This document shows positions 1 to 64,000 of a DNA stretch of 64,000 nucleotides, piece by piece. Position numbers and translations under genes: made by a program. The notes under the pieces are model-generated. The model saw only the letters and a program-made list of their open reading frames with translations. It did not search any database and was not told the origin of the DNA. Within the stretch, counting starts at the first letter, position 1; every line of letters starts with the position of its first letter. The stretch covers positions 62,001 to 126,000 of the forward strand of contig NZ_RDQM01000007.1 in the NCBI RefSeq assembly GCF_003703475.1. Reading direction: 5' to 3'. The DNA is from Allofranklinella schreckenbergeri (GTDB lineage: Bacteria > Pseudomonadota > Gammaproteobacteria > Burkholderiales > Burkholderiaceae_C).

Positions 1-1955
1 CGCTGGCCTTGCCTGCCACAGCCCTGGCACAGGGCGCGGCCGCCCCGGCGCAGTTACCCGCCATCATCGTCACCGCCGACAAAACGCCGCAGGCGCTGGA
101 GCAAACGCCCGCCAGCGTGGCCGTGCTCGATGCGCTGGACGTGCAGGCCGACAACCTGCACAGCCTGAGCCAGCTCGAAGGGCGAGCGCCGGGCCTGTCC
201 TTCCAGCCCTTTGGCCAGGCGGGCCTGAATGCGCCAGTGCTGCGCGGGCTGACGGCCAACTTCAACAGCTTTGCCACCTCGGCGCTGCTCATGGTCGATG
301 GCGTGCCCACGCCCTCGGCGCAGGGCTTTGAGGACGCGCTGCTGGATGTGGCCCGCATCGAAGTGCTGCGCGGCCCGCAATCGACGCTGTACGGGGCCAA
401 CGCCCAGGCCGGGGTGATCGCCATCCACAGCCAACCGATCGATGGCACGCCGCGCACCCGCGTGGCCGCCGAGCTGGGCAGCCGCAATTTGCAGCGCGCG
501 CAGTTCGCGCTCAGCCGGCCTGTGGTCGAGGGCCGGCTTTACGCCAGCATTGCCGCCAGCGCCATGCGCCAGCAGGGCTTCATCCGCAATCAGCACACGG
601 GCGGGCGGGACGACGCACGCCAAAACAGCCAGCTGAAGCTGGGCCTGCGCTGGACGCCCACGGCCCACACCGAGGCCGTGCTGCGCTACGCGCGGCAGGA
701 CTACGACGATGGCGCCAACCGCTGGGGCAGCCCGCGCCAGCCGCGCGCGCAGGTGGCCTCGGGCACGCCCGGTTGGAACCGCTCAGGCGGGCAATCGCTG
801 TCGCTGCACGCCACGCACGATGGGGGCGCGGGCCTGCGCTGGCATGCCATCACGGCCTGGAGCCGTTTTTCCGACCACACGCAGCAGGACACGGACTTCG
901 GCCCGGCCGATGCACTGCACGTCGGCCGCGACAACCGGCTGCGCACGCTCTCGCAGGAATTGCGGCTGGAAGGCCAGCTGGGCCAGGCCCAATGGCTGGG
1001 CGGCCTCTACCTTGCGCAAGACCGCCACCGCCTGCACTACCGCAGCCAGCGCATGGGCCAGCTCGACCAGCCGCGCTCGCAGATGAACAAGCGCACGCTG
1101 GCCTGGTTCACGCACTGGAGCCTGCCGCTGAGCGAGCGCTGGAGCCTGGCCGCTGGCGCACGCATTGAGCAGCAGCGCGCCCGCATCACGCCGCAGGGCC
1201 AGGCCGCGCGGCGGCAGTCCTGGCACCACCTCTCACCCAAGCTGGCGCTGCAATACCAACTGCGGCCAGAGCAGCAGTGGTATGCCAGCGTCAGCCGGGG
1301 CGTGCGCAGCGGCGGCTTCAATGCCTTGTCGGTGGCCACCGACCACGCGCCCTTCGCGCCGGAGACGAGCTGGTCCTACGAAACCGGCCTCAAGGGCTGG
1401 GCGCTGGACAAGCGCCTGCGCTACACACTGGCGCTCTACCACATGCGCATCGGCGACATGCAGGTGATGCAAATGCCCAGGCCGGGCTTCATGTACCTGA
1501 CCAATGCCGCCAGCGCGCGCTCCCAGGGGCTGGAGTGGGATCTGGACTATTTGCTCGGCGGGGGCTGGCAGTTCAAGGCCGGGCTGGCCGCCAACCGCAC
1601 GCGCTTTGCGCGCTTCGTCGATGGCGCGGCCGACTACAGCGGCAAACGCAATCCCTTTGCGCCGCGCCTGAGCGGCCATGCCAGCCTGCGTTACGACGCG
1701 CCGCAGGGCTGGTACGCCCAGGCCAGCCTGACGGGCAGCGGCAAGGTCTATCTGGATGCCGCCAACCGCCACCAGCGCCGTGGCCACGTGCTGCTCAACC
1801 TGGCCGCAGGCTACCAGCGCGGGCCTTGGGAGATCAGCGCCCATGTGCGCAATGCCGGCAACACCGCTTACGACGCCGTGGGCTATCAGAACGGCTTTGT
1901 CACCGTCTACAGCCTGCCGCGCGAAATCAGTCTGCGCCTGAGCTGGCAGCATTGA
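1..1955 (+). CDS. TonB-dependent outer-membrane receptor (5' end outside the window)
   Basis: This gene encodes a gated beta-barrel that takes up a ligand such as a ferric chelate across the outer membrane using TonB energy. The reading frame is already open at base 3, and the first residues look like the end of a signal peptide (LPATALA, then QGAA), so the start lies upstream of the window. A plug domain covers roughly residues 20-140 and carries the family signature IEVLRGPQSTLYGANA. The rest (about 500 residues) has alternating aromatic and polar stretches typical of barrel strands. It resembles the FyuA-like siderophore receptor group by eye, but the substrate cannot be read from sequence. 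The next gene starts 8 bases after its stop, so the two are probably co-transcribed. Confidence 0.88.
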   Translation, partial: LALPATALAQGAAAPAQLPAIIVTADKTPQALEQTPASVAVLDALDVQADNLHSLSQLEGRAPGLSFQPFGQAGLNAPVLRGLTANFNSFATSALLMVDGVPTPSAQGFEDALLDVARIEVLRGPQSTLYGANAQAGVIAIHSQPIDGTPRTRVAAELGSRNLQRAQFALSRPVVEGRLYASIAASAMRQQGFIRNQHTGGRDDARQNSQLKLGLRWTPTAHTEAVLRYARQDYDDGANRWGSPRQPRAQVASGTPGWNRSGGQSLSLHATHDGGAGLRWHAITAWSRFSDHTQQDTDFGPADALHVGRDNRLRTLSQELRLEGQLGQAQWLGGLYLAQDRHRLHYRSQRMGQLDQPRSQMNKRTLAWFTHWSLPLSERWSLAAGARIEQQRARITPQGQAARRQSWHHLSPKLALQYQLRPEQQWYASVSRGVRSGGFNALSVATDHAPFAPETSWSYETGLKGWALDKRLRYTLALYHMRIGDMQVMQMPRPGFMYLTNAASARSQGLEWDLDYLLGGGWQFKAGLAANRTRFARFVDGAADYSGKRNPFAPRLSGHASLRYDAPQGWYAQASLTGSGKVYLDAANRHQRRGHVLLNLAAGYQRGPWEISAHVRNAGNTAYDAVGYQNGFVTVYSLPREISLRLSWQH

Positions 1956-1963
1956 GGCGCGCG

Positions 1964-3022
1964 ATGTCCTGGCATGACCCTTTGCACAACAACCCCTTGC
2001 CATCGCTGTGGGCCATGGCCGCCGCCCCCATGCAGGCCAACGCACTGGAGCAGGCGCTGGAGCTGGGCCTGCTGCCCCTGCTGCGCCAGCCCCTGCCTGC
2101 CGATGCCGTGGCCCAGCGCCTGGCGCTGGCCCCCAAGGCCACGGCCTTGTGGCTGGAGCTGCTGTGGAGCATGGGCTGGCTGGCCCGGCACGAGCGCGCA
2201 GCCCAGCCTGGTGCGCCGCTGTACGCAGCCTCACCCCAGGCGCAGCGTTTTCTGACCGAAGGCAGCGGCGAGAACATCGCCCAGGCCTGGCTGTTTCGCA
2301 TGCGCTTTCTGCGCCAGTTCGCCGCGCAATGGCCTGCGCTGCTGCGCCACGGCGGCAACGCCCCCGCTGCCGCGCCCGCACCCTTGACCACCTGGGGCGA
2401 AGCCGCGCGCCAGCACATCGCGCAAGAGCAGCAGGCCATCACCGCACCGGTCGCCCTTGCCTTGCTCGACACCCTGCCCGCGCTGCCTGGGAGCGGCCAC
2501 TTTCTCGACCTGGGCGGCGGGCCGGGCTGGGTTGCCATCGCCCTGGCGCAGCGCCTGCCCGGCTGGAAGGGCACGGTGTGCGACCAGGCCGAAGCGGTGG
2601 CCGTGGCACAGGAGAACATCCAGGCTGCGGACCTGAGCGCCCGCCTGCGCGCCCAGGCCTGCGACCTGAATGAGGACTTTCCCGCGTTGGCGGGGGAAGA
2701 AGGCTACGGCCTGATCTGGTGCTCGGCCCTGCTGCACTTTCTGCGCGAGCCCTTGGCGCTGCTGCGTCAGGCCCGCGCCGCACTCCGGCCCGGCGGCCTG
2801 TTGCTGCTGGCCCATGCCGAACAGACCCGCCACGCCGAACTGGCGGCTCAAACCCTGCCCTTTTACGGCCCGCTGGCCCTGCGCGGCCAATACCTGCCGC
2901 TGGAAGGCGAAATCCCCCGCCTCATGGCGCAGGCGGGCCTGACGGACATCCAAACCCTGGGCCTGGCTGCCTTGCCCATGGCCCCGGTCTGGGTACATGC
3001 AGGCCGCGCGCCACTGAACTGA
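1964..3022 (+). CDS. Class I SAM-dependent methyltransferase (O-methyltransferase-like, with dimerisation domain)
   Basis: This 352-residue protein probably transfers a methyl group from SAM to a small molecule. Residues 10-100 form a helical, winged-helix-like region typical of the dimerisation domain of small-molecule O-methyltransferases. The SAM-binding motif I, LDLGGGPG, is at residues 181-188, followed by an acidic CDQAE segment that would bind the SAM ribose. A motif-III-like stretch (ALRPGGLLLLAHAE) lies near residue 280. The ATG is 8 bases after the receptor stop, and the MFS gene begins 6 bases after its own stop, so it sits inside an uptake operon. A methyltransferase there may finish or modify a metallophore, or process the imported ligand. 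The substrate is unknown. Confidence 0.75.
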   Translation: MSWHDPLHNNPLPSLWAMAAAPMQANALEQALELGLLPLLRQPLPADAVAQRLALAPKATALWLELLWSMGWLARHERAAQPGAPLYAASPQAQRFLTEGSGENIAQAWLFRMRFLRQFAAQWPALLRHGGNAPAAAPAPLTTWGEAARQHIAQEQQAITAPVALALLDTLPALPGSGHFLDLGGGPGWVAIALAQRLPGWKGTVCDQAEAVAVAQENIQAADLSARLRAQACDLNEDFPALAGEEGYGLIWCSALLHFLREPLALLRQARAALRPGGLLLLAHAEQTRHAELAAQTLPFYGPLALRGQYLPLEGEIPRLMAQAGLTDIQTLGLAALPMAPVWVHAGRAPLN

Positions 3023-3028
3023 AACCCC

Positions 3029-4387
3029 ATGCACACACGGCAAACGCACACGCCATCGCGCCACTGGTGGCCGCAGCAAGGGCTGATCGGCTGGCTCAAC
3101 CTGGCGCTGACCGCGCCCACCGTCTATCTGTTCATCGGCCTACCGCTGGTGCTGCGCCAGCACGGCTGGAGCGGCACCGAGATCGGCCTGCTGCAACTGG
3201 CCGGCCTGCCCGCCATGCTGAAATTCGCCCTCGCCGCCCCCATCGACCGTTGGCCTTTGCGCTCGGGCCGTGCCGCTGTCCGGGGTGGCGCTGACCGGAG
3301 CGATGCTGACCGGCACGGCGCGCTCAACTACCGCAACTGGGCCCTGGCGCTGGGCCTGGCCTACGCCGCCGCGCTGATGGCGCTGGCGCTGCACCCGCTG
3401 CACAACACCGCGCCCCAAACCCTGTTCGCCCTGCTCATGCTCGCCAGCCTGCTGGGCACCTGGGCCGACGTGCCCAGCAATGCTCTGGCCATCCGCATCC
3501 TGCCCGCATCCGAACACACGCGCGCGGGCGCCATCCGCTCGGCCGCCACTTCGCTGGGCGCCATCGCAGGCGGCGGTCTGATGCTGGTGATGCACGCCCG
3601 GCTGGGCTGGTTCTGGCCCTTTGCCGCATTGGCCGCCGCCGTGCTCGTCGGCATCCTGGCCCTGCTTCTGCTGCCGCTGCACACGAGCGCCACAACGGCA
3701 GCCATCCCGCCACCGCCCCAAGGCGCCGGGCAGCCCCCCGCAGCGGCACACCAAAAAGCTCGGCTGACCGATGTGCCAGCCAATGTACTGGCCTATTTCC
3801 AGCCCAAGCCGCGCCGGGCCTGGGCGCTGCTGCTGCTGTGCTATTTCCCCGCCGTGGGCGCTGGCTGGGTGTATCTCAAGCCCCTGCTGCTCGATCAAGG
3901 CTTTGCCGAAGAACACATTGCCTGGGGTGTTGGCGTGGCCGGCGGCCTGCTCAGCGCCCTGGCCAGCCTGGCCAGCGCACGCCTGACCCACAAGCTGGGC
4001 GTGCGCCGCACCCTGCCACTGTTTGCCGGATTCAACCTGCTGGCCATGGCCGCTCTGGGCACTGCCGTGGCCAGCGGCTTGGGCAAACCGGCCCTGTTGG
4101 CCGCCGCCACTGCGCTGGCCATGGCCATGGGCGCCAGCGCAGCGCTGCTGTTCGGCCTGATGATGCGCCACACCCGCACGCCGCTGCAGGCGCTGGACTA
4201 CGGCATCCAGTCCAGCCTGTTCATCAGCGCCCGCTCGCTGGCGCCGCTGCTGGCCGGCCTACTGCTCGACCGTCTGGGCCACGGCGCCATGCTGGGCGCA
4301 CTGACAGTCTGGCTGGCCCTGGTTTGCGCGCTGAGCTGGCGGCTGCGCGATGCGGTGGCGGCCTCTCCCAGCGCCCAGCAGGATTGA
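3029..4387 (+). CDS. MFS transporter, siderophore-importer-like
   Basis: This 452-residue inner-membrane protein has about 12 hydrophobic segments. Coupling with a TonB-dependent receptor and the general look (AmpG/RhtX/FptX/YbtX-like start, TAPTVYLFIGLPLVLRQHGW) suggest that it carries a metal chelate or its breakdown product across the inner membrane. The loop after the second transmembrane segment (APIDRWPLR, residues about 70-100) is unusually long and charged. A central proline/alanine-rich linker of about 30 residues near 230-255 separates the two six-helix halves. The ATG is 6 bases after the methyltransferase stop. Import rather than export is an inference from context. Confidence 0.72.
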   Translation: MHTRQTHTPSRHWWPQQGLIGWLNLALTAPTVYLFIGLPLVLRQHGWSGTEIGLLQLAGLPAMLKFALAAPIDRWPLRSGRAAVRGGADRSDADRHGALNYRNWALALGLAYAAALMALALHPLHNTAPQTLFALLMLASLLGTWADVPSNALAIRILPASEHTRAGAIRSAATSLGAIAGGGLMLVMHARLGWFWPFAALAAAVLVGILALLLLPLHTSATTAAIPPPPQGAGQPPAAAHQKARLTDVPANVLAYFQPKPRRAWALLLLCYFPAVGAGWVYLKPLLLDQGFAEEHIAWGVGVAGGLLSALASLASARLTHKLGVRRTLPLFAGFNLLAMAALGTAVASGLGKPALLAAATALAMAMGASAALLFGLMMRHTRTPLQALDYGIQSSLFISARSLAPLLAGLLLDRLGHGAMLGALTVWLALVCALSWRLRDAVAASPSAQQD

Positions 4388-4822
4388 GCAGCAGATCAGC
4401 ACAAAGCGTAGGGGAAAAACTCAAACCTATACTGCCGCCTTCAGCCAAGCGCCTGGCGGTCGTGGCCGCGCCGGTGCCAGCCAAATCTTGCCCGCTTGTG
4501 CGCAGCCTCGCCCTACCCGGCGCCAGGCATGTGCACGGCTTTTTTGGATGGAGCCCGCATGCCTGCCGCCAATCCCTCCCGCCCCTTCAAGCAGCTGCTG
4601 CGCCACGTGCAACATGCCCGGCCGCCACCTGATGCACGGCCGCGCTGTGCGCCCCTCGACTGCCCACGTTGCCATACAACGCCATCAGGGGCGCGCCGTC
4701 GGTCGCACTACCCATCCCCGTTTCCCGCCCCGATCACAGCCCCACCTGCCGCCTGATGCGTGCCGAGCACTCCGTGCCCTGCCGCAGGCCGACCAAGGGC
4801 GACCACTCCTCCCCATCACGCC
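4388..4822 (+). other. Gap of about 435 bases without a recognisable gene
   Basis: The stretch between the MFS gene and the second methyltransferase is GC-rich and has open frames in several phases. None of their translations shows a domain, a signal peptide or a good ribosome-binding site. It may hold the promoter of the downstream gene. I see no clear terminator or repeat. Confidence 0.5.
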
Positions 4823-5641
4823 ATGAAACCCATCACCCCCAGCCTGAGCGACGTCCCCGAAACCATGTTATGGACCCTGCACAACCGCGCCAGCGAGGCC
4901 GCGCGGCCCGACGGCTGCATCCGCGACCCCAAGTGCCTGGAGATCTACCGCGCCATCGACTACGACTACGAACGCAGCTTCGGCCGCGCCGAGCCTTCGC
5001 ACGGCGTGCGCTCGCAGTTGTGCGATGCGCGCCTGCGCGAGTTTCTGGCCGAACACCCCGATGGCGTCATCGTCAACCTGGGCGAAGGGCTGGAAACCCA
5101 GCGCTTTCGCATCAACGCGCCGCAGGCGTTGTGGCTGAGCATTGACCTGCCCGAGGCCATCGCCGTGCGCGAACGCTTCATCCAGCCCGACGCACAGCAC
5201 CTGCACATCGCCCGCAGCGCGCTGGACACCGCCTGGTTCAACGCCGTACCGCCCGGGCGGGCCGTGTTCATCTGCGCCCAGGGGCTGTTCATGTATCTGC
5301 GCGAGCAGGACGTGGCTCAGCTCGTCAACGCCATGGCCGCGCGCTTTCCCGACGCCATCCTGATGTTCGATTACCTCAGCCGCGCCCTCTCGCGCCGCAC
5401 CCTGAGCCAGCGCGGCTGGATGAAAACCCGCCACTATCGCACCCCGCCCATGCCCTGGGGCATCGACCGCGACCAGCTCGCCCCCAGCTTCTCGCGCTGG
5501 ATCGGCCAGCCGGTCGAGGTGCACAACGTCACCTTCCTATTCCCGCGCGGCCCGCTGCACTGGCTGATCCCACTGATCGAGAAAACCCCGCTGGGCCACA
5601 AGATGCCGGGGCTGTGCTGGCTGCGGCTGCCGGGTGGCTAG
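4823..5641 (+). CDS. TcmP/leucine-carboxyl-type SAM methyltransferase
   Basis: This 272-residue protein belongs to the class I methyltransferases related to TcmP and leucine carboxyl methyltransferase, which methylate carboxyl or hydroxyl groups of small molecules. The motif VNLGEGLETQRFRI (residues 84-97) is the family's SAM-binding strand and loop, and the following ALWLSIDLPEA carries the conserved acidic residue. An ICAQGLFMYL segment follows the second core strand, as is usual. I chose the ATG at 4823 because the homologous region begins there; an in-frame extension to 4760 is proline-rich and unlike the family. It is the last plus-strand gene before the oppositely transcribed defence operon. 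It may modify the same ligand as the preceding genes. Confidence 0.75.
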   Translation: MKPITPSLSDVPETMLWTLHNRASEAARPDGCIRDPKCLEIYRAIDYDYERSFGRAEPSHGVRSQLCDARLREFLAEHPDGVIVNLGEGLETQRFRINAPQALWLSIDLPEAIAVRERFIQPDAQHLHIARSALDTAWFNAVPPGRAVFICAQGLFMYLREQDVAQLVNAMAARFPDAILMFDYLSRALSRRTLSQRGWMKTRHYRTPPMPWGIDRDQLAPSFSRWIGQPVEVHNVTFLFPRGPLHWLIPLIEKTPLGHKMPGLCWLRLPGG

Positions 5642-5673
5642 CAGCAGCACTCCACGTCACCTTGAAGTGTGTT

Positions 5674-8439
5674 TCAGGCTTTGTGCTCAAATCGTAAAAA
5701 ATCCGCCAGCCGTTTCGACTCCAGCACCTCGTCGTGCGGCGCCAGCACATAGCGCCAGGGCTTTCCGCCCACGCTGGCGCTGTAGTCGCTGGCGTGCTGG
5801 CACCACTGGGCGGCGGCCTGCGCCTTGGCCTGCACTTCGGCGCTGGCGATGTCGCCGCGCGCCTTGGTTTCCACCATCAGGATGCAGTCCTGCATTTCGG
5901 CCACGAAGTCGGGCACGTATTCGGACTGCTCGCTGCCGAGCTTGTAGTAGATCTGGAACTGCCCCTTGGCGGGCTTGAACCACTTGAGCGCATCGCGCTC
6001 CAGGAGGATGGCAAAGCGCCGCTCGGTGTCCGAGTCGAATTTCTGCAAGGGGTACAGGCAGCGCGCAAAGCCGCCAAACAGCAGAGACTTGATGCGGCCA
6101 GGCTCGGCCAATGTCTCGCGGTAGTGGCGCGCGGCCTCGCCTGCGGCCACGGTGTACTGGCAGGCCTTGAGCTGGGTGAAGCCACGGCTGATGCGCACCT
6201 CGAAACCCGCAGCCTCCTCATAGAAATGCGCTTGCATCTGCGCATGGATTTCACGCGCAATCAGACGGCGGTCACGATCCAGCACGTTGATGACGTCGGC
6301 CTCCTCCGTCAGATAGCTGCGCAAGTGCCGTACCATCTGCCCAGCCAGCTCGTACAGCAGCTCGGACTGGGTGAAGTAGTCGATGTCGTCAACGTCCAGC
6401 AGCGCGTGGACGATATAGTCCTCGGCGCGCTGCTCCTTCAGACCGATTTCCGCCGCCAGGCTGAACTGGGCATTGCTGTGCAGCATCTGCCCCACGATCT
6501 CGCGCGTGCCCGGTTGTAGGTGCAGCCCGCTCACATCCAGCGTGAAGGGGTGAAAGCCCGTGCGCACCTCGCCCTTGGGCACCACGGCGATGCGCGGAAT
6601 GTCGATGCTTTGCTGCACCACAGCATCCAATGTCTTGGCGACCACGGCAGACAGGTCCAGCGCAGGCGCGGCCACATCCGCGTCGGCCGGCAAGCCGCTC
6701 AAAAGGCTGCCCTGCATGGGGCGCAGCCGTTCGGCCACCTCGGCGGCGATGGTCTGCTGCACCTCGGGTCGCAGCAGCGCGCTGCGGGTAGGGGCGACAT
6801 CGCGCCGGGTTTCGTACTGGCCGATGACGTCCATCACCGCGCGCGCGGCCTGTTTTTCCGCTTCGCTGGCAAACGCCGGCGCAGGCGGGGCGGGGGTGTT
6901 GCTGCCCGGAACCTGGACGATTTCCGGTGCGCTTTCCAATCCCAGACGCGCATGCACGCCCGCGCTGACCTGCACGCTCACCTTTTTCTCATCCGCCTGC
7001 GGCGCTTCCAGAATGACTTGCTTCAGGCGAATGGGCGAATCGCCCCGGTTGGCCTCGTCCACGATTTCCTGAAACCGCTCGTGCGCGACGATGTTGAGCC
7101 GATCCACCGCCGCCACGCCGGTGCGCTTGCCATAGGGCAGGCGCAGGCCGCGCCCGATGCTTTGCTCGATCAGCGTGCGCGCGTTGGCCGCGCGCAGCGG
7201 CACGATGGTGTAGAGGTTGGTCACGTCCCAGCCTTCTTTGAGCATGTTGACATGAATCACAATCTCGGTCGGCTCATCCACGCTCTCCACGGCCAAGAGG
7301 CGCGCAATCATCTGCTCCTCATCCTTGCCGCTCTTGCTGGAATCAACCTGAATCACCTTGCCCGCATAGCGCCCCTCGTAAAACGCGGGCGACTCCAGCA
7401 AGGCCAGCAAGTCGGCGGCATGCGTGGTGTCGCGCGCAATCACCAGCATGAAGGGCTTGACCGGCTTCACCCCGTTCTCGCGCGCATAGGTCAGCAGCTC
7501 CACCTTCGTGGCTTCGTGCAGGCGCACACCGTCTTCGAGCTTGATTTTTTCCAGCTCCTGCGGCGTGTGCGCGCTGGCATCAAAGCCGCGCTGCGTCACC
7601 ACGGCCGGCTCCTTGACAAAGCCACCTTCCAGCGCCCGCGCCAGTGGGTAATCCATCACCACGTTCTTGAATGCCACCGGCCCGCGGCTGCTCTCCACGA
7701 ATGGTGTAGCCGTCAGCTCCAGGCCGAGCAGCGGCTGCAATTCATTGATCGCCCGCATCCCCGCCTGGGCGCGGTAACGGTGCGATTCGTCCATCAGCAG
7801 CACCAGATCCGGCAGGTTCGCCAGGTGGTTGAAATAGCTCTCGCCCAGCACCTCGCGCATGCGCTTGATGCGCGGCTCCTTGCCGCCGCGCACCTCGGAA
7901 TTGATCTTGCTGATATTGAAGATGTTGATGCGCACGTCCTGCACAAAGCCCATGCCCAGCCCCTGCGGCTGCACCTCCACCGCCGCGCCGCTTTGCTCGT
8001 AGTTATCCCCAGTGATGATGAGGGGCGGCTGCTGCGCAAACTCGGCAATACCCTTGAACACGTACTTGGGCGTGTTGGGTGTGAAGTCGGCAATCAGCTT
8101 GTTGTAAATGGTCAGGTTGGGCGCCAACACGAAAAAATTGCGGATGCCATGCGCCAGATGCAGATAGGCGATAAACGCCCCCATCAGCCGCGTCTTGCCG
8201 ACCCCGGTGGCCAGCGCAAAGCACAGCGAAGGGAAGTCGCGCTCAAAGTCATCCAGCGTTGCAAACTGCGCCTTCAGGCTGCTCAAAATGGCTGCCACAT
8301 CGCGGTCATGGCCTTCGCGCTCATGCGTCAGCATTTCCGGCGCGGCCTCAATGGCCTGGATCAGCTTTGCCAGTGATTCCGCCTGCGGCGCGCGCAGCGA
8401 TAGCCGACCGTTGACATGGTGTTGTACGCGGGTGTTCAT
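5674..8439 (-). CDS. Type III restriction enzyme Res subunit (helicase-nuclease)
   Basis: This 921-residue protein is the restriction subunit of a type III system: with Mod it translocates or slides on DNA using ATP and cuts unmodified DNA. The Walker A motif ATGVGKT is at residues 77-83, and the DEAD-like box appears as MDESHRYR near residue 215. A helicase C-terminal region follows, with VNMLKEGWDV and EQSIGRGLRLP as motifs V and VI. Near the C-terminus, VPDFVAEMQ...VETKA forms a PD-(D/E)xK nuclease core. Length and order match the family. It is the last gene of the defence operon, and its ATG is 3 bases after the rhuM stop. All key residues are present, so it looks intact. Confidence 0.9.
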   Translation of the reverse strand: MNTRVQHHVNGRLSLRAPQAESLAKLIQAIEAAPEMLTHEREGHDRDVAAILSSLKAQFATLDDFERDFPSLCFALATGVGKTRLMGAFIAYLHLAHGIRNFFVLAPNLTIYNKLIADFTPNTPKYVFKGIAEFAQQPPLIITGDNYEQSGAAVEVQPQGLGMGFVQDVRINIFNISKINSEVRGGKEPRIKRMREVLGESYFNHLANLPDLVLLMDESHRYRAQAGMRAINELQPLLGLELTATPFVESSRGPVAFKNVVMDYPLARALEGGFVKEPAVVTQRGFDASAHTPQELEKIKLEDGVRLHEATKVELLTYARENGVKPVKPFMLVIARDTTHAADLLALLESPAFYEGRYAGKVIQVDSSKSGKDEEQMIARLLAVESVDEPTEIVIHVNMLKEGWDVTNLYTIVPLRAANARTLIEQSIGRGLRLPYGKRTGVAAVDRLNIVAHERFQEIVDEANRGDSPIRLKQVILEAPQADEKKVSVQVSAGVHARLGLESAPEIVQVPGSNTPAPPAPAFASEAEKQAARAVMDVIGQYETRRDVAPTRSALLRPEVQQTIAAEVAERLRPMQGSLLSGLPADADVAAPALDLSAVVAKTLDAVVQQSIDIPRIAVVPKGEVRTGFHPFTLDVSGLHLQPGTREIVGQMLHSNAQFSLAAEIGLKEQRAEDYIVHALLDVDDIDYFTQSELLYELAGQMVRHLRSYLTEEADVINVLDRDRRLIAREIHAQMQAHFYEEAAGFEVRISRGFTQLKACQYTVAAGEAARHYRETLAEPGRIKSLLFGGFARCLYPLQKFDSDTERRFAILLERDALKWFKPAKGQFQIYYKLGSEQSEYVPDFVAEMQDCILMVETKARGDIASAEVQAKAQAAAQWCQHASDYSASVGGKPWRYVLAPHDEVLESKRLADFLRFEHKA

Positions 8440-8442
8440 GGT

Positions 8443-9480
8443 TTATTCCCCCTCGCCCGCGCTTAGCTGCTTGAGCATCCGGTCAAAATCGCTTTCAAAA
8501 AGCCTGTCTTGCACGATGCGGTATTTTTCAAACTCGGTTTCCGCATGCAGCTTGGCCTGTTCATGCGAAATTTTTCCAGGCCCGGTCAACAACTCATTTC
8601 CATTGAACTCCAGAAAACCATCCAGGCGCTTGGCCCAATCCTGCATGGACATGGGGATCTTCCGTATCGCTTGCAACTCTGCAAAATCAAGATAGATGGA
8701 AACAATTCGCTCCAGATAATCCATTTCTTGCGGGCTAAGGTAATTCTTGGCTACCGATACATCCGATTTGACAATCTTCCCGTGCGGCGCAGCTTCCCAA
8801 TGCGTCAGCCCCATGTGTGCCTTGTCTGCATCGGCACGAGCCGCAATCAACTCTGCTGCCGTGTGACGATGCACAGCCCAGTGCAGCTTGTTTTGCACCA
8901 GCGCAAAAAATGTTCGCGTGGTCTGAGCGTCCTTGTCGTAATCAAAAGCAGTTGCGTATAAGTCCGTAATTTTTTGATAAAACTTTCGCTCCGACAGGCG
9001 AATTTCACGAATATATTCCAGCTGACGGTCGAAATACTCATCCGTGAACATGTGCCCATGCTTTAGGCGCTCCACATCCATCACCCAGCCCTGGATGGTG
9101 TAGTCCTTCACGATGCCCCCAGCCCATTTGCGGAACTGCACCGCACGCGCATTGTTGACCTTAAAGCCCACCGCAATGATGGCTTGAAGGTTGTAATGCT
9201 TGGCACGGTAGTTCTTCCCGTCGCTGGCAGTTATTAAGTAATCCTGGATAACTGCCCCAGGCATTAACTCCCCATCGTCAAATATTCGTTTTAAATGCTG
9301 ATTGATCGCAGACACCGTCACATCGTAAAGCGCTGCCATCATCTTCTGCGTCAGCCAGATGTTTTCATTTTCATAGCGCATCTCAACCGATTGAGGCTGA
9401 TCACCCGTGGCCGCGACATAAGTCAGATACTCTGCCGCCGAGGACCGGACGATGGAAACTTCCTGCTTCTTCTTCGTCAT
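8443..9480 (-). CDS. RhuM family protein
   Basis: This 345-residue protein matches the RhuM (virulence RhuM/Fic-DOC-associated) family, which often sits inside restriction-modification loci and whose biochemical role is not established. An N-terminal helix-turn-helix-like stretch (TQKMMAALYDVTVSAINQH, about residues 41-60) precedes the signature AKHYNLQAIIAVGFKVNN. I chose the ATG at 9480 because it overlaps the mod stop in a TGATG arrangement, which suggests translational coupling; an upstream extension is just the mod gene in another frame. Base composition is lower in GC than the res gene. It sits between mod and res, which in a classical type III operon are adjacent. Confidence 0.85.
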   Translation of the reverse strand: MTKKKQEVSIVRSSAAEYLTYVAATGDQPQSVEMRYENENIWLTQKMMAALYDVTVSAINQHLKRIFDDGELMPGAVIQDYLITASDGKNYRAKHYNLQAIIAVGFKVNNARAVQFRKWAGGIVKDYTIQGWVMDVERLKHGHMFTDEYFDRQLEYIREIRLSERKFYQKITDLYATAFDYDKDAQTTRTFFALVQNKLHWAVHRHTAAELIAARADADKAHMGLTHWEAAPHGKIVKSDVSVAKNYLSPQEMDYLERIVSIYLDFAELQAIRKIPMSMQDWAKRLDGFLEFNGNELLTGPGKISHEQAKLHAETEFEKYRIVQDRLFESDFDRMLKQLSAGEGE

Positions 9481-11192
9481 CAGGCATCCTCTTCGTCGCC
9501 GCCAAACATGTCTGCCGTTGCCGTGTCGGCAGCTTTTCGCCCTTTCCCTTTGGCAGCAGGCGGGCTTGAAGGCGCTTGCGCATCCGGCTTGGCCAACGGC
9601 AAATTCGCCACGTTCAGGCTGTAATCGTCCTGCCCCCACTCGCAGCGGGCCAAAATCATCTTGGGGATTTTCTTCAGCGTCAGATTCGGCCAGCGCTCAA
9701 GCGCCTGCTGCGCCGTCACGCCACGAAAGGCCGAGCAGCAAATCAGCAAACTGCGGCCATCGCCCACCTCATCGGCCAGCGCCTGCAACTGCGCGGCAGA
9801 CAAACTTTGCGTGGTCACGAAAATAAAATCCTGCTCGCTGGAATGCCCATGCTGCCACCACAGCGTTTCCGAAGGCGCATAGGTAAAACCCTCCAGCTTT
9901 GCCAGCGCCTCGGCCAGCATGGCCGCGTTGTATGCCGGGTTGATGATCGGATTGCCCCAGCGGTCATTCACGATCAGGCTCGGCGCCAGCCGGTAATAGC
10001 GAAAGCCCCCGCCGCCCTGCCAGTTCACCGCCTTGGAAATACCGCCCTGGTCTTCCCCATCAATGACTTTTTTCAGGCGCGGAATGATGTGCGTATGGCA
10101 ATGCTCGCCCAGCTCCACCATGATCCAGCGGCGGCCCATTTTGTGCGCGACAGCACCCGTGGTGCCGGAACCGGCGAAGGAGTCGAGGACGAGATCACCG
10201 GGGTTGGTGGCTATATGCAATATAAGCCCCACTAACTCCTCCGGCTTTGGTGTTGCAAATGGCTCAATATCAGGTAGCAACTTCCTCAAATGGTCACGTT
10301 TAGCCGACTGATTTGAGCCTGCCTCTTCAGCAGGCCACCAAGTTCTGGGAACAACCCCGTCCTTCACATCCGCAAGATATCTTTTTATCAACGGCATTCC
10401 ATCACCATTTGCGCCAAAGTAGACTCTTCCTTCTGCTCTAGCTTTTTCAAAATTTTCCTTTGAAAACCTCCAATAGTTACCTTTTGGTGGCGTTACAACT
10501 CGCCCAGATGGCAACGTGATTGGGTAAAGAAGTGAATCGCCTCCACTTTTTGCGGTTCCATTATCACCTTGAAGCCAAACTCCGCGCGGGTCATTATCTG
10601 GATTGCGGTAACGAGATTTTTGAGCATCGCTTCTTGGTAAAGGGTTGCGTACCCTTTTCCAAGACTCCCTATTTTTTGCGAAGAGAAGCACGTGATCGTG
10701 CGCGCTAGAGATATCAGTATCGTTTCTTCTCCCCTTATCCTTTTCCCATGCAAATGAGGATACAAAATTCGATCGCCCAAAAATCTCATCACACAGCACT
10801 TTCAAATAGTGTGCCTCGTTGTCATCAATCGTGATCCACAACGAACCATCATCTGAAAGCAAACGCCTGATGATCTCCAGCCGGTCGCGCATCAGCCCCA
10901 GCCAAATCGAATGCTCCAGCCCGTCGTCGTAATGGGTAAACGCACTGCCCGTGTTGTACGGCGGGTCAATGAACACGCATTTCACCTTGCCCGCAAACTC
11001 CGCCTCCAGCGCCTTCAAGGCCAGCAGGTTATCCCCAAAAATCAGCCGGTTATCAAAAACATCCACCTCCGACACCCGCCGCCCAGCGTGATACGACCGC
11101 TCCCCATTCTCCAGCAAAATCCGCGCCTCCAGCTTCGGCCGCTTGTCTTTGCCAATCCAGGTGAGTTCGAGTTTTTGGTTTTTGCTATTCAT
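9480..11192 (-). CDS. Type III DNA adenine methyltransferase Mod
   Basis: This 570-residue beta-class N6-adenine methyltransferase marks self DNA and provides sequence recognition for the Res subunit. The catalytic motif IV DPPYNTG is at residues 76-82 and the SAM-binding motif I FAGSGTTG at about 338-346, the order expected for type III Mod. The segment between them (about residues 115-325, bases 10225-10850) should contain the target-recognition domain, and it is strikingly AT-richer than both flanks. I take the ATG at 11192, preceded by an AGGAA ribosome-binding site; a TTG one codon upstream is also possible. It follows the D12 methyltransferase by 13 bases and overlaps rhuM. Confidence 0.92.
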   Translation of the reverse strand: MNSKNQKLELTWIGKDKRPKLEARILLENGERSYHAGRRVSEVDVFDNRLIFGDNLLALKALEAEFAGKVKCVFIDPPYNTGSAFTHYDDGLEHSIWLGLMRDRLEIIRRLLSDDGSLWITIDDNEAHYLKVLCDEIFGRSNFVSSFAWEKDKGRRNDTDISSAHDHVLLFAKNRESWKRVRNPLPRSDAQKSRYRNPDNDPRGVWLQGDNGTAKSGGDSLLYPITLPSGRVVTPPKGNYWRFSKENFEKARAEGRVYFGANGDGMPLIKRYLADVKDGVVPRTWWPAEEAGSNQSAKRDHLRKLLPDIEPFATPKPEELVGLILHIATNPGDLVLDSFAGSGTTGAVAHKMGRRWIMVELGEHCHTHIIPRLKKVIDGEDQGGISKAVNWQGGGGFRYYRLAPSLIVNDRWGNPIINPAYNAAMLAEALAKLEGFTYAPSETLWWQHGHSSEQDFIFVTTQSLSAAQLQALADEVGDGRSLLICCSAFRGVTAQQALERWPNLTLKKIPKMILARCEWGQDDYSLNVANLPLAKPDAQAPSSPPAAKGKGRKAADTATADMFGGDEEDA

Positions 11193-11205
11193 CAAAATTT
11201 CCTGC

Positions 11206-12093
11206 TCAGCTCACAGCCTTTGCTTGCGGGATCCCTTCCTCCGGGATTTCAATGTTTTGACTGAAGAACATCACCTCATTCCCTACGTATCGTTTTTGTG
11301 CAGTGTAGTTCAGACCATAACTCAATGACTGACTCATCTGATACATGGCGCAAATTTCCCCAGTATTGTCATAGGACACAACCCATGGCCATTTAAAGCT
11401 TTTTTGCTGTAGTTTTTTTGCTATGGCAGCATGATCATCGTGTTCATAGTAGTTACGATACAGCCCTTTACCCTTCACGTAGTAGGGTGGGTCGAGATAG
11501 ATGAGCGATTTCTTCGGCAAGAAATCCGAGCATCGATTCAGAAGATTCAGGGAGTCTTCACAGTAAACGGAAATACTGGAGGAGTAATTTGCAATTGCTT
11601 GTATGCGTGCGGCCACGACATCCTTTTTGAAGCGCGCATCCAGCTTGTAATCACCATTTTGCTTCTGACCTCCAATGACTCCCGCCTTGAGAATTCCGGA
11701 ACGATTCGTTCGGTTCATGAACAGTGTTGCAAACCCCTTTTCAACCATGCTCGCCTTGGCTTCTCCGCGTAAAACAGATCGCCACCTAAACCATTCCTCA
11801 ATGGTAATGGGCGTAGAGTCGAGTAAGCGCAACAATTCACGGGAATGCTTGGTTACAGAAATCCAGAAGGCATACACCGCTGGATCAGCATCATTGATAT
11901 GAATATGACTGGCGTGGCCATGGAGCAATAGCTCCAACGCTACTCCAGCACCACCAGCGTACGGCTCCAAGTAGTGCCCTCCCAAGAGCCCATTCTTCCG
12001 CATCACATCTGCAATAAAAGTGGCAAATGGTCCCTTGCCGCCAGGGTAGCGCAGCGGGCTATATAGTTTATTCGAATACACAATTAACCTCAC
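11206..12093 (-). CDS. D12-class (Dam-like) N6-adenine DNA methyltransferase
   Basis: This 295-residue protein is an alpha-class adenine methyltransferase of the MethyltransfD12/Dam family. The N-terminal SPLRYPGGKG (residues 12-21) and EPYAGGAG (43-50) form the SAM pocket, and DPPYY at 201-205 is the catalytic motif. The start is GTG and overlaps the stop of the preceding ATPase gene by four bases (GTGA), so the two are translationally coupled. Composition is much lower in GC than the chromosome. Having a second, unrelated methyltransferase in the same operon as Mod is unusual. The coupling suggests that it protects the cell from the ATPase/Toprim protein upstream; that role is inferred. Confidence 0.88.
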   Translation of the reverse strand: MRLIVYSNKLYSPLRYPGGKGPFATFIADVMRKNGLLGGHYLEPYAGGAGVALELLLHGHASHIHINDADPAVYAFWISVTKHSRELLRLLDSTPITIEEWFRWRSVLRGEAKASMVEKGFATLFMNRTNRSGILKAGVIGGQKQNGDYKLDARFKKDVVAARIQAIANYSSSISVYCEDSLNLLNRCSDFLPKKSLIYLDPPYYVKGKGLYRNYYEHDDHAAIAKKLQQKSFKWPWVVSYDNTGEICAMYQMSQSLSYGLNYTAQKRYVGNEVMFFSQNIEIPEEGIPQAKAVS

Positions 12094-13772
12094 TTTGGCT
12101 TTGTTTTTAATACAGCCAGCTTGCTGGCATCAACAGCATAGCCGCTACTCATTACGCCGCGAAGAGCCAGTTCGAAGCATTCTAAAAATTTATTGCAGGC
12201 ATCTCGATTATTTTCGATCCAGTGCCTCCACGGGTTGCGCGACTTTGATGGCAAGGCAACAAGTTTTTGAAACTCGGAATCCTTGTAGAATCGCTTGAAG
12301 ACTTCTCGTGGCTTCTTGTTGCCTTGATAATTTTTTAGGTTTTCTTTTACATCAACCCGATCTCCATTGATGGAAAATTCACGGATGACCTCTGCCGCTG
12401 ATTGGGTAAAATTTGGGCGAGCATACCCCAAATCATTTCCCCAAAAATCATTATCAGCAGGGAGGTTGTATAGATACTCGAAGATCAACTGATCAGGAGG
12501 CAATTTTCCCGGAAGAATAACCACGGTCTTCGGGTTCTTCTTGCCAACCTGATGAGCAGCATCCGAATCCAAGCATATGATGCTTCTCTCTGAGAACTCC
12601 GGTACGCCATGCTTGATTAACTGCAGGTAGTTTGAACAGCCCAAAGTCACCTCTGGCAGTGAATTTGTAAATCTCTTGATGGACTGCCGGTTCATCAGGG
12701 CAGCATAGAAGTCCGCTGCCTCCTTGTCTTCGAAGTAAACATTGACCTTGGGAAGCTTTTCGCCTGTCCCCACTGCAACAGTCTGGGTGTTGATGTCTGC
12801 ACTGATCCGTGGCCAAGACCAGTCCTTCATCACCTGCACATCACCAAACGTGTTGCTTAAATAGACAGTTTTATATTTACGTTGGTATAACTGACTTTGT
12901 TGGTAGGCATACTCAATCAGTGTAGGCGAATGAGAGGTCATCACGACCTGAAGATTAAGTTCTCTGCACTCCCTTTCCAAAATTTTCAACAGGTTTACTT
13001 GTGCTGTTGGAAAAAGCCCGGCATCTGCTTCGTCTATAAGCAGCAGGCCACCTTTGTAGTCAGTATATTCTTCCTTCAGCTTGCGAAACGACATCAACGC
13101 CAAGATGATTTGCCCTGCATTGTCTTCACCAGCAGAAACAGAATCTTGATCATAGTTTTCGCCATGCGCCACCGCTGAACTAATAGTTCCTCCTGTCCCT
13201 GTGGCCAGAGAGGATTGGCGATTTAATAGTTCATTAGTTAGCCCAATGAATTCTTCCTTGTGCTCCTCCAAATAATCGAAATTATTAATTTCATATTTCC
13301 TGTCTGCAATGGGGTAAAGTCGCTTTAAGCTAAGGAAAATAACTGGATGAGTGAAGTTGCGACTTGTGTTTTCTCCCTTTTTGACTGTACTGTTATTGCG
13401 AACTACCGGTCTTGGTGACGCGCCTCGCTTCATTAGCTCAAGTTTTGCGGTTGCATCCTGATTGGTGTGGCCGTCATGTAATTCTATGTTAACAATCATT
13501 GATCCGGGCTGGTCGAATTCTTTTGAAATTCTGAAATGCTCGCTGTATTGAGACTTAAACGAGCTTCCAGCAATTTGCTGATAATTGATCTCCTTGTCTT
13601 TGGTGTAATCTTTCTCGAAGCTAAAAATTTGCGCTGCGATGCCGAGAATGGATGATTTTGATGTTCCATTCTTTCCGCAAATGACTGTAATGTGATCGCC
13701 GAATTCAATTTCCACATTATTTAATGCGCGAAACTTTTCAATTGTCAACTTTTTTATCTGAGTTTTTGACAT
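12090..13772 (-). CDS. OLD-like AAA ATPase with C-terminal Toprim-type nuclease region
   Basis: This 560-residue protein combines an SMC/ABC-type ATPase with a Toprim-like domain, as in the OLD, GajA and AriA/B group of anti-phage effectors. Walker A (GKNGTSKSS) is at residues 33-41, a signature-like SAGED near 213, Walker B (LLLIDEADAG) at 244-252 and the switch histidine in TSHSPTL near 279. The C-terminal part has NVYFEDKEAADFY (acidic residue near 348) and CLDSDAA (402-404), which fit the Toprim glutamate and DxD. I chose the ATG at 13772 because it has an AGGGGAA ribosome-binding site and lies 11 bases after the helicase stop; an ATG at 13799 overlaps that gene. Composition is AT-rich. 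It overlaps the D12 methyltransferase gene. Confidence 0.8.
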   Translation of the reverse strand: MSKTQIKKLTIEKFRALNNVEIEFGDHITVICGKNGTSKSSILGIAAQIFSFEKDYTKDKEINYQQIAGSSFKSQYSEHFRISKEFDQPGSMIVNIELHDGHTNQDATAKLELMKRGASPRPVVRNNSTVKKGENTSRNFTHPVIFLSLKRLYPIADRKYEINNFDYLEEHKEEFIGLTNELLNRQSSLATGTGGTISSAVAHGENYDQDSVSAGEDNAGQIILALMSFRKLKEEYTDYKGGLLLIDEADAGLFPTAQVNLLKILERECRELNLQVVMTSHSPTLIEYAYQQSQLYQRKYKTVYLSNTFGDVQVMKDWSWPRISADINTQTVAVGTGEKLPKVNVYFEDKEAADFYAALMNRQSIKRFTNSLPEVTLGCSNYLQLIKHGVPEFSERSIICLDSDAAHQVGKKNPKTVVILPGKLPPDQLIFEYLYNLPADNDFWGNDLGYARPNFTQSAAEVIREFSINGDRVDVKENLKNYQGNKKPREVFKRFYKDSEFQKLVALPSKSRNPWRHWIENNRDACNKFLECFELALRGVMSSGYAVDASKLAVLKTKPK

Positions 13773-13783
13773 TGCTCTTCCCC

Positions 13784-16681
13784 TTATATCAATATCCACT
13801 CAATCAAGAACAATTCCTGCTCTTCCACCCGCTGCTGCAACTGCCCCTCCAGCCCCTCGATCAGTTGGTTGCGCTGCGCCTCGATCGCATCCTGCCGTTC
13901 AAACAGTTCACGGCGCTGTTTGCTGCGCTGGGCTTCCAGTTGGCGTTGCTGTTTTTGCCAGTGCAGTTTGTCTTCCAGGGTGGCGGCATGGGTGGCGCTG
14001 CGGCGTACTTCCTTGATTTGGCGGTCGGTTTCCTTGATGGCTTCTTCCAGGCCGAGTTTGAGGTCGTCGGCCCAGTCGTCGAGTTTTTGCACTTCCTGCT
14101 CGAAGTGGCCGAGGTTGCGTTGCTGGATGCCCGTCAGCAGGGCTTGGCGGCGGGTGTGTAGTGCGTCCAGCAGGGGCGGTGTGGCGCTGGGGGCGGGGAT
14201 GCTGGCTGCGGTGGCGGGCAGGCGCAGGAGTTTTTCCGCATCCTCGGGGTGCAGGGCTTGGCCGCTGGCGGTGGCGGCGGCCAGCAGGCAGTGTTCTTCG
14301 GTGTGGCCCAGGGCGTGCACGCGCAGCAGTTTGAGGGCGAGTTGGCCGCTTTGGCCGCGGTAGGGCTCCAGGGTGCTGATTTTGTTGCCGTAGGCGGCGT
14401 AGTCGAACGTTAGCCGCGCGGGCGGGTTGGCGCGCTGGCGGGCTTGTTGCAACAGGTGTTCGGCCAGGGGGTGGCCGGTGCGGTAGAGGTGGGCGTGGCC
14501 GTTCTTGCGGGGCAGTTCGTAGCGGCCGGGCTCCACGCCGTGCAGGCCGGGCGGCAGGCTGTGCAGGGTGAAGCCGTGTTCGTCAAAGTGGGCGTGCGGG
14601 CCCAGCTCGCTTTGGGTGAGGGCGAGCAGCATGTGTTCGAACTGGTTGCGGGTGTTGCGGCTGTCGTCGTGGCGCAGGCGCAGTTTTTGCTGCACTTCTT
14701 CGTCAAAGTTTTCCAGCAGGGTTTGCCGAGTTTGCATCATGGCCTGGTTGATTTCGCCGGAGAGCTCTTCTTGCAGGCTGGCAAAGCCGGCCTGGATTTC
14801 TTGCGGGCTGCGGCAGGTGCGGTAGATGTCGGCAATGCGGCGCTCCAGATCCACACCGCTGCCGATGGCGCCCAGCACTTCGTCGCTGGCGCCGAAGACG
14901 CCCTCAAAGAGCTGGAATTTCTCGGCCAGCAGTTGGTAGACGCGGGCGTCGGCTTCGTTGCTGCGGTCGACGAAGTTGACGACGACGACGTCGTGCTTCT
15001 GCCCGTAGCGGTGGCAGCGGCCAATGCGCTGTTCGACGCGCTGGGGGTTCCAGGGCAGGTCGTAGTTGATGACGAGGGAGCAGAACTGGAGGTTGATGCC
15101 TTCGGCACCAGCCTCGGTGGCGATCATGAGGGTGCCGCGTTCTTTGAAGTGCTCCACCAGCGCGGCGCGGGTGTCGGCGGTTTTGGAGCCGGTGATGCGG
15201 TCTGTGCCCGCGTGGCGCTTTAGCCAGTCTTTGTAAATAGCTTGTGCTTGCGCGTCGCTGTTGCTGCCATTGAAGAGCACGATGCCCTGGCCGCTTTCAC
15301 CGGCGTAAGAGGTGTCGGCCAACAGGGTTTGCAGGTAGTCCTGGGTGCGTTTGGATTCGGTGAAGATGATGGCTTTTTGCGCCGCGCCCAGGCGTTCGAG
15401 CTCTTCAAAGGCTTTGCCCAGCGCGGTGAGCAGGGCCTGGCCTTTGGCATCCTGGCGGATGCGGGTGGCCAGTTGCTGGAAGTGTTCCAGCTCTTCGATT
15501 TCGGCCTGGATGGCCTGGTATTCGTTGGGCTGGCTGGGCGGGGCAGGGGCGCTTTGGCCGTTTTCAGTGCCCGGCTCGTCGCTCCATTCGTCGGCGGTTT
15601 CGTCCAGGCTTTCGTAGTCTTGGTCCAGGGTTTCGAGCAGATCGCAGCCGGGGGCGGTTTCGGCCAGCACGGTGCGCAGGCGCTGCGCCATGGTGCCCAA
15701 GGCTCCGGCAATGGCGTGGCTGCTGGAGGCCAGCAGTTTCCACAGCACTAGCGAGATCAGTTGCCGCTGCCCTTCGGGCAGGGCCTTGAGGCTGGGGCGG
15801 CGCAGGTAGTCGGCCACCTGGCTGGAAAGCGCCTGCTCGTCTGCCGAGGGGGTGAATTCCTGCACGATGGCCTTGCGCCGGGTGTAGGACACGTAAGGCT
15901 GCACCTGGCGGCGCAAGGTGCGCTGGCAGACGGGGGCCAGGCGCTGGCGCAGCTTGTGCAGGCTTTGCTCGGTGGCCTTGGCGCCAAACTGGGTGCGAAA
16001 GCTCTCCAGGTCGCCAAACACGCGCTCGTCGATCAGGCTGACCAGGCCGTACAGCTCCAGCAGGGTGTTTTGCAGCGGCGTGGCGGTGAGCAGCACCTTG
16101 GCAGGCACGTGCGCCAGCGCATCTTTGAGCGTTCTGGCGATGACGTTGCCTTTTTTGTAGACGTTGCGCAGGCGGTGGGCTTCGTCCAGCACCACCAGGT
16201 CCCAGGCCAGGCGCTTGAGGTCGTCGGCCTTGGCCTTGGCAAACTGGTAGGAGCAGATGATGGGGCCGCCCGCGTGTTCAAACGGGTTGCCGCGGCCTTG
16301 CTTGCGCAGCTCCCTGTAGCTCTTGGCTTCCAGAATGAGGCTTTGCAGGCCGAACTTGTCTTGCAGCTCCTGATGCCACTGTTTGCGCAGGTTGGCGGGC
16401 ACGATGATGAGCATCCGGCGCTTGCGCTCGGCCCAGCGTTGCAGGATGACCAGGCCGGCCTCGATGGTTTTGCCCAGGCCCACTTCGTCGGCCAGGATCA
16501 CGCCCTTGGAGAGCGGGTTGCGGCAGGCAAACAAGGCGGCATCGACCTGGTGCGGGTTCAAATCCACTTGCGCATCCACCAGGCTGCTGGCCAGCGCAGC
16601 CACGCTGCCGCTCTCGGCCTGGCGGGTGAGTTGCCAAGCGAGGTATTGGGATTGGTGGGGGGGCAGAAAGCGCTGCATCAT
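13784..16681 (-). CDS. SNF2-family DEAH helicase/ATPase
   Basis: This 965-residue protein is an SNF2/HepA-type superfamily 2 DNA translocase. The first RecA-like domain has ADEVGLGKT at residues 64-72 and DEAH at 166-169 with LTATPLQN after it. The second has AIIFTESKRTQDYL, ATEAGAEGINLQ and the motif VI EQRIGRCHRYGQ. The C-terminal 100 residues are rich in Q, E, K and R and should form a coiled coil. It is the promoter-proximal gene of the six-gene defence operon. GC content is close to the host, unlike the two genes that follow. A helicase, a methylase and an ATPase together recall the Hma-type systems of defence catalogues, but membership is not shown here. Confidence 0.9.
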   Translation of the reverse strand: MMQRFLPPHQSQYLAWQLTRQAESGSVAALASSLVDAQVDLNPHQVDAALFACRNPLSKGVILADEVGLGKTIEAGLVILQRWAERKRRMLIIVPANLRKQWHQELQDKFGLQSLILEAKSYRELRKQGRGNPFEHAGGPIICSYQFAKAKADDLKRLAWDLVVLDEAHRLRNVYKKGNVIARTLKDALAHVPAKVLLTATPLQNTLLELYGLVSLIDERVFGDLESFRTQFGAKATEQSLHKLRQRLAPVCQRTLRRQVQPYVSYTRRKAIVQEFTPSADEQALSSQVADYLRRPSLKALPEGQRQLISLVLWKLLASSSHAIAGALGTMAQRLRTVLAETAPGCDLLETLDQDYESLDETADEWSDEPGTENGQSAPAPPSQPNEYQAIQAEIEELEHFQQLATRIRQDAKGQALLTALGKAFEELERLGAAQKAIIFTESKRTQDYLQTLLADTSYAGESGQGIVLFNGSNSDAQAQAIYKDWLKRHAGTDRITGSKTADTRAALVEHFKERGTLMIATEAGAEGINLQFCSLVINYDLPWNPQRVEQRIGRCHRYGQKHDVVVVNFVDRSNEADARVYQLLAEKFQLFEGVFGASDEVLGAIGSGVDLERRIADIYRTCRSPQEIQAGFASLQEELSGEINQAMMQTRQTLLENFDEEVQQKLRLRHDDSRNTRNQFEHMLLALTQSELGPHAHFDEHGFTLHSLPPGLHGVEPGRYELPRKNGHAHLYRTGHPLAEHLLQQARQRANPPARLTFDYAAYGNKISTLEPYRGQSGQLALKLLRVHALGHTEEHCLLAAATASGQALHPEDAEKLLRLPATAASIPAPSATPPLLDALHTRRQALLTGIQQRNLGHFEQEVQKLDDWADDLKLGLEEAIKETDRQIKEVRRSATHAATLEDKLHWQKQQRQLEAQRSKQRRELFERQDAIEAQRNQLIEGLEGQLQQRVEEQELFLIEWILI

Positions 16682-17068
16682 CCGTTTTCCTTAATGCGCC
16701 GTAATACCTACAGCCTTGTCATTCATGCTGCTGATCTGTCAATGTTCGGCTATCGTTTGACTTTTGGATTGATTGTTTTCGTTGAGGGGAGGGAGATTGC
16801 AGCACATTTCACGGCCTTTCCATCAACTTTGCAGGCAACTGATGCGGTAGGCCATTGTTACTTAAGAGCCTATTGAGGCCTGAGTCCCAATGGGCAAAAA
16901 ATGGCTTGGGATGCGATGCAAAACACCACCTGCACCTACCATGCAGTCTTGGCTCAAAGCAGAGCGAGGGTTTTCTGGCGCTGCAGCCCCCAATCCGTTT
17001 TCTTGTCGGCCATACAAAAACTTTCAACAGACTGACAGCGTTGGCGCCACTCATGCCTTTCTTTTCCC
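16682..17068. other. Divergent intergenic region upstream of the defence operon
   Basis: These 387 bases separate the SNF2 gene (minus strand) from the GIY-YIG gene (plus strand) and should contain both promoters. Composition is lower in GC than the surroundings, especially at 16690-16800. Short open frames on both strands show no recognisable domain. I see no transposase remnant or integration-site repeat, although this is where an island boundary would be expected. Confidence 0.5.
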
Positions 17069-17710
17069 ATGCCCCAGATCGTCTATGTCCTGACCAATGA
17101 AGCCATGCCCGGCATCGTCAAGATCGGCATGACCGAAGCCGATTCGGTGGAATCGCGCCTGGCCCAGCTCAATGCGCACAGCGGCGTGCCGCTGCCGTTC
17201 GAGTGTTACTTCGCCGCGGAGGTGGAGGCCTGCCGCCGGATCGAGAGCATCCTGCACCAGTTGTTTTCCGAGCAGCGCATCAATCCGCGCCGCGAGTTCT
17301 TTCGTGTTGATCCGGAAAAGGTAGTGCTGGCAATCAGCATTGGCAAGTTCACGGAGGTCACGCCCGGACAGATCGCAGCCGATGCCGAGGATCGGCAGGC
17401 GCTGGAGAAGGAAAAGGCGCGCCGCCCGCGTATCCGCCTGGCCGCGCTCGGCATCCATCAGGGGGCGGTACTGCATTTCTCGCGCGATGAGGCCATCACC
17501 GCCACGGTGCAGCAGGACAACCGGGTGAGCTATCAGGGGCAGGAAATGAGCCTGTCGGCGGCGGCGCTGGCCGCGCTGCACCGGCTGGGCTATCGCACGC
17601 CTACGGCCAGTGGTTCGGAACATTGGCTGTTCGAGGGGGAGTTGCTCGACGAGCGCCGCCGCCGCATGGAAGCCGAGCAGTTCGACGCCAACGCGCCGGG
17701 CGCGAGCTGA
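17069..17710 (+). CDS. GIY-YIG nuclease-family protein with RAMA/DUF4357-like C-terminus
   Basis: This 213-residue protein starts with a GIY-YIG-type domain of the T5orf172/MUG113 kind: IVYVLTNEAMPGIVKIGMTE (residues 4-23), a conserved arginine in SRLAQLN and a glutamate in the helix after ECYFAAEVEA. A charged linker near residues 105-120 leads to a second domain with GAVLHFSRD and MSLSAAALAALHRLGY followed by HWLFEGELL, which resembles the RAMA/DUF4357 fold found with restriction genes. It would act on DNA or help recognise modified DNA; the biological role is unknown. It is divergent from the defence operon and may belong to it functionally. Confidence 0.75.
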   Translation: MPQIVYVLTNEAMPGIVKIGMTEADSVESRLAQLNAHSGVPLPFECYFAAEVEACRRIESILHQLFSEQRINPRREFFRVDPEKVVLAISIGKFTEVTPGQIAADAEDRQALEKEKARRPRIRLAALGIHQGAVLHFSRDEAITATVQQDNRVSYQGQEMSLSAAALAALHRLGYRTPTASGSEHWLFEGELLDERRRRMEAEQFDANAPGAS

Positions 17711-17847
17711 TCGCAGCTTTGCCGCCCATCCCTCCCCGCCCGGCCCAGCAGTGGGGCGGGGCGGCAGTCAAGCCCCTGCTTTCCATGCGCCAGCGCGCTG
17801 CAATTCGGTAGTACCCTCAGCGCCTTTGCATCCACCTGATCGATACC

Positions 17848-18663
17848 GTGACACCCCCTCGCCGTTCTTTGTTTTCCTACCTCCGCGCGGCTGTGGCCTC
17901 CTGGCTGCATTTGCTGCTCATGGGCATGACGCTGGTGCCTTTCGCCCTGGTTTTGCTGGTTGCGGCTTTGTTTGTGCGCGGCGAGCCGATTTACCGCATT
18001 GGCGTGGCGTGGCTGAACTGGTGCGTCAGCAGCGCCCGCTGGCTGCTGGGCATCCGCTACCGGGTGCAGGGGATGGAGCATTTGCCTGCCTTTGCGCGCG
18101 CGCCGCAAGGGGGCGAATCTGAAAGCCCGCCCCCAGGCGTGGTGCTGCTGGTCAAGCACCAATCGACGTATGAGACTTTTCTGATGCCGCTGGTGCTGCG
18201 CCATGTGGTGCTGTCCTACGTCTTCAAGAAAGAGCTGCTCTCCATCCCCTTTTTCGGCTGGGGCATTGGCCGCATGGACATGGTGCACATCGATCGCGCC
18301 ACCGGAGCCAAGGCGTTCCACAAGGTGCTCGAGCAAGGCCGCCGCCTGATGGAGATGGGCAACTGGATCATCATGTTCCCCGAAGGCACGCGCGTGCCGC
18401 GCGGCGAAACGGGCACCTACAAAGCCAGCGGGGCGCGCCTGGCCGTCGATACGCAGGCCACGGTGGTGCCCGTCGCCGTGGCCTCGGCGCGTTGCTGGGG
18501 GCCGCGCGCCATCGTCAAATACCCCGGCGTGGTGGACGTTTCCATCGGCCCGCCCATCTCCACCGAAGGCAAAACAGCCAGCGAGCTGCTGGCGCAAGTG
18601 CAGGCGTGGATCGAGGCCGAAATGCGCCGCATCGATCCGCAAGCCTATCCGGAAAATACTTAA
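17848..18663 (+). CDS. plsC: 1-acyl-sn-glycerol-3-phosphate acyltransferase
   Basis: This 271-residue inner-membrane enzyme adds the second acyl chain to lysophosphatidic acid, giving phosphatidic acid for phospholipid synthesis. An N-terminal hydrophobic segment (residues 15-42) anchors it. The catalytic HX4D motif reads HQSTYE (104-109), with glutamate in place of aspartate, a variant I associate with betaproteobacterial PlsC. The phosphate-binding motif FPEGTR is at 177-182. I use the GTG at 17848, since no better ATG precedes the membrane segment. One of the AT-rich palindromes starts almost at its stop codon. Confidence 0.88.
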   Translation: MTPPRRSLFSYLRAAVASWLHLLLMGMTLVPFALVLLVAALFVRGEPIYRIGVAWLNWCVSSARWLLGIRYRVQGMEHLPAFARAPQGGESESPPPGVVLLVKHQSTYETFLMPLVLRHVVLSYVFKKELLSIPFFGWGIGRMDMVHIDRATGAKAFHKVLEQGRRLMEMGNWIIMFPEGTRVPRGETGTYKASGARLAVDTQATVVPVAVASARCWGPRAIVKYPGVVDVSIGPPISTEGKTASELLAQVQAWIEAEMRRIDPQAYPENT

Positions 18664-18664
18664 A

Positions 18665-18742
18665 ATTACATTTCAAAAGAAAAATAATATGCCTATTTCG
18701 GCATGATGTACATAAAATTCAATTCACATTGATTTACAAATT
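18665..18742. repeat. AT-rich palindromic intergenic element, copy 1
   Basis: The copy begins 2 bases after the plsC stop. The left arm is ATTTCAAAAGAAAAATAAT, the right arm ends CATTGATTTACAAAT, and the core has TTTCGGCATGATG. It lies between two same-strand genes and is far poorer in GC than its neighbours. Confidence 0.8.
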
Positions 18743-18761
18743 TATCCAAACGCCATCTTGA

Positions 18762-19604
18762 ATGCCAACACCCCCCGCCAGCCTGAGCCACCCGCACGCC
18801 AACCGGCAAATCCGCCTGAGCAGCGGGGGGCGAACCTTGCGCATCGGTTACGTCTGGACGGCCGCCGAGCGCCGCAGCGTCGGCATGCGCATCACCGCCG
18901 AAGGCTTGCAGGTGCGTGCGCCGCACTGGCTGCGCCCGGCCGATCTGGATGCCGCCCTGCAATCGCGCGCGGGCTGGATCATCGCCAAGCTCACCGAGCG
19001 CGCAGCCCACGCCCCCGCCAGCCCGGCGCAACCGGCCTGGAGCGATGGCGCTTACCTTGCCTGGCGCGGGCAGTGGCTGCGCTTGAGCCTGGGGCTGGCC
19101 GGGCGGCGCGCCGCCCTTCAGCGCTTGCCAGCACCTGAAGCCTTGCACCCCGCCCGCAGGCAGGCAGGCGCTGCCGCCATCGCCGCCTTGGCCGAGCCCT
19201 CACCCGTGCGCCAAGTGCTGCATCTGCCCCTGCCGCCCGACGCCCCCGCGCCCGCCATCGCCGCTGCTGCCGAGCGCTGGCTGCGCCAGCAAGCCCAGGC
19301 CCAGCTGCACGAAAGCGCCCAGCACTGGGCACCGCGCATGGGCGTGCGCCCCGCCCGCTTGGCGCTCACCAGCGCCCGCACCCGCTGGGGCAGCGCCAGC
19401 GCACAAGGGGCCATCCGCCTGCACTGGCGTCTTATCCACATGGAGGACGCGCTGTTCGACTACGTGCTCGTGCACGAGCTGGCACACTTGCGGGAAATGA
19501 ACCACAGCCCGCGCTTCTGGGCGCACGTCGCAGCCGCCCTCCCCGACTGGGAACAACGGCGTCGCCAACTGCGGCGCATCGCGCTGGAAAACTGGCTGGA
19601 TTGA
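18762..19604 (+). CDS. YgjP-type (DUF45, M48-like) zinc metallopeptidase
   Basis: This 280-residue protein belongs to the YgjP/WLM-related DUF45 family, predicted zinc metallopeptidases of unsettled cellular role. The zinc site is HELAH at residues 238-242 and the third ligand lies in NHSPRFW (247-253). The preceding RTRWGSASAQGAIRLHWRL segment is the conserved family core. The middle (about 85-165) is alanine- and proline-rich and probably a flexible insertion. The gene follows plsC on the same strand, but an AT-rich palindrome lies between them, so co-transcription is uncertain. Confidence 0.85.
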   Translation: MPTPPASLSHPHANRQIRLSSGGRTLRIGYVWTAAERRSVGMRITAEGLQVRAPHWLRPADLDAALQSRAGWIIAKLTERAAHAPASPAQPAWSDGAYLAWRGQWLRLSLGLAGRRAALQRLPAPEALHPARRQAGAAAIAALAEPSPVRQVLHLPLPPDAPAPAIAAAAERWLRQQAQAQLHESAQHWAPRMGVRPARLALTSARTRWGSASAQGAIRLHWRLIHMEDALFDYVLVHELAHLREMNHSPRFWAHVAAALPDWEQRRRQLRRIALENWLD

Positions 19605-19673
19605 GCAGCAGGGTAGGCAGCCAGGACAGCCCGTGTGTATTGGCAGGAGGCGGGCGCACACCCTCACCCCCAG

Positions 19674-19697
19674 CCCTCTCCCGCAAGCGGGAGAGGG
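19674..19697. repeat. REP-like perfect inverted repeat
   Basis: An 11-base arm CCCTCTCCCGC pairs with GCGGGAGAGGG across a 2-base loop, within the frequently seen CCTCACCCCCAGCCCTCTCC context. It looks like the common GC-rich dispersed intergenic repeat of proteobacteria. It lies between the metallopeptidase gene and hpnC and could also act as a weak terminator. Confidence 0.6.
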
Positions 19698-19808
19698 AGT
19701 GCGCGGCGCTCTCCCTTCGGGCATACCCCAAAACGCACTCCCATCCCATGCCCATTGCCCCCGCCATTTGCCCCATATCCCCGGTTGGATTCGGTTCTAA
19801 TACGCCTC

Positions 19809-20675
19809 ATGCCCGCCCCCAATGCAGCCTACCGCCCCGTCACCCACTACGAAAACTTCCCCGTAGCCAGTTGGCTGTGCCCGGCCCATTTGCGCGCTCC
19901 CATTGCGGCCATCTACCACTACGCCCGCACCGCCGACGACATTGCCGATGAAGGCCAATTGCCCGTGGCCGAGCGGCTGCACCTGCTGCGCGAATACCGC
20001 CACTGCCTGCGCGGCGAAGCCAGCGCGCCGCCCAGCCACACGCACTGGCAGCCCATCATGGCCGCCGTGCACGACAGCATCGCCCGCTTTGGCCTGCCGC
20101 AACAGCATTTCGAGGCGCTGCTGGACGCTTTTGAACAAGACGTGCGCAAAACCGGCACCGGCCACGGCTACGCCGACCGCGCCGAGCTGCTCGACTACTG
20201 CGCCCGCTCGGCCAACCCCGTGGGGCGGCTGGTGCTGCACCTGCACGGCGTGGACGACGAAACCTCACTGCAACAAAGCGATGCCATCTGCACCGCCTTG
20301 CAGCTCATCAACTTCTGGCAAGACTTGCAGCACGACATCCCGCGCGGGCGTTGGTACGTGCCCGAGCAAGACGCCAGCGCCTTTGGCATCTCCCGCCCCA
20401 CACAACAGCAAGCGCTGGCGCAAGGCCGCCAGCCTGCCGCGCTGACCAACCTGATGGCCGAGCTGGTGCAATGGACGCGCGCCTGCATGGAACAAGGCGC
20501 GCCGCTGGTGCACCGCCTGCGCGGGCGCACCGGCTGGGAGCTGCGCGTAGTCGTGCAAGGCGGCCTGCGCGTGCTGGAGAAAATGGAGCAATCGGGCTAC
20601 GAGTGCTACATCCACCGCCCCACCATCACCCGGGGCGACATCCCCACCTTGCTGTGGCGGGCCTGGCGGATGTGA
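19809..20675 (+). CDS. hpnC: Squalene/phytoene synthase family protein, HpnC-like
   Basis: This 288-residue trans-isoprenyl diphosphate synthase-like enzyme acts on farnesyl diphosphate products in the hopanoid route; HpnC and HpnD together make hydroxysqualene. The first aspartate-rich motif DDIADE is at residues 43-48, and the second region NFWQDLQHDIPRGRWY lies near residue 170. I use the ATG at 19809 because the family starts at VTHYENFPVASW; the frame is open upstream but runs through the REP-like repeat. The partners hpnD and hpnE are not adjacent, which is unusual, so the symbol rests on sequence resemblance only. Confidence 0.78.
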   Translation: MPAPNAAYRPVTHYENFPVASWLCPAHLRAPIAAIYHYARTADDIADEGQLPVAERLHLLREYRHCLRGEASAPPSHTHWQPIMAAVHDSIARFGLPQQHFEALLDAFEQDVRKTGTGHGYADRAELLDYCARSANPVGRLVLHLHGVDDETSLQQSDAICTALQLINFWQDLQHDIPRGRWYVPEQDASAFGISRPTQQQALAQGRQPAALTNLMAELVQWTRACMEQGAPLVHRLRGRTGWELRVVVQGGLRVLEKMEQSGYECYIHRPTITRGDIPTLLWRAWRM

Positions 20676-20782
20676 ACAGGGATGCACAGATCCCAGCAGA
20701 GGAGAGAAAGAACGAGCGGATGGCCCGCCCAACGCCATGCAGCGCGTCCAGAAAATGGGCATCCGCCCGCACCCAGAAAAAA

Positions 20783-20804
20783 AGGCAGGCCCCTGCGCCT
20801 GCCT
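20783..20804 (-). terminator. Rho-independent terminator after the 20832-21311 gene
   Basis: AGGCAGGC pairs with GCCTGCCT across a 6-base loop. On the minus strand the stem is followed by a run of seven T. It should end the transcript of the DUF1566 gene. Confidence 0.75.
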
Positions 20805-20831
20805 TGAAACCCTGGCGGCTACGCCGCTCCA

Positions 20832-21311
20832 TCAGGGGTTGGAGCGCACCAGGCGAACCCGGTTGGTGTTGTGAAGATAACTTTCATCCACCGTGCCGTA
20901 CTGAAAGTTGACATGCCGAACGCCATAAGGCGAAGGCGTCGAAGTCAAGTAGTGGTAGCTGGTGGCCGTTGCCGGGAACACCGTAGCGTCAATGACTGGG
21001 TCGAAGCAGGCACGATCCACCAGACTGAACAACTCCTTGACGTTGGGCAAACGCCACCCCGGCTGGCTTTTGGCATAGGCCCAGGCGGCGTCGTAGTTCA
21101 TATCCGTAGCCCTGCCAGTGCAAGTCTCGCCGTTCCAGGTCTGGCCCGCGCTGCAACGCTGCCAAATCAGGCCGGTTCGGGTATCGAGCACCTCAGCGCC
21201 GTTGGGCACAAAACGCCCTGGCTGCGTACTGGGGCAGGCCTGGGCAGCAACGGCTGCCAGAGTACAGGCACCAACGGTCAAGCGAAGAGCGGTCGTGAAA
21301 TGGGAATACAT
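20832..21311 (-). CDS. Exported DUF1566-domain protein
   Basis: This 159-residue protein has an N-terminal signal peptide (about residues 1-25, ending AAQA) and then a DUF1566/Lcl-type domain: TRTGLIWQRC, WRLPNVKELFSLVDR and a C-terminal NRVRLVRS. DUF1566 domains occur in lectin-like or adhesin-associated surface proteins; no catalytic residues are known. Four or more cysteines suggest disulfides in the periplasm or outside. I use the ATG at 21311, where the signal peptide begins. It lies just downstream of a larger protein with the same C-terminal domain, probably a tandem paralogue. Confidence 0.75.
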   Translation of the reverse strand: MYSHFTTALRLTVGACTLAAVAAQACPSTQPGRFVPNGAEVLDTRTGLIWQRCSAGQTWNGETCTGRATDMNYDAAWAYAKSQPGWRLPNVKELFSLVDRACFDPVIDATVFPATATSYHYLTSTPSPYGVRHVNFQYGTVDESYLHNTNRVRLVRSNP

Positions 21312-21439
21312 GGTGGGTTCCCCTTTAGAAAGAAAAGAAAAACAGAGAAAACAAAGCCTGGGCCGCAAAAGCACGGGGGGCGCAACCGGCGCCAAAAACC
21401 GTCGCCCTTTTTGCCAGCACTCAAGCCGCAGGCATGGCA

Positions 21440-22732
21440 TCACCGGCCGGAGCGCACCAGGCGCACCGCGTAGGAGAAGGACCGCGAGTCATCATCGACG
21501 TCCCCATCATCGAAGTTGATGTACCAGGCTGTGTTGCTGGGGTCCCGCGATTGGGCGTCTGAGGTCCAATAACGCTCACGCTGTGTGTGGGGGAACCACT
21601 CCCTATTGATGTGCACCTTCCAGCGGGATTTGCTGTAGTCCACCAGGCCATGCAGCTCCTCGGCAGTGGGCAGGCGCCAGTCGTGAAAGCCGCAAAGCCC
21701 TTTGGCATTGACGACATGCTGTATGTATTCGCTGACATCGCCCGCGCTGCCATCGCCCTGGTTGGTGTAGCGCAGTTCGAAATGCCGCAAATGGCCGGGG
21801 ATATTGACCTTGCCTTCCCAGATCAGGCCCGTCACGTTGTCTTTGACGCACTCGGTGCGGTCGTAGCCAGGCACTTCGCTGTAACTCATGGGGTTGATGT
21901 GGGCGCGCATGCCATCCTGATTGCCCGCGCCACTCAGTGCAATGGCTTGGGCGCTGTTGCAAGGCACCCTGGCGTCTGTGCCGACTTGGAGACACTGCTG
22001 GTCGGTCACGCCCGTATGCGGCAGTTTCGGGGCCATGTCCTGCGGCGGCGTGGGCGTGCCAACGCGAATCGGATCGCCAGGCGCGGCCACCTGGTTGACG
22101 ATGAAGTCGCGCACCTGCGCGCTGGTGTAAAGGCGGCTGGCGGTGACTTGCACCATCCAGGCGCGCACGGTGATTTCATCGTCTGCGTTGTACGTCGCCT
22201 GGAGGTTGCGCCCATCCATCTCGGGATCCAGCGCGCGCACAAACCGGTTGGCGGCGATGAGCTTGTTGCGCACCGCCGTCAAGTCCGGGCGCACGCCATC
22301 CTGCGCCCCTTTGAGGATGCTGTAAGCCAGATCGGTAGCGGTAAAGCGGCCATTGTTGAAGTTGTCGATGTAGTACTGACGGCCTGCGGCATCGGGCGCG
22401 GCGCCAAACAGGGCCAGGTAAATCTTGTCAATCACGCTGCCAATGGTTTGCGCATTGATGGGGCCGTAAAGGCGCCCCGCCTCTCGAGCGCCTGAGAACT
22501 CGGTGAGCACCGCGCGAAAGTCGCGGCTGGCTACGTCAGCCCAGTAAAGCATGCCAGCCGGATCGCCCGGGCGTTGGTAAAAGGCCAGGTAAAGCTCCTG
22601 CACGCTTTGCAGGGCGGGGGGCAGCGCATCATTTGACGCACTGGCAGGGGCCTGGGCAGACAGGGCAAGCATGGCCGCCAGGGCTGTTTGGGTCAGCCAG
22701 CGCACAGAGCGCTGGCGGGGCGTGGATTGCAT
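21440..22732 (-). CDS. Exported DUF4214 plus DUF1566 protein
   Basis: This 430-residue protein has a signal peptide (about residues 1-32, LALSAQAPASA), a DUF4214-like region around 38-130 (SVQELYLAFYQRPGDPAGM, with a second IYLALFGAAPDAAGRQYY unit) and a C-terminal DUF1566 domain (TGLIWEGKV, FHDWRLPTAEELHGLVDY, SYAVRLVRS). DUF4214 is common in S-layer-like, RTX and other secreted proteins. This suggests a surface protein, perhaps for adhesion. The ATG at 22732 is preceded by AGGAGG. Upstream are two hairpins and a 7-bp tandem repeat, so expression could depend on that leader. It is 128 bases before the smaller DUF1566 gene. Confidence 0.75.
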   Translation of the reverse strand: MQSTPRQRSVRWLTQTALAAMLALSAQAPASASNDALPPALQSVQELYLAFYQRPGDPAGMLYWADVASRDFRAVLTEFSGAREAGRLYGPINAQTIGSVIDKIYLALFGAAPDAAGRQYYIDNFNNGRFTATDLAYSILKGAQDGVRPDLTAVRNKLIAANRFVRALDPEMDGRNLQATYNADDEITVRAWMVQVTASRLYTSAQVRDFIVNQVAAPGDPIRVGTPTPPQDMAPKLPHTGVTDQQCLQVGTDARVPCNSAQAIALSGAGNQDGMRAHINPMSYSEVPGYDRTECVKDNVTGLIWEGKVNIPGHLRHFELRYTNQGDGSAGDVSEYIQHVVNAKGLCGFHDWRLPTAEELHGLVDYSKSRWKVHINREWFPHTQRERYWTSDAQSRDPSNTAWYINFDDGDVDDDSRSFSYAVRLVRSGR

Positions 22733-22856
22733 GGTGAAAGCCTCCTTCACTTGGTTGCAGGTTGGGGGAAGAAAACATGGCGAATACGCGGCTGGCATGT
22801 GCAAGCGCGCAACGTGCGCCAGGCCACGAGCCGGGCCACGCCAGAAACGCAAAAAA

Positions 22857-22884
22857 CCCGGCGGCGCTGTAAAGCGCGGCCGGG
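22857..22884 (-). terminator. Hairpin in the upstream region of the DUF4214 gene
   Basis: CCCGGC pairs with GCCGGG around an inner GCGCT/AGCGC stem. On the minus strand it is followed by six T, which is the shape of a terminator, yet it lies 125 bases upstream of the DUF4214 start in the same direction. It could be an attenuator, or end a short leader transcript. Confidence 0.5.
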
Positions 22885-22914
22885 CGAGCCAAGGAAACGA
22901 TGGGAAAGTGCAAA

Positions 22915-22935
22915 CGGCTGAAAGTTTTTCAGCCG
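22915..22935. repeat. Perfect short hairpin next to the leader terminator
   Basis: CGGCTGAAA pairs with TTTCAGCCG across a 3-base loop. It lies 30 bases beyond the terminator-like hairpin and could be an alternative structure or a protein-binding palindrome. Confidence 0.5.
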
Positions 22936-22965
22936 GGCGGGAATGATTAAGAGAGGACGGTCAAA

Positions 22966-23120
22966 CTTGCTGCTTGCTGCTTGCTGCTTGCTGCTTGCTG
23001 CTTGCTGCTTGCTGCTTGCTGCTTGCTGCTTGCTGCTTGCTGCTTGCTGCTTGCTGCTTGCTGCTTGCTGCTTGCTGCTTGCTGCTTGCTGCTTGCTGCT
23101 TGCTGCTTGCTGCTTGCTGC
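22966..23120. repeat. Heptanucleotide tandem repeat (CTTGCTG), about 22 copies
   Basis: Some 155 bases consist of one 7-base unit repeated without visible interruption. As 7 is not a multiple of 3, all three frames stay open and produce spurious low-complexity proteins on both strands. Long perfect arrays of this kind are prone to slipped-strand copy-number change. It lies about 235 bases upstream of the DUF4214 gene start. Confidence 0.95.
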
Positions 23121-23182
23121 TCTCTACGCAACAACGCCCCAAGCGCGCCGTAGCGCGCTTGGGGCGTTGTTGCGTAGAGAGC
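23119..23182. repeat. Perfect inverted repeat with 30-base arms
   Basis: Directly after the heptamer array, an arm starting GCTCTCTACGCAACAACG pairs perfectly with CGTTGTTGCGTAGAGAGC, 30 bases each, around a 4-base CGTA loop. It could extrude a cruciform or act as a bidirectional transcription barrier. It is far longer than an ordinary terminator and has no T run. Confidence 0.9.
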
Positions 23183-23322
23183 TTGCATAGGCGGCGGATT
23201 GTATAGAGGCAACAGGCCGATCAACACAAAAAGCGATCGGGAAGAACCCCAATCAAACGCCCTGCGCGCCCCTATGCGCCGAACGTGCGTGCGCGCATGG
23301 ACCGGGGCACAGCATCCCAAAA

Positions 23323-24039
23323 TCACCACGTGATTGCGCGCGCCAGCGCCTCGATCTCTTGAGGATCATCCGGCGCAAGATCGAAGTGGTAACAGCGCGT
23401 CCTGTACGCATCCCAGACGCTGAACATGTGCGAGGCCTTTCTTGAATCGATGGCGTGGACTTTGATGTACAAGCGCTTTTCTTTCTCAAGCACACGGATT
23501 TCTTTCGGCTCGCCCTGCTGCATCTCAGGGACTACGCCATAGTCCAGACATTGCTGTTCCGTCATCTGGTCTGCTGACACTTCTGAGCCCGAGGCAATGC
23601 TGCACCGATTCGGATCCTCCCGGCCGCAAATGTACACATCAGACAAAAAGCGATCTTGCAGCATGCTGGCAAGATCGTTGGTAGAGAGCTTGTGATCGAT
23701 CGCAAAGCCTTTGCGAAGCCTGTTTTTGAACAGGGCGCCCTCGTTCAGCTCTTTGGCTGCTGCCAGTGCCAGTTTGGCCCGCAATCCGTCGTTGACTTTA
23801 TGGGCATTGATGCGCTCTTGCGTGATGACTTTTGTCAGGCCGATGCCTTTGGAGCGTTTCTCATGCAACTCACGCGCCATTTCGTCGACGCCTCGATCCG
23901 CCTGCTCAAGCAAAGCCTCTTCATCCACTGCTTTGCGTTGCTTGGCCGACGACTGCCCCTCCGGGGGTGCCGCGTACACACCGGGCGTTGCAACACTCAA
24001 GGCAGCCAGTGTGGCCGCCAGCAAGACATGTTTTTTCAC
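23323..24039 (-). CDS. Exported protein of unknown function
   Basis: I do not recognise this 238-residue protein. It has a clear signal peptide (MKKHVLLAATLAALSVATPG, cleavage near VYA-APP). A charged helical region at residues 30-110 (many E, K and R) follows, then a more compact C-terminal part with three or four cysteines (YICGRED, RCSIAS, QQCLDY, RCYHFD) that may form disulfides. AGGATTACC precedes the ATG. It is monocistronic and lies downstream of the HIBCH-like gene on the same strand. Confidence 0.7.
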   Translation of the reverse strand: MKKHVLLAATLAALSVATPGVYAAPPEGQSSAKQRKAVDEEALLEQADRGVDEMARELHEKRSKGIGLTKVITQERINAHKVNDGLRAKLALAAAKELNEGALFKNRLRKGFAIDHKLSTNDLASMLQDRFLSDVYICGREDPNRCSIASGSEVSADQMTEQQCLDYGVVPEMQQGEPKEIRVLEKEKRLYIKVHAIDSRKASHMFSVWDAYRTRCYHFDLAPDDPQEIEALARAITW

Positions 24040-24177
24040 GGTAATCCTCCAAAAAGTGTGTTGACGGGGCAGTCATTGTGTACCAGTGCCCGTGCAACGC
24101 CCTGGCGCTGCACCGCCGCACACGCATAGGCGAGCGCAACGGCACAAGGCCTTTCGAAGCCTGTTCAAAAGAGGGCT

Positions 24178-25284
24178 TTACTTCAACATCGCCAAGGGGT
24201 GCGCAATCGCGGGCCAGGGGCTTTCAAAGAAAGCGGCGACTTCGGCTGCGTCCACGTCTTCGATGCGGGCGGGTTTCCACTGGGGGTTCTGGTCTTTGTC
24301 CACCGCCAGGGCGCGGATGCCTTCGAGGGTTTCGCTGTTTTTCTGGCGCTCGGGGCGCAGGAACATGCAGTGGCGCACCAGGTCGCGCTCCATGCGCAGG
24401 TCCTGGGCCAGCGTCATGTTACGGCCGCGGCGGATTTGCTCCAGCACCACGTGCAGCATCAGCGGCGAGCGTTTGCGCAGGGTTTGCGCTGTCTCCTGCG
24501 CCCAGGCGTTGCCCGCCTGGCCTTCTTGCTCCAGCGTGTCGATGATGGCTTTGACGCTGGGCAGGCCGAAGATGCGGTCGATGTCGGCGCGCCGGGCGCT
24601 GGCGGGCGAGTCGGCGGCCACCCAGTGCTGGCGCACATAGCCTTCGATGGCTTCGGCGCTGGCGAAGTCGCCTGCCAGGCCGTCCCACACGGCTTGTTGC
24701 TGCGCGGCGGGCAGCAGGCCATCGGCCAGGTTGAAGGCGATGGCATCGCCGCCGGTGATGATGTTGCCCACCAGCGCCAGGTATTCGCCCACATGGCCGG
24801 GCGCGCGGCTGAGGAAGTAGCCGCCGCCGACATCGGGGAACAGGCCGATGCCGGTCTCCGGCATGGCCATTTTGGTTTTCTCCGTCACGATGCGCATGCT
24901 GGCGCCTTGGGAGATGCCCATGCCCCCGCCCATGACGACGCCATCCATGAAGGCGATGTAGGGCTTGCCCAGGTGGTGGGTGAGGTGGTTGAGCTGGTAC
25001 TCCTCGGTGAAAAAGTCTTCCACGGCGGGATGGCCGTCGCTAGCGGCCTGGTGCAGAAAGCGGATGTCGCCGCCTGCGCAGAAGGCGCCAAAGGGGCCTT
25101 CCTTGCCTTGGCCGCGGATGGCGATGGCCAGCACGGCCGGATCACTCTTCCAGGCTTCCAGCACGCGGCGCAGCTCACGCACCATGCCCAGCGAGAGGGC
25201 GTTGAGCGCCTTGGGGCGGTTGAGGGTGATGAAGCCCACTTTGCCGCGGATTTCGGACAGCACTTCGGATGAGGTTTCGCTCAC
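24178..25284 (-). CDS. Enoyl-CoA hydratase/isomerase family protein, 3-hydroxyisobutyryl-CoA hydrolase-like
   Basis: This 368-residue crotonase-fold enzyme resembles 3-hydroxyisobutyryl-CoA hydrolases, which release 3-hydroxyisobutyrate in valine breakdown. The oxyanion-hole strands are GAFCAGGDIRF and DGVVMGGGMGIS, and the catalytic acidic residue should lie in AMPETGIGLFPDVGG. The long C-terminal extension (about 130 residues beyond the crotonase core) fits HIBCH rather than simple enoyl-CoA hydratases. I chose the GTG at 25284 because AAGGAG sits 7 bases before it; the frame is open farther upstream but without family resemblance. An enoyl-CoA hydratase activity cannot be excluded. Confidence 0.82.
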   Translation of the reverse strand: MSETSSEVLSEIRGKVGFITLNRPKALNALSLGMVRELRRVLEAWKSDPAVLAIAIRGQGKEGPFGAFCAGGDIRFLHQAASDGHPAVEDFFTEEYQLNHLTHHLGKPYIAFMDGVVMGGGMGISQGASMRIVTEKTKMAMPETGIGLFPDVGGGYFLSRAPGHVGEYLALVGNIITGGDAIAFNLADGLLPAAQQQAVWDGLAGDFASAEAIEGYVRQHWVAADSPASARRADIDRIFGLPSVKAIIDTLEQEGQAGNAWAQETAQTLRKRSPLMLHVVLEQIRRGRNMTLAQDLRMERDLVRHCMFLRPERQKNSETLEGIRALAVDKDQNPQWKPARIEDVDAAEVAAFFESPWPAIAHPLAMLK

Positions 25285-25519
25285 GGTTTGTCTCCTTGCT
25301 TGTTCAGTCGGGTGAAAGGGATGGCGGGCCGGCGGCCCAAGGTCAGCGGGCGATGGTAAGCCAAGGCGGCAGGCCCGAAACCGAGTGCCGCACCCAACGC
25401 AGCAGGCGAAAACGCCTGGCGGGTTGCTGCTGCGGCCAAATGGCGCACGAGCGGCCTGCACAGGCGGAGGGCCTGCAGGCGAGCGGCGACTTGGGGGGCT
25501 TTGCGGGGCCAGGCGCGCT

Positions 25520-26440
25520 TTACTTGGCCGCTGGCGCGTTGCGATCGATGCGTTGCAGGTAGTCGCGAAAGAATGCGCCAACCTGCGGGTGTTGCAGCGC
25601 CATTTCCACCGTGGCTTGCAAAAAGCCTTCTTTGCTGCCGCAGTCGTAGCGCTTGCCTTCATAGGCCAGGGCATAGACGGGCTTGTGGCGCAGCAGGTTG
25701 GCGATGGCGTCGGTGAGCTGGATTTCGCCGCCCACGCCTTTGGGCAGGTTGCGGATTTCGTCAAAAATCTCGCCCGCCAGGATGTAGCGCCCGGCTACGG
25801 CCAGGCGCGAGGGGGCGTTGGCGATGCTGGGTTTTTCCACCATGTGTTCGACGTGAGTGATGCGCGCATCCAACGCTTGGCCAGCGACGATGCCGTAGCG
25901 GGAGACTTCCTCCAGCGGCACTTCCTGCACCGCGAGGATGGAGGCGCCCGTTTGCGCATAGGCATCGACCATTTGCCGCAGCACGTTGGGGCCGCCGGGG
26001 CGGCCGGTCATCAAATCGTCGGCCAGCAGCACGGCAAATGGCTCGCGCCCCACGAGCGGCTCGGCGCACAGCACGGCGTGGCCCAGGCCCAGGGCGCGCG
26101 GCTGGCGCACGTAGGTGACAACCATGTCGTCGGGCTTGACGCTGTGCACGAGTTCGAGCAGGGCGGTTTTGCCCGCGGCTTCCAGCGCGCTTTCCAGTTC
26201 GTAGGCGGTGTCGAAATGGTCTTCAATGGCGCGTTTGTTGCGCCCGGTGACGAAGACCATGTGGCGGATGCCTGCGGCGTAAGCCTCCTCCACCGCGTAT
26301 TGGATGATGGGCTTGTCCACCACATTGAGCATCTCCTTGGGCGCGGCCTTGGTAGCAGGCAGAAAGCGCGTGCCCAGCCCGGCAACGGGGAATACGGCCT
26401 TGCGAATGGGGGGATACGTGGCGGCAGCGGATGAGGGCAT
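25520..26440 (-). CDS. galU: UTP-glucose-1-phosphate uridylyltransferase
   Basis: This 306-residue enzyme makes UDP-glucose from UTP and glucose-1-phosphate for LPS, exopolysaccharide and trehalose synthesis in the cytoplasm. The nucleotide-binding signature [17 protein letters not shown] starts near residue 21, followed by [13 protein letters not shown]. The substrate loops VEKPS and the GEIQLTDAI segment are present, and the length is typical. I use the ATG at 26440, with GGATTTGCC upstream, rather than the in-frame start at 26473. It is transcribed alone; an AT-rich palindrome lies upstream, behind the nuclease gene. Confidence 0.95.
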
Positions 26441-26517
26441 GGCAAATCCTTGCAAATCCTGGCGAAGTGGCAAAGCCCGGCAGTGTATGCCAAGCCGCAG
26501 GGCCTTTGGATCACCCC

Positions 26518-26597
26518 AATTTATCGATCAAAGGAAAAATAATCACATTTTTTCGGCAATTCTAGCATGAAGTGATTTTTCCCATGATTGAAATAAA
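26518..26597. repeat. AT-rich palindromic intergenic element, copy 2
   Basis: Arms CGATCAAAGGAAAAATAATC and GATTTTTCCCATGATTG flank a core with TTTCGGCAA. It follows the nuclease gene (minus strand, stop at 26609) and precedes galU. This copy is more diverged than most. Confidence 0.65.
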
Positions 26598-26608
26598 GCG
26601 GCAGGACA

Positions 26609-27199
26609 TCAGCGCGCATGCTGCTTGCGCCACAGCCACGGCTCCTGCGGCTTGGCCTGGCCCCACAAGCCCTTGCCGCTGCGGCGCGCTTGCGCTTGCA
26701 GGGCCACCAGCGCGGGGTAGCGCTGGGCTTCGTGGTGATACACCCAGGCCATGCCGGTGCCGACCATGCGCTGGGCCACGTCCACGCCGCCGCATTCGAG
26801 GTCGAGCAGCAAGCGGCCATATTGGTCGGTGCGCGGCTTGGGCGGCAGGGTGAAGCTGGCGCTCAGGCACAAGCGGGTGAGCGCCAGGCGCGCCTGTTGG
26901 CCGTAAGCCTGGCGCAGCTCAGGTGCGTCGATGGCGCGCAGACGCACTTTGTGCAGCGCGGGCTTGCGGCTGCCCTGGGTACAGCGGGCCTGGAGGGTGT
27001 CGCCGTCGGAGACTTTGGTGACGATGCAGGCCTGCGGCGTGCGGTTGCCGCCCAAGCCACCCAAAATGCCCAAATCGTCCAGCCAGGGCACATCCCACCA
27101 GCCGCCCGCCCAGCCGCCAATCAGGCCGCCGGCCAGGCCCAAGGCCGTCAGCACGGCCGCGCGCGCGCGCCGTCGCCATCGTTTCAGCATCTTGACCAT
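26609..27199 (-). CDS. Thermonuclease-family (SNase-like) protein
   Basis: This 196-residue protein has an N-terminal membrane anchor or signal segment (about residues 12-34, AAVLTALGLAGGLIGGWAGG) and a staphylococcal-nuclease-like domain: VSDGDTLQARC, VRLRAIDAPELRQAYGQQAR and DQYGRLLLDLE carry the metal-binding aspartates and the catalytic arginine and glutamate pattern. It would be tethered to the membrane or exported and degrade nucleic acid. I take the ATG at 27199, with AAGGAGG 12 bases upstream; the ATG three codons later is an alternative. It starts 17 bases after the dehydrogenase stop, so the two may be co-transcribed. Confidence 0.82.
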   Translation of the reverse strand: MVKMLKRWRRRARAAVLTALGLAGGLIGGWAGGWWDVPWLDDLGILGGLGGNRTPQACIVTKVSDGDTLQARCTQGSRKPALHKVRLRAIDAPELRQAYGQQARLALTRLCLSASFTLPPKPRTDQYGRLLLDLECGGVDVAQRMVGTGMAWVYHHEAQRYPALVALQAQARRSGKGLWGQAKPQEPWLWRKQHAR

Positions 27200-27216
27200 T
27201 GCGGTGTCTGCCCTCC

Positions 27217-28131
27217 TTAGCCGTTGGGGCCGCCGTTTTGCCCATGCATGCCGTTGCAGCGCGCCAGCTCCAGAAACAGGGCGCTGTGGTCCAAATCCTG
27301 GTAGCCGTGCTGTGCGGCCTGGGCGAACAGCGCCTCCAGCAGCGTGGTGATGGGGGCCTGGTAGCCCAGCTCGGCGCTGGTGGCCAGGGCGTTGCGCATG
27401 TCCTTGAGCTGCACCGATAGGCGCCCGCGCGGGGTGAAGTCTTGCTCCACCATGCGCTGGCCGTGCAGTTGCAGGATGCGGCTGTCGGCAAAGCCGCCCG
27501 CAATGGCCTCGCGCACCTTGGCCGGATCGGCGCCGCCCTTCTCCGCCAGCAGCAGCCCCTCGGCCACCGCGCCGATGGTGATGCCGACGATGAGCTGGTT
27601 GACCAGCTTGGCCAACTGCCCCGCGCCGTGGCCGCCCACCCGCGTGGGCCGCCCCAGCGCGGCAAACACAGGCTGCGCGGCATCGAAATCGGCCTGCTCG
27701 CCGCCGACCATGATGGCCAGCGTGCCCGCCTCGGCCCCCACCGTGCCGCCCGAGACAGGCGCATCCAGCGCACGCACGCCGCGCGCGTGCAGCAAGGCCG
27801 CGTGCTCGCGCGCCTGGCGCGGCTGGATGGAGGCCATGTCGATGAACAAGCTGCCCGCGCGCATGGCATCGGCCACGCCCAGCTCGGTCAGCAGCAGGCG
27901 GCTGATGTCGCCGTTTTCCAGCATGGCAATGACCACATCGGCCTGCGCAGCGGCATCGGCGGGCCGCGCGTGCTGCTGCGCGCCCGCCGCCGCCAGCGGC
28001 TGGGCCTTGGCCGCCGTGCGGTTCCAGACGTGCAGGCGATAGCCCGCAGCCAGCAGGCGCTGCGCCATGGGCAAGCCCATCAGGCCTGTGCCCAGAAAGG
28101 CAATCGTTGGTTGCGCGTGTGTGTTGTGCAT
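27217..28131 (-). CDS. NAD(P)-dependent beta-hydroxyacid dehydrogenase (HIBADH/GarR family)
   Basis: This 304-residue enzyme oxidises a 3-hydroxyacid such as 3-hydroxyisobutyrate or reduces tartronate semialdehyde. A Rossmann motif FLGTGLMGLPMAQRL opens the protein, the substrate signature DAPVSGGTVGAEAGTLA is near residue 120, and the catalytic lysine lies in GQLAKLVNQL. I take the ATG at 28131 with AAGAGG upstream. A role in valine breakdown with the HIBCH-like gene 2 kb away is possible but not shown by operon structure. Substrate assignment inside this family is unreliable from sequence. Confidence 0.85.
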   Translation of the reverse strand: MHNTHAQPTIAFLGTGLMGLPMAQRLLAAGYRLHVWNRTAAKAQPLAAAGAQQHARPADAAAQADVVIAMLENGDISRLLLTELGVADAMRAGSLFIDMASIQPRQAREHAALLHARGVRALDAPVSGGTVGAEAGTLAIMVGGEQADFDAAQPVFAALGRPTRVGGHGAGQLAKLVNQLIVGITIGAVAEGLLLAEKGGADPAKVREAIAGGFADSRILQLHGQRMVEQDFTPRGRLSVQLKDMRNALATSAELGYQAPITTLLEALFAQAAQHGYQDLDHSALFLELARCNGMHGQNGGPNG

Positions 28132-28177
28132 GGTGCAAAACCTCTTGAATCCCACAATTGCGCCGTACCCCAGCACA

Positions 28178-28260
28178 ATATTTCAATCAAAAGAAAATCA
28201 ACCTTATGCCAATCAGGCCGAAACAAGGTGATTCTCTTTCCTATTGATTTAAAAATCAAA
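28178..28260. repeat. AT-rich palindromic intergenic element, copy 3
   Basis: Arms TCAATCAAAAGAAAATCAA and CTTTCCTATTGATTT flank a core that reads GGCCGAAACAAGG, the reverse orientation of copy 1. It lies just beyond the terminator of the lipoprotein gene. Confidence 0.8.
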
Positions 28261-28267
28261 ACAACAA

Positions 28268-28306
28268 AACCCGCCAGGCAAGCCTTGGGCGCTTGCCTGG
28301 CGGGTT
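28268..28306 (-). terminator. Strong terminator after the lipoprotein gene
   Basis: A 16-base arm AACCCGCCAGGCAAGC pairs with GCTTGCCTGGCGGGTT. On the minus strand a T-rich tail follows, directly adjoining the AT-rich palindrome. Confidence 0.85.
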
Positions 28307-28330
28307 GGCCGGCGGTGTCGCTCCCAATGG

Positions 28331-28762
28331 TTACGGGCGCGCCACCTTCCACGCGCCGTTGAGCAGACCATCACCGAGCTTGTCGCCAGGCTTTTGGTCT
28401 TTGGCGAAGTAATACAGCGGCATGCCCTTGTAGGCCCACTGCTTGGCGCCATCGGCGCGGATGATGATGGTGTAGTCGCCCAGCGGCTTGGCCTTGCTGT
28501 CCACCGCCAGCGGGGGCCAGTTGACGGCGCATTGGCCATTGCAGACCGATGTGCCGCTGTGGGCCGTGTCTTTCGCAAAGGTGTAAAGCGTCATCCCCTT
28601 GGGGCCGATCAGCACGCCATCGCCCGACTGCGTGGGGCTGATGAGCGCCTGCTGCTGGGCCACATCGGCCTGGCTGGGCTGTGGGGACTGCTTGGGCGCG
28701 CTGCCGCATGCCGCCAGCGCAGCGGCCGCAACGACGATGGCCATCAGTTGAGTGGTTTGCAT
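28331..28762 (-). CDS. Lipoprotein of the COG4315 type (secreted repeat domain)
   Basis: This 143-residue protein has a lipoprotein signal with lipobox LAAC (lipidated cysteine at 19) and two copies of the domain seen in COG4315 predicted lipoproteins: GMTLYTFAKDTAHSGTSVCNG and the later GMPLYYFAKDQKPGD. It would be anchored in the envelope; the function of the family is unknown. AGGAGATTGGCT precedes the ATG. It is flanked by AT-rich palindromes on both sides and has its own strong terminator, so it is probably monocistronic. Confidence 0.82.
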   Translation of the reverse strand: MQTTQLMAIVVAAAALAACGSAPKQSPQPSQADVAQQQALISPTQSGDGVLIGPKGMTLYTFAKDTAHSGTSVCNGQCAVNWPPLAVDSKAKPLGDYTIIIRADGAKQWAYKGMPLYYFAKDQKPGDKLGDGLLNGAWKVARP

Positions 28763-28863
28763 AGCCAATCTCCTCTTTCTTTGTTGAAGGTGGTCGAAAG
28801 CGGTCAGTGTAAAGGAGCTTTGCCCGCTGCCAACGCAGCCGAGCCCGCATGCCATCCGCCCCA

Positions 28864-28932
28864 AATATCCAATCAAAAGAAAATACCAATCAATACTATC
28901 AAGCCAAAATAGGTCAATTTTTATTCCCATGA
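28864..28932. repeat. AT-rich palindromic intergenic element, copy 4
   Basis: The left arm is ATCCAATCAAAAGAAAATAC and the core has GCCAAAATAGG in reverse orientation. The right arm is weak (TTTTTATTCCCATG) and merges into the terminator of the DksA-like gene. Confidence 0.65.
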
Positions 28933-28976
28933 AAAAAACCGATGGCCGCCTGCCCAGCAGGCCCCATCGGTTTTTT
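28933..28976 (-). terminator. Terminator after the DksA-like gene
   Basis: AAAAAACCGATGG pairs with CCATCGGTTTTTT around an inner GCCTG/CAGGC stem. It can work in both directions but serves the minus-strand gene that ends at 29005. Confidence 0.85.
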
Positions 28977-29004
28977 GAACGGGCGCTTACAGCAAGCGCG
29001 GCGA

Positions 29005-29388
29005 TCAATGCGCTGCTTGCGCCTGCTCCCAGCGGGATTTGCATTGCACGCAGTGCTGCGTCATCGGCTCGACCTTCAGGCGCTCGAAGGGGATGGCGCA
29101 GCCGCATTCATCGCACAGGCCGTATTCGTCGGTCTCGATCAGCTCCAGCGCCCGCTCGATGCGGGCGAGATCGGCCACATCCAACGCGGTGAGCGCGCCA
29201 TCGACTTCGCGCGTGATGTTCTTCAGCCGTGCGCTTTCGTCTTGCGAGACGCTGCCCGCAGTCACATCTGCGGGGGCCAAGTTCGCGCGGTTTTGCTCCA
29301 TTTGCTGGTTGAGTTCCTGGCGACGCGCCTCCAGCAGGGCTTTCAGCTCTGCCCGTTGCGTTGCAGTGAGGGGGGCGGGTTGGCTCAT
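29005..29388 (-). CDS. TraR/DksA-family zinc-finger protein
   Basis: This 127-residue protein belongs to the TraR/DksA family, which binds the RNA polymerase secondary channel and adjusts transcription. Residues 8-85 are predicted coiled coil, and the C-terminal zinc finger has cysteines 92, 95, 113 and 116 (CDEC and CVQC). The typical DksA coiled-coil-tip acidic pair is not obvious, so it may be a DksA-like paralogue rather than DksA itself. I use the ATG at 29388 with AAAGG seven bases upstream; an ATG five codons earlier is less well placed. Confidence 0.85.
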   Translation of the reverse strand: MSQPAPLTATQRAELKALLEARRQELNQQMEQNRANLAPADVTAGSVSQDESARLKNITREVDGALTALDVADLARIERALELIETDEYGLCDECGCAIPFERLKVEPMTQHCVQCKSRWEQAQAAH

Positions 29389-29728
29389 AGTCAGACCTTT
29401 CATGAAATGTGGCTTTTCTCGGCAGGATAGCACCGGCTTGAGCGTCCGCCAGCCTTGCAAGCGCATTGCGAGTGCATTGCAAGCGCTCAATGGGCTTTTT
29501 CCTGGAGCTGGCGCGCGATCTCGCCTCTGCGCACGGGGGCAAGCAGCGGCTGGTGCCGGTGTGCGGGGTGCAAAACAAGGCCAGGCTGGCGGGCCAACCG
29601 GCAAGGCGGCCATGCCAGAATCCACCGCCGCCGCGCGCCGCACCTCTTGTCGGACATGCTGTGCAGCGCGCTGTTTGGCGCCCCGTTTGCGGGTCTTTCC
29701 CGGTCTTTGTTTGTTTTTGCACGCCACC
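29389..29728. other. Divergent promoter region between the DksA-like and EamA genes
   Basis: These 340 bases should contain promoters for both flanking genes. At 29455-29464 and 29477-29486 the 10-mer TTGCAAGCGC occurs twice with 22 bases between starts, possibly an operator pair. Open frames across the region show no recognisable domain. Confidence 0.45.
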
Positions 29729-30643
29729 ATGTCGCCCTCCTCTGCCAGCCGCCACACGGCCCATTTACTGGCCCTTGCCACGATCACGCTGTGGTCCTCC
29801 CTCGGGGCGCTAGGCTCTTCACTCACGCATGTGCCGCCGTTTTTGCTCACGGGCCTGGGCTTGCTGGCTGGCAGCTTGATCGCCTTGCCCATGGTGCGTT
29901 TTGATCTGCGCCGCCTGGCCGTGCCCTGGCCGACGCTGGCCATTGGCGTTTATGGCTTGTTTGGCTACCACTTTCTGTTGTTCACGGCTTTTGGGCTGGC
30001 CCCTGCGGTGGAGGCCAATTTGCTCAACTACTTGTGGCCGCTTGGCATTGTGTTGATGGCGCCGCTGTTGCTGCCCGGCGTGCGTCTGACGCCCGCGCAC
30101 ATGGCGGCGGCGCTGGCGGGGTTTGCCGGGGCAGCCATCGCCATCGCGGGGCGCAGCAGCGGCACGGCAGGCGCGACGGATGCAGCAGGCGCGACGGATG
30201 CAGCAGGCGCGGCGCATCCGGCAGTGGGCTATGCCTGCGCGATAGGCGCGGCGTTCATCTGGTCCAGCTATTCGCTGTTGACCAAGCGCCTGGCGATGAC
30301 GGGGCGGGATTTCCCCACCGCGGCCATTGGCACATTCGGGCTGGTTTCGGGCTTGCTGGCGCTGGGTTGCCATTGGCTGTGGGAGCCACGCGTGGCGCTG
30401 TCGCTGCGCGACATGGCGCTGATCGCCGCCCTGGCGCTGGGGCCGCTGGGGGGCGCGTTTTTCTTGTGGGACAAAGCCCTCAAACTGGGCGATGCCCGCC
30501 AAATCGGCGTGCTGAGCTATTTGACGCCGCTGCTCTCTACCCTGCTCTTGCTGTGGACGACAGGACGCCCGCTGAGCTGGAACGTGGCGCTGGCCACAGG
30601 GCTGATTCTGAGCGCCGCCGTAGTGGGCGCACGGGCACGCTGA
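29729..30643 (+). CDS. EamA/DMT-family transporter
   Basis: This 304-residue inner-membrane protein has ten predicted transmembrane helices in two EamA repeats, typical of drug/metabolite transporters that export amino acids or other small molecules. Between the halves (residues about 146-162) lies a short repetitive loop of alternating GATDAA units made by a 15-bp tandem repeat. The ATG at 29729 is where the hydrophobic protein begins; the frame is open far upstream but unrelated. The substrate is unknown. It converges on dapB. Confidence 0.82.
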   Translation: MSPSSASRHTAHLLALATITLWSSLGALGSSLTHVPPFLLTGLGLLAGSLIALPMVRFDLRRLAVPWPTLAIGVYGLFGYHFLLFTAFGLAPAVEANLLNYLWPLGIVLMAPLLLPGVRLTPAHMAAALAGFAGAAIAIAGRSSGTAGATDAAGATDAAGAAHPAVGYACAIGAAFIWSSYSLLTKRLAMTGRDFPTAAIGTFGLVSGLLALGCHWLWEPRVALSLRDMALIAALALGPLGGAFFLWDKALKLGDARQIGVLSYLTPLLSTLLLLWTTGRPLSWNVALATGLILSAAVVGARAR

Positions 30644-30682
30644 GGCGCCAAGAGGGCCTGTTCAAAGGCGCGACACCAGCGC

Positions 30683-31495
30683 TTACCGCAACCCCAACAC
30701 GTCAAACATATCGAACAGCCCCGTGCGCTGCCCGGCCAGGAACTCCGCCGCACGCAGGCTTCCTTGCGCATAACCAGCGCGGCTGGAGGCTTTGTGGCTG
30801 ATTTCGATGCGCTCGCCCGTGCCCGCAAACAGCACGGTGTGATCGCCCACGATATCGCCGCCGCGCACGGTGGCAAAGCCGATGCTGGAGGGATCGCGCT
30901 CGCCCGTGTGGCCATAGCGTTCATAGACGGCGCAATCTTTCAGGTCGCGCCCCAAGGCCTGGGCGATGACCTCGCCCATTTTCAGCGCCGTGCCGCTGGG
31001 CGCATCGACTTTGTGGCGGTGGTGCGCTTCGATGATTTCAATGTCGTAGCCCGTGGACAAGGCCTGGGCGGCCATCTCCAGCAGCTTGAGCGTGACATTC
31101 ACGCCCACGCTCATATTGGGCGCGAACACCATGGCGTTGCGCGTGGCGAAATCGGCCAGTTGGCTTTTCTGCGCCTCGCTAAAGCCGGTGGTGCCAATCA
31201 CGGATTTCACGCCCAAGGCGTCGCACAGCGCCAAATGCGCCAGCGTGCCCTCGGGGCGAGTGAAATCGATCAGCACATCGGCGCCTTGCAGGCCCTGCTG
31301 GGCGCTGTCGCAGACGGTCACGCCTGTTTGCAGACCGGCAAACAGGCCCGCGTCTTGCCCCACGCGGGCGCTGCCCGGTTGGTCAAACGCGCCGCAAAGG
31401 CGGTGGCGCTGGCCGCGCGCAATGGCTTCGATCAGCATCTGGCCCATGCGGCCGCTGGCGCCTGCAACGGCGATGTTCAGAGAAGGGGTGTTCAT
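30683..31495 (-). CDS. dapB: 4-hydroxy-tetrahydrodipicolinate reductase
   Basis: This 270-residue cytosolic enzyme reduces 4-hydroxy-tetrahydrodipicolinate with NAD(P)H in lysine and diaminopimelate synthesis. The nucleotide-binding motif is [10 protein letters not shown] (residues 9-18), and the catalytic signature [16 protein letters not shown] is near residue 155. The C-terminal [17 protein letters not shown] region is complete. It lies downstream of bamE on the same strand, separated by a hairpin at 31531-31556. Confidence 0.96.
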
Positions 31496-31530
31496 AGGAA
31501 TAGGGGCAATGCCAGGAAGGGGATGGACAA

Positions 31531-31556
31531 AGGCCCGCTGTTGCAGCAGCGGGCCT
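31531..31556 (-). terminator. Possible weak terminator or attenuator between bamE and dapB
   Basis: AGGCCCGCTG pairs with CAGCGGGCCT across 6 bases. Only a short TTTG follows on the minus strand, so termination may be partial. Confidence 0.45.
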
Positions 31557-31668
31557 CAACGATGGGGAAAACAATGCGGGGATTGCAAGCGCCAATCTGC
31601 AAATGCGGGCGAGGGCGGCATGCCCTGGCCACGACCGGATGCGGCTTGCGGCTTGGCGCTGGGCTTCT

Positions 31669-32226
31669 TCACTCCAGAGGGGGATAGCTCAGGCGCGGTG
31701 GAGAGGCCTCAGCGGCCTGCTCGGCTGCCGGGGGTTGCCGATCGGCTGCTGGTGCAAAACGCTGGAGTTGCTCGGGCGTAGCCTCCAGACGCGGCACGCG
31801 TGGCTTGCGGTTGGCCTGGCCTAGCAGGGCGACGAACTCGTGCTCGGAAGGCATTTCGTCGCCTTCCACGCGATCAAGCACAAAGCCGCTGAAAAAGACG
31901 GTGAGTTTTTTCTCCTCAAACTTCAGCCCTTTGCGCTTGATGGTAAAGACGTAATCCCAGCGATCGGCGTGGAACACGCTGGTGACCAAGGGGGTGCCCA
32001 GAATATTGCGCACTTGCTCGCGCGACATGCCCGGCTGCAGGGCCTGCACTTGCTCGCGCGAGACAAAATTGCCCTGCACCACTTCGATTTGATAGGGGGT
32101 GATGGCGTTCACCATCCGGCCGCTGGCACGATCAACCGATGAGCACGCCGACAAGCCAGCCAGGAGCATGACCGCACACACCACTCGCGCACCGCCCAGC
32201 AGGGCCTGTTTTAAGCTCCAATCCAT
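31669..32226 (-). CDS. bamE: Outer-membrane assembly factor BamE (SmpA/OmlA)
   Basis: This 185-residue lipoprotein is part of the BAM complex that inserts beta-barrel proteins. The signal peptide ends in the lipobox LSAC near residue 28. The SmpA/OmlA domain follows, with MSREQVRNILGTPLV and WDYVFTIKRKG. A proline- and alanine-rich tail of about 45 residues extends beyond the usual domain. I use the ATG at 32226; a GTG three codons upstream is possible. It is divergent from fur, the usual arrangement in Burkholderiales. Confidence 0.93.
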   Translation of the reverse strand: MDWSLKQALLGGARVVCAVMLLAGLSACSSVDRASGRMVNAITPYQIEVVQGNFVSREQVQALQPGMSREQVRNILGTPLVTSVFHADRWDYVFTIKRKGLKFEEKKLTVFFSGFVLDRVEGDEMPSEHEFVALLGQANRKPRVPRLEATPEQLQRFAPAADRQPPAAEQAAEASPPRLSYPPLE

Positions 32227-32339
32227 TGTCACCACCCGTGCCGATCCTGTGATTCAAAGTTATGATCAAGCGATTGTAGCGGCTGCTTTTGGCTGCGCCG
32301 GGGCCTGTGCACAGGTGCCATTTCACGATTGGATTTGCA

Positions 32340-32807
32340 ATGACCAGCAATATTGAAGAACTGAAAAGCACAGGTCTGAAGGCCACTTTGCCACGCCTGA
32401 AAATTCTGGAAATCTTCCAGAAAGCCGAGCAGCGCCACATGACGGCTGAAGATGTGTACCGCATTTTGCTGGATGAGCGCTCCGACATCGGCTTGGCCAC
32501 CGTGTATCGCGTGCTGACACAGTTTGAACAGGCGGGCATTCTGGATCGCCGCAATTTTGAAAGCGGCAAAGCCATTTACGAACTCAACGAGGGCCAGCCC
32601 CATGACCATATGGTGTGCACCGTCACGGGCAAGGTCGAGGAGTTTTACGACGCCGAGATCGACAGGCGCCTCAAGGAAATCGCCGAAGAGCGTGGCTGGG
32701 TGGTGCATGGCCACGCCATTACCATTTATGGCGTCAGCCCCGGCGTGGGCAACAACAAGTCTGGCGCGGCCAAGCCCGCAGGCAAGAGCAAAAAGGCCGG
32801 AACCTGA
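32340..32807 (+). CDS. fur: Ferric uptake regulator Fur
   Basis: This 155-residue dimeric metal-dependent repressor controls iron acquisition genes. The winged-helix domain spans residues 1-80 (LKATLPRLKILEIFQ, GLATVYRVLTQFE). The metal site region reads QPHDHMVCT, so the first histidine of the common HHDH is a proline, and the second cysteine of the classical CxxC is missing, as in other betaproteobacterial Fur. The C-terminus has a lysine- and alanine-rich tail. I use the ATG at 32340. It could regulate the TonB receptor operon at the start of the window. Confidence 0.95.
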   Translation: MTSNIEELKSTGLKATLPRLKILEIFQKAEQRHMTAEDVYRILLDERSDIGLATVYRVLTQFEQAGILDRRNFESGKAIYELNEGQPHDHMVCTVTGKVEEFYDAEIDRRLKEIAEERGWVVHGHAITIYGVSPGVGNNKSGAAKPAGKSKKAGT

Positions 32808-32821
32808 CTTCCCGAGTCTAA

Positions 32822-32899
32822 ATTACATTTCAAAAAGAAAATAAATATATGGCTTTAGGCATGGTACACCTAAAGCCATTTTTACTTTGATTTGGAATA
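32822..32899. repeat. AT-rich palindromic intergenic element, copy 5 (terminator-like)
   Basis: This copy lies between the converging fur and hprK genes. Arms TTTCAAAAAGAAAATAAA and TTACTTTGATTTGG flank a core in which ATGGCTTTAGG pairs with CCTAAAGCCAT and is followed by T. Here the core is clearly a hairpin that could terminate both transcripts. Confidence 0.75.
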
Positions 32900-32904
32900 A
32901 AGCC

Positions 32905-33876
32905 TCAATCCAAGGCAGACCGGTCGTTGGCTGCATCAGCCTCCATCGCCTCACGCTGGCGGCGGATGAACTCGGCATAGGTATCCACCCCTCTGAGCCG
33001 CAGCACATAGTTGCGCACAGCGGCTTCAACCAGCACGGCCAAGTTGCGCCCGGCCATCACCTGAATGATGGCTTTGTGCACGGGCACGCCCAAGATAGGC
33101 TCCATCAGCGGCTCGTGCGGCAGGCGCTCGTAATCGCGCTCCATCGTTTGGCGACGCACCAAATGCACAATCATGCGCAGCCGCATGCGTCGGCGCACGG
33201 CGGTTTCTCCGAAAATCGCGCGAATATCCAGCAAGCCGATGCCGCGCACTTCCAACAGATTGCGCAACAGCTCGGGGCATTTGCCCTCCAGCGCGTCCTG
33301 GCTGATTTGCACGATATCCACCACATCGTCCGCCACCAGACCGTGGCCGCGCGAGATCAGCTCCAGCCCCAGCTCGCTTTTGCCCAGCCCAGACTCGCCC
33401 GTGATCAGCACGCCCACGCCCAAAATATCCATGAACACGCCGTGCAACGTGGTGCTGGCCGCAAACAGCTTGAACAGGTAGTTGCACATCACGTCGATCA
33501 CATACGCGCCGGACTCTTGCGTGGCAAACAGGGGGATTTGCGCCTGCTCGCACATCGCCATCAATTCGGGCGGCGCTTGCTGGCCTTCGGCGAGAACCAG
33601 CACGGGCGGCTCCAGCTCCGTGATGCGCGCCACGCGCCGCGCGCAGTCGGCCCGTGTGGAGCTGGTGAGGTAGCGGATTTCCCGCTCGCCCAGCACTTGT
33701 GCACGAAAAGGGTGGATGTAGTTGAGATACCCGACCAAATCGGCGCTGGCCCGCGCCGATTGCACCGCGCGCTCGTCAAAACGCCTGGCATAGGCGGCGC
33801 GCCCGGCAATCCACTGCCAGCCCAGCATATCGGCAAACTCATCAAAAATGGCCTGGGCGCTAACAGTATTGGGCAT
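32905..33876 (-). CDS. hprK: HPr kinase/phosphorylase
   Basis: This 323-residue enzyme phosphorylates and dephosphorylates HPr on serine, and in proteobacteria links a partial PTS to regulation. The P-loop [14 protein letters not shown] lies near residue 160 and the family signature [15 protein letters not shown] near residue 209. The N-terminal HprK domain is complete. I take the ATG at 33876 (MPNTV) rather than one three codons upstream. It is downstream of ptsN on the same strand with a 72-base gap, as in other Burkholderiales. Confidence 0.95.
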
Positions 33877-33948
33877 GGCGAACACGGCAAAAGCGCGCGA
33901 TCAAAAAAGCGCACAAAAACGCGCGATGGGGAAAGGGGGGAAAGAAAA

Positions 33949-34422
33949 TCAGCCCGCTTGCAGCTCGGGCGAGCGCCAATGCGCAATCAGGTCGTGCAAT
34001 TCCTGCGCATCGTTGGAGGCGATCAAGGCATCGCGCAAATCGATATCGCTGAGCATTTGGGCGATTTCGGCCAGGATTTGCAAATGCTCCTCAGTCGCCG
34101 CTTCCGGCACAAGGAGAAAGATCATCAGGCTCACCGGCTGCTCGTCAGGCGAGCCAAATCCAATGGGCTGCGCCAGGCGGAACATGGCAGCCATGGGAGC
34201 ATGCAGCCCCCGAATACGCCCGTGGGGAATGGCCACGCGGTGACCCAGGCCCGTGGAGCCTAAACGCTCGCGCGCAAACAGGCTTTCGGTCACCACCACT
34301 CGCGAGAGGCCATGCAGGCTCTCGAACAGCAGGCCCGCCTCCTCAAAGGCGCGCTTTTTACTGGTGACATCCACACTGACCAGCACGCGCTCGGGCGGAA
34401 GAATGGAAGATAGACGATTCAT
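33949..34422 (-). CDS. ptsN: Nitrogen-regulatory PTS enzyme IIA
   Basis: This 157-residue EIIA-Ntr protein receives phosphate on a histidine and regulates nitrogen, potassium and stress functions. The phosphorylated histidine is in VAIPHGRI near residue 67. The domain is complete and of normal length. A terminator lies between it and the upstream hpf gene, so it probably also has its own promoter. Its usual upstream neighbour rpoN is not here but 18 kb away. Confidence 0.95.
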   Translation of the reverse strand: MNRLSSILPPERVLVSVDVTSKKRAFEEAGLLFESLHGLSRVVVTESLFARERLGSTGLGHRVAIPHGRIRGLHAPMAAMFRLAQPIGFGSPDEQPVSLMIFLLVPEAATEEHLQILAEIAQMLSDIDLRDALIASNDAQELHDLIAHWRSPELQAG

Positions 34423-34528
34423 AGTGGGCGAATATTATGCCTATGCGAGCGTTTGACAATAATTTACAGGTATTTCCTCTTTGCAAGAGGCGATCACTTG
34501 GGTAGAAAGCCTGTCCCCCGCCAAAAAA

Positions 34529-34554
34529 AGCCAGCCAGGCATTGCTGGCTGGCT
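34529..34554 (-). terminator. Terminator between hpf and ptsN
   Basis: AGCCAGCCAG pairs with CTGGCTGGCT across 6 bases, followed on the minus strand by seven T. It should end the hpf transcript before ptsN. Confidence 0.85.
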
Positions 34555-34623
34555 GTCGAGAGGGGCGCTTGGGCGCGAGGATAGGGAGCACATTTCAAGC
34601 CCCATCCTCACGCCGCCAACGCT

Positions 34624-34959
34624 TCAGGCGGAGAGCGTTTTCTTGTGCGCCTGATGGTCGTGGTCTTTGATCTTGTCCTTGAACTTGACGATCTGGCGAT
34701 CGAGCTTGTCCACCATCTCGTCAATTGCGGCGTACAAATCCTCATGCGAGGTTTTGACGTGGATATCTCCTCCTTTGAGCAGCATGGTGCATTCGGCGCT
34801 TTGGCGCCCCTCTTTTTCCTTGGTGTTCTCCAGCGAGAGCAACACACGCACGTCAATCACCTGGTCGAATCGTTTGGTCACACGGGCCAGCTTGTTGCTC
34901 ACGAATTCCTTGAGCGCAGGCGTGACTTCCAAGTGGTGTCCGCTGATAGTGAGGTTCAT
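34624..34959 (-). CDS. hpf: Short-form ribosome hibernation promoting factor
   Basis: This 111-residue protein binds the 30S subunit and inactivates ribosomes in stationary phase. It has the HPF/YfiA fold with MNLTISGHHLEVTPALKEFV at the start and the conserved DIHVKTSHEDLYAAIDEMVDKL segment. It lacks the C-terminal domain of long HPF, as expected for betaproteobacteria. AAAAGGAGCAAGCCTT precedes the ATG. In most relatives it directly follows rpoN; here it is the first gene of its transcript. Confidence 0.93.
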   Translation of the reverse strand: MNLTISGHHLEVTPALKEFVSNKLARVTKRFDQVIDVRVLLSLENTKEKEGRQSAECTMLLKGGDIHVKTSHEDLYAAIDEMVDKLDRQIVKFKDKIKDHDHQAHKKTLSA

Positions 34960-35189
34960 AAGGCTTGCTCCTTTTCATTGATCCACTTGCGCGGCTCCGC
35001 AGCATGGGCTAGCCAGCCGGGCCGCACCTCGCGGCAAAGTGACCCAAAACCACTCTGCCGTGCGCGCACTATGCGCCGCATGCGCGCGAATGGCAAGTGC
35101 GAATGCAAGCGCGCCCAGACTTTGTTCGGTTATCCACCCAGAAGGCTTGCACCCAACACTTATGGGCGAGAATACGCGGTGAACTTCGG

Positions 35190-35221
35190 GGGCCTGCCCG
35201 CTTTGCGCAGGCCCTTGTTTT
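35190..35221 (+). terminator. Terminator-like hairpin in the purC leader
   Basis: GGGCCTGC pairs with GCAGGCCC across 9 bases, followed by TTGTTTT. It reads toward purC and ends only about 22 bases before its ATG, so it may be an attenuator, or the end of a short upstream transcript. Confidence 0.55.
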
Positions 35222-35243
35222 GCTGGCTTTCTGCGTTCAGACC

Positions 35244-36152
35244 ATGACCTCCGCCCTGCACACTTCATCCCTGAAATCGCTGCCGCTCTTGGCGCGCGGC
35301 AAGGTTCGCGACAACTACGCCGTTGGCGACGATCGCATTTTGATGATCGCCAGCGATCGCATTTCCGCCTTTGACGTCATCATGGGCGAGCCTATTCCGG
35401 GCAAAGGCGTGCTGCTCACGCAAATGGCGCTGTTCTGGTTCGACAAGCTCGCGGGCATTTGCCCCAACCACCTGACTGGCGAGGCGCCCGAGAGCGTCGT
35501 CACCGCCGACGAGCTGCCGCAAGTCCAAGGGCGCGCCATGCTGGTCAAACGCCTCAAACCCCTGCCTATCGAAGCGGTGGTGCGCGGTTACCTGGCTGGC
35601 AGCGGCTGGAAGGAATACCAGGAAAGCCAATCCGTGTGCGGCGTGGCCTTGCCGCCAGGGCTGAGCAACGCCGCGCGCCTGCCCGAGCCGATTTACACCC
35701 CGGCGGCCAAAGCCGCCGTGGGCGAGCATGATGAAAACATCAGCTACGCCCGGACGGTGGAGATGGTGGGCGAGCCGCTGGCCGCGCAAATCCGCGATAC
35801 CAGCCTGGCCTTGTACAAAAAAGCCGCTGAGCTGGCTTTGGCCAAGGGCCTGATCATTGCAGATACCAAATTCGAATTCGGCCTGGATGCCGACGGCACG
35901 CTGACGCTGATGGACGAAGTGCTCACACCCGACAGCTCGCGTTACTGGCCCGCGCAAGAGTACGAAGCGGCCTTCCAGGCCGGTGCAAACCCGCCCAGCT
36001 ACGACAAGCAATTCGTGCGCGACTGGCTGGAGGCCGTGCGTATCAACGGCCAGCCCTGGAGCAAAACCCCGCCCGCGCCGCGCCTGCCCCAGGAAGTGAT
36101 TGAAAAAACCGCCGCCAAATACAACGAAGCCATGCAACGCCTGACGAGCTGA
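35244..36152 (+). CDS. purC: Phosphoribosylaminoimidazole-succinocarboxamide synthase
   Basis: This 302-residue enzyme ligates aspartate to CAIR in purine synthesis, using ATP. The N-terminal [19 protein letters not shown] is the nucleotide-binding start, SDRISAFDV follows, and the signature [17 protein letters not shown] lies near residue 113. The C-terminal catalytic DTKFEFG is present. This longer form matches the beta/yeast-like SAICAR synthetases. I use the ATG at 35244; the frame is open upstream through the leader. The leader has a terminator-like hairpin that may regulate it. Confidence 0.95.
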
Positions 36153-36191
36153 TCGGCGCGCTGACAGAAAGCAGAAAGGCCCCGCACAGGC

Positions 36192-37334
36192 ATGTCCTTC
36201 ATCGCCCATCCGCAGTTCATGGAGTTTGCCGATCCGCTGCCGCTCAAAAGCGGCGCGCAGATCGGCCCTTATGGCCTGGCCTATGAAACCTACGGCCAGC
36301 TCAACGCCCAGCGCAGCAATGCCGTGCTGGTGTGCCACGCGCTCAACGCCTCACACCATGTAGCGGGCAGCTATGAGGGCCAGCCTAAAAGCGAGGGCTG
36401 GTGGAACAACATGATCGGCCCGGGCAAGCCGCTGGATACCAACCGCTTTTTCGTCATCGGCATCAACAATCTGGGCTCCTGCTTTGGCTCCACCGGCCCC
36501 ATGCACGAAAACCCGGCCACGGGCCGCGCCTGGGGGGCGGATTTCCCTGTCGTCACGGTGGAAGACTGGGTGGCCGCACAAGCGCGCCTGCTGGATGCGC
36601 TGGGCATCGAGCAACTGGCCGCCGTCATGGGCGGCAGCCTCGGCGGCATGCAAGCGCTGTCGTGGACGTTGCAATTCCCCCAGCGCATGCGCCACGCCCT
36701 GGTCATTGCCAGCGCGCCCAATCTGACGGCGGAAAACATCGCCTTCAACGAAGTCGCGCGGCGCGCCATCGTGACCGATCCGGATTTTCACGGCGGCCAT
36801 TTCTACGAGCACGGCGCCGTGCCCCGGCGCGGGCTGCGCATTGCCCGCATGGTCGGCCACATCACCTACCTTTCGGACGATGTGATGAACCAGAAATTCG
36901 GCCGCCAACTGCGCGAAGGGCTGGATTTGCGCTACAGCACGCAGGACATCGAATTTCAAATCGAAAGCTACCTGCGCCACCAGGCCGACAAGTTCAGCGA
37001 ATACTTCGACGCCAACACCTATTTGCTCATCACCCGTGCGCTGGATTACTTCGACCCGGCGCGCGACTTCAACGGCGATCTCAGCCTGGCGCTGGCGCGT
37101 GCGCAGGCCAAGTTCCTGCTCATCAGCTTCACCACGGATTGGCGCTTTTCCCCTGCGCGCAGCCGCGAAATCGTGCGCGCCCTGCTGGATAACCAGCGCG
37201 AGGTCAGCTACGCCGAGATCGACGCCCCGCACGGGCACGACGCCTTTTTGCTCGACGACGCGCGCTACCACAGCCTGGTGGCCGCCTACTTCCAGCGCAT
37301 TGCGCAAGAGTTGCAAGAGAAGGAGCGCGCATGA
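36192..37334 (+). CDS. metX: Homoserine O-acyltransferase
   Basis: This 380-residue alpha/beta-hydrolase-fold enzyme acylates homoserine in methionine synthesis; acetyl versus succinyl specificity cannot be decided here. The nucleophile serine is in MGGSLGGMQ near residue 147, and the catalytic aspartate and histidine lie in the C-terminal TTDWRFSP and [10 protein letters not shown]. The length is normal. Its stop overlaps the metW start by four bases (ATGA), the standard metXW pair of betaproteobacteria. Confidence 0.96.
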
Positions 37335-37915
37335 GCGACAGCCACACCATGCAGGCCATCGCGCAAATGGTGCCCACGCAATCGCGCGTGCTCGATCTGG
37401 GCTGTGGCGACGGCGCCTTGCTGGAATATCTGCAGAAAGAGCGCGCTTGCAGCGGCTACGGCGTGGAGCTCGACGATGCCAAGCTGCTGGCCTGCGTCAA
37501 GCGCGGCGTCAACGCCTTGCAAATGAACCTGGATCTGGGCCTGTCCATCTTTGCCGACGACAGCTTCGACGTCGTCCTGCAAATCGACACCTTCCAGCAC
37601 CTGCGCAACGCCGAAACCATGCTGCGCGAAACCGCCCGCGTGGGGCGCGCCGCCATCATCGCTTTCCCCAACTTTGCGCACTGGGGCAACCGCCTGTCCA
37701 TCCTGCGCGGGCGCATGCCCGTCACCCGCCGCCTGCCCTACCAGTGGTACGACACGCCCAACATCCGCGTGGGCACGTTCAAGGATTTCGAGATCCTGGC
37801 GCGCAAAAACCACCTGCGCATCCGCGACGCTTTCGGCTTGCGCAACGGCCAAGCCGTGCGCATGCTGCCCAATTTGCGGGCCACTACAGCGGTTTTTCAC
37901 TTGGAGCGCGGCTAA
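37331..37915 (+). CDS. metW: Methionine biosynthesis protein MetW
   Basis: This 194-residue SAM-methyltransferase-fold protein is the partner of MetX and is needed for its activity or stability in several proteobacteria. The motif [14 protein letters not shown] is near residue 21, and the conserved [10 protein letters not shown] and [19 protein letters not shown] segments are present. It overlaps metX and is followed by an AT-rich palindrome and a strong bidirectional terminator. Confidence 0.95.
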
Positions 37916-37929
37916 GAGGTCGTCACAAT

Positions 37930-38007
37930 TATTTCAAATCAAAATAAAAATTACTTTATGCATATCATGCCAAAACACGGTATTTTTGTTTCTTTTTGAT
38001 TTATAAA
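37930..38007. repeat. AT-rich palindromic intergenic element, copy 6
   Basis: It lies between the converging metW and degQ-like genes. Arms ATTTCAAATCAAAATAAAAA and TTTGTTTCTTTTTGATTTAT are strongly complementary. The core reads CATGCCAAAACACGG in reverse orientation. Confidence 0.85.
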
Positions 38008-38010
38008 AAT

Positions 38011-38050
38011 AAACCGCCTGGCGAGAGAGCAGCCTCTCGCCAGGCGGTTT
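38011..38050. terminator. Bidirectional terminator between metW and the DegQ-like gene
   Basis: A 17-base arm AAACCGCCTGGCGAGAG pairs perfectly with CTCTCGCCAGGCGGTTT across 6 bases. It directly follows the AT-rich palindrome. Confidence 0.88.
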
Positions 38051-38080
38051 GGCCTTATGTTATAGGCTACTGCGCTTGAC

Positions 38081-39580
38081 TCAATCCTGCGGGCGAATCA
38101 GCACATATTGCGCCCAATCGTCACGGCGCACCAACACGCTCAAGGGGCGTTTGGGATTGGCCTTTTGCATCGCTTCGCTGAAAGCCTGGTGATCCAGCAC
38201 CTCCGTCTGCCCCACCGCCAATATCACATCGCCCGCTTGCAAACCCGCCTGCGCGGCCGCGCCCTGGACGGCCGTGACCCGCACACCGCCGCGCACGCCC
38301 AGCTCCTTCTTCTGCGCCTCGCCAAGCGACTGCACCGACAAGCCAAATGCTTCGGCCTTGGCGCTGCCTTGCTTTTCATCACCCTGGCTACGCGGCTGCG
38401 CTGCCTCGGCCACTTCACCGATGGTGATGGGCAAATCCACACTCTTGCCGTGGCGGAACACGCGCAAAGCGCTCGCCGTTCCCGGCGCGGTATCGCCCAC
38501 CAGACGGGGCAAGTCCGACACACTCTCCAACGCCTTGCCATTGAAGTGGGTGATGATGTCGCCAGCCTGCACACCCGCTTTGGCCGCAGGCGAATCAGGC
38601 TCCACCGCAGCCACCAGCGCCCCGTTATTGCGGCGCTCCAAACCCAGGGATTCAGCAACGTCCGGATTCACCGGCCCAATGCGCACACCAATACGACCAC
38701 GCACCACCCGGCCACCACTGCGCAATTGATCGCTCACCTTGATGGCCTCATCAATCGGAATGGCAAACGAAATACCCATGAAGCCGCCAGAGCGCGAATA
38801 GATTTGGCTGTTGATGCCAACCACCTCGCCTTGCATATTGAGCAGCGGCCCGCCCGAATTGCCCGGGTTGACGGCCACATCCGTCTGAATAAACGGCAAA
38901 TAACTGCCCGTATCGCGCTGCTTGGCGCTGACAATGCCGGCCGTCACCGTGTTTTCCAGCCCAAACGGCGAGCCGATGGCCATCACCCACTGCCCCACCT
39001 TGAGCTGGTTCACATTGCCAATGCGCACGACGGGCAGGTTTTCTGCCTCGATTTTGATCAACGCCACATCGGTGCGCTCATCCGAGCCAATCACTTTGGC
39101 CTTGAACTCACGCTGATCGGTGAGCGTGACCAAAACATCTTCCGAATCCTCCACCACATGGTGGTTGGTCAAGATATAACCATCGGCGCTGATGATGAAG
39201 CCCGAACCCACACCGCTGGGCACCACGCGCGATGGCGCATCCGGCCCGCCACGGCGCGGCTGAGGCAGGCCGGGCACAGGAAAGCCGAACTGGCGGAACA
39301 ACTCCAGCATCTCCTCATCCATGGAGCCACGCCACTGACGCGAAGGCATGCGCGCCGTCGTGCGAATATTGACAACCGATGGCCCCACAGCCTCCACCAA
39401 ACGCGTGAAATCAGGCAACTGTGCCGCTGCTGACGCCACTGAGCCAGCTACTGGGCCAGCCACTGGCCCGACAACAACAGGCGCTTGTTGTGCATAACCA
39501 GCCGTTGCCACCAACGCAGCGCCTGCCACCAGGCCCAGCGCAGCCGTTTTGAGAGAGCCTTTAATTGATGCAGAAGTCAT
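38081..39580 (-). CDS. DegQ/MucD-type periplasmic serine protease
   Basis: This 499-residue HtrA-family protease degrades misfolded envelope proteins. The signal peptide covers about residues 1-30 (GLVAGAALVATAGYAQQ). The catalytic triad is the histidine in TNHHVV, the aspartate in RTDVALIKIE and the serine in GNSGGPLL. Two PDZ domains follow (near residues 280-370 and 400-490). I use the ATG at 39580, with AAGGA upstream; the frame is open farther upstream without a signal peptide. Whether it is orthologous to DegP, DegQ or MucD cannot be settled by eye; MucD is the usual name in this group. Confidence 0.93.
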   Translation of the reverse strand: MTSASIKGSLKTAALGLVAGAALVATAGYAQQAPVVVGPVAGPVAGSVASAAAQLPDFTRLVEAVGPSVVNIRTTARMPSRQWRGSMDEEMLELFRQFGFPVPGLPQPRRGGPDAPSRVVPSGVGSGFIISADGYILTNHHVVEDSEDVLVTLTDQREFKAKVIGSDERTDVALIKIEAENLPVVRIGNVNQLKVGQWVMAIGSPFGLENTVTAGIVSAKQRDTGSYLPFIQTDVAVNPGNSGGPLLNMQGEVVGINSQIYSRSGGFMGISFAIPIDEAIKVSDQLRSGGRVVRGRIGVRIGPVNPDVAESLGLERRNNGALVAAVEPDSPAAKAGVQAGDIITHFNGKALESVSDLPRLVGDTAPGTASALRVFRHGKSVDLPITIGEVAEAAQPRSQGDEKQGSAKAEAFGLSVQSLGEAQKKELGVRGGVRVTAVQGAAAQAGLQAGDVILAVGQTEVLDHQAFSEAMQKANPKRPLSVLVRRDDWAQYVLIRPQD

Positions 39581-39777
39581 CCACGAATCCTTTTCTTGAA
39601 GTGACGAAACAGAGCGCTGAGAAAGCAATGCGAGCAATTGGTTCCGCAAATTGCGTGTGATTTTTCCCAAACCCACCCGCCATTTTGAGAGCCTGTTCAA
39701 GATTTCATCGGGGCCAAGCTGCCCGGCGCAAGCAACCACCACAGTCGGCTGCGGCTGAATTCAAAAGGCATAAAAAA

Positions 39778-39795
39778 GCCCCTCTGATGAGGGGC
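39778..39795. terminator. Bidirectional terminator upstream of the protease gene
   Basis: GCCCCTC pairs with GAGGGGC across 4 bases, with six A before and four T after. It may end the minus-strand OmpA-family transcript about 110 bases past its stop. Confidence 0.75.
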
Positions 39796-39867
39796 TTTTG
39801 ACGCAAACCTTTCTACTGGGCCTGCATGAACGAAGGTATGAGGCCCTCCGTTCAACCGTCCTAGACA

Positions 39868-39899
39868 CACCACAACTGGGAACACGCCCAGTTGTGGTG
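39868..39899. terminator. Perfect hairpin directly after the OmpA-family gene
   Basis: CACCACAACTGGG pairs with CCCAGTTGTGGTG across 6 bases, three bases past the stop codon. There is no T run, so it may stabilise the mRNA end rather than terminate. Confidence 0.6.
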
Positions 39900-39902
39900 C
39901 GT

Positions 39903-40589
39903 TTAGTTGGCGCGTTGTTGCAGGGCTTGGCCCACCACTTCGATTTCCACGCGACGGTTTTGCGCGCGGCCTTCGCGGGTCTTGTTGGTAGCCACAGGAT
40001 CTTTCTCGCCCTTGCCTTCTGCGTAAACGCGGCTGGCTTCGATACCCTTGTTCACCAAGTAGGCCTTCACAGCAGCAGCACGACGCTCGGACAGACCTTG
40101 GTTGTACTTGTCGGTACCGACGGAATCGGTGTGCCCCACAGCGATGATCACTTCCATTTGGAAGTTCTGGGCTTGCACGCGGCGTGCCAGCTCATCCAGT
40201 TTGGCACGGCCTTCAGGCTTGAGCGTGGACTTGTCGAAGTCGAAGAAAGCGTCGGCCGAGAAAGTCTCTTTCACCCAAACAGGCTCTTGAGGAGCAGGGG
40301 CGGGAGCGGGAGGAGGCGTCTGAGCCACGGGAGCCTGAGGCACCAAAGCGCCGTCGCAGCCAACAGCAGCCGTAGCGGGCGTCCAGAAAGCATTGCGCCA
40401 GCACAGTTCGTTGGTGCCGTTCACCCAGATCAGCTCGCCAGAGCCGTTTTGCCAGTTGTCGATGACCTTGCCGCCGTCAGCAGCTTGCACTTTGACTTGG
40501 CTACCATTGGCAAGAGTTTGCGCGTGTGCAGCGGCTGTTGCGAACGCAGCAGAGGCAAACAAAACCGCCACCATATTGAGTTTCTTCAT
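39903..40589 (-). CDS. OmpA-family outer-membrane/peptidoglycan-binding protein
   Basis: This 228-residue protein has a signal peptide (about residues 1-23, ending AAAHA), a small N-terminal domain with two cysteines (NELCWRN, VGCDGAL), a proline/alanine linker near 85-103 and a C-terminal OmpA-like domain (FFDFDKSTLKPEG, GHTDSVGTDKYNQGLSERRA, NRRVEIEV) that binds peptidoglycan. It lacks a full eight-strand barrel, as in the short OmpA proteins of Comamonadaceae. The ATG at 40589 starts the signal peptide, with AGGAGAA upstream. Its position beside gyrA fits Burkholderiales gene order. Confidence 0.9.
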   Translation of the reverse strand: MKKLNMVAVLFASAAFATAAAHAQTLANGSQVKVQAADGGKVIDNWQNGSGELIWVNGTNELCWRNAFWTPATAAVGCDGALVPQAPVAQTPPPAPAPAPQEPVWVKETFSADAFFDFDKSTLKPEGRAKLDELARRVQAQNFQMEVIIAVGHTDSVGTDKYNQGLSERRAAAVKAYLVNKGIEASRVYAEGKGEKDPVATNKTREGRAQNRRVEIEVVGQALQQRAN

Positions 40590-40907
40590 AGTTCTCCTCT
40601 TGGGGAAAGGGCGCAGCCGCGCTGCGAGAGAAAAGGACGCCGTTGGCAGGGGATCCGCACCAAAAACGTTGGATTGATTGTGCCATAGCGGCTTGGATGG
40701 CCGCCACAGGCAAACCGCGGCGAGTTGGCACAAAACGCGAATGAGTGGGCCGGATGTTGCGATATAGCTACAGCCCATGGCAGGGCTACAATCTTCCCCT
40801 CTATCTGGCAGCTTTCAGGGCGATTTGGTGGCGTAGCCCCACTGATTATTTGCGCGCCCGCTTGTCTTTTGCCGCTCGCTGGCTTCAGCTCGCCATTTCT
40901 TTCTCAC
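40590..40907. other. Divergent promoter region of the OmpA-family gene and gyrA
   Basis: These 318 bases separate two divergent genes that are normally well expressed. TACAAT at 40789-40794 is a possible -10 for gyrA. No repeat or hairpin stands out. Frames open through the region have no resemblance to known proteins. Confidence 0.4.
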
Positions 40908-43655
<2,748 letters not shown>

Positions 43656-43747
43656 TGCGCTTGGGAGCGATGCCAAGGCCGGGGCCGCTGGCCTTGGCCG
43701 CCCCTGCCGCATAGGCCGCCCCTCCCCCCACGCACCCCGTTCAGGCC

Positions 43748-44413
43748 ATGTACCAGCCGCGTCACTTCCAGCACAACGACACTGCCGCGCTGCACGCCTT
43801 GATGCAGGCGCAGCCGCTGGCCACCTTGGTCACTCTGGCCCAAGGCGGCGCGCTGGAGGCCAACCACATCCCCTTGCACCTGAGCGCCGAAGAGGGCGAG
43901 CTGGGCGTGCTGCGCGGCCACATCGCCAAGGCCAACCCGCTGTGGCGCGAGCACCCTGAAGGGGCCCAGGCGCTGGTGATTTTTCAAGGCCCGCAGGCTT
44001 ACGTCAGCCCCGCGTGGTACGCCACCAAGGCCGAGACCGGCAAAGTCGTGCCCACCTGGAACTACCTGGCCGTGCACGCCTGGGGCGCGCTGCGCGTGGT
44101 GCGCGATGCCCATTGGCTGATGCAGCAAGTGCAGGCGCTGACGCAGCAGCAGGAAGCCGCGTTTGCCCAGCCCTGGCAAGTGGGCGATGCGCCGGCGGAC
44201 TACATCGACGCCATGCTGCGCGCCGTGGTCGGCATCGAAATTCGCATCACCCGCCTGCAAGGCAAATGCAAGGCCAGCCAGAACCAGCCCGAAGCCAACC
44301 GGCAAGGCGTCATCGCCGGGCTGCGCGCCAGCGGCGCGGCAACGGATCAGGCCATGGCCCACGAGATGGCCCAATTGATGGAAAGAGAAAGGAGCGCACC
44401 CCATGCCCCATGA
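43748..44413 (+). CDS. PaiB-type FMN-binding negative transcriptional regulator
   Basis: This 221-residue protein matches the PaiB/FMN-binding split-barrel family. Recognisable segments are MYQPRHF at the start, ANHIPLHL, GHIAKANPLWRE and YVSPAWYATKAETGKVVPTWNY. In Bacillus PaiB is linked to regulation of protease and sporulation genes; in proteobacteria its role is unclear. It may bind FMN or haem-like cofactors. Its 3' end overlaps the next gene by 11 bases, so the two form an operon downstream of gyrA. Confidence 0.87.
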   Translation: MYQPRHFQHNDTAALHALMQAQPLATLVTLAQGGALEANHIPLHLSAEEGELGVLRGHIAKANPLWREHPEGAQALVIFQGPQAYVSPAWYATKAETGKVVPTWNYLAVHAWGALRVVRDAHWLMQQVQALTQQQEAAFAQPWQVGDAPADYIDAMLRAVVGIEIRITRLQGKCKASQNQPEANRQGVIAGLRASGAATDQAMAHEMAQLMERERSAPHAP

Positions 44414-45212
44414 CGTTTACGACGCCGCCCGCAACCGTTATCTCGACGTCGGCGATGCCCGCCTGTTCGTCACCGAAGCGGGCGCGCCCGACGGCGAGCC
44501 TGTGCTGCTGCTGCACGGCGGCCTGGGCGATGTGTACGACTTCAAATCCATCGTGACGGGCCTGCCGCAGCACCTGCGCCTGATCGCGCTGGAATTGCGC
44601 GGCCAAGGGCGCTCCAGCCGCGGCACGGCGCCTTTGAGCTACGCGCAATACCAGGCCGATGTGCTGGCCGTGCTCGATCACATGCAGATCGCCAGCGCCC
44701 ACCTGCTGGGCTTTAGCGATGGCGGCATCATCGGCTACCGGCTGGCGGCGCAAAACCCGCAGCGCGTGCGGGCGCTGGCCACTATTGGCTCGCAATGGCG
44801 ACTGCTGCCCGATGACCCCTGCATTCCCATCTTCCAAGGGCTGACGCGGCAGCAGTGGCAAAGCCTGTTCCCCAGCGCCGTTGCCCGCTACGAAGCGGGC
44901 AACCCCCAGCCCGACTTCGACGCTTTGCTGGAAGAAGTCAAGGCGCTGTGGCTGGATGCCGACCCCGCCACCGGCTACCCCGGTGACATGGTCGAGCACA
45001 TCGCCGTGCCCACGCTGCTGATTTGCGGCGATCGCGACCCCTTCATGCCCGTGAGCGAAGTGCAGGCCTTGCGCGAGCGCATTACCGGCGCAAACGCAGG
45101 CGTGTTCATCCTGCCCTTTGCCGACCACGCCGCGCATGCGCAGGCCAGGGCCGTCTTTTTGCCTGCCGTCAACGCCTTTCTGAGCGCCCCCGACGCCCCG
45201 GCGCTGCGGTAG
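44403..45212 (+). CDS. Alpha/beta-fold hydrolase
   Basis: This 269-residue protein has the alpha/beta hydrolase layout: oxyanion HGGLGD near residue 38, nucleophile serine 105 in GFSDGG, an acidic residue in ICGDRDPFMP and a histidine in FADHAAHAQA. It probably hydrolyses an ester or a similar bond; the substrate is unknown. It overlaps the PaiB-like gene, which suggests a shared function. An AT-rich palindrome follows its stop. Confidence 0.85.
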   Translation: MPHDVYDAARNRYLDVGDARLFVTEAGAPDGEPVLLLHGGLGDVYDFKSIVTGLPQHLRLIALELRGQGRSSRGTAPLSYAQYQADVLAVLDHMQIASAHLLGFSDGGIIGYRLAAQNPQRVRALATIGSQWRLLPDDPCIPIFQGLTRQQWQSLFPSAVARYEAGNPQPDFDALLEEVKALWLDADPATGYPGDMVEHIAVPTLLICGDRDPFMPVSEVQALRERITGANAGVFILPFADHAAHAQARAVFLPAVNAFLSAPDAPALR

Positions 45213-45274
45213 GCGCTCCAGTCGCATAATTTGGCCTTTGGTTCTGGCGCCGCGTTCTTGAGCGCCTCTTTACT

Positions 45275-45347
45275 ACAAATCAAAAGAAACAAAATACCCT
45301 TGTTTCGGCATGTCATGCATTAAATTTCATTTACATTTGATTTGTAA
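45275..45347. repeat. AT-rich palindromic intergenic element, copy 7
   Basis: Arms ACAAATCAAAAGAAACAAAA and TTTACATTTGATTTGT are nearly complementary, and the core has CCTTGTTTCGGCATG. It lies between the hydrolase gene and serC, 50 bases before the serC start. Confidence 0.88.
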
Positions 45348-45397
45348 ATGAATCACCATTGCCGCCTGCTTGCCGTTTGTTTTCACTGCCTGCCATC

Positions 45398-46525
45398 ATG
45401 TCCACCCCTTCCGCCCTTGCCCCCCGCCCCTACAACTTCTCCGCCGGCCCGGCCGTGCTGCCTGAAGAAGTCCTGCAAACCGCCGCCGCCGAAATGCTCG
45501 ACTGGCACGGCAGCGGCATGGGCGTGATGGAGATGAGCCACCGCGGCCCCGAGTTCATCGCCATCTATGAAAAAGCCGTGCGCGATCTGCGCACGCTGCT
45601 GGCCGTGCCCGAGCATTTCAAAATCCTGTTCATGCAAGGCGGTGGCCTGGGCGAAAACGCCTTCGTGCCGCTGAACCTCTCGCGCGGCGGCGTGGTGGAT
45701 GTGGTCGTCACCGGCGGCTGGAGCCAGAAATCCCTCAAGGAAGCGGCCAAATACGCCACCGCCCGCTGCGCCGCCAGCGGCGAGGCAGGCGGCTTTACCG
45801 CCATCCCCGACCCGGTCACCTGGCAGATCAGCCCCGATGCGGCCTATCTGCACATTTGCAGCAACGAAACCATCCACGGCGTGGAGTTCCACGAGCTGCC
45901 CGATCTGGCCGCGCTGGGCGCGGACATTCCGCTGGTGATCGACTGCTCCTCGCACATCGCCTCGCGCCCCATCGACTGGAGCCGCGTTGGCCTGGCCTTT
46001 GCCGGGGCGCAGAAAAACCTCGGCCCCTCGGGCCTGACCATCGTCATCGTGCGCGAGGATTTGATCGGCCACGCCCTGCCCATTTGCCCCAGCGCCTTCG
46101 ATTACGCCACCGTCGCCAAGAACGACTCCATGTACAACACCCCGCCCACCTGGGGCATTTACGTCGCCGGGCTGGTGTTCGACTGGGTGCTGCGCCAGCA
46201 AGAAGGCGATTTGACGGGCCTGGCCGCCATCGAGGCGCGCAACATCCGCAAGGCCGGCAAGCTGTACGACTTTCTGGACGCCAGCAGCTTTTACCGCTGC
46301 CCTGTGCAGCCCGCCGCACGCTCGCGCATGAACGCGCCGTTCTTTTTGGCCGATGAAAGCCGCAATGCCGATTTCCTCGCCGGGGCCAAGGCGCGCGGAT
46401 TGCTGCAGCTCAAAGGCCATCGCTCCGTGGGCGGCATGCGCGCCAGCCTTTACAACGCCATGCCCGAGGCAGGCGTGGATGCGCTGATTGCCTACCTGCG
46501 CGACTTCGAGCAAACCAGCGCCTGA
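45398..46525 (+). CDS. serC: Phosphoserine aminotransferase
   Basis: This 375-residue PLP enzyme makes phosphoserine in serine synthesis and also acts in pyridoxal phosphate synthesis. The start [17 protein letters not shown] is typical. The PLP lysine is in [12 protein letters not shown], and [14 protein letters not shown] near the C-terminus binds the phosphate. I use the ATG at 45398. It is followed 23 bases later by pheA, the common serC-pheA-tyrA order of beta- and gammaproteobacteria. Confidence 0.96.
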
Positions 46526-46548
46526 CCCCATCCACCGCCTGCCCTGTC

Positions 46549-47673
46549 ATGACAACCAGCCACAACACCCCGCCCTCCCCCGAACCTGTTGCCACACCCG
46601 AGCTGCTGGCGCTGCGCCAACGCATTGATGCACTCGATCGCCAACTGCTCGAAACCCTCAACGAGCGCGCCAAAGTCGCGCAAGAGGTCGGCGAGCTGAA
46701 GAAGAAAGAAGGCACCACGTTCTTTCGCCCCGACCGCGTCGCCCAGGTCATCAGCAAAATCACCAACGCCAACCCCGGCCCGCTCAAAACCGCCCACGTG
46801 GCGGGCATCTGGCGCGAAATCACCTCCGCCTGCCTGGCGCTGGAATCGCCCCAGCGCGTGGCCGTGCTCGGGCCAACGGGCACCTTCTGCGAGCAAGCCG
46901 CGCTGGAATACTTCGGCGGCGCGGCCGATTTCGTGTACTGCAACAGCTTCGATGAAGTCTTCCACGTCACCCTCTCAGGCAACGCCCAGTTTGGCGTGGT
47001 GGGGCTGGAGAACTCCAACGAAGGCATGGTCACCCGCACGCTGGATTTGCTGCTGCAATCGCCCGTGCACATGGTGGGCGAGGTCAGCCTGCAAGTGCGC
47101 CACAACCTGCTGCGCCTGCGTGAAGATGCCGAGGGCATCGAAGCCGTGCTGGCCCACCCCCAGGCCCTGGCGCAATGCCACGCCTGGCTGGCCAAGCACC
47201 TGCCCCATGCCGAACGCCGCCCCGTCTCCAGCAATGCCGAAGGCGCGCGCCTGGCCGCCACCAACCCCGCCTGGGCGGGCTTGGCCAGCGCCCGCGCTGC
47301 CGCGCAATTTGGCTTGCACATCGTTGCCCCCGCCATTCAGGACGATGCCCACAACCGCACGCGCTTTGCCATCATCACCCTGCCGCAAACCATGGCCATG
47401 CCCGAGCCCAGCGGGCGCGATGCCACCAGCCTGGTCATCGCCGTGCCCAACCGCCCCGGCGCGGTGCACGATTTGCTGGAACCGCTGAAAAAGCACGGCG
47501 TATCCATGACGCGCTTTGAATCGCGCCCCGCGCGCACCGGCCAGTGGGAGTATTACTTCTATATCGACCTGGACGGCCACCCCCAGCAGCCCCACGTCGC
47601 CGCCGCGCTGGAGGAGCTGAAAAACCTCAGCGCCTTCTTCCGCCTGCTGGGCGCTTACCCCATCAAAAGCTGA
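46549..47673 (+). CDS. pheA: Bifunctional chorismate mutase/prephenate dehydratase
   Basis: This 374-residue enzyme converts chorismate to prephenate and then to phenylpyruvate for phenylalanine synthesis. An AroQ-type mutase covers residues 15-95 (LRQRIDALDRQLLETLNERA). The dehydratase domain starts at VAVLGPTGTFCEQAALEYFG near 104, and the C-terminal ACT domain contains the ESRP feedback motif (FESRPARTGQWEYYFY). All three parts are complete. It lies between serC and tyrA. Confidence 0.96.
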   Translation: MTTSHNTPPSPEPVATPELLALRQRIDALDRQLLETLNERAKVAQEVGELKKKEGTTFFRPDRVAQVISKITNANPGPLKTAHVAGIWREITSACLALESPQRVAVLGPTGTFCEQAALEYFGGAADFVYCNSFDEVFHVTLSGNAQFGVVGLENSNEGMVTRTLDLLLQSPVHMVGEVSLQVRHNLLRLREDAEGIEAVLAHPQALAQCHAWLAKHLPHAERRPVSSNAEGARLAATNPAWAGLASARAAAQFGLHIVAPAIQDDAHNRTRFAIITLPQTMAMPEPSGRDATSLVIAVPNRPGAVHDLLEPLKKHGVSMTRFESRPARTGQWEYYFYIDLDGHPQQPHVAAALEELKNLSAFFRLLGAYPIKS

Positions 47674-47702
47674 TCACGGCATTCATTCACACCCACACAT
47701 CT

Positions 47703-48578
47703 ATGGCAAAAAAATACAACCAGCTAGGGCTGATTGGCTGCGGGCTGATGGGCGGCTCCCTGGCCCTGGCGCTGAAAAAAGAGGGATTGGTCAAGAAAGT
47801 GGTGGGCTACAGCAAATCACCCACCACCACCACGCTGGCGCGCCAGCTCGGCGTCATCGACATCGAGGCCAGCTCCGCCATACAAGCCTGCGCGGGCGCA
47901 GATCTGATCGTGCTGGCCGTGCCCGTGGCCGCCTCGGGCGAGATGTTCAAAACCATCCGGCAGTTCGTGCACCCCCATGTGCTGACCATGGATGTCGGCT
48001 CAACCAAGAACGACGTGGTGCTGGCCGCCGAGAAACACCTGGGCTGGGGCGCCCAGTACTTCGTGCCTGCCCACCCCATCACCGGCAAAGAGCGCTCGGG
48101 CGTGGAGCACGCCGATGCCATGCTGTATTACGGCGCCAAAGTCGTGCTCACCCCCACGCCTGCCACCGATTTGGATCATGTGCAACGCGCCCAGGAACTG
48201 TGGACGGCGCTGGGCAGTGACGTGCGCATCATGTCGCCGCAAGAGCACGACGCGGCGCTGGCCGCCGTCAGCCATCTGCCGCACCTGCTGGCCTTTGCCT
48301 ACGTCAACAGCCTGCTGGGCCAACCCCACAGCGACAGCCTGCTGCGCCTGGCCGGGCCGGGCTTTCGGGATTTCACCCGCATCGCCGCCAGCGACCCCGC
48401 CCTCTGGCGCGACGTGCTGCTGGCCAACCGCACCGAAATCACCGGCCAACTGCGCCACATGGTGCTGGCCATCCAGGAATTCCAGCGCGCCCTGCACAGC
48501 GAAGACGCCGAAGCGCTGGAGCAGCTCATCCAGAAAGCCAGCCAGGCCCGCAACGACTGGCGCAAGCACTCGGCTTGA
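47703..48578 (+). CDS. tyrA: Prephenate dehydrogenase
   Basis: This 291-residue enzyme oxidises prephenate to 4-hydroxyphenylpyruvate in tyrosine synthesis. The Rossmann motif is GLIGCGLMGGSLA (residues 9-21). DVGSTKNDVV, HPITGKERSG and SHLPHLLAFA are the conserved active-site segments. I use the ATG at 47703, 29 bases after pheA. In related genomes aroA and cmk often follow; here the operon ends at an AT-rich palindrome and a terminator. Confidence 0.94.
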   Translation: MAKKYNQLGLIGCGLMGGSLALALKKEGLVKKVVGYSKSPTTTTLARQLGVIDIEASSAIQACAGADLIVLAVPVAASGEMFKTIRQFVHPHVLTMDVGSTKNDVVLAAEKHLGWGAQYFVPAHPITGKERSGVEHADAMLYYGAKVVLTPTPATDLDHVQRAQELWTALGSDVRIMSPQEHDAALAAVSHLPHLLAFAYVNSLLGQPHSDSLLRLAGPGFRDFTRIAASDPALWRDVLLANRTEITGQLRHMVLAIQEFQRALHSEDAEALEQLIQKASQARNDWRKHSA

Positions 48579-48602
48579 GGCTCGGACGCCGCCCCTCAAC
48601 AA

Positions 48603-48674
48603 TACAAATCAAAAATAAAAACCACTTCAATACCAACATGCCGAAATAGGCATGATTTATTTCCTTTGAAATAA
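48603..48674. repeat. AT-rich palindromic intergenic element, copy 8
   Basis: It lies between converging tyrA and the glycine-zipper gene. The left arm is ACAAATCAAAAATAAAAA, the core CATGCCGAAATAGGCATG (reverse orientation), and the right arm TTTATTTCCTTTGAAAT. It abuts the terminator at 48674. Confidence 0.85.
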
Positions 48675-48703
48675 AAATGCCCGTTCAAAAACGGGCATTT
48701 TTT
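48674..48703. terminator. Bidirectional terminator after tyrA
   Basis: AAAATGCCCGTT pairs with AACGGGCATTTT and is followed by more T on the plus strand and A/T on the other. It serves tyrA and the converging minus-strand gene. Confidence 0.9.
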
Positions 48704-48737
48704 AGCTATCCGAAACCCTGAGCCGCAGCCTGAGCAG

Positions 48738-49253
48738 TCACTGTGCCGGGCGGTAATACGTCCTGCCGTTGTACTGGTAGGGCTGATAGCCCTGCGGATA
48801 GGGCTGTTGGTACTGCGGCTGATACTGCGGCTGTTGGTAATACGGCTGCGGGGCATACACCGGCGGCGGCGTGTAAGTGGGCTGCACATACACCGGCTGC
48901 ACGGGCGGGGCCACGTAGCCCGGCGTCGCACTGGGCGCCACCGGCGGGGTTTGCGACTGCGAAAGCGCGTAACCCAAAATCCCCCCGACCACCGCCGCGC
49001 CTGCGGCAATCTCCGCATTGCGATCGCGGCGGCGCTTGCGCTCACGCTCGCTCTCGCTGCGGCGGTATTGCTCAAAACGCTCGTAGCTGTTGCGGTCGTA
49101 GCTGTAGTGATGCAGGTCGTTGGTGTGGCGCTCATACGAGCTATAGGGGCGCACGTAAGGGCGATACTCCGCATCGCCATACTGCGCGGTGGCCGAGCCG
49201 GCCAAAACCAAAGCGCCACAGGCCAAAGCCAGGCGAGTCGTGCTGGAACGCAT
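48738..49253 (-). CDS. Exported glycine-zipper protein with Pro/Tyr/Gln-rich tail
   Basis: This 171-residue protein has a signal peptide (residues 1-23, ending SATA), a charged tyrosine/arginine-rich stretch (40-78), a short glycine-zipper segment (IAAGAAVVGGILGYALS, about 82-98) and a tail dominated by P, Y and Q repeats (100-170). Such proteins are usually outer-membrane or envelope associated with unknown function. GAGGAG is 9 bases before the ATG at 49253. It is divergent from the Uup gene. Confidence 0.78.
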   Translation of the reverse strand: MRSSTTRLALACGALVLAGSATAQYGDAEYRPYVRPYSSYERHTNDLHHYSYDRNSYERFEQYRRSESERERKRRRDRNAEIAAGAAVVGGILGYALSQSQTPPVAPSATPGYVAPPVQPVYVQPTYTPPPVYAPQPYYQQPQYQPQYQQPYPQGYQPYQYNGRTYYRPAQ

Positions 49254-49522
49254 GGGTAATAACTCCTCAAAAAAACAGCCTGCCGCAGCGGCAAGCCCAA
49301 AATCACAACAAACATCAAGGCAGCAGCGCTGCCAACGCAAGCAGCTTAGGCGGCCTGTGTAAAGCGCGCATATCGCAAGCCAAAGGCGGCGTTTCGCTGC
49401 GGTTTCACTCCAGTTTCGCGCACGCAGCGCTTGCGCCCTGACACGCAAGCGCCTACAACGCCCCACCAGCGCCCAGGCTGACACATGCGACCCACTCGCG
49501 CGGGCACGGATAATCACCGCCC

Positions 49523-51433
49523 ATGGCACTCATCACCCTTTTGAATACCCAACTGGCCTTTGGCGACGTGGCCTTGCTCGACGGCGCGGATTTCTCCGTC
49601 GAAGCAGGCGAGCGCATCGCCCTGATCGGCCGCAACGGCGCGGGCAAATCGTCGCTGCTGAAAATCATGGCCGGGCTGGCCCAGGCCGATGATGGCCAAA
49701 TCCAGGTGCAAAGCGGCGTGCGCATGGCCTATGTGCCCCAGGAGCCCGAGCTGGCGCCCGAGCACACCGTGTTCGAAGCCGTTTCTGCAGGCCTGGCCGA
49801 CGTCATCGCCCTGCGCGAGCGCTACCTGCGCCATGCGCCCGAGGACGATCTGGACGCGCTGCAATCGCAAATCGAAGCCCAGGGCGGTTGGACTTGGGAG
49901 CAGCGCGTGCAGGAAACCCTCGCCCGCCTGCGCCTGGAGCCGCAAGCGCGCATTGGCGCCCTCTCCGGCGGCAACAAAAAGCGCGTGGCGCTGGCCCAGG
50001 CCCTGGTGACACAGCCCGATGTGCTGCTGCTCGATGAGCCGACCAACCACCTCGATCTGGACTCCATCGCCTGGTTGGAGGAATTGCTGCTGGGCTTTGG
50101 CGGCAGCATCGTCGTCATCACCCACGACCGCGCCTTTCTCGACCGCATCGCCACGCGCGTGGTCGAACTCGACCGCGGCCGCCTGCGCTCCTACCCCGGC
50201 AACTACAGCCAATACCGCGCACTCAAGGAGCAACAGCTCGCGCAAGAGGCGGTGGACAACGCCAAGGCCGACAAACTCCTGGCGCAAGAGGAAATCTGGA
50301 TCCGCAAAGGCGTGGAAGCGCGCCGCACCCGCAGCGCCAGCCGCGTCGCCCGCCTGCACGCGCTGCGCCAGCAACGCGCCGAGCGCCGCACCGCCCTGGG
50401 CAAGGTGCGCATGGACATCGACCGGGGCGAGGCCAGCGGCAAAATCGTCGCCGAGCTTACCCAGGTCAGCAAAGCCTTTGGCGACAAGCGCCTGATCCAC
50501 CGGCTGGACACCACCATCCTGCGCGGCGACAAAATCGGCCTGCTTGGCCCCAACGGCGCGGGCAAATCCACGCTGCTCAAGCTCATCCTCGGCGAGCTTG
50601 CGCCCGATGAAGGCCACATCCGCCAAGGCGCCAACCTGCGCATCGCCTACTTCGACCAAATGCGCGACGCGCTCGACCCCGATGCCACGCTGGAGGACTT
50701 CATCAGCCCGGGCAGCGAATGGATTGAAATCGGCGGCCAGCGCAAGCACGTCAAAAGCTATCTGGGCGATTTTCTGTTCTCGCCCCGGCGCGCGCTCTCG
50801 CCCATCCGCTCGCTCTCGGGCGGCGAGCGCAACCGCCTGTTGCTGGCGCGCCTGTTCGCCCAGCCCGCCAACGTGCTGGTGCTGGACGAGCCCACCAACG
50901 ATCTGGACATCGAAACCCTGGAGCTGCTCGAAGAACTGCTGCAAACCTACGAAGGCACGGTCTTTCTCGTCAGCCACGACCGCGCTTTTGTGGACAACGT
51001 CGTCACCCAAATCCTCGCCGCCGAAGGCGACGGCCTCTGGCGCGAATACGAAGGCAACGTGCAAGACTGGCTGCTGCAATCGCAACGCAGCCGCGAGCTG
51101 GCCGCCCAGCGCCAGGCGCAGCAAGCCGCCCCCGCCAACCCACCTGCTGCATCATCGAAGCCTGCGCCAGCGCCCGCCCGCGCCGAGAGCCCAAACGCCA
51201 CCGCCTCGCCCGCCAAACGCAAGCTCAGCTACAAAGAGCAGCGCGAACTGGACGCCCTGCCCGCGCACATCGAGGCGCTGGAGGCCGAGCAAGCGCGCAT
51301 CCACGCCGAACTGGCCGACGGCAGCCTGTACGCCAGCGACCACCAAAAAGCCGCCGCCCTGGCCGAACGCGCCGCCGCCATTGAGGACGAATTGCTGCAA
51401 GCGCTGGAGCGCTGGGAGGCGCTGGGGGGATAA
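49523..51433 (+). CDS. uup: ABC-F family ATPase, Uup type
   Basis: This 636-residue cytosolic protein has two ABC ATPase domains and no membrane part, as in ABC-F translation factors. Walker A motifs are GRNGAGKSS (about residue 36) and GPNGAGKST (about 345). Signatures are LSGGNKKRVALAQAL and LSGGERNRLLLARLF, with DEPTNHLDLD and DEPTNDLDIE as Walker B. The C-terminal 110 residues (after an alanine/proline linker) have the Uup-type coiled coil with YKEQRELDALPAHIEALEAE. Uup is linked to ribosome function and precise excision of transposons. Confidence 0.93.
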   Translation: MALITLLNTQLAFGDVALLDGADFSVEAGERIALIGRNGAGKSSLLKIMAGLAQADDGQIQVQSGVRMAYVPQEPELAPEHTVFEAVSAGLADVIALRERYLRHAPEDDLDALQSQIEAQGGWTWEQRVQETLARLRLEPQARIGALSGGNKKRVALAQALVTQPDVLLLDEPTNHLDLDSIAWLEELLLGFGGSIVVITHDRAFLDRIATRVVELDRGRLRSYPGNYSQYRALKEQQLAQEAVDNAKADKLLAQEEIWIRKGVEARRTRSASRVARLHALRQQRAERRTALGKVRMDIDRGEASGKIVAELTQVSKAFGDKRLIHRLDTTILRGDKIGLLGPNGAGKSTLLKLILGELAPDEGHIRQGANLRIAYFDQMRDALDPDATLEDFISPGSEWIEIGGQRKHVKSYLGDFLFSPRRALSPIRSLSGGERNRLLLARLFAQPANVLVLDEPTNDLDIETLELLEELLQTYEGTVFLVSHDRAFVDNVVTQILAAEGDGLWREYEGNVQDWLLQSQRSRELAAQRQAQQAAPANPPAASSKPAPAPARAESPNATASPAKRKLSYKEQRELDALPAHIEALEAEQARIHAELADGSLYASDHQKAAALAERAAAIEDELLQALERWEALGG

Positions 51434-51511
51434 GCCCCTTCTCATCTCCTGCTGCCACCTTGTACCGCCTTTCACGCCGCCTTTCGCACCGCCCGCCGAG
51501 ACAAAAGCCCC

Positions 51512-52006
51512 ATGCCGAAAACCGCCCCGCCAGCCGTTGGCCCAGCCGCCTTCGCCTTCAGCGCCATCGCCGCGCTGGGGGCGCTGGCCCCGCTCGCCCA
51601 TGCGCAAAACGACACCACCGCCTACACCGCCTGCCTGGAGAAAGCCGCCAGCGTCACCGCCGACGCCCTCGATTGCATGGCCCAAGAGCTGAAGGTGCAA
51701 GACAGCCGCCTCAACCAAGCCTTGCACCAGTATCTGGAGGGGCTGGGCCAGGCGCGCCAAACGCAATTTCGCCAGGTGCAAACCCTTTGGCAGCAATACC
51801 GCGACGCCCAATGCCACTTCTACCTGACCCCCGACGGCGGCAGCCAGGCGCGCCTGACGGCCAGCGAATGCCTGCTCAGCGAAACCGCCCAGCGCGTGGA
51901 GCTGCTGCGCGCACTCATCCAGGAACAAGAGCTGGCGCCCGACTCCGAGCGCCAACCTGAGGCCCACCCCGCCACACAGGCCGCGGCCGAACCAGCCCCC
52001 AATTGA
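51512..52006 (+). CDS. LprI/DUF1311-family exported protein
   Basis: This 164-residue protein has a signal peptide (about residues 1-31, ending AHA) and a DUF1311 domain. That family includes the LprI-type lysozyme inhibitors. The conserved pattern is CLEKAASVTADALDCMAQEL, QDSRLNQALHQYL, and cysteines in DAQCHFY and ASECLLSETAQR. A hydrophilic tail rich in A, P and E follows. A role in protecting peptidoglycan is possible but only by family resemblance. It converges on rpoN. Confidence 0.75.
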   Translation: MPKTAPPAVGPAAFAFSAIAALGALAPLAHAQNDTTAYTACLEKAASVTADALDCMAQELKVQDSRLNQALHQYLEGLGQARQTQFRQVQTLWQQYRDAQCHFYLTPDGGSQARLTASECLLSETAQRVELLRALIQEQELAPDSERQPEAHPATQAAAEPAPN

Positions 52007-52034
52007 GCTTGCGGCTGGAAACCTCCTTTATACT

Positions 52035-52106
52035 CCAAATCAAAAGGAAAATAAATTGCCTTGTTTCGGCATGATGGTATTCAAATCAATTTTCTCTTGA
52101 TTTGAA
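52035..52106. repeat. AT-rich palindromic intergenic element, copy 9
   Basis: It lies between the converging LprI-like gene and rpoN. It is the clearest copy: arms CCAAATCAAAAGGAAAATAA and TTTCTCTTGATTTG, core CCTTGTTTCGGCATGATGG. Confidence 0.9.
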
Positions 52107-52137
52107 TTGCCCAGCAGATGACGGCGCAGCTCTGCGC

Positions 52138-53703
52138 TTACAGGCTTTTGCGCAAATTGGCGGGCGCAATGCGCAGAGCTTCGCGGTATTTGGCTACCGT
52201 GCGGCGCGCGCATTCGATGCCCTGGGTTTTGAGCAGCTCGGAAATCTGGTTGTCCGACAGCGGCTTTTGCGGGTTTTCTGCCGCCACAAGCTGCTTGATG
52301 AGCGCACGCACGGCGGTGCTGGAGGCGCTGGCGCCCGAGTCCGTCTCCAGCCCCGAGCCGAAAAAATGCTTGAGTTCAAAGGTGCCGTGCGGCGTATCCA
52401 TGTATTTGGCGGTGGTCACGCGCGAGACGGTCGATTCATGCATGCCCAGCTCCTCGGCCACCTCGCGCAGCACCAAGGGGCGCATGGCCACTTCACCGTG
52501 CTGGAAGAAAGCCTGCTGGCGCTGCACGATGACTTTGGCCACACGCAAGATGGTGTCAAAGCGCTGCTGGATGTTTTTGATGAACCAGCGCGCTTCCTGC
52601 AAATGCTGCTGCAAGGGCGCGCCTTCAGCGCCGCTGCGGCGCAGGGCGCTGGCGTAGGCCTCGTGGATGCGCAGCCGGGGCATGACGTCGGGGTTGAGCC
52701 GCACTTCGAACTCGCCCTGCCGACCGCGCGCGCCCGGCGCGGGGCGCACGATGACATCGGGCACGATGAGGTTGCGCTCCACATCAGCAAAGCGCCGCCC
52801 GGGCTTGGGTTCGAGCCGCGCAATCAGCGCCAGCGCCTGGCGCACCGGCTCGGGCTGGGCATGCAGCAGCGCGCAAAGCTGGCGCACATCGCGCCGCGCG
52901 ATCAGCTCCAGCGGCTGCGCGCACAGGCTGCGCGCCAGCGCCAGCACGGCCATGTCCCCGGCGTAGTCCTCTGAGCGCTCCAGCGCGCGGATTTGCAGTT
53001 GCAGGCATTCGGCCAGATCGCGCGCGCCTACGCCCGCAGGCTCCATGGTGTGCAGCAGATTGAGCGCGAGCTGGAAATGGTGCAGCAGCTCGTCCACCTC
53101 TTCCAGGCTGCGCGCCAGGGGCAGGACCAGGTCCTCCAGCGTGTCTTCCAGATAGCCGTCTTCATTGAGCGATTCGATGAGAAAGTCCAGCGCGGCCCGG
53201 TCGGTGGGCGAGAGGAAGAATTCCCCGGCCTGCTGGTGCAAGAAGTCGCTCAGCGAGATGTGCGCGCCACGGATGTCGGCGGCATCCACATCGGCATCGC
53301 CGCCGCCCTGGCCGCGCGGCGGGGCGTCGCCCCCCCATTCATCGTCGTTGGGGGAAATGTCCAGCGAGCCATCGCCATCCCAATCGGCAGGGGCATCGGC
53401 CAAGGCCTGGCCTTCGGCCTCGTGGGCAGCGGCGGCCTCATCGCCAGCGTCGTCGCCGAAGGCCTCGCGCTCCAGCGCTTTTTCTCCGCTGGGCACGGGC
53501 GCATCGGCGGCGCTCAAGCCGAATTCTTCGCGCTCGGCGCGCTCCTCGCCCTCTTGCAGTTCCAAAAAAGGGTTGACCTCCAGCATGTGCTCGACTTCTT
53601 GCTGCATCTCCAGCGTGGAGAGCTGCAACAGCCGAATGGACTGCTGAAGCTGGGGCGTGAGCGCCAGGTTCTGCGAAGTCTTGAGGGAGACGCCGAGCTT
53701 CAT
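52138..53703 (-). CDS. rpoN: RNA polymerase sigma-54 factor
   Basis: This 521-residue sigma factor directs RNA polymerase to -24/-12 promoters and needs AAA+ activators. The N-terminal Q/L-rich region I (LTPQLQQSIRLLQLSTLEMQ) starts at residue 17. An acidic region II spans about 55-150. The core-binding region, the helix-turn-helix and the RpoN box ARRTVAKYREAL near the C-terminus are complete. It is 16 bases downstream of lptB. In most relatives hpf, ptsN and hprK follow; here they lie 18 kb away. Confidence 0.97.
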   Translation of the reverse strand: MKLGVSLKTSQNLALTPQLQQSIRLLQLSTLEMQQEVEHMLEVNPFLELQEGEERAEREEFGLSAADAPVPSGEKALEREAFGDDAGDEAAAAHEAEGQALADAPADWDGDGSLDISPNDDEWGGDAPPRGQGGGDADVDAADIRGAHISLSDFLHQQAGEFFLSPTDRAALDFLIESLNEDGYLEDTLEDLVLPLARSLEEVDELLHHFQLALNLLHTMEPAGVGARDLAECLQLQIRALERSEDYAGDMAVLALARSLCAQPLELIARRDVRQLCALLHAQPEPVRQALALIARLEPKPGRRFADVERNLIVPDVIVRPAPGARGRQGEFEVRLNPDVMPRLRIHEAYASALRRSGAEGAPLQQHLQEARWFIKNIQQRFDTILRVAKVIVQRQQAFFQHGEVAMRPLVLREVAEELGMHESTVSRVTTAKYMDTPHGTFELKHFFGSGLETDSGASASSTAVRALIKQLVAAENPQKPLSDNQISELLKTQGIECARRTVAKYREALRIAPANLRKSL

Positions 53704-53719
53704 GGCACGCTGCCTCGCT

Positions 53720-54517
53720 TCACATGCGGAAGTTCTCGCCCAGATAGACGCGGCGCACGTCGGGGTTCTCGATGATCTCCTGCGCCGGGCCTTGCGCCAG
53801 CACGGAGCCTTCGCTGATGATGCAGGCGCGATCGCAAATGCCCAGGGTTTCGCGCACGTTGTGGTCGGTAATCAGCACGCCAATGCCGCGCTCTTTGAGA
53901 AATGCAATGCTGCGCTGGATTTCCATGACCGCGATGGGATCCACGCCCGCAAAAGGCTCATCCAGCAAGATAAAGCGCGGCTGCGTCGCCAACGCCCGCG
54001 CAATTTCCACGCGCCTGCGCTCACCGCCCGAGAGCGCAGGCGCAGGCGTGCTGCGCAAATGCTCCACCCGCAGCTCGCCCAGCAAACGCTCCAGCCGCGC
54101 ATCGACTTCCGCGCGCGATAGCGCCTTGCCCTGCGCATCGACTTGCAGCTCCAGCACCGCGCGCACGTTTTCCTCCACCGTCAAACGGCGAAAAATGGAA
54201 GCCTCCTGCGGCAAGTAGGACAAGCCCAGGCGCGAGCGCTTGTGAATGGGCATATCGGCAATGGAATGGCCGTCGATGAAGATATCGCCACCATCGCTGC
54301 GCACCAGGCCGACGATCATGTAAAACGACGTCGTCTTGCCAGCGCCATTGGGGCCAAGCAAGCCCATCACTTCACCATTGACGACATCCAGGGACACGTC
54401 CTTGACGACCTTGCGCCCGCCATAACTTTTCTGCAAATGGCGCACTTGCAGGCTGGAAACACCCTTGGCCTGCCGATCGGCGGCGCTGATCTCTGCACTT
54501 TGGAGCGATACCACCAT
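53720..54517 (-). CDS. lptB: LPS export ABC transporter ATP-binding protein
   Basis: This 265-residue ATPase powers the LptB2FGC complex that moves LPS out of the inner membrane. The Walker [10 protein letters not shown] is near residue 60, the signature is [15 protein letters not shown], and Walker B plus following residues read [15 protein letters not shown], which is typical of LptB. I use the ATG at 54517 (MVVSLQS), after the lptA stop; a longer frame overlapping lptA by about 95 bases is unlikely. It lies between lptA and rpoN. Confidence 0.95.
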
Positions 54518-54524
54518 CGCCGCC

Positions 54525-55151
54525 TCACTGGCCTTGCAAGCGGCTGCTCGGCTGAAGCGCCGCACCGCCTGCGCCTCCCGCCCCCTGTGCGCTGGTGCCC
54601 GAAGCGGTTGATGCGCCAATCACCGCGCGCACACGGCCCGAGCCGCCCTGCCCGGCCTTGCGGGCGCCATCCACCGTGAACACGCCTGTGGTGTTGTTGT
54701 AAACAATCACCGCGCCATCGATTTCGTCATTGAGGCGCCCGGCCTGCAAGCGCCGCAACTCGGCTTTGCCTATGAGTTTGACTTGATCTGCCTTGCTGTC
54801 GTACTCGATACGCCCAGCCTGCGCCTCCACCACCTCCACAGGCGCGCCTTTGGGCGTATCGCGCTGCTGGCGGAAAAAAGCGCGGCGGCCGCCTGAGGCT
54901 TCCACCGTGCCGAACTGGCTGCCATCGGCGCGCTGCTGCACCGTGAGCTTGTCGCCTTTGAGCACGATGGTGCCTTTAGTCACCACCACATTGCCGGAAA
55001 ACACCGTCACCTGGGCCGCATCATCGTGGCGCAGCCCATCGGCCTCGACATTCATGGGTTGATTGCGGTCGCTGGCCAAGGCCAGCGCGTTTGACGCCAT
55101 GGAACAGGCTGCGGCGAGTACCGCCAGGGAGATCCAGAGTTTCTTCATCAC
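54525..55151 (-). CDS. lptA: LPS export periplasmic bridge protein LptA
   Basis: This 208-residue periplasmic protein forms the bridge that carries LPS to the outer membrane. A signal peptide covers about residues 1-25 (ALALA), followed by the OstA-type repeats: [34 protein letters not shown] and [16 protein letters not shown]. The C-terminus has a G/A/S-rich tail. The second codon is also ATG. The usual upstream gene lptC is absent; a terminator and hisG precede it instead. Confidence 0.93.
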
Positions 55152-55259
55152 GGCACGATTCTTGCTTTGGGAAATGGTTCAACGATTCTAGCCCGCATGG
55201 GCTGGCCCTGTACACAGGGCAGGCGGTGGCGCGGCAAAACGCCAACACACCAGCGCAGC

Positions 55260-55400
55260 GCAAAAAAAACCCCGCTGGGAAGCGGGGTTAAAAGGGTCTT
55301 GGATAGTTCTCGCAATTTCAAACGATTCCCTTCAGGATTCGCCTATGGAATGAACTCATGCGCTGTAGCCGCCGACTCGCGGCTGGGGCCAATTGTATCG
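55260..55400 (-). ncRNA. Possible small RNA or structured 3' UTR between hisG and lptA
   Basis: On the minus strand a TACAAT at about 55401-55406 could be a -10 box. It is followed by a small AGCCGC/GCGGCT hairpin, about 90 bases of weaker structure and a strong terminator at 55268-55289. The unit would give an RNA of roughly 130-140 bases. It may equally be the 3' end of the hisG mRNA. No known family was recognised. Confidence 0.25.
55268..55289 (-). terminator. Terminator downstream of hisG
   Basis: AACCCCGCT pairs with AGCGGGGTT across 4 bases, followed on the minus strand by eight T. It lies 155 bases past the hisG stop and 117 bases before the lptA start. Confidence 0.88.
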
Positions 55401-55444
55401 CAAATTGCTCGGATTTTGCATTTAGTCCACATCTTGCCTCTTTT

Positions 55445-56092
55445 TCAGCCATCTTGGTGACGAACTGCCTGCGCAAAGGTATTGATCAAGGGCCGCAATT
55501 GGGCCTGCTTCAGGCGCAGCGCCGCTTGATTGACGACCAGTTGAGAGCTGATTTCCATGATGGTCTCCACCTCTTTCAAGCGATTGGCGCGCAAAGTATT
55601 TCCAGTGGAAACCAAATCCACAATCGCATCGGCCATGCCCGTCAGCGGTGCCAGTTCCATACTGCCGTAGAGCTTGACCAAATCCACGTGCACGCCTTTG
55701 CGGGCAAAAAATTCGCGTGCAATGCCTGTGTATTTGGTCGCCACGCGCAGCCGCGCGCCGCGGCGCACGACGTTGTGGTAATCGAAATGCTCAGGCGTCG
55801 CCACGCTGACGCGGCAGCGCCCAATGCGCAAATCCAATGGTTGAAACAGGCCCTGGCCACCATGTTCAATCAGCACATCTTTACCCGCTACGCCCATGTC
55901 TGCGCCGCCAAACTGCACATAGGTTGGCACATCGCTGGCCCGCACGAGCACAACGCGCACGTCCTCGCGGTTGGTGGGCAAAATCAACTGGCGGGATTTT
56001 TCCGGGTCTTCAAGCACTTGGATGCCAGCCGCTGCCAGTAGCGGCAAAGTTTCTTCGAAGATGCGCCCTTTGGACAGGGCTAGTGTGATCAT
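55445..56092 (-). CDS. hisG: ATP phosphoribosyltransferase, short form
   Basis: This 215-residue enzyme starts histidine synthesis by joining ATP and PRPP. The start [19 protein letters not shown] and the PRPP-binding [17 protein letters not shown] segment are typical. It lacks the C-terminal regulatory domain, so it should need the HisZ subunit. It stands alone here: no other his genes follow, and a terminator lies downstream. A TAGAGCGTGT motif, like the end of the 272-bp element, lies 41 bases upstream. Confidence 0.95.
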
Positions 56093-56218
56093 GGCGTTCT
56101 CTGAAAAGGGTGGGTGAACGAGGCGCGGATTCTAGAGCGTGTCAGGGACTGTGCCGCCCTCACGCCAGCCCCGACAAAGGGGCCAGAAAGCCCGCATGCA
56201 TTGGCGTTTTCCACAAAA

Positions 56219-56250
56219 AACCGCCGCAGCGGCAATCCACTGCGGCGGTT
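56219..56250 (-). terminator. Terminator of the cyd operon
   Basis: AACCGCCGCAG pairs with CTGCGGCGGTT across 10 bases, followed on the minus strand by six T. The mobile-element copy lies between it and the cydX stop. Confidence 0.85.
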
Positions 56251-56268
56251 TGGGACTTTTCAATGGTT

Positions 56269-56541
56269 TAGAGCGTGTGATGCACTTTCCGCCCCCCGCG
56301 AGAGCGCCCCGACGTGTGCAGTGCAAAGCGCTGGCCCCGCCGCAGCCTGGCGGGCTGCAAGGGGGCGGCAACGCCGCAATGCGCATGCCGGGGCGCTTCT
56401 CCCTTCGGGCTGGCCCCAAAACCATGCACTCGCCGCGTTGGCCCGCTTGCCAAGGCAATCAGCCTTGGCGGCGCGCGCCGCCTTGCGATTACACGGTTTT
56501 GGGGCCAGCGCGGGGGAGCGCAAAGTGCATAACACGCTCTA
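56269..56541. mobile_element. 273-bp MITE-like element, copy A
   Basis: The left end TAGAGCGTGTGATGCACTTT is an inverted match to the right end AAAGTGCATAACACGCTCTA (one mismatch in 20). Both ends finish in TA, as would a TA target duplication of IS630/Tc1-type elements. The interior is GC-rich with a CCAAGGC/GCCTTGG stem and no credible transposase. It begins 2 bases past the cydX stop (minus strand) and lies before the operon terminator. Copy B at 60233 is in the same orientation and differs at about 13 positions. Confidence 0.85.
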
Positions 56542-56543
56542 GA

Positions 56544-56669
56544 TCAAAGGCTCCCAGAGCCTGTTTGGCGTGCGCGCTCGGCGTCGTCCATCAGCTCGTA
56601 CCACATGGCGTTGAGCACGGCCAGGGCGGCGGCCAGCGGCAGGCCCAGCATCCAGGCGAAATACCACAT
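56544..56669 (-). CDS. cydX: Cytochrome bd small subunit CydX
   Basis: This 41-residue single-span membrane peptide stabilises the haem site of cytochrome bd oxidase. It begins MWYFAWMLGLPLAAALAVL, close to the family pattern, and ends in a charged tail after NAMWYELMDD. It lies 44 bases downstream of cydB on the same strand, its usual place. TGAAAGGAACTCACA upstream holds an AAGGAA ribosome-binding site. Confidence 0.9.
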   Translation of the reverse strand: MWYFAWMLGLPLAAALAVLNAMWYELMDDAERARQTGSGSL

Positions 56670-56713
56670 TGTGAGTTCCTTTCAAAAATGGTTGATTCGG
56701 TGTTGGGCCGCGC

Positions 56714-57871
56714 TCAGTAGATGGCGTGGCCTTTTTCGTCGTCCACGTCCGCGTTGCGCACCTTGCCGCGCATGACGGAGTACACCCAGCTGGTGTAAGC
56801 CAGCACGATGGGCAGGAAGATGAGGGTGACCACCAGCATGATGAACAGCGTCATGTGGCTGGAGGACGAATCCCACACCGTCAGGCTGGCCGCCAAGTTG
56901 GAGCTGGAGGGCAGGATGAAGGGGAACATGGACACGCCCACGCTGAGGATGATGCCGGCGATGCCCACGCCGCTGGCCAGCAGGGCGAGGATTTCGCGAC
57001 GAGCAGCCAACATCAGCGCAGCCAGCGCGAAGCCGACGATGCCCAATGCAGGCACCAGCCACAGCACGGGGGCTGCAGCATAGTTGGCAAACCAAGCGCC
57101 GCCATCCACCACCACGGTTTTGTACAGCGGGTTGGAGGGGCCGTTGACCACCACCTCGCTGGTGATGCGGTAACCCTCCACACCCTTGGCCAGGTACAGG
57201 CCCAGCAGCGCGAACAGCACGGCGCTGCCGATGGCGCAAGCGATACCCCATTGGCGCACGCGCTGTTGCACGGGGCCTTCGGTCTTCAGTTGCAGCCAGG
57301 TGGCGCCGTGGCAGGTGAGCATGAGCACGGAGAGCACGCCCGCCAGCAGCGCGAAGGGGTTGAACAGCGCCCAGAACGAGCCTTCGTAGTGGATTTGCAT
57401 GTCCGGCTCAATGCGGAAGGGCACGCCTTGCAGCACGTTGCCCATGGCCACGCCGAACACCAGCGAAGGCACAAGGCCGCCGATGAACAGCATCCAGTCC
57501 CAGCGGTTACGCCAGGCGCTGTCCTCCACCTTGCTGCGGAACTTGAAACCCACGGGTCGCAAAATCAGCGCAAACAAAATGGCGAACATGGCCAGGTAAA
57601 AGCCGGAGAAGGACACGGCGTAAAGCTGCGGCCAGGCAGCGAAGATGGCGCCGCCAGCCAGAATCAGCCAAACCTGGTTGCCTTCCCACACGGGGCCGAC
57701 GGTGTTGATGACCACGCGGCGCTCGGTATCCGTCTTGGCCACGAAGGGCAACAGCGTGCCCGTGCCCAGGTCAAAGCCGTCGGTGACGGCAAAGCCCACC
57801 AGCACCACGCCCAGCACCAGCCACCAGATGACGCGCAGGACTTCGTAATTCAGTAGTTCATGCAAGATCAT
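56714..57871 (-). CDS. cydB: Cytochrome bd ubiquinol oxidase subunit II
   Basis: This 385-residue inner-membrane subunit of cytochrome bd has about nine transmembrane helices. The start (NYEVLRVIWWLVLGVVLVGF, then AVTDGFDLG) and the later GPVWEGNQVWLI are conserved CydB segments. Its start overlaps the cydA stop by four bases (ATGA), so translation is coupled. CydX follows. Confidence 0.95.
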   Translation of the reverse strand: MILHELLNYEVLRVIWWLVLGVVLVGFAVTDGFDLGTGTLLPFVAKTDTERRVVINTVGPVWEGNQVWLILAGGAIFAAWPQLYAVSFSGFYLAMFAILFALILRPVGFKFRSKVEDSAWRNRWDWMLFIGGLVPSLVFGVAMGNVLQGVPFRIEPDMQIHYEGSFWALFNPFALLAGVLSVLMLTCHGATWLQLKTEGPVQQRVRQWGIACAIGSAVLFALLGLYLAKGVEGYRITSEVVVNGPSNPLYKTVVVDGGAWFANYAAAPVLWLVPALGIVGFALAALMLAARREILALLASGVGIAGIILSVGVSMFPFILPSSSNLAASLTVWDSSSSHMTLFIMLVVTLIFLPIVLAYTSWVYSVMRGKVRNADVDDEKGHAIY

Positions 57872-59490
57872 GCGGACTCTCCAGCAGCAGTACGAGGGGT
57901 CAAAGAAGGGGCGGCGGCGTGGCCCGCGGGTGCGGGCGACAAATCGCCGGGCAAGGCTTGCAGCTCACGCGCATCGGGGCCTTTGCGGATGGCCGCCAGC
58001 ATCAGCTTCATCTCGATGATGAGCAGCACGGTGTAGATGGCCACAAAGCCCAGCATGGTCAGCAGCACGGTTTTGGCGCCCAGGTTGGAGACGGCCACGG
58101 CCACCGGCAGCACGCCTTCGATGGCCCAGGGTTGGCGGCCGAACTCGGCCACGAACCAGCCGCACTCGGCGGCAATCCAGGGCAGCGGGATGGACCACAC
58201 GGCCACTTTCAGCAGCCAGGGGTGGGCATCGAGGCGGCGGCGCGCCGAGAGCACGAAGAAGGTGGCCGTCAGCACGATGAAGAAAAAGCCCAGGCCGACC
58301 ATGATGCGGAAGGTCCAGAACAGCGGCGCGACCTGCGGCACGGTGTCCCAGGCGGCCTGTTCGATCTGCGCGGCGCTGGCCTGGCGCGGATCGTCCACAT
58401 AGCGCTTGAGCAGCAGGGCGTAGCCCAGGCGGTCGCTGTGCGCCTCGAACTGCTCCATCAGCGCCTGCGGCGCTTGCTTGCCGTTGAGGGCGCGGATTTG
58501 CTCCAGCGCGTCATAGGCAATCAGGCCGTTGCGGATGTGCTGCTGCGCGGAGGCCACCAAATCCTTGATGCCGGGGATTTGCGTATCCAGGCTGCGCGTG
58601 CCGATCAGGCCCATGACCCAGGGGATGTGGATGGCGTAGTGCGTCTTGCGCGCCTCCTGATCGGGCAGGCCCACCACGGTGAAGGAGGCGGGCGCAGGCT
58701 CGGTCTCCCACATGCCTTCGATGGCGGCCAGCTTCATGCTCTGGTGTTCGGAGGAGAGGTAGCCGCTCTCATCGCCCAGCACCACCACCGACAGCGAGCC
58801 GGCCAGGCCAAAGGCGGCGGCCACCGTCATCGAGCGCTTGGCCAACTCGACGTGACGGCCCTTGAGCACGAACCAGGCGGCCACGCCCAGCACGAACAGC
58901 GCCGCCACGGTGTAGCCGGCCGAGACGGTGTGCACGAACTTGGCCTGCGCCACGGGGTTGGTCACCACGTCGAAGAAGCTGTCCACCTCCATGCGCATGG
59001 TGTGCGGGTTGAGCTTGGCGCCCACGGGGAATTGCATCCAGCCGTTGGCCACCAAAATCCACAGCGCCGAGAGGTTGGTGCCAATGGCCATGGCCCAGGT
59101 CACCACCAGGTGCTTGACTTTGGACAGGCGCTCCCAACCGAAGAAGAACATGCCCACCAGCGTGGCCTCCAGGAAGAAGGCCATCAGCGCCTCAATGGCC
59201 AGCGGCGCGCCGAAGATGTCGCCCACGTAGTGGCTGTAGTAGCTCCAGTTCATGCCGAACTGGAACTCCATGACGATGCCCGTGGCCACGCCCATGGCGA
59301 AGTTGATGCCAAAGAGAGTGCCCCAGAACTTGGTCATCTGGCGCCAGATGGGCCGGCGCGTCATGACGTACACCGTCTCCATGATGGCCAGCAGGATGGA
59401 CAGCCCCAGCGTCAGGGGCACGAATAAAAAGTGGTAGAGGGCCGTCAAGGCAAATTGCAGCCGTGACAGGCCCACGATATCAAGATCCAT
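57868..59490 (-). CDS. cydA: Cytochrome bd ubiquinol oxidase subunit I
   Basis: This 540-residue subunit carries the haems and the quinol site of the high-affinity oxidase used at low oxygen. Haem ligands should be histidine 20 (TALYHFLF), the histidine in AKFVHTVSAGY and the methionine in FRIMVGLG. The quinol loop is long, as in the Escherichia coli type, with a stretch of about 60 extra residues before the methionine. The C-terminal tail is A/P-rich. GGAAAGGTATCCCTT precedes the ATG. The order cydA-cydB-cydX is standard. Confidence 0.97.
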   Translation of the reverse strand: MDLDIVGLSRLQFALTALYHFLFVPLTLGLSILLAIMETVYVMTRRPIWRQMTKFWGTLFGINFAMGVATGIVMEFQFGMNWSYYSHYVGDIFGAPLAIEALMAFFLEATLVGMFFFGWERLSKVKHLVVTWAMAIGTNLSALWILVANGWMQFPVGAKLNPHTMRMEVDSFFDVVTNPVAQAKFVHTVSAGYTVAALFVLGVAAWFVLKGRHVELAKRSMTVAAAFGLAGSLSVVVLGDESGYLSSEHQSMKLAAIEGMWETEPAPASFTVVGLPDQEARKTHYAIHIPWVMGLIGTRSLDTQIPGIKDLVASAQQHIRNGLIAYDALEQIRALNGKQAPQALMEQFEAHSDRLGYALLLKRYVDDPRQASAAQIEQAAWDTVPQVAPLFWTFRIMVGLGFFFIVLTATFFVLSARRRLDAHPWLLKVAVWSIPLPWIAAECGWFVAEFGRQPWAIEGVLPVAVAVSNLGAKTVLLTMLGFVAIYTVLLIIEMKLMLAAIRKGPDARELQALPGDLSPAPAGHAAAPSLTPRTAAGESA

Positions 59491-59646
59491 AAGGGATACC
59501 TTTCCAAGGATTCATGCGGGGATTGACGAATGCGTGATGCCCCCCGCGCCGGGGGAGACACCACAGTTTTTTTAAAAAATGCTCAGCCAGCCACTTTCCG
59601 AAGGCCAAAAGCCCCCACAGCAGCGCGCTGTGCCGCACACCTTTAT

Positions 59647-59721
59647 TTCAAATCAAAATAAAAACTACTTTATATCCATCATTCCTAGACAAGTGGATTT
59701 TATTTCTTTTTGATTTGTAAA
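59647..59721. repeat. AT-rich palindromic intergenic element, copy 10
   Basis: It lies just after the DUF2946 gene (minus strand) and before the cydA leader. Arms TTTCAAATCAAAATAAAAA and TTTATTTCTTTTTGATTTG are almost perfectly complementary. The core is degenerate (ATCATTCCTAGACAAG). Confidence 0.85.
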
Positions 59722-59747
59722 ATAATGGGTTTGCAGCCGATCAGGCG

Positions 59748-60131
59748 CTACAGCGGCGGCGCTCTGGCCTCGCGCATCAGCAGGCACGGCGTGCGCACCG
59801 GCGCGCGGTAGCGCGGCCACGCCAGGCACTGCCAGCCCAGCGCCAGCAACAGCAGCAGCAACGGCACGGGCCAAGGCTCATCCAGCTCGCCTTGCAAGCC
59901 CGCCGCGGCCCAGGCGCACACATTGGCGCTGTGCTCGGGCAGCTCTTGCGGCTGCCCGGCGGCAGCAACCACCAGCGGCCCCTGGGCAGTGCACAACACC
60001 ACGGGTAACGCCGACGAAAACGCCCCGCGCCCAGGCATAAACCCTTGCGGCACCAGCGCGCGCAGCAGCAACGCCAGCACCACCAGCGCCGCCGCCCAAG
60101 CCAGCGGCAGGCGATGCAGCCGCCGTTGCAA
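59748..60131 (-). CDS. DUF2946-like membrane-associated protein
   Basis: This protein of about 127 residues resembles DUF2946 proteins: an N-terminal hydrophobic segment (LPLAWAAALVVLALLLRALV), then PQGFMPG, a VVLCTAQGPLVV strand, NVCAWAAAGL with one cysteine of the usual pair, and a second hydrophobic segment (PLLLLLLALGWQCLAW). The family is of unknown function and often near copper or metal genes. No ATG is available at the right place; I suggest the TTG at 60131. The frame continues upstream into the 272-bp element, so the original 5' end may have been disturbed by its insertion. Confidence 0.6.
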   Translation of the reverse strand: MQRRLHRLPLAWAAALVVLALLLRALVPQGFMPGRGAFSSALPVVLCTAQGPLVVAAAGQPQELPEHSANVCAWAAAGLQGELDEPWPVPLLLLLLALGWQCLAWPRYRAPVRTPCLLMREARAPPL

Positions 60132-60232
60132 CCAGTGCGGCCAGCGTGGCCCATGCGGCCCGCGCAACCATGGGGACGGCTGACCGCTGCGCGCGCACCA
60201 GCGACTACCACTGGCGCCATTGCGTATGGCTT

Positions 60233-60504
60233 TAGAGCGTGTGATGCACTTTTCGCCCCCCGCGAGAGCGCCCCGGCGTGTGCAGTGCAAGGCGCCGTCC
60301 CCGCCGCAGCCTGGCGGGCTGCAAGGGGACGGCAACGCCGCAATGCGCATGCCGGGGCGCTCTCCCTTCGGGCTGGCCCCAAAACCATGCACTCGCTGCG
60401 TTGGCCCGCTTACCAAGGCAGCCAGCCTTGGCGGCGCGCGCCGCCTTGCGATTACACGGTTTTGGGACCAGCGCGGGGGAGCGCAAAGTGCATCACACGC
60501 TCTA
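60233..60504. mobile_element. 272-bp MITE-like element, copy B
   Basis: It has the same structure and orientation as copy A: left end TAGAGCGTGTGATGCACTTT, right end AAAGTGCATCACACGCTCTA, a perfect 20-base inverted match. Its last three bases (CTA) are the stop codon of cydC on the minus strand. It separates cydC from the DUF2946 gene. No transposase frame is credible, so any movement would need an enzyme from elsewhere. Confidence 0.88.
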
Positions 60505-62280
60505 GTCATCGCGCAAGCCTTCCAGCAAACGGGTGAATGCGGGCGTGCCCCGCACGGCCTGCGCGGCGATGCGTCCATGCTCCAGCAACACCAGGCGATC
60601 GGCCAGCGCCGCTTCGCGCCGCAAGTGGGTGGCAATCACCGCCGTCTTGCCCTGCAAGGCAGCGTCCAGGCGGGCCAGTACATCGGCGGCAGTGTCGGCA
60701 TCCAGCCCATCGGTGGGTTCATCCAGCAGCCAGAAATCGCCCTCGCACACAAACAAGCGCGCCAGCGCCAGGCGGCGGGCTTGCCCGCGCGAGAGGCCCA
60801 GGCCGCCCTCGCCCAGCATGGCGTCCAGGCCCTCGGGGCGGGCGGCGATGGCTTCTTGCAAGCCCGCTGCTTGCAGCGCGGCCCATACCACCGCGTCGGG
60901 CAAACCGCGCTGCTGCAAATCCACATTGGCGCGCACGCTGTCGCCAAACAGCACCGTTTGCTGCGGCAGGCCCACACTGGGGTACGCCTGCACGCTGCCG
61001 TGGCTGGGCAGCAGCTCACCGCTGAGGTATTGCAACAGGGTGGATTTGCCGCTGCCGCTGGGGCCGATCAAGGCCAGCCGCTCCCCAACCTCTACTTGCA
61101 AGGAGCAGCCTGGGGCCGCATCGCCTTCTGCCTTTGCCTTTGCCTCTGCCTCCACGCCGCCCCAGCCCTGCACCTGCATGCGCACCGCATCCAGGCTGGC
61201 GGCCAGGCCCGGCGCGGGCAAAGGCAAGGCCGCGGGCGCAGGCGCGGCCGCTTGTTGCAACGGCGCTTGCAAGCGCCGCGCCGCCAATGCGGTGCTGGCC
61301 CACTCCGCCGCGCCACGGCGCAGGGCGGCAAACGGCTCCATCGCCGCAATCGCCATCAATACAAAAAACGCCGCCGTAGGCACGGCCATATCGCGCGCCA
61401 ACACCAGCCAGCCCGCCGCTGCGACGGCTGCCGCCAGCGTGAGGGTGTGCAGCATCTGCCACGCGGCGGCCGCCAGCGCATCGCAGCGCTGGAGTCGATC
61501 CTCCAGGCGCGCCAGCGCGGCTTCTTGCTCCAGCCAGCGCGCCAGTTGGGCATCAAAGCGCCCGGCCATGACCAGCTCGGCCTGCCCGCCTGCCAAATCC
61601 AGCGCGTGCTGGCGCAGGCGCTCGCCGTGGCGCGATTGGGCCAGCGTCAGCCGCGCGCTGGCGCGCAACAGCCACCAGGGCACGCCCAGGCCCGCGCCCA
61701 GCAGCCACAGCAAACCGGCCAGCCCCAAGCCCCAGTGGTGCCAGGCCAGCCAGGCGCTCAGCCCCAGCGAAGCCGCCAGCGCGGCGCACGCGGGCGTGAG
61801 CAGGCGCAGATACAAGGCCTCGGCCGCATTCAAATCCCGCGTCAGGCGCAGCAGCAGGCGCGCGGGCTGCAAGCGCCATTGCCGGTGCTGCTGTGCCCGC
61901 GTGCGCGCACTGGCCGGTGGCCGCGCCAAGCCGCGAAACAGGCGCTCGCGCAGGCCCACCAGGGCATGCAAGGCCGCCGAGTGGGTAAGCACGCGCTCGG
62001 CATAACGCCCGCCTGTGCGCCCCAGCGCCAGCAGCCGGATGCTGGCCGAAGGCAAAAAGATGTCGAACGCCAGCGCCGTGCTCACCGCCAGCCCGGCAAT
62101 GGCCGTGGCCGTGATGAACCAGCCCGAGACGCCCAGCAGCAGCGCCCCCATCAAGGCCGTGGCGCAGGCCAACAGCAGGCCCAGCGCCATCGCCCGCTCG
62201 TGGCCCGACGAGAGCGCCCCCAACAAGCGCCGCATGGCGCCGCGCTTGCCTGCCGGGGTGAATGTGCGCGCGCGCTTCAT
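60502..62280 (-). CDS. cydC: Heterodimeric ABC exporter subunit CydC
   Basis: This 592-residue protein pairs with CydD to export cysteine/glutathione (or haem) to the periplasm, needed for cytochrome bd assembly. The CydC hallmark SGWFITA is at residues 52-58. The ATPase domain has GPSGSGKST, a variant signature LSRGQARRLALARL and Walker B FWLLDEPTDGLD. The start overlaps the cydD stop by four bases. The stop codon is provided by the inserted element, so the last residues (LEGLRDD) could differ from the ancestral ending. Confidence 0.93.
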   Translation of the reverse strand: MKRARTFTPAGKRGAMRRLLGALSSGHERAMALGLLLACATALMGALLLGVSGWFITATAIAGLAVSTALAFDIFLPSASIRLLALGRTGGRYAERVLTHSAALHALVGLRERLFRGLARPPASARTRAQQHRQWRLQPARLLLRLTRDLNAAEALYLRLLTPACAALAASLGLSAWLAWHHWGLGLAGLLWLLGAGLGVPWWLLRASARLTLAQSRHGERLRQHALDLAGGQAELVMAGRFDAQLARWLEQEAALARLEDRLQRCDALAAAAWQMLHTLTLAAAVAAAGWLVLARDMAVPTAAFFVLMAIAAMEPFAALRRGAAEWASTALAARRLQAPLQQAAAPAPAALPLPAPGLAASLDAVRMQVQGWGGVEAEAKAKAEGDAAPGCSLQVEVGERLALIGPSGSGKSTLLQYLSGELLPSHGSVQAYPSVGLPQQTVLFGDSVRANVDLQQRGLPDAVVWAALQAAGLQEAIAARPEGLDAMLGEGGLGLSRGQARRLALARLFVCEGDFWLLDEPTDGLDADTAADVLARLDAALQGKTAVIATHLRREAALADRLVLLEHGRIAAQAVRGTPAFTRLLEGLRDD

Positions 62281-64000
62281 GGCTGCGCCTCCTGCCCGCC
62301 CTGGGGCATTTCGGCGGGCAACGCCTCAGGCTGTGCAGGCCTGCGCAGCCATTGCGCTTGGCCTTGGGCGTCCAGGTTTAATTCGTAAGGCAGGCTGGCC
62401 GCCAGCTCCGGGTCGTGCGTGGCAACCAGCAGGGTTTTGCCCTGGGCCAAGCGGGCCACGCTGGCGCGCACCTGGGCAGCGGTGGCGGCATCCAGATGGG
62501 CCGTCGGTTCATCCAGCAGCAGCAGGCGCGTCGACTCCGCCACGGCCAAACGCGCCAGCGCCAGCCGCAACGCCTCGCCGCCCGAAATGCCGCTGCCACC
62601 TTCACCCAAGCGCACCTCGGCCATGCGATCGGCCAAAGCGGCCAGCCCAGCATCGCGCAAAGCGGCGCGGGCTTGGACTGGCGATGCGGGGATGTCGCGG
62701 CCCAAATAGAGATTGCGCTCCAGAGAACCTGCCAAAAAATGCGGTGGCTGGCCCAGCCAGCCTATGGCGCGGCGCAAGCGGGCAACTGTGCCGCTGTGCA
62801 AGGGCACGCCGCCAATGCGCACTTGCCCCTGCTGCGGCTGCACCAACCCGGCCACCAGGGCCAGCAAAGTGCTTTTGCCGCTGCCGCTGGGGCCCGTGAG
62901 GGCGACGTGCGCCCCGGCTGGGATGTCGATGTGCCAGGGCTGACGAGTGGCCTGCGCTGCATTCACTGCGCTCATTGCCGCTGGCTCTTGCACCGGCGCA
63001 GCCTGGGTGCTTGGTTCCACCTGCGTCTGCATGGTCGGCATCACGCCGCACAGCGCGACGGACGGCGCTGGTCCTTGCAGCGCCTGGGCTTCATCGGCCT
63101 CCAAGCCCTGCGCTGGCGGCATGTCCCCGGCGCCAGTTGCCTGATCGGCATCGTCGGCATCGTCGGCCTCATCGGCCTGCACCAGGGGCGTCAGCCCTTG
63201 CAGCAAATGCGCCAGGGTGCGCTGCGCGGCCAGACCGTTGGCGCGGTCGTGCCAGACGGCCGACAGCTCGCGCAACGGCTCGAAAAAACTGGGTGCCAGC
63301 ATCAGCACAAACAGCCCTTGGTGCAGGCTCATCCGCTCGCCCCACGCGCCAAAGGGCAACTGCCCCAGCAGGTGAAAGCCGACATACACCGCCACCAGCG
63401 CCACGCCCAGCGCGGAAAACAGCTCCAGCACCGCCGATGAAAGCATGGCCACGCGCAGCACGCGCATGGTTTGGCGCGCCACCGTCTCGCCCAATTGCGT
63501 CAGGCGCGCCGCCGCGCTGTCCACGGCATGCAGCGCGCGCAAGGTCGGCAAGCCGCGCAGGCGCTCCAGCAAATGGCCGTGCAGATGCCCCAGCACCAGC
63601 ATTTGTCGCTCGCTGATGGCCTGGGCGCGCCAGCCCACCAACGCCATGAACAAGGGGATCAAGGGCGCCGCCAGTGCCAGCAGCAGCGCCGCCACCCACG
63701 TGTGCATGGCCACGCACACCAGCACCACGGGTGCCACCACCATCACGCGCCACTGCGCGGCGCGGTAGCGCGCCAGCCAGGGCACCACAGCCTCGGCCTG
63801 TTCCACCCAGGCGCTGGCCAGTTGGCCGGAGGAAGGGCGGCGGGCATCCAGCGGCGATGTGGCGCGCAAACGCGCGGCGAATGCCTGGCGCAGCGCCGTC
63901 AACTGCGCCCTGGCCCAGCCGTAGGTGGCCCGCGCGCCCGCGTATTCCAGCGCCGCGCGCAGCACGCCCGCCAGCACCACAACGCCAGCGGCGTACCACA
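62277..64000 (-). CDS. cydD: Heterodimeric ABC exporter subunit CydD (5' end outside the window)
   Basis: This is the partner of CydC. The frame is open to the window edge, so the first helix or two are missing. The transmembrane part includes the coupling segment AFAARLRATSPL. The ATPase domain has GPSGSGKST, a Q-loop in GWLGQPPHF, signature ISGGEALRLALARL and LLLLDEPTAHLD. Between the halves lies an unusually long acidic linker of about 65 residues with repeated DDAD units (bases 63155-63185). It is co-transcribed with cydC. Confidence 0.92.
   Translation of the reverse strand, partial: WYAAGVVVLAGVLRAALEYAGARATYGWARAQLTALRQAFAARLRATSPLDARRPSSGQLASAWVEQAEAVVPWLARYRAAQWRVMVVAPVVLVCVAMHTWVAALLLALAAPLIPLFMALVGWRAQAISERQMLVLGHLHGHLLERLRGLPTLRALHAVDSAAARLTQLGETVARQTMRVLRVAMLSSAVLELFSALGVALVAVYVGFHLLGQLPFGAWGERMSLHQGLFVLMLAPSFFEPLRELSAVWHDRANGLAAQRTLAHLLQGLTPLVQADEADDADDADQATGAGDMPPAQGLEADEAQALQGPAPSVALCGVMPTMQTQVEPSTQAAPVQEPAAMSAVNAAQATRQPWHIDIPAGAHVALTGPSGSGKSTLLALVAGLVQPQQGQVRIGGVPLHSGTVARLRRAIGWLGQPPHFLAGSLERNLYLGRDIPASPVQARAALRDAGLAALADRMAEVRLGEGGSGISGGEALRLALARLAVAESTRLLLLDEPTAHLDAATAAQVRASVARLAQGKTLLVATHDPELAASLPYELNLDAQGQAQWLRRPAQPEALPAEMPQGGQEAQP

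Follow-up and report, generated by a model that had tools for sequence, protein, structure and literature searches.

A type III-like restriction-modification operon with a leading SNF2 helicase and probable exchangeable defence cargo in Allofranklinella schreckenbergeri

Defence genes embedded in defence operons are already known. In the portions of the sources available, operons of the restriction-modification (R-M), BREX and Hma kinds are described as hosts of such modules (Payne et al. 2024, a preprint, as cited by others), with TgvAB (PMC11411939) and DarTG2 (PMC12255303) each lodged in type I R-M. OLD nucleases fall into classes 1–4, being encoded alone, with a UvrD-type helicase, with a retron reverse transcriptase or as the AriA/AriB split, in the available text of their review (PMC10568477). 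The operon described here resembles the type III enzyme EcoP15I (Mod2Res) in having a type III Mod and a ResIII helicase-nuclease, with Mod first, but adds a DrmD/RapA-like SNF2 gene in first position and cargo between the subunits; the original prediction that it is more than plain type III R-M holds. With the embedded defences, as far as they are described in those portions, it shares the placement of modules between genes of a modification-dependent operon and, by PADLOC name, the cartridge families HEC-01A, HEC-06-like GmrSD and PDC-S05 RhuM, and it differs in the carrier, here SNF2-Mod-Res with two slots, and in the cartridge, here an OLD-methylase pair. Within the open-licence literature searched, this carrier and this pair look like new variants.

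The window, i.e., the whole 64,000-nucleotide stretch analysed, was compared with related loci (L numbers below), and these comparisons are the basis for gene content, the division into core and cargo, the autonomy of the ATPase-D12 pair, the exchange of methylase partners and the presence or absence of a surrounding segment. We consider it quite probable that a three-gene type III-like R-M core (SNF2, Mod and Res) carries exchangeable defence cartridges in two slots. The operon consists of the following genes:

13784–16681, minus strand: SNF2/RapA/DrmD-like helicase, 965 aa; carrier core, gene 1
12090–13772, minus strand: OLD-like ATPase-Toprim protein, 560 aa; cargo, slot 1
11206–12093, minus strand: D12-class adenine methylase, 295 aa; cargo, slot 1, partner of the ATPase
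9480–11192, minus strand: type III Mod, 570 aa; core
8443–9480, minus strand: RhuM family protein, 345 aa, with its start at ATG 9480; cargo, slot 2
5674–8439, minus strand: type III Res helicase-nuclease, 921 aa; core

All six open reading frames are present with the families originally named, co-directional and tightly packed from 16681 to 5674 on the minus strand, as expected of the single operon that had been proposed. The spacings of 11 bases (SNF2-ATPase), 13 bases (D12-Mod) and 3 bases (RhuM-Res) agree with the earlier values, whereas the value of -4 between ATPase and D12 applies only with a D12 start at GTG 12093; D12 homologues mostly align from residue 5, and a start 12 bases later, with a gap of about 8, is equally likely. 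Mod and RhuM, a junction for which no value had been given, overlap by one base. Chance matches are excluded by the high PADLOC family scores of Mod (MTase_III, 721 bits), Res (REase_III, 677 bits), SNF2 (DrmD, 655 bits), RhuM (PDC-S05, 490 bits) and D12 (PD-Lambda-5_B, 381 bits over residues 9–287). The ATPase is weak in PADLOC (best 67.5 bits), yet it matches Pfam AAA_15 at 3.6e-20. A chance gene cluster was rejected because the arrangement recurs in other genomes.

Among the core genes, SNF2 contains SNF2-rel_dom (2e-35) and Helicase_C (2.7e-21), and RapA is the top solved-structure match for its family profile. Mod matches N6_N4_Mtase (2.2e-47), the methylase type of type III systems, has 6k0w Mod and EcoP15I Mod among its solved relatives, and is AT-rich in its central part. 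Res matches ResIII (1.9e-22) and, weakly, EcoP15I Res (1e-5); as for the PD-(D/E)xK nuclease expected at the C-terminal end of a type III Res, reading the translation by eye alone gives a candidate PD-x(n)-ExK-like motif close to that end. Mod and D12 are two different adenine-type methylases, in line with the two methylation enzymes originally predicted.

Evidence for a stable carrier comes from a survey of SNF2 loci. Among 369 genomes of the class, an E-value threshold of <= 1e-100 gave 22 SNF2 loci, in 17 of which Mod lies downstream on the same contig, accompanied by Res in 13; four of the remaining loci stop at a contig edge and one is degraded. Plasmid searches returned 752 records, 45 with at least 80% cover, and ten records examined among the best matches, from Deinococcota, Planctomycetota, Bacteroidota and Pseudomonadota, all have the order SNF2-Mod-Res. 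Three Mod-Res lineages accompany the SNF2 family and are unmixed in all 24 loci with both genes typed. On the SNF2 tree (28 typed rows), the Mod type changes three times, compared with 6–11 times (mean 10.1) in 300 shuffles. Judged by this conserved order, the stable unit in relatives is SNF2 helicase-Mod-Res, in which a DrmD/RapA-like helicase gene leads a type III R-M operon. The original suggestion of two stacked systems is right about the stacking, but its partition is not supported: SNF2 goes with Mod-Res (Mod downstream in 17/22 loci; the full order in 10/10 plasmid records).

SNF2 might instead be just a first-placed cartridge, with Mod-Res alone as the core and the helicase functionally unconnected to R-M, which we regard as unlikely. 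The 22 Res loci divide into 11 that have SNF2 on the same contig, seven whose contig is too short, and four (L113, L115, L117 and L119) that lack SNF2 in the 9–13 kb upstream; L119 has a subtilase gene directly before Mod, which indicates that cargo can precede Mod without SNF2. By these Res loci, SNF2 is not essential for Mod-Res. Against a mere cartridge, however, among the 22 class and 10 plasmid loci, Mod is missing from none in which an intact SNF2 is followed by a long stretch of sequence, SNF2 always precedes Mod in them, the Mod type is co-inherited with SNF2, and the pairing spans three Mod-Res lineages and four phyla. A 38% SNF2 homologue (L021) has no Mod beside it.

Slot 1 lies between SNF2 and Mod, slot 2 between Mod and Res, and the content of both differs between genomes. 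The window holds the OLD-like ATPase-Toprim gene and the D12 methylase in slot 1 and RhuM in slot 2; among relatives, the slots contain IetAS, GmrSD, HEC-01A, AIPR, Schlafen/AlbA, HipA, NsnAB, RhuM and others, and some slot genes have no Pfam match (L073 and L084). Slot 1 is occupied in 21/28 loci and slot 2 in 10/24, with different families, and these counts are slightly low, as greedy ORF picking missed two RefSeq genes in GC-rich loci, AIPR (L008) and DUF262 (L010). The cargo changes 23 times on the SNF2 tree (31 labelled rows, 22 states), which is near the minimum for that many states and carries no weight as a test. The RhuM protein itself matches Virulence_RhuM at 1.7e-104 (Pfam), and a search for a solved-structure relative found none.

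A single six-protein machine with two methylation marks, the other form that the original prediction allowed, is disfavoured by this turnover of the non-core genes, and we give it very little weight. The tight transcription unit with overlapping genes speaks for it, as does the recurrence of the six-gene order elsewhere, which had been proposed as a check and was found, with extra genes inserted, in two of the 21 loci with strong ATPase matches (L018 and L020, within L013–L033). Nevertheless, chromosomes and phages carry the ATPase-D12 pair where the operon is absent, RhuM is present in only 5/24 SNF2 operons and changes five times on the SNF2 tree, and close SNF2 relatives (L013, L070 and L071) carry different cargo. 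SNF2, ATPase and D12 were likewise rejected as a trio, as SNF2 has many other cargos and the pair exists without SNF2.

The same 21 loci include five with a shorter run of the operon genes: L013 and L015, truncated where their contigs stop; L016, in which a decayed SNF2 remnant precedes ATPase and D12 and the contig ends as Mod begins; L017, which runs from ATPase through Res without SNF2; and L033, from SNF2 to the ATPase start at the contig end. In 14 of the 21, the pair occurs without Mod or Res in the available flanks, and the pair is also found on three temperate phages. Overall, the ATPase adjoins D12 in 25/28 loci; the three exceptions are two loci at contig ends and a 25% homologue. 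Two of these 25 loci were retrieved by way of D12, and L007 appears to duplicate L029. By these occurrences, ATPase and D12 are a separate movable pair.

The ATPase has the ABC ATPase and Toprim acidic motifs of the OLD nuclease superfamily: Walker A (G33-K34-N35-G36..K39), Walker B (D247-E248) and the acidic residues E348, D402 and D404 are invariant in 22/22 aligned sequences. Its predicted structure (pLDDT 87.7) matches GajA and Thermus OLD in Foldseek (E = 8e-12 and 1e-11), with low TM scores of 0.30–0.32, and it scores 65 bits against PADLOC ATPase-Toprim_I-B. In the available text of the OLD review (PMC10568477), OLD, Gabija, PARIS and retron effectors likewise join an ABC ATPase to Toprim-type acidic residues at the C-terminal end. 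The partner here is an adenine methylase, in contrast to their UvrD-type helicase, reverse transcriptase or separate AriB, and with D12 as the usual neighbour the pair falls outside classes 1–4; 'methylase' and 'methyltransferase' have no occurrence in that available text, which names no methylase partner.

D12 itself matches MethyltransfD12 (5.9e-15, Pfam), and its PADLOC family is that of the second gene of PD-lambda-5, which is phage-borne too, whereas the first gene here is an OLD-like ATPase-Toprim gene rather than PD-Lambda-5_A, as that system is described in the available part of Vassallo et al. (2022; PMC9519451). The ATPase family has no profile match and no significant BLAST match (best E = 0.085) to four PD-Lambda-5_A proteins, and the top 25 PADLOC matches of the ATPase do not include PD-Lambda-5_A. 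The PDLC04017 model was silent in eight genomes in which the control was silent too. In six other D12 loci, two D12 genes follow a 29–31% ATPase homologue and four follow a PD-Lambda-5_A protein. D12 is far commoner than the ATPase (18 vs 1 of 369 genomes), which implies that it serves other partners too. Because the PD-Lambda-5_B methylase elsewhere follows the unrelated PD-Lambda-5_A, the ATPase and D12 probably form a small R-M-like module whose nuclease is of the OLD type.

DISARM (DrmD) and BREX-related (BR) systems share the SNF2 helicase family, whereas the methylase here is a type III Mod and the scanned genes contain no DrmA/B/C or DUF499. DISARM was rejected as SNF2 is below the NCBIfam DrmD cut-offs (664 vs 950 bits for DrmD_b, and 285 vs 610); SNF2 also matches a DrmA model in PADLOC at 135 bits, far below its DrmD score, and there is no DrmA, DrmB or DrmC gene among the eight segment genes (SNF2, ATPase, D12, Mod, RhuM, Res, LCM and T5orf172). 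BR systems are defined by a DUF499 ATPase in the available text of PMC12839542, and were rejected because the Pfam scan of the six genes contains no DUF499. The possibility raised with the original prediction, that helicase, methylase and ATPase form an Hma system, here fused to type III R-M, is highly improbable: SNF2 matches HmaA weakly (187 bits) and fits DrmD far better, D12 is of adenine type with no HmaB among its 13 PADLOC families while HmaB is an m5C methylase in the available text of PMC8565338, and the pair occurs without SNF2. The ATPase matches 118 PADLOC families, and the top 25 do not include HmaC.

Composition also sets SNF2 and Res apart from the cargo in the window, with GC3 of 0.82 for SNF2 and 0.82 for Res vs 0.47 for ATPase, 0.52 for D12 and 0.60 for RhuM. 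Besides the window, L013, L071 and L072 show this contrast clearly; it applies in L020 to the ATPase and an AriA-like gene and not to D12, and is weak or absent in L018, L075, L076, L077 and L086. The operon lies within a larger segment:

4585–17711, no strand: segment of about 13.1 kb absent from a same-genus genome, junctions approximate
4564–4584, no strand: left copy of an imperfect junction direct repeat of 21–22 bases
17720–17741, no strand: right copy of this repeat
4760–5641, plus strand: LCM/TIGR00027-type SAM methyltransferase, within the segment
17069–17710, plus strand: T5orf172/MUG113 protein, divergent neighbour, within the segment

Window positions 1726–4584 and 17712–20675 align to adjoining parts of L127. 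The absence rests on one same-genus genome (G005, 80% complete) and is most simply read as an insertion, although it may reflect a deletion in G005.

For all biochemistry of the operon proteins, we infer the following scheme. By family, Mod would methylate a single asymmetric site in host DNA, and Mod-Res together would cut DNA without the Mod mark. By analogy with RapA, SNF2 would be an ATP-driven translocase on the same DNA that probably aids Mod-Res scanning or clears bound proteins. D12 would mark a second motif independently of Mod, and the ATPase-Toprim nuclease would spare D12-marked host DNA and attack unmarked DNA or replication states. With two marks and two nucleases on one transcript, a phage that evades or inhibits the first layer may still meet the second. 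The weakest step of the scheme concerns RhuM, whose likeliest role is that of a regulator or of a suicide effector set off by failure of the R-M layer.

More broadly, and tentatively at somewhat less than even chances, we propose that a widespread two-slot SNF2-Mod-Res carrier serves to pair a methylation-gated core with second-line effectors that are exchanged rapidly, and that ATPase-D12 is a fifth OLD class, a nuclease restrained by its own adenine methylase and built on the PD-lambda-5 self-marking methylase with a swapped effector. Separating a stable carrier from changing cargo makes slot genes elsewhere, such as those in L073 and L084, candidate defence genes. How Gabija tells self from non-self is called unknown in the available text of PMC12407980, which proposes another answer. 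If true, the OLD-methylase pair would be a case in which an OLD-family nuclease relies on a methylation mark for self/non-self discrimination.

The six genes form one run of open frames on the - strand (16681-5674). SNF2 comes first, followed by ATPase, D12, Mod, RhuM and Res, with successive gaps of 11, -4, 13, -1 and 3 bases. The original prediction of a tightly spaced composite defence operon is borne out: its gaps of 11, -4, 13 and 3 were recovered, the Mod-RhuM value (-1) completes the series, and the ATPase-D12 gap becomes about +8 instead of -4 with a later D12 start, as this start is uncertain.

Genes of the operon (- strand, 16681-5674), with family-scan match and best PADLOC match
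SNF2: SNF2-rel_dom/Helicase_C; DrmD
ATPase: AAA_15; several weak ATPase-Toprim-type models
D12: MethyltransfD12; PD-Lambda-5_B
Mod: N6_N4_Mtase; MTase_III
RhuM: Virulence_RhuM; PDC-S05
Res: ResIII; REase_III

Comparison of homologous loci makes it very probable, at the level of sequence, that the operon has a core-plus-cartridge architecture, with SNF2-Mod-Res as the core and cargo in the SNF2/Mod (slot 1) and Mod/Res (slot 2) intervals. The SNF2 protein matched at E <= 1e-100 in 22 of 369 class genomes, the window's own counted; regions were retrieved for 20 of the 21 non-window matches, and gene order was read by blastp against the six window proteins. Mod lies downstream on the same contig at 17 of the 22 loci, with Res as well in 13 of the 17; four contigs end before Mod, and at one decayed locus fragments of SNF2 and Res are left but no Mod. 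Among plasmids, 752 records match SNF2 (45 at >= 80% of the query), and SNF2-Mod-Res was present in all 10 opened, which were chosen among the best matches, each from a different kind of organism: Deinococcus, a planctomycete, Hymenobacter, Rhizobium, Roseomonas, Cupriavidus, Salmonella, Escherichia (SNF2 and Res in pieces), Klebsiella and Aeromonas. A more distant SNF2 (L021, 38% identical in part) stands without Mod. The reverse search with Res in the same 369 genomes gave 22 loci (23 rows, one gene being split in two) in 21 genomes; SNF2 is on the contig in 11, seven contigs are too short to tell, and SNF2 was not found in the 9-13 kb upstream at four (L113, L115, L117 and L119). Thus, SNF2 goes with Mod-Res, yet Mod-Res can occur without SNF2.

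Three Mod-Res lineages were distinguished, namely the window type, one whose Res has RE_endonuc (L010, L077) and one with a Mod of about 1100 residues, and Mod type agrees with Res type in all 24 loci having both typed. A quick tree was built from 32 SNF2 proteins. Over its 28 rows with a typed Mod, 3 changes of type occur, compared to 6-11 (mean 10.1) in 300 shuffles, which we read as co-inheritance of the core and nothing beyond it. An annotated helix-turn-helix gene (66-81 aa) directly precedes SNF2 in seven plasmid loci (L009, L010, L011, L012, L122, L124, L126) and is a candidate operon regulator; none was recognised there in the window, whose stretch 16682-17068 was outside the family scans.

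A slot was counted as filled when it held one or more same-strand frames of >= 120 aa. Slot 1 is filled in 21 of 28 loci and slot 2 in 10 of 24; three of the loci were fetched via ATPase, which biases them towards filled. Contents were named by Pfam and PADLOC, plus protein-cluster mates; 2 of the 20 cargo proteins scanned, in L073 (359 aa) and L084 (284 aa), had no Pfam match.

Cargo of the two slots (L-numbers, homologous loci)
Slot 1: IetA + subtilase, L075; by cluster also L076 and L079 (slot presumed, L079 ends before Mod)
Slot 1: GmrSD type IV restriction, L077 (slot 2 in L122)
Slot 1: HEC-01A ATPase, L072; by cluster L085
Slot 1: LmuB/SMC-like ATPase, L070
Slot 1: AAA_13 ATPase, L071, which we take to be of PrrC type
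Slot 1: AIPR, L074; L008 by RefSeq
Slot 1: two Schlafen/AlbA proteins, L086
Slot 1: Fic, L078 (slot presumed, L078 ends before Mod)
Slot 1: HipA, L081
Slot 1: KilA-N, L083
Slot 1: DUF3696-type ATPase, L082
Slot 1: AriA-like ATPase, L020
Slot 1: DUF2130 + Bro-N, L018
Slot 1: HerA, L122
Slot 2: Zeta-toxin-like kinase, L073
Slot 2: NsnA-NsnB, L084
Slot 2: RhuM, window, L018, L020, L077, L083

Cargo differs even among close SNF2 relatives. The SNF2 proteins of L013, L070 and L071 are 69-71% identical to that of the window (blastp) within one supported clade of 6, and the respective cargo is ATPase-D12, an LmuB-like ATPase and an AAA_13 ATPase. At L018 (14201-16212), a YhcG nuclease gene follows a full-length Mod and precedes another fragment similar to the C-terminal end of Mod, possibly the footprint of a cargo insertion with duplication. 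Three proteins of the same clusters (NsnA-like, NsnB-like and one of ~320 aa) occupy slot 2 in L084 (8323-4732) and lie upstream of SNF2 in L009 (4644-7893).

The window's own slot 1 cargo, ATPase and D12, behaves as a pair. The ATPase scan of the species-genome collection gave 35 loci, 21 with a strong match (L013-L033). D12 adjoins ATPase at 25 of the 28 loci checked, including 3 phage and 2 D12-derived loci; of the three exceptions, L024 and L033 stop at a contig end and L034 is a 25% homologue. Operon context was found for 7 of the 21 strong loci (L013, L015, L016, L017, L018, L020, L033), and no Mod or Res match in the retrieved flanks of the other 14. A single neighbour of the free pair was scanned for some of these 14; lying directly next to the pair were a phosphoketolase (L014), S-adenosylmethionine synthetase (L021), class I tRNA synthetase (L023; by cluster L026), DctQM-like transporter (L027), RlaP (L028) and integrase (L031). 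The pair also occurs on Citrobacter phage phiNP (preceded by an excisionase and a DUF3596 gene), Streptococcus phage Javan645 (adjoining an integrase) and Vibrio phage ValB1MD-2 (methylase inverted). In L032, four genes (14207-20970), one with SbcC-type Walker motifs, lie ~1.6 kb past the free pair, their sizes presumably reminiscent of Wadjet.

In a set of 60 relatives, a strong ATPase match was confined to the window's own genome, and 4 others had weak matches. D12 homologues (E <= 1e-50) are present in 18 of the 369 class genomes, ATPase in the window's own only. In 6 of the 17 other D12 loci, which were opened, the two nearest D12s follow an ATPase homologue of 29-31% identity and four more distant ones follow a PD-Lambda-5_A protein (295-414 bits), to which the ATPase family has no detectable similarity. 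One methylase family therefore has partners of two kinds that look unrelated, a pattern to be expected if the methylase marked self and the partner acted as effector. These PD-Lambda-5_A proteins (L143-L146) have an EGNRR motif in common, which we assume resembles ParB-like domains, and no Pfam match.

Sequence relatives of the ATPase include PtuA, OLD and AriA. Its model (pLDDT 87.7, pTM 0.71, 22 sequences in the alignment) matches GajA (E 8e-12) and Thermus OLD (1e-11) best in Foldseek, with probability 1.0 and TM about 0.3, a low value indicating domains that are either arranged differently or poorly placed in the model. The Toprim label for the C-terminal part draws on E348, D402 and D404 (invariant in 22/22 sequences), the PADLOC ATPase-Toprim models and the OLD match.

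SNF2 and Res both have a GC3 of 0.82, ATPase 0.47, D12 0.52, RhuM 0.60 and Mod 0.61; four chromosomal window genes have 0.81-0.85. Within Mod, GC3 dips to 0.35-0.48 in the centre (10892-10293) between GC-richer ends, as would be expected had the target recognition region been replaced. The contrast in GC3 between genes does not hold everywhere, being faint or missing in L018, L075, L076, L077 and L086. Both flanking genes are present in 3 of 9 same-genus genomes, on different contigs in two; in G005 (80% complete) they are about 1.2 kb apart. Alignment shows window 4585-17711 missing from G005; in the window each of the two junctions carries an imperfect 21-22-base repeat, of which G005 has one copy. 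Read most simply, the segment was inserted in the window's lineage, and it may instead have been deleted in G005; the eight genes identified in the segment include no integrase. A second stretch of about 3.5 kb (20676-24177), holding a Lcl_C/DUF4214 protein (21440-22852), is likewise missing from the aligned G005 stretch.

We found no description of SNF2-Mod-Res as a carrier in the open-licence papers searched, and type III carriers may already be listed in the 2024 embedded-defence preprint, reportedly the origin of "guilt by embedding". Stacked and embedded defences are already known: two papers report modules of the same kinds as the slot cargo embedded in operons of type I R-M and of Hma (PMC11411939, PMC12255303), and a 2013 paper, in the section consulted, remarks on RhuM in R-M loci alongside PrrC-like proteins (PMC3710099). 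The OLD-methylase pair likewise has no description that we found in the open-licence papers searched, and "methylase" and "methyltransferase" are both absent from an OLD review (PMC10568477).

Judging from the protein families, Mod-Res would restrict DNA with the assistance of SNF2, and the chance that the three form a working complex appears evenly balanced; any role of RhuM would likewise follow from its family. D12 would protect against the ATPase-Toprim protein, which may, with the case standing about midway, be a methylation-gated OLD nuclease.
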